DNA from: Mya arenaria | Lineage: Eukaryota > Mollusca > Bivalvia > Myida > Myidae | Assembly: GCF_026914265.1 (NCBI RefSeq) | Contig: NC_069130.1 | Coordinates: 45,221,929 to 45,285,928 of the forward strand | Direction: 5' to 3' | DNA: 64,000 nucleotides | In this document: positions 1-64,000 of the stretch, piece after piece | Position numbering within the stretch: the first letter of the stretch is position 1 | Layout of the letters: every line of letters starts with the position of its first letter | Notes under the pieces: generated by a model | Databases searched by the model: none | Told to the model about the DNA's origin: nothing | What the model saw: the letters and a program-made list of their open reading frames with translations, nothing else | Program-made: the position numbers and the translations under genes

Positions 1-2500
1 AAGAGTTACCATGAGTGGGTCCATAAGTTAATATTGAAAACACTCGCTGGGTCCATCCCTAAGTTTTGGGGTCCTCACAATAAATATTTTGTATTTGATA
101 TCAGACTCTGGCCCGTGAAATAATTACATATATACCTCGTGAGTTGCATCTATATAGCAATATGGTCAATACGCCATAGGCCCAACCATAGGTAAACACG
201 AAGATACTGCATCTATAACTGAAAACGTGAAAAACGTTTGGTAGGTTTCAAACAATTTCAATGCAAAGAAGTGGGGTAAAAAAGAAACACTCATCTTTTA
301 CTGCCTTTGTTACCCAAGTCAGGTGGTGCGAAGAGAGAGGGTGTAGGAGTCGTCACTGGAACGGGAGGAGGAATCGTTGATGGAACATCACTTCAGGGTG
401 CAAGGGCATCACTTCCGGCTGGCTGCATGAGGAGTCTCTTTTAGTACAATACACGCTAAAACATCGAACTATTTCATATAATCCTGTTTCAATATAAAGT
501 TGATAATATACAATTATGAAGTAAACTTAATACCAAGTTATTCCGGACACATAAGGTTGGCCATTTAAAAGATAAGAATAACGAACGGTAAGTTGGTCCG
601 AAGAATAAGGGATCATTCAAACATTATAAAAAAAATTAACAATTACTTGAAAATTCTTGGAACAATTTCTTATACGGCTTTTCACTCAAATTTGATATAT
701 TGTCCTACTGTTACGTTTAAATCAACCCCATTTTAGATAATGATATTAATTAACACAAACGGAACCTCCTACTGTTATATGCAATTCATATAAATACTAA
801 TATACACGAAAATGAAAAAGTGTTTCTGCTACCCATGTTTGGTTAAAGAAATCTTGGGAAAGATGCTGGCACCATTTAGCATTTTCACTGTAAGATTTCG
901 AAAACCAACAGAAATGTATTTTTCGATTTTCGTGTATTTCAATAAATATTGAAACTTTTTTTTATCAAATTAACCCCAGAGTATTGAAACATTAACAACA
1001 ACAGCTTAATTTCATGATATTGATAATATTGTTGTTTTTTTCTGATTAAGTACTTCTTTCCAAAGCTTATTAAGTGTGTGTATTTTCTATGATATTTGAA
1101 CTTATAAACAGAGAAGAATGTTAAGAACATTATATACAGACTGACTTATAAAATGAAAACAATCGTTTTGAGCGGGACTATTTCTTTGTTGGACGTTTTT
1201 TCTTTAATGATGCCTTTGTTTGCCTAACTTTATTTCTGTTTCAATATAAATCTGATAATATAAAAATAAGGAAACCAACTAAATACCACGTTATTCTGAG
1301 ATTGGTCCTATGAAAAAATACGAACTTGACACAGAAGGTTGACCGCTTCGGAAGATGAGAATAACCAACTGCGAGTTGGTCCATAGAAAATAAGATCATA
1401 CAAACATTATTAAAAATATCTTAATTTAACAATTATTTTTGAATTCTTGAAATTTGTTTTATTGGCGTTTCTTTTAACTTTGATACACCGTCATACTGTT
1501 ATTTATAAAATAAACCCCATTTCAGATGATAATATTATCTCCCAAACAAACGAAACATCCTCCTGTTAGGTGTAATTTTTATATAAATATTAACATACAC
1601 GAAAACGAAATAAAGCGTTTCTGCTACCCATGTTTGGTTAAAGAAATCTTGGGAAAGATGTTGGCACCTTTTAGCATTTTCACTGTAAGATTTCTAAAAC
1701 CAACAGAAATGCTTTTTTCGGTGTTCGTGTATTTCGAAAAATATTAATTGTGTTATACTTTTTGATGTAACCCCCCCCCCCTCTCTCAAGAGAATTGGAA
1801 CATAAACAACTAAACTTCAATTTTATGAGACTGGTGATACTGTTGTGTTTTTAATGAACAACTTCTTAGTTTAGCTAGTTTCAGTGTGCGTGTTTTCCTT
1901 GATATTTGAACTCATAAACATTTTGGTTTCAAACGATTTCTTAAAACATAAGTGAGCACAATAAAACTTATCTTTTGCTAATGTCGCTACCAACGTCAGC
2001 TGGCGCGAAGACTGTTCGAGAAGAGGTCCTGTCGATGGAACATCACTTCAGGTGGCAAGGGACATCTCTTCCGGTTGCATGAGAGAACTAAAACATGAAA
2101 CCAAATCATGTATTTTTATTTCAATATAGAGCTGATGACAAATAATAGAAAGAAACCAACTAAATAACACGTCAATTCGGGACTGGTCTTACGAATACAT
2201 GTAGATACGTATTTAATACATGAGGGTGGCCCCTTAAATACAGATAAGAGTTACCATGAGTGGGTCCATAAATTAATATTGAAAACACTCGCTGGGTCCA
2301 TCCTTAAGTTTTGGGGTCCTCACAATAAAAATTTTGTATTTGATATCAGACTCTGGCCCGTGAATAAATACATAGATACCTCGTGAGTTACATCTATATA
2401 GCAATATGGTCAATACGCCATAGACCCAACCATAGGTAAACACGAAGATACTGCATTTATAACTGAAAACGTAAAATAGTTTGGTAGATTTCAAACAATT
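1..2500. repeat. Left copy of a large direct duplication
   Basis: Positions 1 to about 1920 match 5235 to about 7150 nearly base for base. Positions 1920-2500 match about 7556-8150. The left copy lacks about 400 bp that the right copy has (about 7152-7555). The window starts inside the repeat, so the family continues to the left. No convincing ORF: the short ones have no recognisable domain. A diverged copy of the same family lies near 42.8-44.1 kb. Confidence 0.85.
1584..1746. repeat. Foldback (inverted-repeat) module, also at about 796-950
   Basis: An arm containing 'catacacgaaaacgaaata' is followed about 100 bp later by its imperfect reverse complement around 'ttcgtgtatttcgaaaaa'. The middle reads 'cttgggaaagatg' then 'tggcacctttt'. 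Four copies are seen: about 796-950, 1584-1746, 6026-6181 and 6812-6976. It may be a small MITE carried inside the larger repeat unit. No protein-coding capacity. Confidence 0.6.
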
Positions 2501-5500
2501 TCAATAACATAGAAGTGGGGTAAAAAGAAACTCATCTTTTACTGCTTTTGTTACCCAAGTCCCCTGGCGCGAAGATAGAGGGTGTAGGAGTCCGTCAATG
2601 GAGTTGGGGGGTCGTTGATGGAACATCACTTCAGGTGGCAAGGGCATCACTTCCGATTGCATGATGGGCCACTTCCGGTACAGTAGAAGCTAAAAGATTG
2701 AAGGAATTCATGTAATTCTATTTCAATATAGAGCTGATAATATATGATAGACCGAAACCAACTAAATATCACGTCAATACGGGACTGGTCTTACGAATAA
2801 ATACGTATTTAACACATGAGGGTGGCCCCTTAAATATAGATAAGAGTAACCATGAGTGGGTCCATAAATTGATATTGAAAACACTCGCTGGGTCCATCCC
2901 TAAGTTTTGGGGTCCTCACAATAAATATTTTGTATTTGATATCAGACTCTGGCCCGTGAAATAAATACATAGATACCTCGTGAGTTGCATATATATAGCA
3001 ATATGGTCAATACGCCATAGGCCCAACCATATGTAAACACGAAGATACTGCATCCTAAAAACGTGAAATAGATTGGTAGATTTCAAACAATATCAATTAC
3101 ATAGAAGTGGGATAAAAAGAAACTCATCTTTTACTGCTCTTGTTACCCAAGTCACCTGGCGCGAAGAGAGAGGGTATAGGAGTCCGTCAATGGAACGGGA
3201 GGAGGAATCGTTGATGGAACATCACTGCAGGTGACAAGGGCATCACTTCCGATTGCATGATGGGCCACATCCGGTAAAGTAGAAGCTAAACGATTAAAAG
3301 AATTCATGTAATTCTATTTTAATATAAAGCTGATAATATATGATAGACCGAAACCAACTAAATATCACGTCAATTCGGGACTGGTCTTACGAATAAATAC
3401 GTATTTAACGCATGAGGGTGGCCCCTGAAATACAGATAAGAGTTACCATGAGTGTGTCTATAAATAAATATTGAAAACACTCGCTGGGTCCATCCCTAAG
3501 TTTTGGGGTCCTCACAATAAATATTTTGTATTTGATATCAGACTCTGGCCCGTGAAATAAATACATAGATACCTCGTGAGTTGCATATATATAGCAATAT
3601 GGTCAATACGCCATAGGCCCAACCATAGGTAAACACGAAGATACTGCATCCATAACTGAAAACGTGAAATAGTTTGGTAGGCTTCAAACAATTTCAATTA
3701 CATAGAAGTGGGGTAAAAAGAAACACTCATCTTTTACTGCCTTTGTTACCCAAGTCAGGTGGTGCGAAGAGAGAGGATGTAGGAGTCCGTCAATGGAACG
3801 GGATGAGGAATCGTTGATGGAACATCACTGCAGGTGGCAAGGTCATCACTTCCGATTGCATGATGGGCCACTTCCGGTACAGTAGAAGCTAAAAGATTGA
3901 AGAAATTCATGTAATTCTATTTCAATATAGAGCTGATAATATATGATAGACCGAAACCAACTAAATATCACGTCAATTCGGGACTGGTCTTACGAATAAA
4001 TACGTATTTAACGCATGAGGGTGGCCCCTGAAATACAGATAAGAGTTACCATGAGTGTGTCTATAAATAAATATTGAAAACACTCGCTGGGTCCATCCCT
4101 AAGTTTTGGGGTCCTCACAATAAATATTTTGTATTTGATATCAGACTCTGGCCCGTGAAATAAATACATAGATACCTCGTGAGTTGCATATATATAGCAA
4201 TATGGTCAATACGCCATAGGCCCAACCATAGGTAAACACGAAGAAACTGCATCCTAAAAACGTGAAATAGATTGGTAGGTTTCAAACAATATCAATTACA
4301 TAGAAGTGGGATAAAAAGAAACTCATCTTTTACTGCTCTTGTTACCCAAGTCACCTGGCGCGAAGAGAGAGGATATAGGAGTCCGTCAATGGAACGGGAG
4401 GAGGAATCGTTGATGGAACATCACTGCAGGTGGCAAGGTCATCACTTCCGATTGCATGATGGGCCACTTCCGGTACAGTAGAAGCTAAAAGATTGAAGGA
4501 ATTCATGTAATTCTATTTCAATATAGAGCTGATAATATATGATAGACCGAAACCAACTAAATATCACGTCAATTCGGGACTGGTCTTACGAATAAATACG
4601 TATTTAACGCATAAGGGTGGCCCCTGAAATACAGATAAGAGTTACCATGAGTGTGTCTATAAATAAATATTGAAAACACTCGCTGGGTCCATCCCTAAGT
4701 TTTGGGGTCCTCACAATAAATAGTTTGTATTTGATATCAGACTCTGGCCCGTGAAATAAATACATAGATACCTCGTGAGTTGCATATATATATAGCAATA
4801 TGGTCAATACGCCATAGGCCCAACCATAGGTAAACACGAAGAAACTGCATCCTAAAAACGTGAAATAGATTGGTAGATTTCAAACAATATCAATTACATA
4901 GAAGTGGGATAAAAAGAAACTCATCTTTTACTGCTCTTGTTACCCAAGTCATCTCGCGCGAAGAGAGAGGGTATAGGAGTCTCTCAATGGAACGGGAGGA
5001 GGAATCGTTGATGGAACATCACTGCAGGTGACAAGGGCATCACTTCCAATTGTATGATGGGCCACATCCGGTACAGTAGAAGCTAAATGATTAAAGGAAT
5101 TCATGTAATTCTATTTTAATATAAAGCTGAAAATATATGATAGAACGCAACCAACTAAATATAACGTCAATACGGGACTGGTCTTACAAATAAATACGTA
5201 TTTAACACATGAGGGTGGCCCCTTAAATACAGATAAGAGTTACCATGAGTGGGTCCATCAGTTAATATTGAAAACACTCGCTGGGTCCATCCCTAAGTTT
5301 TGGGGTCCTCACAATAAATATTTTGTATTTGATATCAGACTCTGGCCCGTGAAATAATTACATATATACCTCGTGAGTTGCATCTATATAGCAATATGGT
5401 CAATACGCCATAGGCCCAACCATAGGTAAACACGAAGATACTGCATCTATAACTGAAAACGTGAAAAACGTTTGGTAGGTTTCAAACAATTTCAATGCAA

Positions 5501-5700
5501 AGAAGTGGGGTAAAAAGAAACACTCATCTTTTACTGCCTTTGTTACCCAAGTCAGGTGGTGCGAAGAGAGAGGGTGTAGGAGTCGTCACTGGAACGGGAG
5601 GAGGAATCGTTGATGGAACATCACTTCAGGGTGCAAGGGCATCACTTCCGGCTGGCTGCATGAGGAGTCTCTTCTAGTACAATACACGCTAAAAAATCGA
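2101..5700. repeat. Tandem array of about 597 bp units
   Basis: The phrase 'cactcgctgggtccatcc' recurs at about 2286, 2882, 3478, 4081, 4677 and 5275, giving periods of 596, 596, 603, 596 and 598 bp. Further copies at 41 and 7912 belong to the flanking duplication. Units differ by scattered substitutions and small indels. Each also carries a 'tggcgcgaagagag' phrase and a 'ggaacatcact' phrase. It is satellite-like, and the ORFs in it repeat with the unit, so they are not genes. Confidence 0.9.
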
Positions 5701-8150
5701 ACTATTTCATATAATTCTGTTTCAATATAAAGTTGATAATATACAATTATGAAGTAAACTTAATACCAAGTTATTCCGGACACATAAGGTTGGCCATTTA
5801 AAAGATAAGAATAACGAACGGTAAGTTGGTCCAAAGAATAAGGGATCATTCAAACATTATAAAAAAAAATAACAATTACTTGAAAATTCTTGGAACAATT
5901 TCTTAAACGGCTTTTCACTCAAATTTGATATATTGTCCTACTGTTACGTTTAAATCAACCCCATTTTAGATAATGATATTAATTAACACAAACGGAACCT
6001 CCTACTGTTATATGCAATTCATATAAATACTAATATACACGAAAATGAAAAAGTGTTTCTGCTACCCATGTTTGGTTAAAGAAATCTTGGGAAAGATGCT
6101 GGCACCATTTAGCATTTTCACTGTAAGATTTCGAAAACCAACAGAAATGTATTTTTCGATTTTCGTGTATTTCAATAAATATTGAAACTTTTTTTTATCA
6201 AATTAACCCCAGAGTATTGAAACATTAACATCAACAGCTTAATTTCATGATATTGATAATATTGTTGTTTTTTTTCTGATTAAGTACTTCTTTCCAAAGC
6301 TTATTAAGTGTGTGTATTTTCTATGATATTTGAACTTATAAACAGAGAAGAATGTTAAGAACATTATATACAGACTGACTTATAAAATGAAAACAATCGT
6401 TTTGAGCGGGACTATTTCTTTGTTGGACGTTTTTCTTTAAATGATGCCTTTGTTTGCCTAACTTTATTTCTGTTTCAATATAAATCTGATAATATAAAAA
6501 TAAGGAAACCAACTAAATACCACGTTATTCTGAGATTGGTCCTATGAAAAAATACGAACTTGACACAGGAGGTTGGCCGCTTCGGAAGATGAGAATAACC
6601 AACTGCGAGTTGGTCCATAGAAAATAAGATCATACAAACATTATTAAATATATCTTAATTTAACAATTATTTTTGAATTATTGATTTTTTTTGTGTGGCT
6701 TTTCTTTCAAAGTTGATACACCGCCATACTGTTATTTATAAAACAAACCCCATTTCAGATAATAATATTATCTCACAAACAAACGAAATCTCCTACTGTT
6801 ATGTTTAATTTTTATATAAATATTAACATACACGAAAACGAAATAAAGCGTTTCTGCTACCCAAGTTTGGTTAAAAAAATCTTGGGAAAGATGCTGGCAC
6901 CTTTTAGCATTTTCACTGTAAGATTTCTAAAACCAACAGAAATGCTTTTTTCGGTGTTCGTGTATTTCAAAAAATTTAATTGCGTTAAACTTTTTGATGT
7001 AACCCCCCCCCCCCCTCCCCCAAGAGAATTGGAACATAAACAACTAAACTTCAATTTTATGAGACTGGTGATACTGTTGTTTTTCAATAAAGAACTTCCA
7101 AGTTTAGCTAGTTTCAGTGTGCGTGTTTTCCTTCATATTTGAACTCATAAACAGACGAATGTTAAGAAAATTATATACAGACTTACGTTTAGATGAGAAA
7201 CAGAATTGAAAGAAAATAAACAATTACACTTTATTTTTAGGAGACTGGTGGTATTGTTGATTTTTATTTAGGTACATGTACCATAATGTAATTTAAGTGT
7301 GTGTGATTTATCTTGATATTTGAACTTATAAACAGAAATAAATGTAAAGATTATACAATTCAGACTTTTTTATAAAACGAAAAAACAATTGTTTTCAGCC
7401 TACTGTTCGCTATTACTTTTTTCTAAATGATCCTTATATAGTTGCTTAACTTCTAATTGTTTAACTTCTGCTAAATCTGTTAATGCGAAACAGACTGAAT
7501 GTTATTTTAACCGTTAACAGTCTAAATTTCAGAATTTCTTAAGTTGTAAAAACATTTTGGTTTCAAACGATTTCTTAAAACATAAGTGTGCACAATAAAA
7601 CTTATCTTTTACTAATGTCGCTATCAACGTCAGCTGGCGCGAAGACTGTCCGAGAAGAGGTCCTGTCGATGGAACATCACTTCAGGTGAGAAGACATCAT
7701 TTCCGGTTGCATGAGAGAACTAAATCATGAAACCAAATCATGTAATTCTATTTCAATATAGAGCCGATGACAAATATTAGAAAGAAACCAATTAAAACAC
7801 ATGTAAATTCGGGACTGGTCTTACGAATAGATACGTATTTAACACATGAGGGTGGCCCCTTAAATACAGATAAGAGTTACCATGAGAGGGTCCATAAATT
7901 AATATTGAAAACACTCGCTGGGTCCATCCCTAAGTTTTGGGGTATTCACAATAAATATTTTGTATTTGATATCAGACTCTGGCGCGTAAAACAAATACAT
8001 TAGATACCTTGTGAGTTGCATCTACATAAGCAATATGGTCAATACGTCATAGGCCCAACCATAGGTAAACACAAAGATACTGCATCTATAACTGACAACG
8101 TAAAATAGTTTGGTAGATTTCGAACCATTTCAATTACATAGAAGTGGGAT
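5235..8150. repeat. Right copy of the large direct duplication
   Basis: This is the fuller copy of the segment at 1-2500, with an extra stretch at about 7152-7555. It carries foldback modules at about 6026-6181 and 6812-6976 and a poly-C run near 7003. It ends in another unit of the 597 bp family (phrase at 7912). Together with the array it suggests repeated unequal exchange. Confidence 0.85.
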
Positions 8151-8474
8151 AAAAAGAAACTCATCTTTTACTGCTTTTGTTACCAGAGTCAGCTGGTGAT
8201 GGAACATCACTTCAGGTGGCAAGGGCATCACTTCCGGTTGCATGATGGGTAACTTCCGGTACAGTGGAAGCTAAACCATTGAAGAAATTAATGTTATTCT
8301 ATTTCACTCTAAAGCTGATAATATATGATAGAACGAAACCAACTAAATATCACGTCAATTCGGGACTGGTCTTACGAATAAATATGTATTTAACACACAC
8401 ACATATATACATATGTGCTGCTTAGGCTTTGTTTGTTCACTTAGGTGGATCCGCCTATAATGGTTATCTTTACC

Positions 8475-8833
8475 AGGTCCGAGGCAGGAAAGTGTTTCCG
8501 TCTTGTATGGTCCGAGGTAGTGAAGAGGTTTCCGTCTTGTATGGTCCGAGGCAGGAAGGTGTTTCCGTCGTGTATGGTCCGAGGCAGGAAGGTGTTCCGT
8601 CTTGTATGGTCCGAGGCAGGAAGGTGTGTCCGTCTTGTAAAGTCCGAGCCTGGAAGCTGTTTCCGTCTTGTATGGTCCGATGTAGTGAAGAGGTTTCCGT
8701 CTTGTATGGTCCGAGGCAGGAAGCTGTTTCCGTCTTGTATGGTCCGAGGCAGGAAGTTGTGTCCGTCTTGTATGGTCCGAGGTAGTGAATATGTTTCTGT
8801 CTAGTATGGTTCGATGCAGGCAGCTGTTTTTGT
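8475..8833. repeat. 33 bp minisatellite, about 11 units
   Basis: The core 'ccgtcttgtatggtccgagg' repeats about every 33 bp, with one unit a base shorter. Because 33 is a multiple of three, the + strand shows open frames with an 11-residue repeat (VSVLYGPRQEG-like) in two frames. These frames follow from the period, and nothing else supports a gene. It lies just right of the satellite block. Confidence 0.85.
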
Positions 8834-8835
8834 AT

Positions 8836-10143
8836 TTTTGTTCTTTTTCGTTGTTGGTTCGGCGTTCAATATAGGCTTAATGTTTAATAATAACATGGCA
8901 TTCCGCTGGAGTAACATAGTCCGGTATTTCAACTGAAGAACGGGTGTTGACTTCTTTATTGAAATGGGGTAGTTTCTAAATGTTGCTTTTGTGTTGAAAT
9001 GTTTGCCATACCAAGTCCTTGACCATAGATGTTACGCTGTCGCCATACGAGTAGTTCCCGGTGATGAATGGTACTAGACTTTATCAACGGATTAATCTAA
9101 ATCTGAATGATGCGTGGACTATCCTGGTAAAAGTATCTTGTTTTACGTATGTGTCCCAGGGTGAAGATTTCGGTCGGTCAATAGTGGTTTGCAAACAAAT
9201 TCACATAATGATTATTCTTATCACATTTTCCATAAGAGAACTATGTTTTACAAAAATATATTGAACCGCTTAGAGATTTCCTAATATAGCTTGCACGAAT
9301 ATACTTATGTCCTCTGATATTTAACTGTTTAGCAGTACATTTGAGTTTGATCCCATGATCTGAACGATATGTTCAACAACAGCAATCGCTAGAAAAAATA
9401 CAAAATTAATGAAAACATTTTGGCATAAATAGATAACATACCTGCAACCTGGATATGGCTCGATGGCCGCCTCTACAAAAACTGATCAATGTGTTGGCAA
9501 GGTGGACCAAATATGACCATGTTCACTCAAACTTATGTCAACGTGTTCAAGGGCTAGAAAGCTTTGTGCAAATTCAAAAGAATCTGTATACGTGTTATTC
9601 TTGTTATGAAAGTTGGATTAAGAGTTTGTGCAATCATTGCGGGGCGGAGTTGAATTGGATATCCGTGTTGGACCACGAATTTTACGTTAGAGTGGGCGTA
9701 ACTTTTTGCGCAGCCTTTTGACGTGCGTCCCTCTCTCACCAACGAAATATAAATGACAATCAGCACGGGTGACATAAAACAATAAACATGTACGATGTTT
9801 ATTTTTATTTTTTTCGGGGGAGGGGACGTTTGCGCCTCACCCATTACACTTCTAGTGTAAATATTTGTATTCCAAACACACTACCGTTTATATTATTTTA
9901 TTAACTTTAACTTACATAATATAGTTTTGCATAGAATTGTAACATGTTAGCACGGCTGACTGGAATATTTTAACAATTTCTAGTCCGAAAAGGTGTTTGT
10001 GTTTTTTTTTCATAAAAAGTAAACAAGGACGATTTTTTTATCTGATTTATTATTAGTTTTTTATTTATTGTTTATTTATTTTTTGGGGGGGTGGGGGTGG
10101 GGGTGGGGGCGGGGTCACACCCATTTAACATAAAGTTATGTAT
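8836..10143. other. Non-coding stretch, no gene seen
   Basis: AT-rich sequence with only short ORFs (up to about 96 codons) that lack recognisable domains. A G-rich tract lies near its right end. Confidence 0.6.
10083..10112 (+). other. G-rich tract, possible G-quadruplex
   Basis: Several runs of five or more G separated by single T or C bases, starting 'ggggggggtggggg'. The sequence could fold as a G-quadruplex; no function is implied. Confidence 0.5.
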
Positions 10144-10379
10144 ATGATACCCTGGCCAAATCAGCTGTTAACATCTCGTACTCATGCATAATTAATAAGG
10201 TGAAATCCAGCCGCTTGATTGGCTCACATATCGTTTTAGAAGGGAGATTGTTAAATATGCCGGTCACTCTTTATAAAGGAGATTATTCCATTTTGTTATC
10301 GGCTATTTCATTGGTCGGAAAATACTCATGAATATTCAAGATTTACGAAGTTCACCAGTCAATTTGCCCAGGGTATCAT
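10144..10379. mobile_element. MITE, 236 bp, TIR ATGATACCCTGG
   Basis: The left end ATGATACCCTGGCCAAAT is mirrored at the right end, whose reverse complement reads ATGATACCCTGGGCAAAT. The flanks on both sides are short TA/TAT sequences, which suggests a 2-3 bp target duplication (Tc1/mariner-like or Harbinger-like). No ORF inside. Nonautonomous. Confidence 0.75.
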
Positions 10380-12297
10380 ATAGGTTATGATACGCTGGGG
10401 TGCCGAGGATGGTCAGGGTACTGCTCACCCAGAAAATGTAATAAATAGTGCTCCTCGACTAACAGACGAGCGTTGTCTACAGTACAAGACTATTTCCGAA
10501 CAAATCATTTTTTATATTTTTTTATATTGTGAATTAACGTAAGCAGAACCGTGCTGTGGCGAATAACTTGCGTACTGCTTACAACACTACCATATAAGTT
10601 TCAAATTCAATGTGAACGGTCAATATATAAGCAATTCAACTAATAAGTACGGTGCGTATTTTTAACGTCGATCAAAGATGGAATTTAAAAGAGGACTATT
10701 ATAAAAAATACTACCATCCCACTGGTTTAAAATGAGTTTAACTATAATGGTTGTTTACTGACTAATAAAGCTTGGCCAAATTGGCAACTCTGACTTATGC
10801 ATTAATCGGTGGATCAAAGGCGTATATGTGTCCCGTATAATGTTTTGATTGCAACGTGTTTTAGCGACAAACCGTATTTCACAGGAAATGTACACGTATA
10901 TTTTGGAATCAACTTTTGTATTATTTTAACTGTGCTTGTTTTATTCAGTCTACTTCCTTTTTTTACATTTATTAAAACACCAGATTTTGAATTACTCTTC
11001 TACTGTATAGTATCGTTTTACTGACCAATGTCTAGCTCCACCTCAGCTGTCCTGTGATCATTTCTATTCAATAATTTCTATCCATACCTTCAAAACTAAC
11101 TATTCACGCTTGACTGGTTTTCATGTGTAAAGTGCGATATTTTTCGTTGCATTTGCTATTATAATATTTTGTGATAATTTCTATTGAATCATTTTAATCC
11201 ATAACTGTTATACCTAATATTTATGCACGACTGGTGTTCATATCAGTTTGAGGTGCAATTCGTTGTATATGCTGTTAACAGACGTTTTTCATATTTATTA
11301 TTCGAAAATTCGTGAAAAACTCTAATTGGCATGTCAAAGTTTGTATGCAATGCAAACATGTTAGGAAAATTAAACTTTGGTATCCTTAATATTGTTGTGC
11401 TCTTCTGTTTAAACAAGCTGTTGCCTTAATTCATGTCTATGCATATCTTGGTATTGCTATTAATATGTTTAATGCAAGAAAACATTGTTAAACTGTTGAG
11501 TTTAATTTATGTCTTTTTTGTAATCATCTGCAATTTTGATTCCTAATAAATGATGGCAGGCCAGTGCATTTTGTAATATTGTTTCCTAAAATTGGATTCT
11601 GAATTAGATCTAGCTTTATTTGAAATAAGCATATTGTGTCGTTAGGTCATAATGTAGTATATTAGGTCTTTTTTCTGGTTTCTGTTTTTTTATTGCCCAA
11701 TATCATTCATACAAACATTTATAAATGACATAATTATATATGTATACCATTTAATACAAACCGTTATACTAAATAATATCAATGTGAACAAATAAATATT
11801 GATCTAACTCTTTGTTTGAAAACTCCTATTAGCGTTTGATAGTAATATAGTATATTAGGTCTTAACGTCCCTCCGCACAAAAGACAATCACATGTTTGCA
11901 GGGGTCAAGACTTCGATTTATTTTGGCAACTGTTGAAGCAGTGTGGCATACACAAACGCATACAAACAAAAAGCAAGTTCTCTACATAAATACTTTTACA
12001 ACACTTCTCAAAGTCAAATATCAGTACACATTCAATACCTTCAACTAATATTATTTCTTCGTCCATCTAGAACAACATCACCTTCCTTCTGTTCCTTTGT
12101 CTAAATATTGCCGGTCCCTTCGTCACATGTCCTCAAAACTGTATACTACAAGGCGTCAACAATGAATAGTTACAAAGTTTCAAAGAGTCTTAATTGCGCC
12201 TTTTAATCTTATTAACGATGATACAGATTTGATAATATATTCTTCATAGGAATGACAGCCGCCCACGAAAAACACCCGCCAACGGTGGATGAAACGT
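10380..12297. other. Non-coding stretch upstream of paralogue A
   Basis: AT-rich with no credible coding region. A short direct repeat around 'agtatattaggtctt' occurs near 11657 and 11848. Any distal promoter of paralogue A would lie in or right of this stretch. Confidence 0.5.
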
Positions 12298-12569
12298 GTA
12301 TAATTAAAGTAATATTTACAATCTGAAAGCGTTTTCGGTCTATAAAATGATATCATCTCCATAAATCACAATAAATTTATTTTTATTTAGTAACATCAAG
12401 ATTAAGTAAAATTTAGCTTTAAATAAAGCTTGTTATGCTAAAAAACTTTCGAGAAATAGGGGCAGTGCAACGAAAATAAATCACGGTCATCCAGTCGATA
12501 CCGATTTCAAGCATTCCATTCAATTTTGCTCAAATGCGCAGAGGTGAAAAGCATATCATATTGTTCAAA
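12298..12569 (+). promoter_or_regulatory. Upstream segment of paralogue A, duplicated in its intron
   Basis: About 272 bp ending 126 bp before the start codon of paralogue A. A nearly gapless second copy with only a handful of differences lies at 14303-14573, inside intron 1 of the same gene and in the same orientation. From its position it probably covers the proximal promoter or 5' UTR, but no core promoter element was proved. It could instead be a dispersed repeat. Confidence 0.55.
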
Positions 12570-12694
12570 CGTCTATCTTAATTGACAATATAAATTGATG
12601 TAAGATAAAGCAATTAGTGTGCCTGCTTGGGATATCGTGGTTGCAAATACATAGGTCTGGAACGAGGGCAGGTTAGCTCAAGTTGTCTTCAAAA

Positions 12695-15600
12695 ATGCCC
12701 GGATACATTGTTTTAGATGCAAAAACTAGGAAAATTGCCGCTATTTGTTGCGCAGTGTCGTCTGCATTGTTTCTAATTGGGATTGCAATAGGATATGTTT
12801 CCGGGAAGGGTGAAGCAGGCTTAAAACAGCCACGCACGATTCTAGAACAGTTGAAGGAAACCGCATGCTACTCTCGCGATTTACAGCTGTCTGATTCCAA
12901 AGTTAATCGTTATTATGGATCTTTTCTCGACCGTCATCGACAAAAACTTTCATGTGCAGAGGACAGAAAACATTGCGAGACTTTCTATCTTCCAAAGAAC
13001 TACAATGCCTACCATTTGAACGGAAAGACCATTACAATTGACGGGAGACTGAACGATGATGCGTGGAAGGAGGTAATTGAATAAAACAACACATTTACAT
13101 GTATATACAAATTATTTTTTTGTTTTTCCTTTATTGGTGATATTTTGAGTTTATCATTTACATTTATATCGATATCTTGATTTCTGACTGGATTGATTTA
13201 TGTCTTCGACTTTAGCTATAATAGCATTTTTAGTACTTAACTAAGGTTAACTCTTTCTTCAAAAATATATTAGAGAAGACAAAAATACAACTAAAATAAC
13301 ATTCCAACATTTAATTTTTTGTTTATACAGTATCATATTCATACTACGCCCTTGATGCAATGATTTGGATAATAATTAAGAAATTCCTGTATCGGTTTTA
13401 ATTATCAAAACATGGTTAAGTACAGACAATTTCGAAAAATATAAGTTGTGTGCGAATTTTCAGTTTTGACAATATTTGGCAACAAAATCAATTATTATAT
13501 ACATGAAAACTCTCCTTCCAAGCATTCATCTGGATGTCTTATATGTAAGAGTATTTTTTCCTGTTCCATGTTTGTATATTTTGAAAGTATAACGGATTTT
13601 TCGCTTGTTTGTTGTCACGCAGAAACACGACACTCTTATAAAACTAGCGAACGTTTTATAATTCCACTTAAATCTATCTTAAAACTGCTTACATAAAAAT
13701 CAACATTTTAACAAATCTTCCACACTTTATTTCTTAGTAGCGAATAACATTAATACAGCAATTTAAGCACGGCCCTGTGAAAATGCATATCGAAAAAGGA
13801 CAAACACACACTACCGAGAAACACAGCACCCCTCAAAATAACATGTTAAAGAGGCACTTTTGTTCAAAATCATACACATGTGTAACAAACATAAATTTTG
13901 AGTGATACACCTTTAACTACCCACTAAATAATGCATTAATGGAAAATATTAATTAAGATTGTAACAGTGTTTTAATAGCTGAAAACGCAAAAGTATTAAA
14001 TGATTGGTGAGTGCTAAAGGATTTACTGTGATCTACTATAGTCACATAAGGTAGAAATACCATGTTTTCTGCACCTTTCATTCAAATTAAACTCGGGATC
14101 CTTCATAAGAACCAGTGTGTTTGACATTTATTCATCATATTTGGTATTTCAAAACTTGAAAGTAAGAGTGCATCTTTAAATGTCGTCCTCAAATCGAATA
14201 ATACTAACGAATTACTTTGTTCGTCAGGCCCCAATTTTTCGAAACATCTTAAGCCCCTTATAAATGAATAAGGATAAGGCTTAACATACTAGTTTAGTTC
14301 TGGTATAATTAAAGTAATATTTACAATCTGAAAGCGTTTTCGGTCTATAAAATGATATCATCTCCATAAATCACAATAAATTGATTTTTATTTAGTAACA
14401 TCAAGATTAAGTAAATTTTAGCTTTAAATAAAGCTTGTTATGCTAAAAAACTTTCGAGAAAAAGGGGCAGTGCAACGAAAATAAATCACGATCATCCAGT
14501 CGATACCGATTTCAAGCATTCCATTCAATTTTGCTCAAATGCGCAGAGGTGAGAAGCATATCATATTGTTCAAGCCTATATGTACTATAAACACGTGTGT
14601 ATAGGCTAAGAAAAATTAGATATAGCTTCTGTCCCCTGTGCCTAAATTCCTTAACCTAATTATTTCCAAAGGAGAACGCTCTACCTATCAATTAATTCAT
14701 GGCACAAAACAATGATGGATACTTTAATAACTATTTAATTGATTTCAAGAACATGCACCTACGACGCAGCAAAACGTCGAGGTGTTATTTAGACATTATA
14801 AATTAGGAATAGATTCATGTAACAATGTCATTATCTTTATACGGTAATGTAATATGAATGCATTTTCGTTCTTAGGTATCTTGGAGTTCAGATTTCGTGG
14901 ATATGAGAAGCGAACGTTTTCCAACCCCGTTCTTCACAACTAAATTCAAGCTAAGATGGGATGACGCAAACCTTTATGTCGGAGCGTATGTTCAAGAGAA
15001 AGATGTTTATGCGACCAAGACACAACACGATGACCAACTTTGGAAAGAAAATGGATTTGAGATGCTAATGGCTATCGATGGGACTTTGTTCAATTACAAG
15101 CAAGTACAAGTCAACGCCCTTGGTACAACAATGTACCAGTTGTTGTTTAAATCTCCATACGAAGCTGCTGGAAAGCCAGCATGGGAGAATCCAGATTACA
15201 ACACACGAGCATGGGAGGCGAACCTCACATCACAAGTAAACGTCGACGGAACCATCAATCAGCCTGGAGACGAAGATAAGTTTTGGACCGTCGAAATTTC
15301 TATCCCGTTTAGAAACCTTGCCTTAAACTCAAACAGAAGTCAAATTGATCCCAAGCCATATAGCAATGAAGTTTGGTTTATGCAGTTTGGTCGTTCCGAG
15401 CAAAATTTGACTGTTGCAAACGGAAGTTATGTTCCTCAGGTTCTTTCTGAACAGAATTGGTGGTCATGGCAACCATGCGGTACAATCAATCTACATCTGC
15501 AGGACCGATGGGGTCTCGTACAATTCAAGAGAAACAGGAACGATAAGAAGTTCCGATATAAAAAGTGGCATGTCTATCGCACCCTGTTCGATGTGATGAA

Positions 15601-15826
15601 TGCTATGGATGTATACAAAGCACTAAATGGGAAGTTCACCGACAACATAGCAGAGCTGGACATTCCTCCGTATTTGATGACAGCTACATGTGTAAAGATG
15701 CCGGAAATTAAGCTTTTGAGTAGGGAAAACGGAACTAAAGGTTTCGAAATCGGAGTGAAGTCACTCGTGATAACTCAGTTACCGATGGGTCATATCCGAG
15801 AGGACAGATATGTTTGGTTTCGCTAG
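12695..15826 (+). CDS. Membrane-anchored CBM9-like protein, paralogue A
   Basis: Two exons, 12695-13072 and 14876-15826 (intron 1803 bp, GT-AG), encode about 442 residues. The start MPGYIVLDAK aligns with the starts of paralogues B and C. Residues about 14-36 form one hydrophobic segment preceded by K/R, so a type II signal anchor with an outside C-terminus is likely; the conserved YVSGK follows it. Then come a short stalk with a CX6C pair, the phrase IDGRLNDDAW across the exon joint, TKFKLRWDDANLYVGAYVQE, DGTLFNYKQVQVNALGT, WWSWQPC and LQDRWGLVQFKR. This order matches family-9-like carbohydrate-binding (CBM9-like) proteins of bacteria. The likely role is sugar binding at the cell surface or in secretory compartments; the ligand is unknown. 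No catalytic domain is seen. N-glycosylation sequons are present (NLT, NGS). It is the first of three tandem copies. Confidence 0.88.
13850..14175. mobile_element. TTAA-flanked MITE in intron 1 of paralogue A
   Basis: Bounded by TTAA at 13846-13849 and 14176-14179. The left end starts AGAGGCACTTTTGTTC, and the right end AGTAAGAGTGCATCT is its imperfect complement. Relatives are at 23857-24224 and, inverted and truncated, at about 34185-34440 and 38170-38456. No ORF. Confidence 0.75.
14303..14573 (+). repeat. Intronic copy of the paralogue A upstream segment
   Basis: Direct copy of 12298-12569, nearly gapless. It lies about 300 bp before exon 2, whose first in-frame ATG is at 14897. If the segment holds promoter activity, this copy could drive a transcript lacking the membrane anchor; that is inference only. 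Confidence 0.85.
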
Positions 15827-16041
15827 TGCACAATATTCTCCTTTTAAACCGTTTTCAAATATGTGTTACTCCTTTTTGGTATGCTGAAACTTGTTGTGTT
15901 TATTGTTGCAATTATCCCAAAAAGGTTGCTTTTTACATTCATTTATATTCATAATGAATCGATACCCAAACTCTACGTTATGTTCCGCAGGCTCTTCATT
16001 GTCTTGTAGAGATCAGAACAAAAGAACATCAGCATTATTAA

Positions 16042-17585
16042 AGCTGCACTCTCACAGATTGAGCATTTTTCAAAAATTGATGTTTTATGCTTTTTTCTTA
16101 AACCGGCTTAAGCTATAAAACATCAATTCTCGAACGGAAATACCAGTTATATTATACGGCGTTCACACAGTGCCGATTATGGCTCCCGTTTGAGATCAGA
16201 CAGCGCTACGACACGAAAAGCGAAAAAGTCGGTTTACTATCCTCAATGATCTGGAATGTCCTATCATTGTCTGAACGCAGTCGTATATGTTCGTAACAGA
16301 GTCCTACGGAACGGGAATGGTCCGGAGAGGTCGGCCAAGCCCTCCCGACAGTTCGGTGCGTCCCGTAACATTCGGGAAACTCAGCCGATTTTGTCTAGTC
16401 GGAATACAATCGTGACTATGTCGTGACAGATTCTGCTGTATCGGATCAAAATCGTAACAATGTCCTGTGTTGTCTGGTCAGTGTCCTGTGGAACAGGCAT
16501 GATCTGGAGAAGCAGAATTAGCTATTAAGGTAGAAGCCGTAGGTGTAGTAGTCGTGACTGTAGAAGTAGGTGCAGTCGTCCCAACTGTGGTGACCACTGC
16601 AGGAATGGTAATGGGCTCAGTCTCACCTTTGGACTTGCTGGAGTTCTTCAACTGGCTCACCATCACCACTAGACTCTTCAGCAGGTGAATGCATAGGAGA
16701 AATAGAAATAGGCTTCCTTTTCCTTGGTTGTCTTGCAGTTTCCTTCATGGCAGGCACAGGCTTCTTCTTAGCTGGCATAGTGAAGTAACTAAAACCTTAT
16801 GATAATTAGGTTCAATATTTATAATTTAAATGGAGACAATCTGCCAATAACTGACGGCGATGCTCCTTGTAGAACAGCTGAGGCTAGAATGAGAATCCGC
16901 CGTCGCACGATTTTTTATAGGACGGGACCATCACGGGACTATCACGTGAAACGGTTTTCTAACGGATGTCTTCCGTCAGCGTCGGTTCATTGTCTGGTCA
17001 CTGTCTGATCTCTGTCGGATCGCATTCGGGAGAATCGGGACGCTGTCGGGACAGATTCGGTCGTTTTTTACCATGACAAAGATACAAATCGGATCAGAAT
17101 CGGATTGAGAACGGGATAATCGGGACGAATTCTGCTGGAAACGGCTGGATCGGGACGCCTCCTGAACAATATCTGATTGCTGTCGTGATTAAATAAATGT
17201 TTTTACAAATTTTAATAAAAGTTTGAATTTCCAGCCACGAATCACAGGATCTTGATCAGACATTTGACACATTTTAATCGGGAATGGTCCTATCAAGGAC
17301 GGCAGTAAAAATCCTGAATGTGTGACTTAGGCATAAGATTGTTGAAAAAAATTAGATCGCAGATGTCTAAATTTAAGTTCAAAAATTGATGTTTTATGCA
17401 TTTTTCTTAACCCGGTTTAAGCCATAAAACATCAATTTTCGAACGGAAATATGAAAATCTACGATCTGATATTTTATCAGCTATCTTATATCACTGGTTT
17501 GCAGATATACATGCAAACATTTGCTCTTTCCAAGTCAAAAAATAAAAGAAAGTTGTAAAAATGGTATATCTGTGAGAGTGCAGCT
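16042..17585. mobile_element. TTAA-flanked transposon or composite, TIR AGCTGCACTCTCACAG
   Basis: The left end AGCTGCACTCTCACAG after TTAA (16038-16041) is mirrored exactly by CTGTGAGAGTGCAGCT before TTAA (17586-17589). TTAA targets fit piggyBac-like or Kolobok-like elements. Just inside both ends lies a similar palindromic stretch of about 68 bp in direct orientation (about 16073-16140 and 17379-17447), built on 'ttgatgttttatgc' and its complement. The middle (about 16150-17340) is richer in GC and full of 'cgggac' and 'tcggatc' phrases, so it may be a second element inserted in the first. The flanks share a short repeat, 'catcagcattat'. Confidence 0.7.
16623..16778 (-). CDS. Small ORF inside the 16-17.6 kb element, 51 aa, unknown
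   Basis: Starts MPAKKKPVPAMKETARQPRK, is strongly basic, then acidic and Ser-rich, and ends VEELQQVQR. An overlapping frame continues to 16478 as a Thr/Ser/Ala-rich low-complexity stretch. It may be the remains of an element-encoded protein with a basic N-terminus. No domain recognised; it may not be translated. Confidence 0.3.
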   Translation of the reverse strand: MPAKKKPVPAMKETARQPRKRKPISISPMHSPAEESSGDGEPVEELQQVQR

Positions 17586-17589
17586 TTAA

Positions 17590-18069
17590 AGCATCAGCAT
17601 TATCAAAGGATTCCGACCCATAAATTTGTACACTGTGTGTGTGCCTGGTGACCCCATTTTATGGTGTTGTCATTTGAAAGTTATTGGTGTGCAAACATTT
17701 TTTATAACCGAAAGTAATAAAACGATTAAAATGTAGCCTTCAAAGATTTCAATATACGTCACGAGGCATCAACATTTAAAATATGAAAATGAAGCTGTCA
17801 GAGAAGTATCTTTTTGTGGGTCGAGTTCCTTCAAATTATATTTCTCGTCAGCAAGATTTATGTAAACATTGTATTCATCATATAAATTAAAATAATTATA
17901 TTAATGACAAAAAAATTGTTTGAATATCTGATATTGATATATGTAATAACTTGCATTTATACTCTGCTTATAATCACTAACTTCGACAATAAATATCCAG
18001 AATGTAATAGTAGTTTGATCACGCGTCGGTTGGTTTGCACGAAATCATAAGTAATTAAATTTAATTGTT
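17590..18069. other. Non-coding spacer, nothing recognised
   Basis: AT-rich spacer between the TTAA element and the 29 bp minisatellite. No ORF or repeat recognised. Confidence 0.5.
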
Positions 18070-21000
18070 AAACAATATGATGTAGTAACGAATGCTTACA
18101 CGTAAATGCTATAGTGATGTAGGCTTGCAACAATAAGAAGTGGTGATGTAGGCTTACAGCTATATGAAATAATGTAGTACGTTTACAACAATATACAGTA
18201 TTGATGTAGGCATAAAACACCATGATCTGGTGATGTAGTCTTACAACATTATGATGTAGTGATGTAGTCTAATAACAACATGATGTAGTGATGTAGTCTG
18301 GCAACAATATGATGTAGTGATGTAGTCTGGCAACAATATGATGTAGTGATGAAGGCTAACAACAATATCATGTAGTGATGTAGTCTGGCAACAATATGAT
18401 GTAGTGATGTAGTCTGGCAACAATATGATGTAGTGATGTAGTCTGGCAACAATATGATGTAGTGATGTAGTCTGGCAACAATATGATGTAGTGATGTAGT
18501 CTGGCAACAATATGATGTAGTGATGTAGTCTGGCAACAATATGATGTAGTGATGAAGGCTAACAACAATATGATGTAGTGATGTAGTCTGGCAACAATAT
18601 GATGTAGTGATGTAGTCTGGCAACAACATGATGTAGTGATGTAACTGGCAACAATATGATGTAGTGATGTAGTCTGGCAACAATATGATGTAGTGAAGAA
18701 GGCTAACAACAATATGATGTAGTGATGTAGTCTGGTAACAATATGATGTAGTGATAAATGCTAACAACAATATGATGTAGTGATGTAGTCTGGCAACAAT
18801 ATGATGTAGTGATGTAGGCTTACAGCAATATGATGTAGTGATGTAGGCTTACAGCAATATGATGTAGTGATGTAGGCTTACAGCAATATGATGTCGTGAT
18901 GTAGGCTTACAGCAATATGATGTAGTGATGAAGGCTTACAGCAATATGATGTAGTGGTGAAGGCTTACAGCAATATGATGCAGTGATGTAGTCTTACAGC
19001 AATATGATGCAGTGATGTAGTCTTACAGCAATATGATGTAGTGATGAAGGCTTACAGCAATATGATGTAGTGATGAAGGCTTACAGCAATATGATGTAGT
19101 GATGAAGGCTTACAGCAATATGATGTAGTGATGAAGGCTTACAGCAATATGATGTAGTGATGAAGGCTTACAGCAATATGATGTAGTGATGTAGGCTTAC
19201 AACAATATGATGTAGTGATGTAGGCTTACAGCAATATGATGTAGTGATGAAGGCTTACAACAATATGATGTAGTGATGTAGGCTTACAGCAATATGATGT
19301 AGTGATGTAGTCTGGCAACAATATGATATAGTGATGTAGGCTTACAGCAATATGATGTAGTGATGTAGGCTTACAGCAATATGATGTAGTGATGTAGGCT
19401 TACAGCAATATGATGTAGTGATGTAGGCTTACAGCAATATGATGTAGTGATGAAGGCTAACAGCAATATGATGTAGTGATGAAGGCTTACAGCAATATGA
19501 TGTAGTGATGTAGTCTTACAGCAATATGATGTAGTGATGAAGGCTTACAGCAATATGATGTAGTGATGAAGGCTTACAGCAATATGATGTAGTGATGAAG
19601 GCTTACAACAATATGATGTAGTGATGAAGGCTTACAGCAATATGATGTAGTGATGAAGGCTTACAGCAATATGATGTAGTGATGAAGGCTTACAGCAATA
19701 TGATGTAGTGATTAAGGCTTACAGCAATATGATGTAGTGATGAAGGCTTACAGCAATATGATGTAGTGATGTAGGCTTACAGCAATATGATGTAGTGATT
19801 AAGGCTTACAGCAATATGATGTAGTGATGAAGGCTTACAACAATATGATGTAGTGATGTAGGTTTACAGCAATATGATGTAGTGATGAAGGCTTACAACA
19901 ATATGATGTAGTGATGTAGGCTTACAGCAATATGATGTAGTGATTAAGGCTTACAGCAATATGATGTAGTGATGAAGGCTTACAGCAATATGATGTAGTG
20001 ATGGAGGCTAGCAACAATATGATGTAGTGATGTAGGCTGACAACAATATGATGTAGTGATGTAGGCTTACAACACTATGATGTAGTGATGAAGGCTTACA
20101 ACAATATGATGTAGTGATGGAGGCTTACAACAATATGATGTAGTGATGTAGGCTTACAACAATATGATGTAGTGATGTAGTCTTACAACAATATGATGTA
20201 GTGATGAAGGCTTACAACAATATGATGTAGTGATGAAAGCTAACAGCAATATAATGTAGTGATGAAGGCTTACAGCAATATGATGTAGTGATGGAGGCTT
20301 ACAACAATAGGATGTAGTGATGTAGGCTAACAACAATATGATGTAGTGATGTAGGCTTACAACAATATGATGTAGTGATGGAGGCTTACAACAATATGAT
20401 GTAGTGATGTAGTCTTACAACACTATGATGTAGTGATGTAGGCTTACAGCAATATGATGTAGTGATGGAGGCTTACAACAATATGATGTAGTGATGGAGG
20501 CTAACAACAATATGATGTAGTGATGGAGGCTAACAGCAATATGATGTAGTGATGGAGGCTAACAACAATATGATGTAGTGATGAAGGCTAACAACAATAT
20601 GATGTAGTGATGTAGGCTAACAACAATATGATGTAGTGATTTAGGCTTACAACAATATGATGTAGTGATGGAGGCTTACAACAATATGATGTAGTGATGT
20701 AGTCTTACAACACTATGATGTAGTGATGTAGGCTTACAGCAATATGATGTAGTGATGTAGTCTTACAACAATATGATGTAGTGATGGAGGCTAACAACAA
20801 TATGATGTAGTGATGTAGGCTAACAACAATATGATGTAGTGATGTAGGCTAACAACAATATGATGTAGTGATGTAGGCTAACAGCAATATGATGTAGTGA
20901 TGAAGGCTAACAACAATATGATGTAGTGATGGAGGCTAATAACAATATGATGTAGTGATGAAGGCTAACAACAATATGATGTCGTGATGAAGGCTAACAA

Positions 21001-21881
21001 CAATATGATGTCGTGATGAAGGCTAACAACAATATGATGTAGTGATGAAGGCTTACAACAATATGATGTCGTGATGTAGGCTTACAACAATATGATGTAG
21101 TGATGTAGGCTTACAACAATATGATGTAGTGATGAAGGCTTACAGCAATATGATGTCGTGATGAAGGCTAACAACAATATGATGTAGTGATGAAGGCTTA
21201 CAACAATATGATGTCGTGATGTAGGCTTACAACAATATGATGTAGTGATGTAGGCTAACAACAATATGATGTAGTGATGAAGGCTTACAGCAATATGATG
21301 TAGTGATGTAGTCTTACAACACTATGATGTAGTGATGTAGGCTAACAACAATATGATGTAGTGATGAAGGCTTACAGCAATATGATGTAGTGATGTAGGC
21401 TAACAACAATATGATGTAGTGATGTAGGCTTACAACTATATGATGTAGTGATGAAGGCTAACAACAATATGATGTAGTGATGAAGGCTTACAACAATATG
21501 ATGTCGTGATGTAGGCTTACAACAATATGATGTAGGCTTACAACAATATGATGTAGTGATGAAGGCTTACAGCAATATGATGTCGTGATGAAGGCTTACA
21601 ACAATATGATGTCGTGATGAAGGCTAACATCAATATGATGTAGTGATGTAGGCTTACAGCAATATGATGTAGTGATGAAGGCTTACAGCAATATGATGTA
21701 GTGATGAAGGCTTACAGCAATATGATGTAGTGATGAAGGCTTACAACAATATGATGTAGTGATGTAGGCTTACAGCAATATGATGTAGTGATGAAGGCTT
21801 ACAGCAATATGATGTAGTGATGAAGGCTTACAACAATATGATGTAGTGATAAATGCTAAGACTTATATGATGAAGTGATAA
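18070..21881. repeat. 29 bp minisatellite, about 131 units, with 290 bp higher-order repeats
   Basis: The unit is about 29 bp with core 'caatatgatgtagtgatg' and a variable part ('tagtctggcaa', 'taggcttacag', 'gaaggctaaca'). Variants lie in blocks: 'tctggcaac' mainly 18290-18810, 'ggcttacagc' mainly 18810-20000, mixed 'ggctaacaac' and 'ggcttacaac' after that. A marker variant ('cttacaacactatg') recurs at about 20411, 20701 and 21310, spacings of 290 and 609 bp, which are 10 and 21 units. Another marker ('gtcgtgatgtagg') recurs at 145 and 290 bp. Edge units are more diverged than the core. Since 29 is not a multiple of 3, all minus frames show the same 29-residue repeat; these are not genes. 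Confidence 0.95.
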
Positions 21882-22997
21882 TTACACCAAAATTGTGTTT
21901 TAAGCGTGAATTACGTGGTTACTTGCGCTCCGTATATCCAATATCGGGTCACCTACAAACCCCGTAACGTATTCATCACGTCGACAACCTGTTAACATGT
22001 TTAAATATTTCATTTATTCATCGGAATATTCATCGGAATCGGAAAATAGACGCCATTTTGTTACGATATTAAATTGGTGAACTAATATGTATGGAAAATA
22101 TAGGGTCACTGCGTGACCAATCCTGGACCAATGGTGCTGCGCCATTCATGTTGGTGGCGTGATAATATTTGAAATATATAAGCGTAGTAATTCTAGCATT
22201 TCTTGTAAGAGTATATATATTAAAACTATTATTTTAGTTTATTTGTTTGTATTATGTTAAGCTTTTGCAAAGTTGTTACTAGGTTTACTTTACTACTATT
22301 CTGAAAGGTTAAGTGATGAAAACCAATATCCTCTGAAATGATAATTGCTTTTTCGTTCGTGCCTGCTAATATCACGCTCTAAATTAATATATCTGATATA
22401 TTGTTCGAGCATACGACATTCACGCCCTGAAATATTAACACCAGCGGATCCGGGGTCGCACCTAGTGTGCTCCCCTCCCTAAAATCGTCCAAGTTTATTT
22501 TTAATTTCAATATAGAATAAAAAAGAAATAAATTATGCCCAAAATACACCATTTCGGACGTAAAATTGTGAAAACAGTGGGGGAGGGTTCGGAGGGAAAG
22601 GCGGGAGCCAAAATCTAACGCCCGTGAGATACGCCCATTTTACGTCATATCCTGTATCCGCCCCTAAAAGTTTGCTTTGTTGAAGAACACGCACGTCTAT
22701 ATGATTGCTTTTGAAGCATTGCATGCATGCAATACCGCCAACATTTTGACATTTATTAAATACATTTGCATGTTGATATTTGCACCACAATATTATTTTT
22801 GAGTTAAGTTGTGAAATATATAGATTCTACCGTATAATGAATGTCACTCACTGAAAAGAAAACTAACATTCTTGGCCTAGTTGGGGGTAATTTGTTATAA
22901 AATGGCACATTTAAATGAAAAGGTGAAAAGTTTAAGGCCACTAGAAAAGTCACACTTTCAACAAGCAGGTTAAAGCCAGGCTCATATTTACATACAA
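21882..22997. other. Non-coding spacer before paralogue B
   Basis: No convincing ORF. About 22450-22670 looks like a dispersed repeat, with G-rich 'gtgggggagggttcggaggg' and 'acgcccattttacgtc' phrases, but its ends could not be fixed. Confidence 0.45.
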
Positions 22998-23152
22998 ATA
23001 ACGTCAAACACGTCTGCATTTCCGAGGCGTATCAATGTCAGGACTTCAATATGCCAAACCATTACATTGCCCCTCATCTTAACAAAAAAGCCATCGTCAT
23101 TGACGGAAGGATGGACGAGGAGGCCTGGGAAGAGGTATCTATCTCTCTTATT
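22998..23152 (+). pseudogene. Broken duplicate of the 3' part of paralogue B exon 1
   Basis: 155 bp match 23628-23782 with three differences, covering the last part of exon 1 (from NVKHVCISEAY to the splice donor) plus about 18 bp of intron. The offset is 630 bp. The frame is open, but there is no start codon, no acceptor AG next to the left edge and no matching upstream exon, so it is a gene fragment. Its near identity suggests a recent local duplication or gene conversion. Confidence 0.85.
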
Positions 23153-23362
23153 GTGTTTGTAAATTTAATTGGTTTTAAGTTATATCTAGTATAAACATCT
23201 TTTAAGTGAACGCATCGCTACTCACAGATTCGCTTGGTAAATCATGTCAAGCAACGTCGTAAGCTTTTGCCAACTTATTTAATATATTTCTAACGACATT
23301 AATCATACATCTTATTTTCAGTGAATGTGTTTTAACAATTTATTTCTTCTAAATTTTGCAAA

Positions 23363-26300
23363 ATGGTTTGTTACATTTTGCTGGACAATAAAATTAAGAA
23401 AATAGTCGCAATCGGTATTGGTGTGAGCCTTTTGCTGTTTGTAATAGGAATCCTTATAGGATATTATTCGGGAAAGGCGGCCGGATCATCATCATCGTCT
23501 TCGTCAAGTGCCTCCGTAGAGGGAGGATCTGGTAGCGTTGCGGCTGCATTGACAAGTTCGTGCCTCTTAGAAGAAATCAAAGGTGACCAAAAAACGAGAC
23601 TTTTCATCGACCGATATGTGGAACGCCATAACGTCAAACACGTCTGCATTTCCGAGGCGTACCAATGTCAAGACTTCAATATGCCAAACCATTACATTGC
23701 CCATCATCTTAACAAAAAAGCCATCGTCATTGACGGAAGGATGGACGAGGAGGCCTGGGAAGAGGTATCTATCTCTCTTATTCATCCAAAACGTCATTTT
23801 TATAGACATGAACTTTTGCTACTAAATATATAGAGCATTACTATGATCATATTTAAAGTGACACTCTTATTCAAAATCAATACATACTCATGTATAACAA
23901 ACCTAAATTTTGAGCGATACACCTACAACTACAAACTACATAATGCATTTATGGAAAATATTAATTATTGGTGACAAGATTGTTACCGTGTATTTATTAG
24001 CAGAAAGCGCAAAAATAATAATTCATTGGTGAATGCTAAAAGATTTATTGCGATCTACTATAGTCTCATAAGATAGAAATACCGTGTTTTCTGCACATTT
24101 CTTTCAAATTAAACTCGTTATCCTTCATAAGAACCATTGTTTTCGATAATAATTTAACCTTTCTGGTATATTAAAACAATCGTATTAATTGTGGTTAATC
24201 TTATTTGGGAGTAAAAGTGAATCTTTAAAGGAGCACACTATAGCTTGATGCCTATATTAATCAACGAAACATAAAACCCTGTCATGTTTGACTAGTTTGA
24301 CTATAATGATCAAAAAGCATATAATTTGGGTACCTTTAAAAATATGAGCATTTAAAACGAAAATAAGAGTTAATGGCTACGTAGTTATAAATTCCCATAC
24401 TAAAGACAGCGCCAAAATATAGCTAATATTTCTTTTCTTCAATACACATATTACATGCATTTTTTGTTCTGATCATTGCAATCAAATGAGTTAAACATAA
24501 GAATGCATCAAAATAATAAAGGCATCAATCTATATCGTGTTTCATTTAAAAGCCCAATAAACTAGTTCGCAAACTTCTAAATAAAATATATTGTACATGT
24601 TTATTTACTCAAACAAGTTATAAAATTACGTATTTTTACATAATTATCAATTATATTTATTAACTGATATGACGTAAGCATATACATCTAAAGACATGAA
24701 ATATTTATTACCAATACAATAGAAACTGCAGGACAAAGTCAAGTTACCACAAATAGCAAATACACTTTTTATACGCAGTCCCTTAAAGGGAATGAACTCC
24801 TGCGTTGGTGTTTTATGTCCTGTAAAAAATAACTTGACCTTTCAAGATTTTGTGACATTGTTAAACTGCAGAAATTCATAGTTAGTGTATGCATTATCGT
24901 TTGTAGGTCGAGTGATCCGATTACTAAATATGAAGAATAACATTCGGAGCTCCTTGTTAATTTTTATCGCAAACTCTCCTCGGATGTATGCCGGTACATC
25001 AGTAGAAGTAGTTCGTATTATTTTTAATTGCATTATTAGTTAAATGTAGTGTTTTGGCTTGTGTTTGTAGATCTAAGTTTAAACTGATTGCCAGTGAAGT
25101 GAATTATTGCAAACATAATCAAGGTTCCCAAGCGTTAAGTCATTAATTTTAACTGCTAAATTGAAATAACTCAGCGATCTACTTGCAGCGTAGTTAAAGT
25201 ATACCGATTTCTGACATTGTAAACCGTCCATATACATCCGAGGTTGTTTTCGATAAAAATTGCCGAGGTGTTCCGAATGGAAGAATAAATATTTTAGGGT
25301 TAAGCGACACTATCTTTTACAGGTTATATAACAGCAAAGCAAAAGCTCATTCACTTCAAGTGGCTGTGGTTTTATAGGCACAAGCTTAAGATCGTACAGA
25401 CACTAAACAAACGACACACAACTTACACAAAAAGACAGATAACATATACATCAAAATAACTCCATCTATAAGTGCTGTGGTCAACGCTTTGAAATGGTCC
25501 GATGAGTTGGGGGGTTAAACTTATTTATGGGTAGACAACCTTAGATCGTAAAAACATTTTAGAGTCAAGATCTCAAACGTGATATGCATTAATGCATGCT
25601 AGATCTACAGATGTAGGTAACGACAACCATTTGGTATCAATTAAGAGCCTTTCACAATGCAAAAGTGGGTGGGGAAGGACAAAAAAATAAAATGTTTGAA
25701 CAAATCATGTTTTACTTCGCTTTGAGGATCTTTTTCAGGGGTAGAACAAACATCCTTTGCAAAATGCTTTTGGTTTAAAAGGAGTAGAGCAAATTTTACG
25801 AAAGAAGGTAATATCAGATTTGTATCAAAAAGCATTTGCATTTTTGTCTATCGACAATATGCAGAATTATATGTATGAGTCAAAATGCCCCAGACTACCA
25901 AATAATCAATGTTGTTTGGATTCGTGATGATATTTTCTTAAATAAGAAAGATATTCCAGAAAATAAGGCAAAATAGTGGATTTAATTCATTTTTGGTAAC
26001 AAATATCTTTCTTAAAAATTCTTGCAATCACGCAAGGTAGTGCTGATCGGGAAGATTGCTATTTTGACATGAAAAACATAGTAATTTTGAATACAGACAT
26101 TTCCATAAAAATGTAAAAGGTTTTTGATTGAAAATCTGATGAAATATTTTATACATAAAAGTTACTGAATTCCCTCTTGCACCTACACATGTGTTGCAAC
26201 GGATGTATTAGTTGTGCTTTGATAAATATTAAATCGCAAAACTAAATAAAAAAAATGATTTTTTAAGCATTTATGTTTTGATCCTTCAAACTAATTCATG

Positions 26301-28289
26301 CACTGTGGAAGGCCCTTCATTAAGGTTTGAATTCTTAGAGAAAGACTGTCTAGGGCTTATAGAAATTATGTTGTTACGCCTATATTTATATTGAACTACA
26401 CGTATAACCGTCGAGTACTAAGTCAGCTATATGTGCCTTACTACATATGTGTGGTCATATCAAACACAGCGGTTTTCATCTTGAAAGAAGCAAATTAGGT
26501 AATTTAACGCCCGAATTAAAGTGAAATAAAGAATAAATATACAAACCACAATCTTGTACTTAAGGTTTTTTTTCCAGCGGGAATTACCCTTCCAATTTTA
26601 GATGATTAATTGATATAAGGGTCTCCAGACATAAAAAAATGACATACGAGTTTCCAGACATAAAAAAAATTGACATACGAGTTTCCAGACATAAAAAATG
26701 ACATACGAGTTTCCAGACATAAAAAAATGACATACGAGTTTCCAGACATAAAAAATTGACATACGAGTTATCATATTTAACCACGCGATAAACAATGTCA
26801 TAAATGCTACGTCGAAAGGCAACATTTTGCTATGGATGAAGATTCAAAACGAAGATATCTTTTCTTTTTCTTCACAATTTTAAATGAAACAAAGGGCAGT
26901 CTATGCCGCTTAAATAGCCCCGCCTTCGTTTAATTAGTACCGGAGTTTGATGGGTAATTATTTTCCTTAAACACTTCGATAAACCTGTTTTCAAGATAAT
27001 ATTTTGACAGTGCTTCACCTGGCGGCGAGTTTGCGAGTAGGATCGTCGAATTGTTTTAAGAAACTAAAATCTCAATCAAATTTAAGTAAAAGACCAAAGG
27101 CGAGGCTCTGTAACCGGCATAGACTTCGCTCTGTTTAATCTAAAGTGGTAAAGAAATGGAAAAGTCATTTTTGTTTAAACTCTTAATTCGAAGCTAAATG
27201 CTGCCTTTGGATGGAGCATTTACGATTCAATTTATCACGTGGAATACACACACTGTCACCAATTTCTCCATCAGTTGACAAGCTTATATCTTGCTTCGCG
27301 TATCTTAAATGTTTAGTATCGTATCCATGTGGTTTATATTTCAATAGGTTCCGTGGAGTGAATCATTTGTGGACATTCGAAGCTCCAGTTACCCTAAGCC
27401 CAAGTTTAGCACCAAGTTCAAAATGCGCTGGGATGATGAGAGACTATACATAGGAGCCTACATCGAAGACACTGACCTTTGGGGAACCATACAAGGACAA
27501 GAGACGGGGATCTGGCAAGACAATATGATAGACATATTAATGGATGTAGATGGCTCCATGTTTAACTACAAGCAGATAGAGATAAATGTTCTTGGGACCA
27601 CTTTGGACCATATCTTGTACAAGTCGCCTTACGATTCAATTGGTCCAAACCCAAACTGGACAGACAATGACCTAAGCTGGCACCCAGACATGAAGAAGGC
27701 AGTTTACACCGATGGAACAGTTAACACTCCCGGGGATAAGGACAAATTCTGGTCTGTCGAGCTGTCAATGACGTTTGAGCAACTGGCCAACAGGTCAGAA
27801 CGCGTTCAAGCTTCGCCGCAAGATAACGAGGTATGGTTTATGCAGGTAGGACGAGCCCATCACCCGCTGGAGGTTGAGAACGGGACGTATCAGAAAGTTC
27901 CAAACGTATCATTCGATGAGATGGGATGGTGGGCATGGCAACCGTGTGATGCAGTGAATTTCCTTTTGCAAGATCGTTGGGGGTTGGTCCAATTCAAACG
28001 AAGCACCATTGATAATACTTTTAATTTCCAAAAGTGGCACCTTTACCGGGCATTGTTTGATATGATGGATGGTATGAACAAATACAAGGCAATCCATGGA
28101 CGATTTGTTACGATGATTGAGGAACTCGACATTCCGCCGTATTTGATGTCTGGAGTTTGCGTTGAAATTCCTGAAATAAAGGTTATCGACAGAGGTGTAT
28201 ACTCGGGATTCGAAATAACTGTGAGATCCAAATTTCTGTCGCACAAACCAGCCCATATTAACGAGGAACGATATGTGTGGTTCACATAA
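23363..28289 (+). CDS. Membrane-anchored CBM9-like protein, paralogue B
   Basis: Two exons, 23363-23764 and 27348-28289 (intron 3583 bp, GT-AG), encode about 447 residues. The N-terminus MVCYILLDNKIKK leads into a hydrophobic anchor (about 14-36) and YYSGK, aligned without gaps to paralogues A and C. An eight-serine run (residues 42-49) and a Gly/Ser-rich linker follow, longer than in the paralogues. Family phrases are IDGRMDEEAW, TKFKMRWDDERLYIGAY, DGSMFNYKQIEINVLGT, DGTVNTPGDKDKFWSVE, WWAWQPCDAVN and LQDRWGLVQFKR. C-terminal RALFDMMDGMNKYKAIHG and ELDIPPYLM are shared by all three. Likely a cell-surface or secretory-pathway carbohydrate-binding protein of type II topology; ligand unknown. 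Intron 1 contains two MITEs and a small minisatellite. Confidence 0.88.
23857..24224. mobile_element. TTAA-flanked MITE in intron 1 of paralogue B
   Basis: TTAA at 23853-23856 and 24225-24228. The left end AGTGACACTCTTATTC is mirrored by the right end GGGAGTAAAAGTGAATCT. Same family and orientation as 13850-14175. Confidence 0.75.
24229..24545. mobile_element. Second TTAA-flanked MITE sharing its TTAA with the first
   Basis: Left end AGGAGCACACTATAG then CTTGATGCC; the right end, reverse complemented, reads AAACACGATATAG then ATTGATGCC. Right TTAA at 24546-24549. Its left TTAA (24225-24228) is also the right TTAA of the neighbouring MITE, so the two abut. No ORF. Confidence 0.65.
24550..26600. 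other. Intron 1 of paralogue B, non-coding
   Basis: AT-rich intronic sequence. ORFs are short and without domains. Confidence 0.6.
26626..26770. repeat. Minisatellite of about 28-31 bp, five units
   Basis: 'gacatacgagtttccagaca' followed by an A run of variable length repeats five times. Length differences lie in the A run. It lies in intron 1 of paralogue B. Confidence 0.85.
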
Positions 28290-28568
28290 ACTTGGAGTTA
28301 ATGATCACGGAAATCCATGTAAAATCTTCAGCTGCTGGAAGCAAATCATATGACTGTGTTTGCTATCATGTTTAGAACTATACGATATATTTTATATATA
28401 TACAACTTGCGTGATTATTTTGTGTGATTCTTATATAATTCCGTTTATATTACACACAATATACCTAATGTACTTTTTCATGTATGTTAATCAGAAATAC
28501 ATATATCATTGTATTGCATTCATCAACAGAATGTCTAAGTCACATTAACAAAAGAAGACGTCGCAAAC

Positions 28569-28585
28569 AATAAACTCACAATAAA
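28569..28585 (+). terminator. Poly(A) signals of paralogue B
   Basis: Two AATAAA hexamers (28569-28574 and 28580-28585), about 280-295 bp after the stop codon. This is a plausible 3' end, with no competing gene between. Confidence 0.5.
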
Positions 28586-28960
28586 CATTAATGAAACCGG
28601 TTGTATAGTCATTTAGTGGTTTACCGCCTCGGAATGGCCAATTAAAACAAGGCGGAATTCATTGGATTCATTGGGGTTTTAACTAGTTAGTATCAACTAG
28701 AGCACTGAATCTGACACTGTCAAAAACCTTACCAATAATAGTTGTAAAAATACTGTACAAAGCTATCATCAACTTGAGGACAATGAAGAATAAAGTTACG
28801 CCATATTATATAAACTGAAACTTGATGTGTAACCATAAACTAAAATTCAATACTTTATGGCCAAATAGGTACATGACCTAAGAACGAATGAAACCAAACG
28901 GAGCAACTGCACCAACTCCTCAAAGTTGCGATATTATCGTATAAAGGCAACATGTTTTAA

Positions 28961-29616
28961 AGGGACTAGACACCTGCAGATGATAAAATTGCAACACAAA
29001 AGAAAAATGTCAATCTATATCGTTGTGTGCAACGCTTTGAATCTTACTTATTTACTGATGTTTTATATCGCTGAGGACACATTTAGCTTTCGCAGTTTTT
29101 GCGTATTATTACAAATTTGAAATCTACTAGGTTTGTCTACCCAGTAAGTTTGAAAATTGCGTCAGTAAATGTATAGACACTCGTGACTTGCACGTTCTAA
29201 ATATACACACGTCATGGCTTCTCAAAAGAATGGAGAGTGCAATGTAGAGGAAACTCCTGCGAAACAACGTAGACTCAGAGCCCGACAAATTAACATCCAG
29301 GATGAAGTTGATCAATGGAATCTTTTAAAAGAGATTAAAAGTGCTGAAAATTACAGCGAGTTGCCTTAAAGGTTATTGACAGGGTAGTATGTAAAATGAT
29401 CATGTAACTTGCAAGGTGTTCGGGGAAAAAATCCGCGCTATTTCAAAACGGGAAAGCTCAACTGAACAAGCGTTTGCAGGGGCGGCATGAGTGTTGTGTT
29501 TATTCTTTAAATCATGTAAAATTATCGGCCACATGCTAGCTCGTTATGCCAATTCTAGGCTTGCTTTGAGAGAAAACTGTATTTGCCGATTTTGGACCAT
29601 CTGGTGTCGAGTCCCT
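28961..29616. mobile_element. TTAA-flanked DNA element, 656 bp, TIR AGGGACTAGACACC
   Basis: Left end AGGGACTAGACACC after TTAA (28957-28960); right end GGTGTCGAGTCCCT before TTAA (29617-29620). The inverted ends match at 13 of 14 positions. It contains a 51-codon ORF, so it may be a deletion derivative of a coding TTAA-targeting transposon. Confidence 0.8.
29214..29369 (+). CDS. Small ORF in the TTAA element, 51 aa, element-derived
   Basis: Starts MASQKNGECNVEETPAKQRR, continues RLRARQINIQDEVDQWN and ends NYSELP. The basic patch and the 'DEVDQWNLLKEIK' stretch look like the N-terminal end of an element-encoded protein. No transposase catalytic region follows before the right end. It is placed here because of the surrounding inverted ends, not because a family was recognised. 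Confidence 0.4.
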   Translation: MASQKNGECNVEETPAKQRRLRARQINIQDEVDQWNLLKEIKSAENYSELP

Positions 29617-29753
29617 TTAATGTAATCCATCATTTATTTGTGTGCAAAACTAATACATTTTTACCAACACGTTGAAGACCAATAAAATTAAAATGTGATT
29701 TAAAACGAAACCACCAAATCATGAAATAGAGGATACGTTTTACTTTTATTTAA

Positions 29754-30208
29754 AGGGTCCCGGTCATGTCTTGTAAAATGCACTTTTTGACAAAACAAAT
29801 GTTGTCAAACCATTAGGAGTGTTAGAACTAGGATATTGACGGCTGGAACCATTCAACAATTATTGATATATGCTCAAATATTGTCTTTAATATCTATGAT
29901 TTTGAATAGCGTTGGTAACGCTTTTCAACGAAAGCTTAAAGGGTTATACTATCACTCAACTTAGGAAAAGAGTCCTTGTGATCAATCAGTTTTATTTTCA
30001 TATTTTGTGGGTTTTTTTTAATTTTTTATCATGACTGTATGAGCGTGGGTTCGTTCCCCAATAAAACCAGTTTTGTATACTCTATTTGTTGTTTTCTGCA
30101 ATTTTTGTATCAAAGAGTAAATTTATTATACATGTACTTAATATAAAGTCTTTTCAGATGCATAACCGTGGGAGATTAAAAAATGATCAAAAGCATGAGT
30201 GTGTCCCT
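29754..30208. mobile_element. TTAA-flanked MITE upstream of paralogue C
   Basis: TTAA at 29750-29753 and 30209-30212. Left end AGGGTCCCGGTCATG; right end, reverse complemented, AGGGACACACTCATG. A relative lies at about 31004-31510, in intron 1 of paralogue C. Confidence 0.75.
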
Positions 30209-30492
30209 TTAAGACAAACATTTATTAATTCATACAAGGAATGTTCTAATTAATCTTAATGTATAACCATTGCGTGCGAATTTATTTTTGAGGATGCCTG
30301 CGGCATAATGGTAATATAACTTTGAAGACAATTAATTGTTTTGTAGCAATCAGTATTAATATGCAACGTAAATGTATAAATCAACAATAAAGTATGTGTC
30401 ACGGTCTAGTGATTTCATCGTATTATGTTTTTACAAAGCGTAAGTTACGTATATACATAAGCAAGCGCTGTGAAACTTTTTAAGTCAGAAAA

Positions 30493-33083
30493 ATGGCAGG
30501 TTATATCATAGTGGATGTGAAAACAAAGAAAACCGTCGCAATATGCGCTGCAATTGGAGTTGGAGTATTCGTGATCGGAATTTTAATCGGATTCTTTTCC
30601 GGAAAAGGGCATGGTTCGAATTCTGCCGCAATATCTCAAAGTGACCAGCCAACAGCTGCAGAGGAACTCCTTGCTGAATGCACATGGTCACTGGCTGAAT
30701 CGTCGAGCGGTTTGCGATTCGTGGAGAGATACATCGAACGTCACTCGGAGAAAAACATTTGCGTGGAAAATTCGGAGCAATGTATGGACCTGGCACTGCC
30801 AAGACACTATATCGCGTATCATTTAAACACGGCAGACATTACTATAGATGGGAAACTAGACGAGAAAGCATGGGACGAGGCAAGTCTTATGGCTAATCCA
30901 GCTGTTTTATAGCCGTCATTTGGCCATATTCCCAAAGCCAAAGTGTTTTTATTCCAAATTTGAATATAAAATGTCCCAGTGTATGTTAAGAATACCTTTT
31001 TAAAGTGACTCGCTCATGGTTTGTTATATGCACTTTTTTAATTACGAAATAAAGTGTGGCAAATCATAAGGAGTGTTAAAACAAAAACACCTAAAGCTGG
31101 AACCCTTCAGCTAATGTTGATATATGCTCAAATATCGACTTTGAAGACCACACTTTCCATTAGCGTTTATAACGCGATTGAAAATTAATTACGGCTGTGG
31201 TGTTGCGTGATTGATTGTTTGACATTATCACGAGATATTAACAATGTATCCTTAAAAAGTCAACATATCTACCACTTTTGTAAAAGTTCCGGTGGTGGTG
31301 TGGACTAGCCGGCTGTTTTCTTTTCTTTTTTCTTGAATTTACTGTCGTGGGTTCAAAATCCAACTAAAACCAAAATACCTTTTCTTTGCTATAACTGTAT
31401 TTTTTCTGCTATTTTGATATCATAGAGTAAAATAATGATAAAATAAGTGTTTTCAGATGTTTTACCGGAAAAACTATTTTTTAGTCCAATAACATGAGCA
31501 TACACACACTGAAATTCTTTATTAAACTCTCATACCCATAGACTAGTAGAGTGCTAGAGTACAAAAGAGTAATAAATTAAACTTTAATGGTTCAATTTGG
31601 TCAAAAAGTGGTCGAAATTAGAGACCACACACGCACTTTATTAATTCCAGTAATTATTGTTAAATAAGCGACCATAATTGTTTATCCTATACTTTGTATA
31701 CCTTAGTGATCCTTTCTTGGATCTGCGTCCCAATTTTGAAATTTGTAGCGTAACAATGACAAAAAAAATATTAAAATAAGCTTATATGTTTCATTTAACT
31801 CTACTTTATATATATTTAATGCTAAGTTTCGTGTGTATGTGAGGGGGAGGAGGTTCACAATCGTTGTAAAATTGATGAGTTTAAATTTGGTGTCCATGCT
31901 TATGTGAGCTTTTGCGGGATTGTTAGGAAAAATGCATAAACTGGGAGTTACCCTTCACACCTTAAAATCCACTTTAAATCGCAAATAACTTCCAGATGTT
32001 TTAGAACAACGTAATTATATAAATGTATGAAGGTAAATGATGCATGTGTTACGGAGATGAGCGTGGTGTAAACAACAGTATTGGTGAGGCAAAATGTAGT
32101 GCAATTGAGTTAAATAAATCCAGTAAACCTTAAAAGGTAAATGTGTTTCTTATTTTAAGGTCGAGTGGAGCGAGAACTTTGTCGATATGAGAAGTGTGGT
32201 TTACCCAGATCCTTATTATACAACGAAATTCAAAATGCGATGGGACAACGACCGGCTATATGTGGGGGCTGTATTGCAAGAGAGGGACTTCTGGGCGACA
32301 AATACGAAGCATGATAGCAATATATGGCAAGAAAATGGGTTCGAGATGTTGGTGGACGTTGATGGGACAATGTTCAACTACAAGCAGATGCAGATAAATG
32401 TTTTGGGAACCATGATGGACCAGGTTCTATTCAAGTCTCCCTATGATCAGATTGGGAATGAAAGTATAAGGGAGAAAGAATGGCATCCTGATGCACGAAA
32501 GGAGGTATATGTAGATGGCACGGTGAATAAACCTGGTGACATAGATAAATACTGGTCAGTGGAAATGGCTCTATCATTCGATAACCTCAAGGATCATTCA
32601 GAACGCGTTCAACCAAATCCTATAGATGATGAGGTTTGTTTTGTTCAGTTTGGTCGATCAGAGCAACATTTAGAGAATGTTAACGGCGAATATCGCAAAA
32701 AGAAGAACTCGACGACCGACTGGTGGGCATGGCAGCCGTGCGACGCCATTAATTTGCATCTCCAGGACAGGTGGGGGTTGGTTCAATTCAAGAGAACATT
32801 GGCAGATAATGAATTTAAATTTACCAAATGGCATATTTACAAATCACTTTTTGATATGATGAATGGTATGAAGAAATACAAAGCTTTGCATGGTCGTTAT
32901 GTAAACACAATCGAAGAGCTAGACATCCCGCCATATTTGTTATCCCGGAACTGCGTTGATATACCGGAAATCCGGATAGAGGACAGGAATGGAACGAAGG
33001 GATTTGATATTACAGTGAAGTCAATGTTTCTGTCCCACAAGCCCGCCCATATAAGGGAAGATAGATATGTCTATTTCAAATGA
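30493..33083 (+). CDS. Membrane-anchored CBM9-like protein, paralogue C, with a GC-AG intron
   Basis: Two exons, 30493-30879 and 32160-33083, encode about 436 residues. MAGYIIVDVKTKK is followed by the hydrophobic anchor (about 14-36) and FFSGKG. The ectodomain has IDGKLDEKAW, TKFKMRWDNDRLYVGA, DGTMFNYKQMQINVLGT, DGTVNKPGDIDKYWSVE, WWAWQPCDAIN, LQDRWGLVQFKR and C-terminal HIREDRYVYFK. The CX6C stalk pair, the WQPC cysteine and the CV cysteine are shared with A and B. The exon joint DAWDE/VEWSENF, aligned to the paralogues, needs a donor GAG|GCAAGT. So the 1280 bp intron is GC-AG where A and B have GT. Role as for the paralogues: sugar binding on the outside of the membrane, ligand unknown. 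Confidence 0.88.
31004..31510. mobile_element. MITE in intron 1 of paralogue C, relative of 29754-30208
   Basis: Starts after TTAA (31000-31003) with AGTGACTCGCTCATGG. It shares 'aggagtgtta', 'gctggaacc' and 'gatatatgctcaaatat' in order with 29754-30208. The right end is diverged and its edge is uncertain. Confidence 0.6.
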
Positions 33084-33595
33084 ATATACAAACAAATTTC
33101 ATCTTGAAATACAAGACTAGCATGTGCTATGAAATTGTGATTATATGTGATTATTTTATATAAAATCTTCAAATCATTATGACACAGCTTTTCACAATCT
33201 CCTACGCAGTGATCTCCCCTTACAGACAGAACAAATAGATGCCACTATGAGCGAGTATTTCTGGAATGCAGCTATACAAGTATGATCTTTTTCTTATAAA
33301 AAAATATTTTGTCTTTCTTTGGGACAGTTATTATAACAATTAGTCAAGGTGAATGGAGGTTGAAAAACGATAAAACGTTTAAAATCAAAGATAATTTACA
33401 ATCTGTATCTATGTATTCCGTGATATCTATTCATGGTCACGCGATCTGTATGGTGGCAGAGATTACTGTACTGTGAGGGAAGTAAAACTGCCTTTTGTTT
33501 GAGATTTTCGTTCTCACAATTATTATTCAATTCTGATCCTTGTTAATGATAAATGACAAGCTTCCTTACCAAAAATATATTTCTCCTCACTCTGT
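33084..33595. other. Downstream of paralogue C, non-coding
   Basis: Probable 3' UTR and spacer. No clear AATAAA close to the stop codon and no ORF of note. Confidence 0.5.
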
Positions 33596-33866
33596 ATATG
33601 TGGCAAGTTATTTTAAAATCTGTCCATACAAGGGAAAGTTACAGCCCGGACACGACAACCTATACTCTATGTTCTTATATGCAACACTCCATTGTGAATA
33701 AACACTAAGTGTGACCTTGACCTTTGAGGTAGGGACACGGGTTTTGCACGCGACACGTCGTCTTGGTATGTGGAACACATGTGGCAAGTTATTTTAAAAT
33801 CTGTCCATACAAGGGAAAGTAACAGCCCGGACACGACAACCTTTGACTCTATGTCCTTATTCTCCA
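33596..33866. repeat. Isolated 1.5 units of a 180 bp mollusc repeat
   Basis: 'tggcaagttattttaaaatc' occurs at 33601 and 33781. The units match those of the larger array at 36.9-38.1 kb but lack that element's ends. Confidence 0.8.
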
Positions 33867-34184
33867 TTTCAGTTCATCATTGGATCTAGCAGCAGGTATA
33901 ATACTCGGCATTCGTTGTGCGAACATTTTGCCATAACGATTTGAGCTGTATGTGTGTTCAGATGGCCATGTAGTCAGTTTTATTCTGAATAAAATAAATC
34001 ACTTTATCATTAATATAAAGCCAGAGTTTTTGGTCCTTTCTAAATATCTGCAATATGTGTACCAAGTTTTATGAAGATATATTTAACGAGTATAGATTTG
34101 TTAAATATTCACTTTTATTTCCAAATAAGATGTACCACAATTAATACAATTGTTTTAGTTTTTTGAAAATGATGCAAAAATATC

Positions 34185-34440
34185 TTAAACAATGGTTCTT
34201 ATGAAGGATGCAGTGTTTAATTTGAAAGAAAGGTGCAGAAAAACACGGTATTTCTACCTTATGTCATGAGACGATAGTTGATCATGGTAAATATTTAAGG
34301 ACCCAACAGTCAGTTAATATTTGTGCATTTTCAGCTATTAAATACACGGTTACAATCTTGTTATCAGTACTTAATATTTTCAATAAAGTCATTTTTAGTA
34401 AGCAGTAAAGGTTTATCATTCAAAATGTATGTTTGTTGTA
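34185..34440. mobile_element. Truncated, inverted copy of the 13850-type MITE
   Basis: 'ggttcttatgaaggatgcag', 'aatttgaaagaaaggtgcag' and 'tatttctacctta' run in reverse order and orientation to 13850-14175. The TIR ends are missing. Confidence 0.65.
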
Positions 34441-35279
34441 TATGTGTATGTATTGATGTTTTATACAAATGCCAATTCAAGCCAAGAAAATTCGTACAAC
34501 GACGACTAGGACGACACCAAGGAAACAACAGTACATGCTGGACTGTTTTTGTGTGTGTGCTTTCGTTTATTCATTAACTTCCATATCGGAACGGTAACAA
34601 GAAGGCGGGGGTTGACCGTGCTATAACAATCGTGCCAATAAACTGCACCACCACTCACACATAGGCACCCTATAATTAAAAGTTGTCCTTGACAATTTGA
34701 TACAAAATGCTTTCCCTACCTACTACCCTCCTGAATGAAATTATACATTCAAATAAATAAAATCCACTCTAATAAGGATTACCTGTAAAAATCATTATGA
34801 ATCCCTAATCATTTTTATGATAATTATTTAGTAATTTAAGTCAGAGATTTTACATTGCTACATGTATACATATTCTCATTGGAAACATGTACAACTTGTC
34901 TGGAATTTTGCATTGCTACATATAATGCATATTCTCATTGGAAGCATGTGTACAATGTGTCTGGTCTATGAATATGTTTGAGCAATTGACAAGTTTTATT
35001 CACCGATAAGGCCGTCGCTGCTGATGACATGGACGATATTAAGGTTACAATAATTGAATTGTTATTTTAAAACACAAATATGCGAAAAAACAACAAGCAA
35101 GCAAATTTGTTGTATTATGACCCCCGCCTGTTTAGACAAATTAGGTGGTATGGTGAAATATTCCAACCAAAACATGCATTATGGCTGCAGCGTGATGGAC
35201 TCTTATGAACATTGAATATGATATATTAGTTCGTTTGCAATTGTTTGAAATAAAAGTATAGTGTGTATAGTGTAGCTTT
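34441..35279. other. Non-coding stretch with a short tandem duplication
   Basis: About 34853-34972 holds two diverged units of about 60 bp built on 'cattgctacat' and 'tattctcattggaa'. The rest shows no gene. Confidence 0.5.
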
Positions 35280-36130
35280 CAGATTTCACCCATTAACCCA
35301 GTTTCAAAATAGTAAGATAATTAATGAAGGCAAACATTCTGATTTAGTTTAATGAAGATTGGTAAAAGAATATTGCAAAAATTTGGCCTCCAGAATGTTC
35401 ACAAGATTTTCAAAGATTTAATGTAATGACCTAGTATTTGACCCGTGCGACCTAGTTTCAAACATATCCAAGATTTCATCTTGAAACTATTCTGATCAAG
35501 TTTCAATGGAGATTGAAACAGATATATTTCCTTTATTGCCAAGGTTTCATCAGATTTGACCAAATTACCTAGTCTATGACCCCATGTGACCCACTTTTTA
35601 AGTTTACCAAGATTGCAACAAGGGAACATTCTGACCAGAGTTTGAACAAATCAATATCAATATTTGGTTATAGAATTGATTTGACTCAATGACCTAGTTT
35701 CTGACCTCGAGACCCAGTTTCGAACCAGTCAAAGATTTCATCAAGAAAACATTCCGATCAAGTTTCATAAATATTGGACCAGATATATTGCAACTAGTAT
35801 GTTCCAAAGGATTTCTAAAGTTCGACATATGGACCTTGTTTTTGACCCAATGTGACCCACTTTTAAGATGTACTGAGATTCCACCATGAATAAATTCAGT
35901 CTAAGTTTGAACATAATCTGACCTATAATCAATATAATAGGGTTCCAGACAAAAAATCTGATCTGACTTAGTGACCTTAATTTTGATCACATGTGACCCA
36001 GTTTTAATTTGTCCAAGAGTTCATCAAGGGAAATATTCTTATGAAGTTTGATGAATATTGGACCAAATATAATACCTCTAGTTTGTTTCAAAGATTGTAT
36101 TTAAGATTTAACTAAGACATAGTTTCTGAT
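35280..36130. repeat. Degenerate tandem repeat, about 180 bp units
   Basis: Repeating phrases such as 'gacctagtttctgacc', 'gtgacccactttt', 'aagatttcatcaag' and 'attctgatcaagtttca' recur four to five times with heavy divergence. This is a very common repeat style in bivalve genomes. No coding content. Confidence 0.7.
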
Positions 36131-36251
36131 AGAAAAAAGTGTGCCAGACTGACATAAGGACAATGCCAAAACAATGTCCCCCTCCTGAGACCTTTTATTA
36201 GGCAGGAAATGGCGGATGATGAAACCAAGAAATCTGCTTTGTGACATAATC

Positions 36252-36257
36252 TTTATT
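36252..36257 (-). terminator. Poly(A) signal of MRPL20
   Basis: AATAAA on the minus strand, about 46 bp after the MRPL20 stop codon, well placed for the transcript's 3' end. Confidence 0.6.
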
Positions 36258-36302
36258 CAATAAAAGAAAAATTACAATAATATCAAAATAATTTTATTAA
36301 AG

Positions 36303-39300
36303 CTAGTCCACTTCATCTCCTCGGTTCCACCTATGTTTTCGAACCTCATCTAGAATTCCCCGAGTTTCTGTGCCGTACACATAACCCAGTTTTTTACTCT
36401 GTAAGCCTATCTCTTCTGATCTTTCTTTTACAAACTGAACAAGACTCTGAAAAATAAAAGAGATTTCAAAATTTATAAAGAATATTGATTTAACAATAGG
36501 CCAATTGTCCAGAATTTTGTTAAATAATACAACATTGTTAACGTTTTTGTTAACTTTCAACTCTTTACTGCTCTGAGAATTTAATATTGTAATATGCAGT
36601 ATCTGGAACAAGCTTTGATACCGCTGTTTCAGCTGTACTTATTTTATTTAAATATATGAGGACATCATCAACTATTTGAAGTTTAAAAGAAAACAAAAAA
36701 TTCTTTAATCATGTTGTTAACTTTAAAGATGCACTCTTACTCCCAATTAAAATTTACCAAAATAAATAATATTGTTTTACTATTCGAAAAAGGATGAAAC
36801 AAGAGCTGTCACAGTATGTGACGAATGCCCCCGAATGTGACATTGATCTATGAACAAGGTCAGTACATGAAAAGTCAAAGATCAAACAAATACATATGGC
36901 AAGTTATTTTAAATTGCCTCTGAACATAAAAAATTACCACCCATACTTGACAACCTACATTCTTATGTCCTTATATTTAGCATTCCATTGTGAATAAACA
37001 CAAAGTGTATCTTTCACCTTAGAGGTAGGGACATGGGTCTTGCACGTGACACGTCGTCTTGGTATGTCGAACACATGTGGCAAGTAATTTTAAAATCTGT
37101 CCATACAAGAAAATGTTACAGCCCGGACATAACAACCAATACTCTGTATCCTTATGTAGCACTCCATTGTGAATAAACACATAAGTGTGACCTTGACCTT
37201 AGAGGTAGGGACATGGTTCTTGCACGCGACACATTGTCTTGGTATGTCGAACACATATGGCAAGTGATTTTAAATTCTGTCCATACAAGGGAAAGTTACA
37301 GCCTGGACACGACAACCTATACTCTATGTCATTATATGCAGCATTCCATTGTGAATAAACACTAAGTGTGACCTTGACCTTAGAGGTAGGGACAAGGGTC
37401 TTGCACGCAACACGTTGTCTTGGTAATTCAAACACATGTGCCAAGTTATTTTATAATCTGTCCATACAAGGGAAAGTTACAGCCCGGACAATACAATCTA
37501 TACTCTGTGTCATTATATGCAGCATTCCATTGTGAATAAACACCTAAGTGTGACCTTGACCTTGGAGGTAGGGACACGGTTCTTGCACGCGGCACGTCGT
37601 CTTGGTATGTTGAACACATGTTGCAAGTTATTTTAAAATCTGTCCATACAAGGGAAAGTTACAGCCCGGACACGACAATCTATACTCTATGTCCTTATAT
37701 GCAGCATTCCATTGTGAATAAACACGTTACAGCCCGGTCACGACAACCTATACTCTATGTCGTTATATGCAGCATTCTATTGTGAATAAACACCTAAGTG
37801 TGACCTTGACCTTAAAGGAAGGGACACGGTTCTTGCACGCGACATGTCATCTTGGTATGCTGAACACATGTGGCAAGTTATTTTAAAATCTGTCCATACA
37901 AGGGAAAGTTACAGCCCGGACACGACAACCTATACTCTATGTCCTTATATGCAGCATTCCATTGTGAATAAACACCTAAGTGTGACCTTGACCTTAGAGG
38001 TAGGGACACGGTTCTTGCACGCGACACGTCGTCTTGGTATGCCGAACACATGTGGCAAGTTATTTTAAAATCTGTCCATAATATTCTGAGTTATTGAGTC
38101 GGTCGGACGGACGGACGGACAGACGGTGCGATTTTAATATGCCCACCTTCGGGGCCATAAAAATTTCCATAACAATGGCTCTTATGAAGCATACCAAGTT
38201 TAATTTGAAAGAAATGAGCGTTATACCGTATTTCTACCTTATGAGACTATAGTAGAACACAGTAAATCTTTTAGCATTCACAAATCGTTTAATATTTGTG
38301 TGCTTTCTGCTATTAAATACACGGTTACAATATCGTTATCAGTTATTAATATTTTTCATAAATGCATTATTTAGTATGAAGTTAAAGGTTTATCAGTAAG
38401 AATGTATATTTGTTATACATGTGTATGTATTCATTTTATATAAGAGTGTCACTTAAACAGTTCTGAACAGTTGGCCCAACATCTGATTCCATTAGTCTCA
38501 ACATCTCATTCCATGAGTCTATTTATTAACTAAAAACCATAAAAAAGAAATGCATAAAAATCATAATTACTGGACCAGGAAATATGTAATAGATACAGTA
38601 CGAGTTTTTCTTCATAAGTATTCTCTTACAGAAGTAAGAAGCCGTTTCACTAGGACAAACACCAATTACATCTGAGTAGAAGTCGAGGATAAAATTGGTG
38701 TTCGTCCTAGTGAAATGGTTTCTTACGTCTGTAAGAGGACACTTTTGAAGAAAAAATTAATATTCCACAGTTACTGTATCTGACTTATATACGACAATAA
38801 GTGTATTGTATATATTAGTGAGCAAATAAATGCATTAATAAACAAATAAATACAGATTTATTAAAAAATATATAGAAATATTTTTCCGAATGATAAACAT
38901 TAGATTATTATCATGCCTATTGGCATTTCTAAATGCAATGTATCGGCTAGTGGGATTACTAAAATTCTCTTGCGCGTACGCTTACAACTGTAAGGAGACA
39001 CTTTTTCAATAGCTCTGCTGTGAGTATAGTCGCATAATGTTAAGCACTACACTTCTTCACAAAGAGATCTATCTGTGTTTGAAGTTTGAAGTCAATACCT
39101 CAAATAATTCAAGTTACAGGTATGCTCCAGACAAGATTGCAGGGAGGCACACACACACACACACTCCTACCATAATTGTATCCCCTTCACTTTTGGCTGG
39201 GGAATAGTAAATCTTACCTGAAATGTTCTTGGTTCATATATTGCAAGATTTGACAATGTTTCCCTATTGAGGTTGATATCATTCTGAAATCAAAACAACA

Positions 39301-41507
39301 ACAGTTGTGCGATTATAACATTACATAACATGTTTTTATGCATCACATGAGTCCTTTTTTGTGTACACTGTCACTGAAAATGAATACCATACTCAATTGA
39401 GATTAACAGGGATATTCTCAAAATTATTCAAGTGACGCTGCAGTGCAGACAACAACACCAAGGCTAACACAAACCTGCATGATTTTTCTATGAAAAACAG
39501 AAAAACCAAAGATGAATCGACAAGGGGATTAAACTGGTCTACCAGACCTGTAATTGCAGTTTCAGTGAAATATCTGTAGTTTAACTGATTCCACTGAAAT
39601 TTTTTTAATCTGGTTTAATTTAACAAAATGAGCAAACCTCTGCTAGTGAAGTGAGGAAGTAGTTCTTGTCCATCCCGTGCTCCAAACAGGCAGCCGTGAT
39701 TCTGGTCTCATACAACTGAAGTTTATGAAATAGTCCATCATATTGATTATATTAAATGTATCGTTGGCTAACGCCAGAAGGAACAAAACCTCCCTTCCAA
39801 ACATATTGTACAGTACCCTTGCTTTTTCATACAAATATTACTTCAAGGCCTAAAAAACAACTTTTGTTATGTGTTACCCAACGAAACAGGCGCCGACCCT
39901 ACCGTTTCTTAGTCCATCTGTTTAAAAAAATAAAATAAAATAAAGTCTTTATGTGTTTTAATAATTATGTAGTTTAAAAAGCTTTATACTGAAGAATCCT
40001 TTAAGCCATTCTACAATGATGACAATAACCTTCTAACAAAAAGCCTAAAAAATAAAATCCTAACCACACAATTTTATTTTATTCATCTACTTTATTTTGT
40101 AATCGAACGGAATTTGATTTTAACACGGACATAACATTTAACTAAAAAAATAAATCTCACGCTATTTTGTTGTACACTAGTTGATGATGACCCCATTCAC
40201 TTTAAATAAGTGTCACATGGTACCATAATCATTAAGGCATTAACCCAACAATGTATTTACTCGACAAGTTGTATTTAAATGAACACCTAGTTTCCTCTCA
40301 TTTTATTGACATTAATTTTATCTTTAAAACAAAGTGACAATTTTTACAGGACCACAGCCTGTGGTACATTAAAACTCTATGTATGAAGACAGACAAAGTA
40401 CGGTAGGTGGTCATAGACATGTGTTAGATTTACTAATCGTTCCAATGGTTGAAATGTCATGGAAATTGGAATGTCCCCAGACACCAAAAAATATTTGACT
40501 TTGGCAAGCAAATTAGACATCTATCTTGAAGTGAATATTAAATACACGTGATACATCACCAAAATAAGTAGTTAACTTTGACAGTCTTCACTCTGTTAAA
40601 GACACAGCCAAATCATATTAAAGTTCTGTTAGTTTGTTAACCAGCTAACAATCGATTCGATTGTACCTCAACATGGTCAAGAATAACAAACCTACCCTAT
40701 CAAGTGTTTCTTCTTTAGATTCCAACCCTTTTGTTGAATACCGCATGGCTCGCAATGATCGTAAAACTCCCAAGATGTAGCAGTTGCGTGATCTTCCGGA
40801 GTATTTCTGAAGAATAAAATTAATAATGTCAGGTTTTTGTAATATGAGTGTCAGACTGTTGAGCATTCTTCTCCAGTAAATGTAGTGGTAAGCACATTCC
40901 CTTCTCACTAAGGGGCTCTGGGGCGGGTTAAATTCCCAGCAAAGGTGCATGTCAATTTGGTTTGTGGTTTACCATGCCTGACATGGGTTTTCGACCGGTT
41001 CTCTGATTTCCCCCATGAAAAAAAACACACTTGTGTGCGATCTTGCCAACAACATGAACAAGAATGAATTAATATACAATTATGTAATTATTTCTTGACA
41101 AATGGTGTAAATTTAAAATAGTTTGACGTTCCTCTCTCAGGCTCTGAGAGACTGAACCCTTCCAACATGCCCTTAACTTTACTATGTCCCGTTCTTTTTT
41201 TCTTTAGTAATAATTCTGTACATGGAATCCGAAATGCATTATCACTGATTGCAAGGATAAGTTTTTAAAAAAAAATTAACAAAGAGAATTCAACTTTATA
41301 GTGTGCCAATAATTAGAAATAAAAAATATTACCGATATATTTTGATGTTTATAGTGTAATGTAACCTTTATCTTTACTTACAGCGCCCATGCGTTTCATT
41401 TGATTGCGTTTGTACAATCTGGACGGGGATTTGAGCGCAAACATCCATTTGGGCGTTGGTGTGTAATGGTCTCTTAGAGCACGCAAAACGGTGGAGATGA
41501 AAACCAT
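36303..41507 (-). CDS. MRPL20: Mitochondrial large-subunit ribosomal protein bL20m
   Basis: Five minus-strand exons: 41382-41507, 40696-40806, 39638-39715, 39218-39283 and 36303-36446, all joined in phase 0, encode 174 residues. bL20m binds the large rRNA and is needed for assembly of the mitochondrial 39S subunit. Family phrases follow the order of human MRPL20 and bacterial L20: RSRNCYILGVLRSLRAM (cf. RKNRCYRLAVRTVIRAF), LYETRITAACLEHG (cf. LWINRITAASQEHG), LNRETLSNLAIYEPRTFQSL (cf. [20 protein letters not shown]). It is about 25 residues longer than the 149-residue human protein, owing to a charged C-terminal tail. Donors are GT; that of intron 3 (GAG|GTTTGC) is weak. Intron 4 holds a tandem-repeat element, a MITE and a long hairpin; intron 1 holds a SINE. 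It is divergent from PGD. Confidence 0.95.
36799..38163. mobile_element. Mollusc repeat element with an internal 180 bp tandem array
   Basis: Starts ACAAGAGCTGTCACAG, contains about seven units of about 180 bp ('tggcaagt' at about 36897, 37078, 37258, 37439, 37621, 37871, 38053) and ends with a cggacgga run and 'cttcggggccataaaaa'. This architecture of conserved ends with tandem units inside resembles bivalve pearl-type or Helentron-derived nonautonomous elements; the class is inferred. It lies in intron 4 of MRPL20. Confidence 0.75.
38170..38456. mobile_element. Inverted copy of the 13850-type MITE in MRPL20 intron 4
   Basis: 'ggctcttatgaagcatac', 'aatttgaaagaaatg', 'tatttctaccttatgagac' and the end 'taagagtgtcacttaaa' mirror 13850-14175. 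It directly abuts the tandem-repeat element. Confidence 0.65.
38591..38781. repeat. Long imperfect hairpin, about 75-89 bp arms and 25 bp loop
   Basis: The left arm (about 38591-38667) contains 'gtttcactaggacaaacacc'; the right arm (about 38693-38781) contains 'ggtgttcgtcctagtgaaa'. The outer parts pair as 'agatacagta' with 'tactgtatct'. It could be a small foldback element. A functional hairpin RNA is not shown. Confidence 0.75.
39150..39166. repeat. (CA)n microsatellite
   Basis: About eight CA repeats in intron 4 of MRPL20. Confidence 0.8.
40875..41075 (+). mobile_element. tRNA-derived SINE
   Basis: An A-box-like 'tagtggtaagcac' is followed by a B-box-like 'gggttaaattccc' about 50 bp later, then 'gtgcatgtcaatttggtttg', 'accatgcctgacatggg' and 'gtgcgatcttgccaacaa'. 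This order is that of common mollusc SINEs. It lies antisense in intron 1 of MRPL20. A partial relative lies at 51845-51955. Confidence 0.75.
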
Positions 41508-42780
41508 TGTTTTCTTTTATTTAATAACTTGACCTGACTTTGGTCTGAAGCATCTAAACGCTTACATCTGTGATCAGGAGGGAGCGAGACAAATCGTCTC
41601 CTTACCAAATCGGCCGCTGAGATATTTCGGACCTGCCATTTCGGCACCTTAAAAATAATAACTCGAGACATTTTGGCCCCATACTGATTTTCAAAAGAGA
41701 TATTTTGGCCCCTTATTTTTTTTTATTATTCCAAATATGGTATAAAACATTAGAAACGTGCATTTTATTTCAATTTAAGTTGTAATGAGAGTTGTAATTC
41801 AACTTCAATTAATATTCAAAAATATATATTCATGAAATATTCATAAAATATAGGAAAAAACAAAGATAATAAATTTAATTTAAATATACCTTAAAAACAA
41901 ATATACATAAATGTAATGAAAACACAAGTTCACTGTCACAACCTACCCTCCTTTCAGTAGCACTGCAGGGCTTGCAGACGAACTGCACCGCATTTACACG
42001 TTCAGGTCTTTTCTCGCTTTGAAGTTATCTCCTCCGGAGATGCCTTTTAACTTAAATCTGATTTAAGATGTAAATGAATTAATAAAATTATAAAAATCTG
42101 GTAGTAGCATATACTGTCACATCTCGAAAATGCCTTAGTTATCATTATAGATGTTAATGTTAGTGTTAATGATATATTTGCAGCAGACAGTCTTATCTGT
42201 ATTAACATCCGGATCCGGTCAACGGGGGATCAATAACTGTGGTCTCGACGGATGGCAATCGTAACAACTCGGTCATCTCCGCCAATTTTCGAAAAAGGCA
42301 ATAGGTGTCGGCCCACAACAAAATGCTTCCGGATCGTAGTGGCAGTTCTTAAAAAAAGTGTTTCTCAGTTTTTATTATAATAATGTGGCAAAGGTTGCCT
42401 CACTTAATATTAAAATCCGAGGTGACCGAGGTGCTCCGACTGTTTATGTACACAACGCATTTTGATATCCAACCCTTCTATTAAATATACAGACATTTCC
42501 AGAATGAGGAATCAAGTGACTTCAACGGGATTCTCACATTCTTAACCGATGTTAACAAACACTTTAGTGACGGTAATTTTTCAACAAATGTAGCATATTA
42601 CGCCTATAAAATACTACGCTAATTTTTTGCTTATACATGAGTGAAATATTTTAGATTTGCTTGTATTTTAACGATGCAATCCTTTGCCAAAATTTCAACT
42701 TGACAGAATGTTGTAGAAAGATGCGACGCTGTGTGCGCCGTGATTCTTTGTTTAGTCCGCTACCCAAAATATGTGCTCGA
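41508..42780. other. MRPL20 upstream region, non-coding
   Basis: Holds the MRPL20 5' end and promoter, not resolvable here. A dispersed phrase 'caatcgtaacaactcgg' near 42248 also occurs near 45878. No gene. Confidence 0.5.
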
Positions 42781-44060
42781 ATGTGAAATGTTTTACACAT
42801 TACTACATACGGAAATGATACAAATATTTTCTGCTACTCAGGTTCGGATAATGTTGGGAAAATGCTGGCACCTAGTGTTTGAAAATCGGACTCCATTTGC
42901 TATCGATAATCGAAACGAATCGAACCAAGCATTTCGATTTACTATCGGACAATAATCGATAGTTCATAATATCAGTAAGGAATACATTCTTTATACATCG
43001 TGTATCCATGATCATTTAAATGGTAAAACTTGGAATGAGTATGTGTCATGCTCATAGTCATGCTTTTTGCACCAGAAACTCCACTTCCATTACCTTTTTC
43101 TGGCCTAAATAACTTAACGAAAACATGGAAAACACGTAATAAATTTAATATTACACATACTTTATAAGTGCACATCAATTGCAAAATGATGCACACCGCA
43201 TCAAGCATTATCTTCTTGTAAACCATATTAAATATTTGTGAACCAGCTTAACATTCAATAACCTGTTATATTTAACATATCATTAGAATATCTTAATATT
43301 TTAAAACTTTCACAAAAAGTAAATTAGTTTATTACAAACGGTACCAAACGAGGTTTCAAATACAGAATGAAGCGAGCAGGGATCCCCGGTATTTGCAGGT
43401 AAAACCGGACCAACTACATCATAGAGATTTTAAGCAAAATTGTTTGCATTCACCGCAGTTGTGTAAGAGAGTGATCATTCTTGTTAAAATGAACTTAACG
43501 GGAATTTACCGGAAGGAAAAATTGACATTCAATCGACTTTTACCACAATTCAAACAAAAATTACATAGATACCGGAAGTGACATTAGCGACATCGATTTT
43601 GGACAATCACTATCGATTGTCGCCGACATAGCATTATCAGCGACGATTAATCGATTGAACTCGATAATCGTTTCATCACTACGGGCAGCCTTTAGCCTTT
43701 TTATTGGAATATTTCTAAAACCACCAGAAAATGCCTGTTTTTCATGTGTATTCCGTGAATTCATTTTCATTTTCATACTTAAAATATCGACGGAGACTTA
43801 TTTTTATCCTCACACTAATTGATTTAAAAAATGAACATCAGTACAGAAACATAAAGTGACCTATATTATGGAGTGCAAACATTGATTTTATGCTAAAATG
43901 TATTTTGAAAAAAATGTTGATCCTCAAAGTGCAAAACCTTTAATTCCTTAATTTCGTCTTGTGTCTTTTTACAGATTATAACACTCAAACGTGCAAAAAT
44001 GTAAGACTTATCTTTTGCTGATGGCGTTGTCGACAGCAGCTGGCGCGAAGGAAGAGAGGT
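42781..44060. repeat. Diverged copy of the 1-8 kb repeat family, split by a hAT element
   Basis: The left part has 'ttctgctactcaggttcgg' and 'ttgggaaaatgctggcacc', like 'tctgctacccatgtttgg' and 'ttgggaaagatgctggcacc' at 6060-6110. The right part resumes with 'ctttagcctttttattgg', 'atttctaaaaccaccagaaa' and later 'cagctggcgcgaagg', in the same order as around 1671-2010. The break coincides exactly with the inserted element. Confidence 0.75.
42873..43681. mobile_element. Nonautonomous hAT-type element, 809 bp
   Basis: The left end TAGTGTTTGAAAATCGG and the right end, reverse complemented, TAGTGATGAAACGATTATCG are imperfect inverted ends. Subterminal 'atcgataatcgaaacg', 'ataatcgatag' and 'gattaatcgattgaac' are typical of hAT elements. 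The 8 bp flanks are ctggcacc (42865-42872) and cgggcagc (43682-43689), agreeing at six of eight positions, as expected of an old 8 bp target duplication. The uninterrupted repeat at 6894-6905 shows the empty site. No transposase ORF. Confidence 0.8.
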
Positions 44061-45258
44061 CAGAGAGTAGACTTCAGCGACTCTTGTGACGTCATGAAAC
44101 GGTATAGAAATGGCGGTGGTGATTTAACGGGAGGACAAGGGTGGGGTTAAGGATGGCCATGGTGCAAGTACGTAGGTGATTCCAGACAAAGCAATGAATC
44201 TGTAAATTCTGTAAATAGAACGACCCCACTGTAACCGGAAATATATTTTTCAAATGACGTCTCAATAACGTGAGAAAAGATCAACCACTTGAAATTACTT
44301 TTAACCGTAAAATTGAAACAATTATGGCAACAATACATTTAAAATATAATAAATTTACACTTTCTAAAATGTTGATTTATATTTTACGGGACCTGCTGAC
44401 ACAATACAAACAATAACAAGATCAATAGTTTTCATGCATATTGTTATGCGATGAATTGCGATCCGAACATATCCGAAGATGTTGCGTTTATCGATGAACG
44501 CAATTGCTGAAATGCAGTTCATTTAAGGAATGGAAGTTGAGGTGTAAATATTGATCATTGAATCAATGAAATGTATACATAAAGCTACGTCCTCACGACC
44601 GTGGTGACAATATCGTGACGTTATATTCATAATGAAACACGCACGGTATTACAGTATTGTTAAAAGGGCCAGACAATGTCATTACTTTTACAGAGTTTTG
44701 TTTTCAATTATGACCCATTACTGAAAAATGTCAGAAAATGGCCCAAGATCGACTCTGCAGCAGGCACGACCCAGAGTAAACACTTCTGAATAACTGATCA
44801 GACAATGAACTCCCATGAGGTAAACATCAGCATATTTTTAAAACTTTTTCATAGTTAAAATATTTATTTTGTGAACTTAGTTTATTCTTTGTTTACAAAC
44901 TGTATCGCTTGTAGATCCAAACGCGTACTTATTGTTTTTCTCAGTGTTAGCACGGAGTTATAAACCATAGGTCCTTGGTGTTAGTAATATTATATCCGGG
45001 GTTATCGGTTATAATTTTTTATCGTTTCGGTGGTCCAATACAGTCATGATGATCAAGACAACGTTCATATGTTCATACGGTTGTATGTAACCCATGGCTT
45101 TATTTTAATCGATTAAATCGAGCACGACACCGGTGTTGTACTGAATTTTTACCTGTCCGTGTCCTGTTTCCACTTTCCACTCACCGAAGCAGAAACCGGA
45201 TTCTCTGTCAATTAAGTTTTGACACGCATTTTATCTTTCAGAAACAAATACTTTAAAA
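44061..45258. other. 5' flank of PGD
   Basis: No ORF. A pyrimidine stretch ending 'tttatctttcag' lies 18 bp before the PGD start codon and looks like a splice acceptor, so an upstream non-coding exon is possible. No core promoter could be assigned. Confidence 0.45.
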
Positions 45259-48200
45259 ATGGCTGAACCTAAGTAAGTTTTCTTCTTCTTCCTTTCTATA
45301 ATATATTATTAAAAGTTCATGTTTATAAAATATAATGATTAGTCTAAAAATAGTAAAATGTAAACATTAGAACAGTAGCATACTACACTATAATCAACAT
45401 TGTCATTTCTATTTCATTATTGCTTTGCAAGTATTTTACACTTTGGAGTCTATTATCAACTATATCGAAAGTCAGCACAGAAATTTCTGAGTTTCAGACC
45501 TTTTCTGACATTTGATAAACTGGAATGTACAGTAGTCTAAAATAATAGACGTGTTATACGGGATTCTTCCAATCCCTAACGTCTAAACGGGAATGTGCAA
45601 AAAACGGGGGTGTTTTGAAAATATTGAAATTGTTTTAAGTGAAGTATTTTATGGTTGATATTGATCATAAAGAGTTATATTTATATTTTACCATGAAAGT
45701 GAAATGTTATTTTGCACTAAACAAGCATTTCATGCATTAAAACAAGTTGTTTACCTTTCCAATAAAACGAAAGTTGACCGACACTGACAACAATTATGCG
45801 AAGGGGAACAACTCGTTACAATCGTAAGAACTCGGCCTCCTCCGACAAAGCTTCGAGAAAGACCTCGTTATACAATCGTAACAACTCGGCCATGGCCGAA
45901 ATGTTCCGAGCGATTTAAAACTGTGCCCTGAAGCCTTGCAGGTGCCCTTCATGTATATATCGTTATGTTTTGACAGAATGAAATGAAGAAAAGCCGTCAA
46001 ACTCATAATTATTAGTTGGATATTTATTTTTTTGTGTACGGAACTAATATAAAATAACATTATCTGGTAATATTTCTTGTTTTTATGATATTTTATAGAC
46101 GCTATATGCTTTAACCCGGAATCCTGATCGGAACAACTACCCACTTTTGATACTAAACAATTTGTACGTGAAGGATTTGCCATATCAAAAATCTAAAAAA
46201 AATCCGTCAACGTACAATTATTTGGACTAGAATGTACAGTACATTAATAATATTCACTATATTATAATTCAGGCGCGTGGCAGACTGTACGCTTAAACGC
46301 AGTTGCGTAATCCAAATAAGCCCTAGCTACATGCCTGATATTGTATAAGTTTACCTCTATATCAAATTTCAACAACAAAAAAACTTTTTATCTTTGTTCA
46401 TTAAGGTAATTTTTTGAAGAAATTTGATGTCCATGAAGGCCAGTTATCTATGCATGACTCTTCAGTCTGTACTGGCTAAGGTCACAAATCCGAACACTTT
46501 TGGAGGGTTTTTTAGAATTATCTTGGAGAGGTTTTGTTGTAGTTACTTAAAATTTTGTTTGAAACCTCTTTGCTTAATGTGTCAACATCTGTCAAAGTAC
46601 AGTATTACAAACTTATAAATTTTATTTTGAAAACTGTACATTTTATGGATGTGGTAAATTACCCTTCAAATAATGCTATGGAGAGCACAAATACTGAACA
46701 CATAAAAAGTCTTGTTTTTACATGTAAAACACCATTCTTAAAAACTTATTAAGTTTGAATTGCATTTGCGACAAATTGAAAACTATTAACATCAATAACT
46801 TAATTGGTAATAACCTGCAAAATGTCAACCTCATGAAAGTACATGTGCATGAAATTATGATAAATAAGTATGCTATCTTAATTAAAAGCGTTATAATAGC
46901 TACCAAGTTATTTTGTTTTTGCTGTTTTTTAAAACACGCAATTCACAAATGTAAAACATTATTTCTATTTATAAATATCTTGAATGTAGATCAACATAAT
47001 TGTGAGGCCTCAAAGATGCCCACACCCTCCGTGACTTCATAACCCTGAGCACTACATTTTGATTATGAAGTGTATAATTTAGAAAATGGAATGGCATTTT
47101 AAGCTTGCCTATTCGAAGAATAAGGAGAGCTATACTACTCACCCAAGCGTCGGCGTCACACCTTGGTTAAGGTTTTGCATGTAAGCACCTTTAAGTCATT
47201 GTCTCAGTAAATACATCATGTGTTGCATTGAAACTTTAGATATGTATTCCCAACTATCTAACCTACTAAACTTATGAAGTAAGATAGCACTTATTTGAAT
47301 TTAATGCAAATAATGGGCCTTTATTATTTGACTTAGAAATTCTGGTTAAGGTTTTGCATGTAAGCACAGATAGGTTAATATCTCAGCAACTACATGATGT
47401 ATTGCATTAAGACTTTATACAATGGTACTCAACAATCCAACCTTCCTAATTAACCAAGTTAGATAACTCTAGTTTGCATTTAATGCAAATAATGACCCTT
47501 TATTATTGGACTTAGAAAATCTAGTTAAGGTTTTTCATGTATTTAGCACACATAGGTTAATATCTCAGCAACTACTAGACTTTACACAATGGTACTGACA
47601 ACCATCCAACTTACTTAATTAACCAAGTTAGATAACTCTAGTTTGCATTTAATGCAAAATAATTTCCTTTTATTATTCAACTTTAAAATTCTGGTTAAGG
47701 TTTTGCATGTTAGCACACATAGTTTAATATCTCAGCAACTACTGGATGTTTTGCATTGAGACTTTATGCAATGGTACTTAACCATCCAATCTACTTAAAT
47801 AACCAAGTAAGATAACTCTAGTTTGCATTAAATTCAAATTATGGCTCTTTTACATACATCATGACTTGCATTGAAACTTTATACATAGGCTCCCAACCAT
47901 TCAACCTTCTTAATTAATCAGGAAAGATAACTCTATTATATTATATCATTTTTGCCCTGTTATTATGCGACTTAGAAATTCTGGTTAAGGTTTTGCATGT
48001 TAGTACACATATCTCAGCCACTACTTCATATATTGCATTGAGACTTTATACAATGGTACTCAACCACCCAACCTACTTGAATAACCAAGTTAGATAACTG
48101 TATTTTGCAAATAATGCCCCTTTATTATTGGACTTAGAAATTCTGGTTAAAATTTTGCATGTAACCACATTCATGTTAATATCTCAGCAAATACATCATG

Positions 48201-51200
48201 TATTGCATTGAAATCTGATGTAATTTTACAGTGATCCATGTTTCGCCAAAACTGTTCAATCCTTACACTGAAAAGCGGCATAATAGTCGAGCGCGCTGTC
48301 TCTGTGACAGCTCTTGTTTAGAAAGATACTTAACTTGGGAAGTGTTGCTAAGGCAAGCTTTGATAGATAAACTAAGGTAAGCTAAGTAGTGATCTTGATA
48401 ATCAAATTATCGATCACTGTAAACAAAAATGCTTGTTATACCCCCACAAAGTTTGAGGGGGTATATAGGAGTGAGCTTGTCGGTCGGTTGGTCGGTCGGT
48501 CTGGTCTGTCGGTGTGTCGGTTTTCATGGTTTCCGGACGATAACTCATGAAAGGCTAGACAGATTTGAACAATTTTTGGTACACAGGTGTAACATCAGAA
48601 GATACAGGTCAAGTTCGATATTGGGGCTGGTGGGGCCAAGGTCAAGGTCACTGTTACTAAAAATAGAAAAACGGTTTCCGGACGATAACTCATTAAAGGT
48701 TTGACAGATTTGAAATTTTTTTGGTACACAGGTGTAACATCAGAAGATACAGGTCAAGTTCGATATTGGGGCTGGTGGGGCCAAGGTCAAGGTCACTGTT
48801 ACATAAAATAGAAGAACGGTTTCCGGACGATAACTCATAAAAGGCTAGACAGATTTGAACAATTTTTGGTACACAGGTGTAACATCAGAAGATACAGGTC
48901 AAGTTCGATATTGGGGCTGGTCGGTCCAAGGTCAAGGTCATTGTTACTAAAAATAGAAAAACGGTTTCCGGACAATAACTCATGAAAGGCTTGACAGATT
49001 TGAACAATTTTTGGTACACAGGTGTTTCATCAGAAGATACAGGTCAAGTTCGATATTGGGGCTGGTGGCGCCAAGGTCAAGGTCACTTTTACTAAAAATA
49101 GAAAAATGGTTTCCGGACGATATTTCATGAAAGGCTAGACAGATTTGAACAATTTTTGGTACACATTTGTAACATCAGAATATACAGTTTGGTACACAGG
49201 TGTAACATCAGAAGATACAGGTCAAGTTCGATATTGGGGCTGATGGGGCCAAGGTCAAGGTCACTGTTACTAAAAATAGAAAAACGGTTTCCGGACGATA
49301 ACTCATGAAAGGCTAGTTTTTAGCTCTACTGGCCAAAGGCCAGAAGAGCTTATGCGATGGTAATGTGTACGTAGTATGTGCATCCGTGCGTCCGTGCGGT
49401 CGTGCGTCTGTAAACAATTGCTTGTGAACACGATACAGTCTTCAGTTTTGATTGTATCTCGATGAAACTTGTACAGTATCTAGATATCCATTAGAGCTTG
49501 GTTCCTTTCGAAAACCAGCCAGATCCGCCCATAAATGCCTAGATTATGGGCCATGAAAGTTTTAAAGAAATGCTTTCTATTTTTAGCCAGGTCTGCATGA
49601 GCGAATTCTAGTTTTAGCCAAGTTTACATGTACATGTAAATTCAAGTCTAGAGTTAAGGGAGACAATTTGCAAGTCTAGGATTTTGAGAGACAATTTGCT
49701 TTTTGCTTCTGCAGTTGATTTTGTGAATTACTCTGCCTTGTTCTTGTTGAAAGCCCAAAGGCCATTTTTTAGCTTTAAGTTTTGTAGTTTGCGCATTCAT
49801 CTTAACAAAATTGGTTGTGAATGTTTAAGTTATGCACCTGGTGTCATTACTGGCCACACCCAGGGTTCACAGGTTTGGTAAACATAAATCTGGAAAGGTT
49901 TGAAAATCTTTTTGTGTGTTCGTGCATCCATCTCAGCGCATTTGATTGTGAATGTTTGTTCAAATTGATCAATGTTGTCCTAGGATGCCCTTGACTTTGA
50001 CCTTTTGACCAACTTTTTTTAACTTTTAAAACTACAGAAATTTTTACTATGAGTACAGTTTTGAAAGCATTTTTTTTTGTCAGATGACTTTTACTTGGCA
50101 CATATTAAAATAGTTCATGCAATTAATCTGCTTACAATACTTTCTGGGCTCAGATGTTGAACGTGCTATGTTTTCAGGTAACCCAAACACAAAACATAAA
50201 GTATATGTCTGTTGCCTTTTACCCATACATTCATGCTCTGGATTGATATGACCACAAAAGCCATGCCAGTAGAGCATAGGCCCTTTTGGGCCTTTTGTTC
50301 TTGTCAGCAGTGTAACTTCTAAATTACTCAACAGATTTAAATAAAACAATACATGCATGATAAAAGAAGATGCAGTGTGCAGTAACCTTGGAGTTGTGGC
50401 CTCTTTTCAAAGGAATGGTTTGCCATTCCTATGTCCAGGCGGCATTTGGGGGTATTCGTCACTCCTGTGACAGCTCTAGTTTTAACAGGTGTTCGGAATT
50501 TGTATCCTGTTCGGACTTTTACAGTCAACCACTACAGCCAAAACATAATAAAAAAAAGAATCATGAAAGCCACAACCATGATCAACACAGTTATATATTA
50601 AACTCTGATGCTCTCAAGATTTTCTCTATATTGAATAGCAAGCACAATTTAAAGGTGCAGACTTACAATTGTATTCATTGATTTTTGAATAATGGGTTTA
50701 GTACAAAGTGTACCATTGTTGATAATTGCTTCTAAAATAACACAAAGACTGACTGGGATGATTTAGATATTTTTAAATTTTGTAAGGCTAAAGGAAAATA
50801 GTACATTTTCAGCTTGTCTATGTTTTATTACAGTAAATCTGAGATCGTTAGAATAGGTGGTCGTTCAAAAACCAGCGGTCATTCACGGTCGAAGCTTAAT
50901 CCCAACCATAATTCCTTCTATTTTCCTAAAAAAATGTATTGACGTTGGATTAAAACCTAAATAAATCGAGGAGTCAAGCACCATTGCCGGTCTCAAATAC
51001 ACAAATCATGCACAAAACCTTATGATTACCTCGAGGTCATAATTTCTTACATTTTCCCAAAAGCAAGTTTTAAAATAAACAAGCAATTAGTAGGTGTTAA
51101 CATTTCCGCAAGTTGTAAAAATTGCAATGACAGATAAAAGGGAGTTTGTTAAAGTGTGAAAAACCGATTATCACTGTTTACGCATGACTGCTAATACTTG

Positions 51201-54200
51201 ATGAGGGCATTTTAAAAGATAGTTGTGAAAAGTTAATGATGAGAATTTAATAATATTTTTATGTTGTTTGTTTAGAAAATGTGTTATTTTTATGATATAA
51301 GCCTTGTTGAGAAAATGTGTTATTTTTATGATATAAGCCTTTCCACTACGCAATACATAATCGGAGCTGAAGTAAACCGTCAACTTTAAACTTTTACAAT
51401 GTATTATTTGACATTTCATTGGAAACTTGGGTCTTTCGAAACATCAGATCACTCGAGGTTTCAGCTTGGTCCCCGGGGTCTGTGATTGAACTTTAACTTT
51501 ATGTTTCATTTTTGTTTTTCTATTATATGATACTTCTTTATTCTTAATGTTACACTTGTATTTATAAATTTCGTTTTTTTTTGTAAATATGATAACCGCT
51601 GTTGATGAAAAATATAGATCTGTGCAAATTGCCTTGTTCTTTTTCAGGGGAGATATAGCTCTGATTGGTCTGGCAGTGATGGGACAGAATCTTGTACTTA
51701 ACATGAACGACCATGGATTCACTGTAAGTTGGCATGCCAATTTTATTTAGCTGGACTTTGCATTTGATCTCAAAGTTAAACTGAGATGAATAGATATGCT
51801 TGAATCAAACACTACGCTTGAAGGCAAAGGCAGCTAGTTTTACTAGGTCAGTGCATTGGCAAGCACACTCACTTCTCAATAAAGCATTCTGGGTTCAGTT
51901 TCTGGCCAGGGCGCATGTAAGTTAAGTTTGTTGTCAACAAGCTGGGCAAAAGGCAGTGGACTACATTTTGGATAAAGTAAAGTTTGACATTGTTACAATC
52001 CACTCACTTATATGAAGTTATGTCCGCATTTGAACTTAAGATTTTCCCAAAAATGGTATAAACAATAACTGAAATAGTTTTGGAATACAGGTTAAACCTG
52101 ATAAAAAACAGGTTAAGTTCAACTAAGGTTACATTCAACTCCATGGGCCCAGAGTATTGGCCCCTTTTCATTGTCTTTAAATTCCATTTTGTGTGCAACA
52201 AAAAATAGGTCAACAGATTTGAATAATTTGTGTACATTTTATATTACAAATATTGATTGTTTATTGAAGCTCACACAGGACAGTTACAATTGCCCTTGTT
52301 ACTTGTATATTCATCCTGACAAAAAAACTCATATAAAAACATTTGTTCATGTGAATTTGCGAATTGAAATAGTTTACCATCCTTGTGTCCAGGCGGCATG
52401 CATATGTGGGGGTATGTGTCACTCCTGTGGCAGCTCAAGTTAGTAAGAAGGTACCAAAGCCTTTTACAGTCAAACCCTATTGGCTGGAACTCTGAAGACC
52501 CAGCGAAAACGCCTCAAGCCTCAGTAAATCAAATTTGAGTCAAGCGGGAATACTTACAATTCAGTAGAAAAAAATAGGTCCTTAACATTCAATTCTTGCC
52601 AATCAGATAATCGAGCCAAGCAAGTTGGAGCCAACAAGATTGGACTGTATATCTTAAATTGTCACTTGGTACCTTTTTGCTTTAACGCCATGAATTATGA
52701 TCTATATTGCGTAGCAAACAATGACTGCATAAATGCTTACAACATAAAATAACATGTTGAGAGTGAAACTAGACCCTTATTTGTTGTGTTAGTCCCAGGT
52801 ACTGAAACTTTCTATATATTTTAATGTCATTTGGTACCATCTCCCATAAAACCCACAAAGAATATAACTAACTATAAAAAAGCACCAAGTACTGCTTAAT
52901 GGATGTGAAGTGCTAATCTTTACAATTAGAAATATTTACAATCTTTCTTAAAAAAAAATGAATGCAGATGATAAATATACATAAAAAATTATATGCATTG
53001 TCAGACTGACCACAAAGTTTTGCTATTTGCCATCTACTCTGACATGGCTTTGGTGAAAGTCTGTGCTCATTGGGGGGTTTTATATCTAATAATGATGAAT
53101 CATTGATGTAAAGCTATGTTAAGGATTGCTTTACTATGTCACTAGATTTAGATCCGGTTTAATGAAATTTGAGACATTGTAAAAAGTTGAATGCGGATAC
53201 ATTAAAATGTTTATAAATCATTTAAGGGAGATAAGATGTCAATGCAATTAGAAAAAACTTAAAGGAATTAAAATTTTGTGGCCATCTCAATAATTGTATT
53301 GTATGATATATTTTTAAAATCCTCATATCGGTGTAGTATGAATATTTATCGTCTGTATTTGAATGTATTACAAGATTTGTATCCAGTTGTAAGATACATG
53401 AAACAGCGAACATTTGTTAATGTGATATAAATTGACACGTACATGTAAGGGTGAAAATATCGCTGCAATTAGAAAACCTTAAGACTTTCTTTTATAAATG
53501 AAATATAGACGTTCGCGTGAGCTTAATTAATTAATGTATATATGCTTTTGTTTACTGTCTATTTTTTGGCCATCTTTTCAATGATGATATATTTGTACTC
53601 TCTGTTTCCAATCCACATATCAGTGAAGTATGAATATTTTTCTCCAAAGTATTATAGCTGTGTTTGAATGTTTTACAAGATTTGTATCCGGGTATAAAGC
53701 TATATGATACAATGATTTTTTGAATGTGACACATCAAATTTTTGGAGATTCGTAAAGGAGAACGCATTACTGCAATTAAAAAAACAAAGATTTTTTTTGA
53801 TAAATGAATTAAAAGGTCTCATGAATTAGTTTTTGAGACGATAATCTGGGATAAAAAAGTGTGTTCTATGCATAGTATAATACGGTAGTACATGTTGCGT
53901 TGCTTTTGTTCACTATCTATTTGGTGGACATAACATCAACTCCATTTTTACAAATAGATATTTGGGTGTTAAATATGGATATTTATTCTCAAAGACTACC
54001 GTACAGTTAAACAGCTGTATTTGTCAAGTTTGTAAAAATGCATGTTAAACGTTGCTACACTGACATGATACTTCAGTGAAATTGCGATCTTAAGATTGTT
54101 TGTATATCTGGCTATAATAATTGTACAGTTATGCCCTTTGATAATTTGAAACATTATGCACATTTTGTTAAATAACTGTCCAAGATATTTATATGTAACT

Positions 54201-55365
54201 TGATACACATATTACTAGTGACATTATGCACATGTAACACAAGACCCATAATTCTGGCTTTATTCCTTGTCAAGTTAATTGCCCTTTGATAGTTTGAAAA
54301 AGTCCTGCAAGATCTTTTAATTTGGCCTTTACTTTATAACCATTCAAGACATACAGATGAAACTTTGTTCACAAGTTACTTCTGACAAAATGCACATGTA
54401 GAAAAACTACCATTATAAGCTCGAAGTTATTATAAATTTCAAGTTATGCCCCTTGTTAGTTTGAAAACAAAAATGAAAACACTTAATGCAGCTATGTTCA
54501 CATTACCAGCGACAATACGTGGCAGGGTGAATAACTCTGACTTTGATTTAAAAAAATCTCATTTATATTCCACATAGAGCTTAAATCAACACATGCATTG
54601 TCATTTTTCAGCAAGGTATGTTAACAATTCTATATCTTGATAGAAGTTAATTTAAACACACCCATAGGCACATGTCTGGGCACACCCACACGTGTTCCTG
54701 TAACACAAAACACACTTTTATTAATGTTATGCCCCTTATTTGTCTGAATTAAAAACAGATGAGTGTCAGTCATCCTCTCCGCAGAGCTCTTGTTATTTTT
54801 CAAAATGAGGCTTGATTAATTATGGGAAATTCCCAATGAAAAACAAGGAAGTCTTTCAAGGAACCAGTTTTACTCATATTTCAATTAATTGTTTTGCTTT
54901 TTCTGTATTCAAGTACCAACTTGCCTTGATAACAGTGCCATATGGCTTTATTTAGTTTACACTTCAAACCTTCATCCATGTTTTCTCATTTATAAATCTT
55001 GTAAGAGTTTTTGATAAACATTCAGTTTGTTAACCCTACAAACCCGAACGAACAAATATAGTAACAAGTATTACTAATAAAAGCATCAAACAATTATCTG
55101 ATACTGTACCTACAAGAGGTGCAGTTATTTATTATCATGTTAAATTAGCTATTATATAGAATGAAAATTAGAACATTTTCAAATTGTCACTCTGTCTCAG
55201 ATTGATTTTTCGAAGCCTACTTAAATCATGTACTTAGAGAGTGTTCTGTTCACTGTTCTAGACCAATTATATAGCTCAGTTTTTATTTTAAATCTTAACA
55301 CCTATTCATAAAAGAAGTTATTGTGATCATTGTATAAAAAACCCTGTTGATTTATTTTCTTGTAC

Positions 55366-55417
<52 letters not shown>

Positions 55418-58400
55418 CCCCATTTATATAGCACTTTTATCATAAAAACATACGTTCAAAAGTGCTTAACAAACAAATATAAGTATATATACAAAAACAT
55501 ATATAGAAAGAATAAGGCAGATACACATGATAAAAATAAACACTACGGCTACATACAACCAATCTTTAAAAATCATCAGAAGGTATTAAAAAGTATAAAA
55601 GATAAGAAGCGATACTAAAACAGTACTTAAAAGACACGGGCCGAGTAAAATTAAGTGTACACACATCATAAACTGTTCTTAAAAAATAAAAAAATAAAAA
55701 TTAAAAATAAACAAACGTAAAAAATGACAGGTTAAGTATAACTGTGTATAATGACAATTAAGTCCCATAAATTTCAATGAAGAAGTGTGTCTTCAGGGCT
55801 CTTTTAAAAGAAGCATACGTGTCACAGTCCCTTATTCCTCTTGGAAGAGAATTCCACAGCTTTGAGGCAGCAGTCACGTAACTTCTGTCACCATACATAG
55901 CAGTCCGACTTCTTGGTACTCGTAGTGTTATAGAGTTATTGCTTGATCTTAGGTCGCGTAGGGGTCTATATACCTCTAACATGCTTTTGATATATTCCGG
56001 TGATTGGCCATGCAAGGCTTTGTATGTAATAGAGAGTGTTTTGTACTGAACTCTGTAGTGCACAGGTAGCCAATGAAGTTCTTTGAGCACAGGAGTGATG
56101 TGATTGTAATGGGAAGTCCTCGTTATAATGCGGGCTGCTGTGTTTTGAACATTTTGCATTTTGTTCATCACAGTCTTAGGTATGCCATTGAGCAGCACAT
56201 TACAGTAGTCGAGTCTTGATGTGACTAGAGAGTTCACAAGAGATTTCGTGGCGTCATTAGTCAGGTATGGTCTGATGTGACCTATCTGCCGTAAGTGACC
56301 ATAGCAAGACCAACAGACCGAGTTCACATGTTGTTCCATGTCCATCCTTGAATCCAGCATTGCTCCAAGATTTCTGACGCATGTGGTTGGCTTTATCTCA
56401 GAGACTCCAACATTAACAAAGATATCCGAAACGAGATTAGCATTGCGTTTTGATGTAAAAAGTATTACTTCTGTCTTGTCTGCGTTCAGTTTTAACATGT
56501 TGTCATGCATCCAAGACACAATATCATTGAGACAGGCCTCAACACGACGCAATGCCTCGACCTGGGAACCCGTATCTGTTGGTTCAAAAGATAAGTGCAA
56601 TTGTGAATCATCGGCATAAAAATGATGCTTAAGTCTATGATTTCTACAAATGTCACCAACTGGCTTGGTGTACATGATATAGTTTTTGGGTCCTAAAACC
56701 AAACCTTGGGGTACGCTGTAATTCATCAGTACTGGTCTTGACAGTTCACCGTCAATACACACAGTCTGGTAGCGATCACTAAGATATGAGGACATCCATG
56801 CGAGCGGTTTTCCTGAAATTTCGAAATGATGCTCCAAGCGATTTAAAAGAGTGTTGTGATCAATGGTGTCATTAAGGCTGCAGACTGGTCGAGTAGAACA
56901 AGTACTGTGACTTTGTTTTGGTCAAGGGATTGGAGAATGTCACTCTGGACTTTGATTAAAGCGGTCTCAGTGGAGTGGAGCTTTCTATAGGCAGACTGGT
57001 GTTCCTCGTGTAGGTTGTTCAGTGCAAGATACTGTTCCAGATGTGCGTCAACTACTTTTATAAGAACCTTAGAAATAAAAGGAAGGTTTGAAACAGGCCT
57101 ATAATTCTTGAGTGTGTTCTGATCGAGTCCAGGCTTTTTTAAAAGAGGTCTGATACGTGAGCTTTTAAAAGACTTTGGTACGTACGCAGTTTCAAGCGAG
57201 ACGTTGATGATCTTTGTCAACACAGGTAATAGTTCATCTATGCCCATCTTCAGAAGCCATGTTGGTAGAGGATCGATTTCACACGATTTATTTTGGGATC
57301 GTAAAATGATCTTCTTTACCTCTTCTTCTGGAGCTGCCGTAAATTCTACAAGCTGGTATACAGTTGATGGTTGATTAACCACTTGCGTACCTGAGAAAGT
57401 GTCAGACTGATCGGTGTGTGTAGTTATTTCACTACGTATACTTTCAATTTTATCGATAAAAAAGTCACTAAAGTCCTGAGCCAGTTCTTTAGACTCTTTG
57501 TTAGAAGGCAAGACAATGTCATTCGAACCTCCCAGTAAATGTTTGGTTATCGTAAATAAACTCTTGTGATCTCGCCCACATGACTCTACCTTGTCCGAGT
57601 AATAACTAACCCTAGCCTGTCTAAGTAATTTATTCACATACATGTAGGCACATTGTTTTCTGTATATTTCATGGTCAATTGTGAGTTTAGTTTTAAGCCA
57701 TTTACGTTCCAACTTTCGTCTTAAATGTTTGGCATCATGAAGGTCTTCTGTATACCAAATACATGTAGGTCGTAAAACGATCGTTTTGGTCCGTAGTGGA
57801 GCATGTTTATCAGTTAAAGATGATAGTTCATTTGTGTATGCATTCACAAGCTCTTCGGTATCAGTGGATTCCAAAATGGCACTGAGAATGTCTGATTCCA
57901 TAATGTCATTCCTGAAAGAATCCACGTCGATTGAGCGTATTTTTCGATAGGAAACTGTTTTTCTTACAGGGGCTGGTTTAGCAGCCTGAACGATAAAGGT
58001 AACAGCATAATGGTAGTACTGATTGTTGCACTTTAGATCCCCAAACATGACAAACGTTGTCTTTTGTTAATCCAAATATATTTTAAATATTTGTTTTAAA
58101 TTTGTGATATTCTATGAAGATAATTCTATGAAAAGGCAATAAAAATTGATTCAGTATTACTAAGCTTTTCAATAAACTTTTTTGAATGTGATTATGATCG
58201 TCTTCTGTTTATATTTTGTTGTTTTAGATACATAATTTGACTTACATTTAATAGTAAAATTGCTTATGGTCGGTGTGTCGGTAGGTATGTCCATCCATCT
58301 GTCCCTACACCAAAGCTTGTCCGAATAAGAACACAACAATTCCTGGATTTATGGTCAACAAACTAGACATGAAGGTTTGGTCTGACCAGTATATGACCCC

Positions 58401-61400
58401 TATTGATTTTAGGGGTCAATGATCAAGGTTACAATGACCTTTAACACGAAAAGGTTGTCAAAGCATTTTCGAGTGATAACTTAACAGTGCGTAGACCTAT
58501 GGTCGTCAAACTTGACATGGAGGCTGGAGCGCAGAGAGTATCATGGGTTAGGACCAAATCTCATCCAGACGCAATCTTGTGTCAATTCCAATTACTTGCG
58601 AAATTCAAGCAAATCAATCTTTGGACTATGCAAAAACAATATCCTCCTCCCGACACCTTAAGTTTGGCAGAAGATATTCTTTTGCATTGTCCGTCTGTCT
58701 GTTCGTTCCTTTTTTTAATGTCCTGAACCATATCTTGGTAGGGATTGGTCAGATAATGTTCAAACTTGGCTGAAAGTAGGTCAGAAGGATTCAAAAACTA
58801 GTTTGTAAATTATCCCACAATATTTATGTAGCATTACAGAATGTGTGCAGTTGGTAATATGCAATGGGGTACAAGCTGATGGCTGCGATGTCGAGCAATG
58901 CATTTGGATGCTTATGACTCACAGTGTAAATATCTTTTTCTTCAGGTCGTTGCGTTCAACAGGACTGTGGCAAAGGTTGAGCAATTCCTTGCTAATGAAG
59001 CCAAGGGTACGAAAGTGATCGGAGCAAAGTCATTGGAAGACATGGTCGCCCAGCTGAAGAAACCTCGCAGAGTTATGCTACTGGTGAAGGCTGGACAGGC
59101 AGTGGATGACTTTATAGATAAACTGGTAAGGAATTTGTGAAATTAAAGGTTTTAGTAAAGTATTATTTTACTTATCGATTTAAGATCAATTGTGACATTT
59201 AAATGCTCAAAGCTTTTATGTGAGCTCATTTACGAGAAAAGGGACTTTCCAGTTAAAGGGCATTTTACAACATTTTAGGAAGTGATTACTGAGTGCCTTT
59301 AGGTTTTCAAGCTGAATCATGTTTCTAAAGTATAAAAAAAACTGTGCTGAACGCACTGAATGTGGTCAAATTATTGAATACATTGTGTGTACTGCCTCAT
59401 ATATATGCTGAATATACTCGCAGCAAGTATTAACCATTTCCCAAGTTGGAAAATATAAAACGAGAGGTGGATTAACTTCGTTTATTCCAGTCTTGGTGAA
59501 CACATGTACGTGTGTGTGCGTGGTAAAAACTGTAAATATACAAATAGACTGCATCACTAGAATGTCAACATTAAATTACATATAGTTTAGCCTTTCAAGA
59601 TAAATATATACTTAACATCTCAATAAAGAGATAACGTCTTAATTTCAATCCATATCACTAAAGAGATTAAATCTAACAAACAAACATTTTTCGAATGATA
59701 CGAAAGTTTTGAGTACGAATGCGCTCGACAGAAAAATGACGATTATAAAAAAATATCAAGACGAATGAAGCAAGACATTTATAACAACAGTCAGAGAGTT
59801 TAAAATACATACATTGTTGTGAACGTCCAAGCATCTAAGGCCAAATAGGACTAGAATTTTCGGTAGAAAGGAAACCAAAAGCCTCATGGTATAATTTACC
59901 AGAAACTCCAAAAAACTGTGCCGAATAGCCAAGGTTACACACAACTAAATTAAAAGAATCAGCATATTGTGGTTACATTTAACGAATGTGTTTTTCTGAT
60001 TAGAAACAAAACTTTTTTTCTAATGATGTCTAATACACAAGCGTAATTTTCACCTTGTATATAATGGTGATGGCGGTTGTGAAACACTAGAAATCAGTGT
60101 GCAAATTGGTCAACTGACAAAAGAATTTATAGGAAATTTATTTAGTAGTCTCTAACCTAAAACACCAGGTGAACATTACATCAAGAATCCATAAAGTGAT
60201 CTAGTTTAAACGTTATTTATTAAACGATTGTGAAAAAGATATATTAACTAATGCTAAGTCACTCTTGTTGGTACGATGCTGTGTGAGAGTGTGGTCTTGT
60301 GTTGTTGGGTAAACTGGAAATTTCTACTAAATAATGAGCTATTTTTGAAAGTTGGATAGGTTTATATTGTGACTTAATGAATTGTGGGATATTTTCCGCA
60401 TAGTCATTGTTTTAACAAAGAGATACAAATTTACAGCTTTTGACAATTAAGTTTAGGGATTGATTCCACAGGCATTGGAATGATAACAAAAACATTAGTG
60501 TTTGCCCTTTTATAACATTTGTTGTGAATATACAAATTTACAGCTTTTGACAATTAAGTTTAGGGATTGATTCCACAGGCATTGGAATGATAACAAAAAC
60601 ATTAGTGTTTGCCCTTTTATAACATTTGTTGTGAATTCTTATTAGTTCAAGTTGTATAGATTAAATGTCACTCAAGTACAAAATAGAAAGAAGTAATAAA
60701 TAAATAAATTTAGAAGGTAAGAATGTTTATGGCCCCAAAGTCATGGAAAATACTCAGGGTGGGGGCGGGGGTGGGGGCAGACTCCCCTCTGTTCAATAAT
60801 CAGGCCATGGATTTTTTTAAAGTCATAGACATGTAAGTTAGTGAATTGAGAAGGGTCTCCATGTAAATTTCCTCAATATTTCTCATTGCCGACATGAATA
60901 AGGGAAATGATCATTATACAATTTAACATGATTTCAAACTGCTTCCCACAATCGTTTCAGATGAACAAGTATGAATTCTTACGTGCTTGGCATTAAAAAA
61001 GCAAAAAAAATCTTGCAATATAAAATGCAGGAATGAATCCAGCTGGGAAAATGTATTTTTAACCAGTGCAGGTTTTGTGTGCTCATGTTCATTTCAACCA
61101 CTGCACAATGAATGGCCATAAGTAACACTGTAATGTTAGAATCTAAAACAATGGCAAATTTCATAAAACAACCGGCAGTTTTTAGTAAATCATTGTTTTT
61201 TAAATTGATTTCAAATGCTTTTAACTACACTAGAATATTTATCTTCCAGCTTCCTCATCTTGAGAAAGGGGATATAATCATTGATGGAGGAAACTCTGAG
61301 TACAGTGATACAAATGTGAGTTGTTTCCCTTAGTATGTAGATTTTTTTGTTATACTTTATTATTGAAAAATAGTAGTTAGTTGGTTAGTTAAGATAATTA

Positions 61401-63422
61401 AGTGTGTGAGCATCATTAAATTAATTTGTTTCTTTTTTACAAAACAATCTTTGGAAATAGTTTAAGAAAAAGATTGGCCTTGAAATGGCCAAGGATGGAC
61501 ACATTAACCATAAATTAAAAAAAAAAATGTGTAAAAACTATGGCAATTTTTTCCTCGTTTCAGCGTCGCTGTAAAGCGTTAGAAGCAAAAGGACTACTGT
61601 ATGTAGGGAGTGGTGTCAGTGGTGGTGAAGACGGGGCAAGATATGGACCCTCCCTTATGCCTGGGGGCTCACCTGCTGCTTGGTAAAATTTCGGGCTGTT
61701 TACATTAATTCCATGTTTCAATGTTGTTGTTGTAAAATGCCCTAAATGGGCATTAGCATGGACTACTTGAAAGGACGACTTGCAAGAAATATTTTCAATG
61801 ACTACTTGCAATGACTACTTTTAAGGACTAGTTAACATTAGGAGTGACATGATTGGAGGCAAAAATGGAGCCAGGTAAAGGCCCTTCCTCACTATTTCGA
61901 AGTTTATATGTTATTCGCATTTAGTCAATGTTTCAGCATTGTTGATGTAATGCCTTAAAAGGCGAGGGACAATTCAGAGTGTTGTGATTTAAGGCAAAAA
62001 TAGGGCCAGGTACAAGGATAGGTACAGGCTGTCCCGACTTGGTAGCTCACTGCTTTGTAGGGTAGAGGGTTGTTCCCATTAAGTCTTTTCGATCTTGTTG
62101 AAATGCCCTTAAATGCAAAGGACTACTTAACATTGGCAGATGCGAGAGTGGAGGCAAAAAAGGAGCTATGTACTGGCCCTCTATTATGCCTGGGTGCTTG
62201 TTGCTAATAAGGGTATAGCTAGGATCATGAACATTAAGCCCATATTTCAGCATTGTTGCTGTAATGCCCTTAAAGGCAAAGGACCACTTAACATTGGCAA
62301 ATTTGAATTTGGAGGCAAATAAAACAACCCTTATGCCCGCGCACTAGCTGCTAAGTGAGGTATAGGGTTTGTCACATCATGTTTCAGCATTTTTGTTATT
62401 ATGCCCTACTAGGCACGGGACTACTTTAGCTGGAGACTGGCATCAGTGGTAAACAAGATGGGTCCTTGTACTGGCCATCTCTTATGCCCAGGTACTGACT
62501 TTTAAGTGGGGTATAGCTAGGGTTAGTCACTATAAGCCCATGTTTCAGCATTACTGTTGTAATTCCGTAGGAGGCAAGGGCTTATTTTACCTGGAGAGTG
62601 GCATCGGTGGTGAAAGGGATGGGTCCTTGTACTGACCATCACTTATGCCCGGGTACTTGCTGCCAAGCAGGGTAAAGGGCTAGTCTTAAGGCAAGGGATT
62701 ACTTTACCTGCGGAGTGGCCAAGCATCAGTGGTGGTCAAGATTGGCCGAGATATGAACCCTCTCTAGTGCTTGATGATTCAAAAACAATGTGGTTCCCCA
62801 AAAGTTTCAATTCATGTTTTCAAAGACGTGTATTAACGCTCTGAGGTGGTCTATTAACAACTTTCTATTTAAAGGGGGCTTTTTGCAGCAGTCTGAGGTG
62901 GTCTGTTTAAGGTGTACCAAGTACACCACTCCACCTGTTTAAGCTCTTCCCTATTTTGGCTTGTCCTTCATTCAAAGACAAACAAGGACAGACAGCTTGG
63001 GATGGTGAAAAGTACTCTTATGATTCATGCAAAAATTTGATGAAAACCTGCATGTGTGGAAAGAGAAAATGATTAAATATTAAGTATTTTTATACATTTG
63101 CCAGGTCTTTTATGTAGGGAAAACTTGATGTTCATATTGTAAAACCAGCAAGGGGTTATTATGTCGTTGTTTATTTCCATATTATGCTCTCATTGGATGA
63201 ACGAGAAGTTATTTAACCAGTTGCATATGATGTGACAATTAATAGATCTTTGTTAATACAAATCACATGTTGACTATAACCTTTCTGTAAAATACATGCT
63301 CAGTCGCAGAAAATACATATTTCATAACTTCCTTATATCATGTGTATACCTGTAGGTCACACGTCAAGAGCATTTTCCAGTCGATTGCTGCCAAGTCAGA
63401 TGGGGAACCATGCTGTGACTGG
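45259..63422 (+). CDS. PGD: 6-phosphogluconate dehydrogenase, decarboxylating (5' part)
   Basis: Six coding exons: 45259-45272, 51648-51723, 58946-59125, 61250-61315, 61564-61682 and 63356-63422, giving 174 codons. The gene continues past the right edge; animal enzymes have about 480 residues. It oxidises 6-phosphogluconate with NADP+ to ribulose 5-phosphate, CO2 and NADPH in the cytosolic pentose phosphate pathway. The N-terminus [19 protein letters not shown] holds the Rossmann GxAxMGxN loop. FNRT (after the second beta strand) fits NADP use. [52 protein letters not shown] (substrate-binding SGG region) and EPCCDW follow the human order. All donors are GT. The start was chosen by alignment to animal PGD. 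Introns 1 and 2 (6375 and 7222 bp) are full of repeats; intron 5 holds relics of exon 5. Confidence 0.97.
47123..48318. mobile_element. Repeat element with internal array of about 177 bp units, PGD intron 1
   Basis: Starts 'ggagagctatactactcacc', contains about six units with 'ggttaaggttttgcatgt' (47166, 47344, 47521, 47693, about 47980, 48142) and ends 'gacagctcttgttt', the reverse complement of the ACAAGAGCTGTC end at 36799. Same general design as that element but with unrelated internal units. Confidence 0.75.
48429..49316. mobile_element. Repeat element with internal array of about 147 bp units, PGD intron 1
   Basis: Begins with the small palindrome 'tacccccacaaagtttgagg' and a ggtcggtc run, followed by about six units starting 'ggtttccggac' (about 48530, 48673, 48821, 48962, 49108, 49286) and containing 'ccaaggtcaaggtcactgtt'. 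The right end is cut at the start of the next element. Confidence 0.75.
49317..50482. mobile_element. Mollusc repeat starting AGCTCTACTGGCC and ending GACAGCTCTAGTT
   Basis: The left end holds nested inverted motifs (agctct...agagct and ctggccaaaggccag), then a 'ccgtgcgtccgtgcggtcgt' run. The right end is 'gtcactcctgtgacagctct'. No internal tandem array stands out. It abuts the previous element. Confidence 0.65.
50483..51647. other. PGD intron 1, remainder
   Basis: AT-rich intron. About 51255-51330 has a short duplication around 'aaaatgtgttatttttatga'. No gene. Confidence 0.55.
51845..51955 (+). mobile_element. Partial tRNA-derived SINE, same family as 40875
   Basis: 'ggcaagcacactcacttctc', B-box-like 'gggttcagttt' and 'gggcgcatgtaagttaagtt' match the head of the SINE at 40875. 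The tail is missing. PGD intron 2. Confidence 0.7.
52180..52442. repeat. Fragment of the 49317-50482 repeat family
   Basis: The end 'gtgtccaggcggcatgc' followed by 'gtcactcctgtggcagctca' parallels 'atgtccaggcggcatttggg' and 'gtcactcctgtgacagctct' at 50430-50480. Confidence 0.65.
52443..55360. other. PGD intron 2, non-coding with diffuse old repeats
   Basis: Two diverged segments near 53220-53420 and 53450-53770 resemble each other ('gtatgaatattt', 'acaagatttgtatcc', 'agatgtcaatgcaatta'-like). About 54100-54790 resembles bivalve 'ttatgccctttgatagtttg' repeats. No gene. Confidence 0.5.
55365..55416. repeat. (TTA)n microsatellite forming the LINE 3' tail
   Basis: About 17 TTA repeats. On the minus strand they follow 'gtgctatataaatggggta' directly, so they are the (TAA)n tail of the adjacent LINE. 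Confidence 0.9.
55758..58048 (-). pseudogene. LINE reverse transcriptase, frame-broken
   Basis: Two minus-strand frames meet near 56838-56870. The upstream one (56843-58048) ends just inside RT motif A ([11 protein letters not shown]); the downstream one (56837 leftwards) resumes at [20 protein letters not shown]. The expected AFDTIDHN is spoiled by what looks like a 2 bp insertion. Motif B ([10 protein letters not shown]), motif C (YADD), [13 protein letters not shown] and VRNLGAMLD are intact, as is the C-terminal [13 protein letters not shown] to [10 protein letters not shown] part. This is a dead copy with mild damage, so it is relatively young. Confidence 0.88.
58051..58945. other. PGD intron 2 end, non-coding
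   Basis: About 58265-58480 and 58680-58790 look like old mollusc repeats ('ggtgtgtcggtaggtatgtc', 'ccgtctgtctgttcgttcc'). No gene. The exon 3 acceptor is at 58944-58945. Confidence 0.5.
59126..60423. other. PGD intron 3, non-coding
   Basis: AT-rich. Short ORFs without domains. Confidence 0.6.
60424..60637. repeat. Perfect tandem duplication of 107 bp in PGD intron 3
   Basis: 60424-60530 is repeated as 60531-60637 with no difference seen ('tttacagcttttgacaatta' at about 60430 and 60537). The identity implies a very recent event, a polymorphism or an assembly artefact. Confidence 0.9.
60638..61249. other. PGD intron 3 end, non-coding
   Basis: Contains a G-rich run near 60758-60778 ('gggtgggggcgggggtgggg'). 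No gene. Confidence 0.5.
61756..62780 (+). repeat. PGD: Array of decayed copies of PGD exon 5 in intron 5
   Basis: About seven diverged units (starts near 61756-61830, 61957, 62113, 62273, 62412, 62573, 62691; spacing mostly 140-160 bp) follow the order of exon 5 plus the start of its intron. The last unit reads 'aagggattactttacctg', 'catcagtggtggtcaagat' and 'gagatatgaaccctctctag' against exon 5 'aaaggactactgtatgtag', 'gtcagtggtggtgaagac' and 'aagatatggaccctccctta'. Each unit also keeps intron phrases such as 'catgtttcagcatt' and 'gttgtaatgccc'. Stops and indels make them non-coding. Confidence 0.8.
62781..63355. other. PGD intron 5 end, non-coding
   Basis: No repeat or gene recognised. The exon 6 acceptor is at 63354-63355. 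Confidence 0.6.
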
Positions 63423-64000
63423 GTAAGATAATCTTTGAAGGAAAAACTAAGTCCATGTTAAACCAGCCAGCAGTCAATTGTATAGAACTGGTCAACTTTT
63501 TATTTGGTGAAAGTTATCCAAAATGTTTGTTGATTGGTCAATATTTATCCAATAATAACTGCTAACCAATGCAATGGTTTTATTGAGTCAATTATCCTAA
63601 TGATAAGCTGTGGAGAACTTATCAATGTTTAATATATTGATGCAGAGAATTTTAGATACTATTTTCACCCTTAATTTGTTTCAACATTTTTTCTGTTAAT
63701 TTTGACCCAACGTGAAAACCTAGAAGCCTAGGGACCACTAAAATGGAGACCCGATGCCAGTTTTTGGCCATAGGTAACTAATTAAAGAGCATCGCTCAAA
63801 AATGGGCGTCGGATGTTGGATCTCCTTTTACCCAAAATTTTTTTCAAAAGTCTATTCTCAATCTGAAAATCGTGCCATGGTTTCTTAAAGGATTCGATAA
63901 AGTGACATTAAATTGTTATTTTATCGTAATTTATAAACGTTGGTTCGAAGGCAGCAGACCACAAGATGATGCACAACTGTATCAAATATTTTCTGCCTTT
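63423..64000. other. PGD intron 6, open at the window edge
   Basis: Starts with GTAAGA. No further PGD exon is seen before the edge. Confidence 0.65.

Follow-up and report, generated by a model that had tools for sequence, protein, structure and literature searches.

The locus examined here, part of a 64,000-nucleotide stretch of Mya arenaria DNA (the window), raises the question of how genes of bacterial appearance came to encode animal membrane proteins, and of whether those proteins could bind sugars. Three intact two-exon genes (A, B and C) stand in tandem on the + strand, encoding proteins of 442, 447 and 436 amino acids that are mutually 47-56% identical. The features are as follows.

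12695..13072, + strand: gene A, exon 1; 13-residue N-terminal tail, anchor at aa 14-34, stalk and first CBM9 strand IDGRLNDDAWKE
14876..15826, + strand: gene A, exon 2; remaining CBM9-like domain and C-terminal tail, stop TAG
22998..23152, + strand: orphan partial copy of gene B exon 1, found by blastn; 3' part with the donor site, without the anchor
23363..23764, + strand: gene B, exon 1; anchor at aa 14-34, Ser-rich stalk, IDGRMDEEAWEE, GT donor
27348..28289, + strand: gene B, exon 2; CBM9-like domain and tail
30493..30879, + strand: gene C, exon 1; anchor at aa 15-35, stalk, IDGKLDEKAWDE, non-canonical GC donor (GAG/GCAAGT)
32160..33083, + strand: gene C, exon 2; CBM9-like domain (AlphaFold prediction, pLDDT 87.9, pTM 0.86) and tail

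A phase-0 intron interrupts each gene at the same codon, following the final E of AW[K/E/D]E, and measures 1803, 3583 and 1280 bases in A, B and C, respectively. The GT donor of gene A lies at 13073, while gene C requires a GC-AG intron (GAG/GCAAGT ... TTTTAAG/); judged from these sites, the introns would be spliced in vivo. Chance origin of the reading frames is excluded by the open length of exon 2 (316, 313 and 307 codons in A, B and C), by the 50-60% identity of the copies over an aligned stretch of 313-319 residues, and by the profile scores of the spliced proteins given below. The sequence-only reading had described three tandem paralogues, locally expanded, with a common two-exon layout, joint and anchor. 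All of these elements are present at the positions listed, the family phrases that it had quoted occur in unchanged order in A, B and C, and the three neighbouring paralogues support duplication. The orphan fragment is 98% identical to exon 1 of gene B over 155 bases.

Membership of carbohydrate-binding module family 9 (CBM9) was assessed by sequence and by predicted fold. Against the Pfam CBM9_1 profile (PF06452, curated cut-off 23.4 bits), the spliced proteins A, B and C score 31.4, 30.9 and 24.8 bits, although the match covers model positions 1-78 of 185 only. All three exceed the cut-off because the exons were joined, the exon-2 pieces alone reaching 20.8, 19.9 and 17.1 bits and thus remaining under it. 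Profile matches to CBM9 structures in the PDB were obtained also (7nwn, E 2.4e-8; 1i82, E 1.3e-5). No other Pfam family, catalytic domains included, was over its cut-off in A, B or C, and the proteins are therefore classed as CBM9-like rather than as a CAZyme module; NCBIfam profiles similarly returned nothing over cut-off. The AlphaFold model was made for exon 2 of gene C, and lacks the first strand since this is encoded in exon 1. Its best Foldseek matches are 4jpq, 7nwn, 1i82 and 7nwo (E 7e-9 to 9e-8), the last three being CBM9 structures (E 6e-8 to 9e-8) with TM-scores of 0.55-0.63 by target length and 0.36-0.41 by query length. The five best rows are of modest TM-score by query length (0.36-0.49), with rmsd of 4.5-8.3. 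The top match, 4jpq (E 6.6e-9, 12% identity), is the Bacteroides uniformis protein BACUNI_03838, a putative carbohydrate-binding protein; the entry title itself gives carbohydrate binding as putative only. Weaker fold matches (E 3e-4 to 9e-4) were to DOMON-type domains of ethylbenzene dehydrogenase (2ivf_C) and nitrite oxidoreductase (7b04), which bind haem and which are absent from the sequence matches of the animal proteins. The CBM9-like assignment made from the sequence thus held when a structure was predicted, Pfam scores, PDB profile matches and Foldseek matches being in agreement. The head is predicted to be a CBM9-like (DOMON-type) beta-sandwich, after which comes a helical C-terminal tail like that of the bacterial stand-alone CBM9-like family.

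That family comprises "carbohydrate-binding family 9-like" proteins from many phyla, among them WP_309940891.1 of Aureibacter tunicatorum and WP_011966800.1 of Parabacteroides distasonis, which align along the whole ectodomain at ~30-40% identity. They are colinear with the animal proteins from PxxY...IDG to the C-terminal tail, with a like order of blocks. In one case (L005 against protein C) residues 99-436 were aligned with 36% identity; for many other bacterial rows the alignment ends at about residue 385, and the best bacterial identity among the matches listed is 41%. The bacterial affinity proposed earlier was accordingly borne out by the protein search of prokaryotic and viral collections and the PDB, in which bacterial matches span the whole ectodomain, including the tail common to animal and bacterial proteins. 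The animal proteins differ from this family in having an intron, five conserved cysteines (three in the stalk, two in the head) and many altered conserved positions; also, the animal proteins have an anchor and a stalk, where both bacterial copies that were aligned carry a short leader of secretion type and lack a stalk. The genomic setting of the bacterial relatives includes GH130 in 9/42 upstream neighbour genes, whole genomes (n=24) having 0-10 GH130 matches each. The majority of neighbour genes, however, are something other than GH130, and the eight named GH130 loci all come from FCB-type bacteria, which are not the best-scoring relatives. Downstream neighbours include GH125 (4/45), GHL10 (5/45) and an SSF symporter (5/45), and fucosidase, GH18 and GH20 genes are also among the neighbours, with GH92 in one plasmid. 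These neighbours point to mannose/GlcNAc-type (N-glycan-like) oligosaccharides as a class of ligand for one bacterial branch at least.

Homologue searches for the question of origin covered prokaryotic and viral collections and the PDB. A closer donor was sought with query P0003 in 1327 genomes of five phyla (395 + 288 + 294 + 201 + 149, samples of larger groups), where no match exceeded 205.8 bits, the best being in Armatimonadota; neither of two scans of viral contigs (queries A2 and A1) returned a relative. Quick trees of 85 rows (a split gene, L003, being left out) and 105 rows were poorly searched, and indeed, on the 105-row data, the free quick tree fell 102.7 log units short of one in which the animals were joined to four best-hit rows. 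A careful tree of 81 rows was consequently used, 24/105 having been dropped, by a choice made after the quick trees, because they were truncated, divergent or surplus; it lacks L040, which the 85-row quick tree had placed among the nearest rows. In the careful tree A, B and C group as a single clade, which has a very long stem (~2.5 changes per column) and no supported bacterial sister, Armatimonadota being nearest by path, without support. Gemmatimonadota/Acidobacteriota, which the 85-row quick tree had hinted were nearest, no longer hold that place. Placement of the animals with the four Armatimonadota best hits was not rejected by the AU test (p 0.437). Nor was placement with FCB/Acidobacteriota rows (p 0.233), such that a position of the animals outside the FCB/Acidobacteriota branch, suggested by the 98/99 support of that branch, was not upheld. 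Recent bacterial acquisition or contamination is extremely improbable, despite the closest matches in the prokaryotic and viral collections searched all being bacterial. Contamination is ruled out by the introns with consensus sites in A, B and C, and by the presence, within the window, of an exon of animal-type 6-phosphogluconate dehydrogenase and of a reverse transcriptase; recent transfer is ruled out by the divergence among the copies (pairwise dN 0.38-0.46, dS not computable by NG86) and the long stem. The 41% ceiling on identity argues against it also, and no near-identical intronless copy was found in the prokaryote genomes searched. Since no donor was found and the stem is very long, any transfer would be old, and the sequences are compatible with either an old bacteria-to-animal transfer or old inheritance.

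As to function, the reading that we favour, tentatively and at somewhat below an even chance, is that A, B and C are lectin-like membrane receptors of CBM9-like fold, candidate sugar binders that would act on the cell surface or within endosomes. Each protein has one strong hydrophobic stretch about 21 residues long (within residues 14-35), in keeping with the animal-type N-terminal anchor that had been proposed, and would be a single-pass membrane protein with a short cytosolic N-terminal tail and one signal-anchor helix. The charge on the N side of the anchor is 3 in all three proteins (N-terminus counted), against 2, 1 and 1 in the 15 residues after it in A, B and C, a difference of only 1 for gene A. 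The glycan-binding-type head would face outward on a stalk some 65-70 residues long that contains three conserved cysteines (Cys58/87/94 in A). N-glycosylation sequons are not significantly commoner in A, B and C than in shuffled sequences. A YxxPhi-type motif at residues 4-7 in all three proteins, a short pattern that may be due to chance, would permit internalisation. The same layout of type II anchor, stem and luminal head is that of Golgi enzymes, and would fit Golgi/ER-resident proteins whose CBM9-like module binds N-glycan intermediates in glycoprotein maturation, like the lectin modules that accompany glycosyltransferases. The link of some bacterial relatives with N-glycan-type mannoside enzymes is in keeping with such a role. 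However, no catalytic domain is over the Pfam cut-off, a stretch of ~21 residues is rather long for a Golgi anchor, and the tail motif is present in 3/3 proteins; we consider Golgi/ER residence unlikely.

Comparably unlikely is a loss of sugar binding in which the fold survives within an animal adhesion protein, serving structure or contacts between proteins. CBM9 modules bind the ends of sugar chains, mainly reducing ends. The xylanase modules TmCBM9-2 (PDB 1i82) and CkXyn10C CBM9.3 (PDB 7nwn) resemble the animal proteins in fold and in the N-terminal half (IDG..D..W, K..WDD..LY); the animal proteins are longer, with the C-terminal tail and no linked enzyme. In the account of PMC8280721, as far as its accessible text goes, the clamp consists of Trp71 and Trp175 in TmCBM9-2 and of Tyr89 and Trp191 in CBM9.3, and 1I8U and CBM9.3 are reported to have three calcium sites. 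The first clamp aromatic is shared, being Trp in 3/3 animal proteins (F 62, Y 19, C 1 in bacterial rows, n=82), and the head would bind a glycan chain end beside this Trp (residue 182 in A, 185 in C), which aligns with Trp71. At the second position, where the weak alignment is supported by a matching spacing (W, 14 residues, [FW]G) and by a low-confidence hhalign stretch, Trp175 aligns with Leu, Phe and Leu in A, B and C and with Met in 79/82 bacteria. This apparent absence of the second aromatic from its usual position bears on the role suggested by the sequence-only reading, that of surface lectins perhaps for self/non-self or microbe binding. The apparent lack of an aromatic residue there in A and C favours loss of binding, but by the same alignment bacteria likewise lack it, and yet some of them carry the gene in glycan-degrading loci. 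Of 93 columns conserved in bacteria, 47 differ in one or more of the animal proteins, in some cases by a residue common to all three, including a Glu of 82/82 bacterial rows that is Gln in A, B and C, and the binding surface may therefore be remodelled or lost. Conversely, the other 46, with the W-x-W and WG motifs, are intact in all three. The animal head has two conserved cysteines (residues 323 and 394 in C), at columns where Cys occurs in 0/82 and 1/82 bacterial rows. The DOMON-fold haem subunits among the fold matches are a further point for a non-binding module.

If the lectin-like receptor reading is right, the three paralogues probably differ in ligand. A fuller history, in which a capture protein of a bacterial mannoside/N-glycan locus long ago became a membrane-anchored endocytic pattern-recognition receptor of animals and then underwent tandem expansion, and which would let mannose/GlcNAc-type oligosaccharides be guessed from the bacterial loci as the ligand class of the ancestor, is quite doubtful. 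Most animal lectins are grouped under a small number of folds, among them C-type, galectin and R-type, to which a membrane-anchored CBM9-like family would, if real, add one more; the genomic setting of its bacterial counterpart suggests which glycans to try first. The proteins appear to be good candidates for little-studied animal sugar receptors, and provide a concrete test case of old bacteria-to-animal transfer against deep inheritance with loss.

A literature search found no report of animal CBM9 proteins among the titles and abstracts listed, and we did not find there a description of an animal lectin class with a CBM9-like head. Apparent mentions of 'CBM9' in the accessible text of PMC12616123 refer to CBM94, and the term 'CBM' occurs 0 times in that of a rotifer lectin paper (PMC8878817). 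An oomycete secretome study includes, in its accessible part, a table of CBM9 counts (PMC4316629), and a chytrid CBM9-like gene is described, in the portion of the source available, as being more highly expressed in zoospores (PMC13391722).

The CBM9-like genes A, B and C form a tandem array on the plus strand, each with two coding exons inside the window.

12695-13072 and 14876-15826, plus strand: gene A
22998-23152: fragment of gene B exon 1, from six-frame tblastn of the window
23363-23764 and 27348-28289, plus strand: gene B
30493-30879 and 32160-33083, plus strand: gene C

The sequence-only reading had described three tandem paralogues of two-exon design with a common joint, and this description is borne out in all three, the joint lying in phase 0 behind the final Glu of AW[K/E/D]E. 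Splicing is predicted from sequence, with GT donors in genes A and B. The 5' end of the gene C intron (30880-30885) has GC instead of GT, a rare donor type, within an otherwise good consensus (GAG/GCAAGT; acceptor TTTTAAG/GTCGAG), and because of this donor gene C may be overlooked or shortened by gene finders. The predicted proteins comprise 442, 447 and 436 residues (A, B and C) and share 47-56% identity. A fourth gene was not found when the whole window was searched by six-frame tblastn with all three proteins, the next matches having E ≥ 0.20. The cluster consists of real, well-built genes.

All three proteins exceed the cut-off of the Pfam family CBM9_1 (PF06452, 23.4 bits) once the exons are joined, splicing lifting the scores. 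In sequence profile searches of the PDB, a 47-row profile matched the CBM9 structures 7nwn (E 2.4e-8) and 1i82 (E 1.3e-5), and a profile from A, B and C alone gave E 9.3e-4 and 0.32, respectively. The comparison of a predicted structure with CBM9 folds that had been proposed at the outset was conducted with exon 2 of gene C (pLDDT 87.9, pTM 0.86), a model without the first strand, which is encoded in exon 1. The leading Foldseek matches, 4jpq, 7nwn, 1i82 and 7nwo, had E-values from 7e-9 to 9e-8, and their TM-scores were 0.55-0.68 when normalised by target length and 0.36-0.49 by query length; weaker matches (E 3e-4 to 9e-4) were to 7b04 and 2ivf, presumably haem-binding DOMON-type subunits. 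A, B and C are thus CBM9-like by sequence and fold.

In CBM9 modules two aromatics clamp the sugar ring, namely Trp71 with Trp175 in TmCBM9-2 and Tyr89 with Trp191 in CBM9.3, as stated in an excerpt of PMC8280721. The Trp71 column holds Trp in A, B and C and Phe (62), Tyr (19) or Cys (1) in the 82 aligned bacterial rows. The Trp175 column, which is placed on the strength of equal spacing and a weakly aligned stretch, has Leu, Phe and Leu in A, B and C and Met in 79/82 bacteria; in the same weak stretch the adjacent position is His in all 82 bacteria and in A and C. A set of 93 columns is conserved in at least 85% of bacteria; at 46 of them A, B and C all have the conserved residue, and at the other 47 at least one of the three differs. 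A large share of the scaffold is therefore retained, and much of the remainder altered. A putative lectin-like receptor function is likely.

A single stretch of each protein stands out as hydrophobic, at residues 14-34 in A and B and at 15-35 in C, with a mean hydropathy of 2.3-2.8 against ≤ 1.0 at the next-ranked position. It is preceded by 13-14 residues of charge 3, counting the N-terminus, and followed by 15 residues of charge 2, 1 and 1 in A, B and C. This pattern is consistent with an N-inside signal anchor, A being the least clear case, and so agrees with the membrane anchor proposed earlier for all three. Residues 4-7 are YIVL, YILL and YIIV (A, B and C), which we take to be a YxxPhi-type pattern. 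A stalk with three invariant cysteines (58, 87 and 94 in A) precedes the CBM9-like domain, and a helical C-terminal tail follows it. Two further invariant cysteines, A 327 in the WxWQPC block and A 398 in the tail, have counterparts in only 0/82 and 1/82 bacterial rows, with a gap at the second column in 28. The tail spans about 32829-33080 in gene C, and its first part, also in the bacterial relatives (bacterial consensus YYAQ..Y...HG.YA..L.EL), weakly resembles a chain of a type IV pilin (8tj2, E 0.1), a likeness that may be due to chance.

The bacterial affinity first noticed by eye was recovered on a large scale: a scan of GTDB contigs yielded at least 504 relatives among at least 589 pattern matches, and the best 80 of these relatives, carrying 11 phylum labels where readable, were taken as the set of bacterial loci. 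Whole-genome searches with protein C found matches in five phyla, the top score being 205.8 bits at 39% identity.

Genomes with matches to protein C, by phylum
Bacteroidota (genome G001, locus L007): 74 of 395, E ≤ 1e-10
Verrucomicrobia (G003, L008): 37 of 288, E ≤ 1e-10
Planctomycetota (G002, L006): 34 of 294, E ≤ 1e-10
Armatimonadota (G005): 81 of 201, E ≤ 1e-20
Acidobacteria (G006, L025): 12 of 149, E ≤ 1e-20

The survey of neighbouring genes covered 75 loci, the other five of the 80 having frame trouble, and took the closest gene on the same strand within 400 bases, which gave 42 genes upstream and 45 downstream. GH130, mannoside phosphorylase, was the upstream neighbour in 9/42, and 8 of 10 upstream genes tested by name had this identity. 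GH130 lies directly upstream of the CBM9-like gene at L011, L034, L045, L050, L055, L057, L058 and L072. Since 24 genomes—eight of them picked because GH130 adjoins the CBM9-like gene—held only 0-10 GH130 matches each, with at least one in 17, the adjacency is by our own estimate far more frequent than if neighbours were drawn at random from among thousands of genes. The nine cases are not independent, because the eight named loci are all of FCB type (Flavobacteriaceae, Ignavibacteriota and related FCB bacteria). Other neighbours included GH125 (4), GHL10 (5), SSF symporter (5), fucosidase (2) and GH18 (2) downstream, and GH20 (2) and fucosidase (1) upstream; GH92, ROK and N4-(GlcNAc)-asparaginase genes lie near the CBM9-like gene on a Hymenobacter plasmid. 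At E 1e-5, 31 families were matched downstream and 57 upstream, and among the 25 listed for each most occurred once and many are unrelated to carbohydrates. GH130 and the other glycan-enzyme neighbours suggest that the ligands of the GH130-linked branch are oligosaccharides of mannoside or N-glycan-like type, and at the eight loci the CBM9-like protein is likely an accessory protein for the use of mannosides or N-glycans by these FCB bacteria.

In an 81-row tree with bacterial relatives, A, B and C form a single clade (support 100/100) whose stem measures 2.19 + 0.35 changes per column, compared with 0.7-1.07 between the paralogues, and no supported bacterial sister group was found. AU tests rejected neither their grouping with four best-hit rows from Armatimonadota (p 0.437) nor that with 39 rows from FCB/Acidobacteriota (p 0.233), and so choose no one placement among bacteria. 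The intron and anchor, being common to all three genes, probably predate the tandem duplications, and together with the long stem they fit either an old transfer or old inheritance. CBM9-annotated proteins probably also occur in other invertebrates. No paper on animal CBM9 proteins was found in the literature searched, the coverage of which excludes most subscription journals; an excerpt of PMC13391722 reports a CBM9-like protein from a chytrid fungus.

The surroundings of the cluster hold the following features.

18071-21850: 29-base satellite, about 130 copies, between genes A and B
36949-38080: longer tandem repeat, unit about 182 bases
48528-49187: longer tandem repeat, unit about 145 bases
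55758-58066, minus strand: reverse transcriptase, two overlapping frames
58880-59137, plus strand: 6-phosphogluconate dehydrogenase exon, from PDB sequence matches

The repeats presumably resemble bivalve repeats, and the reverse transcriptase, being split over two overlapping frames, is apparently broken. The best PDB matches of the dehydrogenase exon, well ahead of the rest, were 4gwg, 5uq9, 2jkv and 1pgn (E 9e-26 to 3e-25), which we take to be mammalian enzymes.
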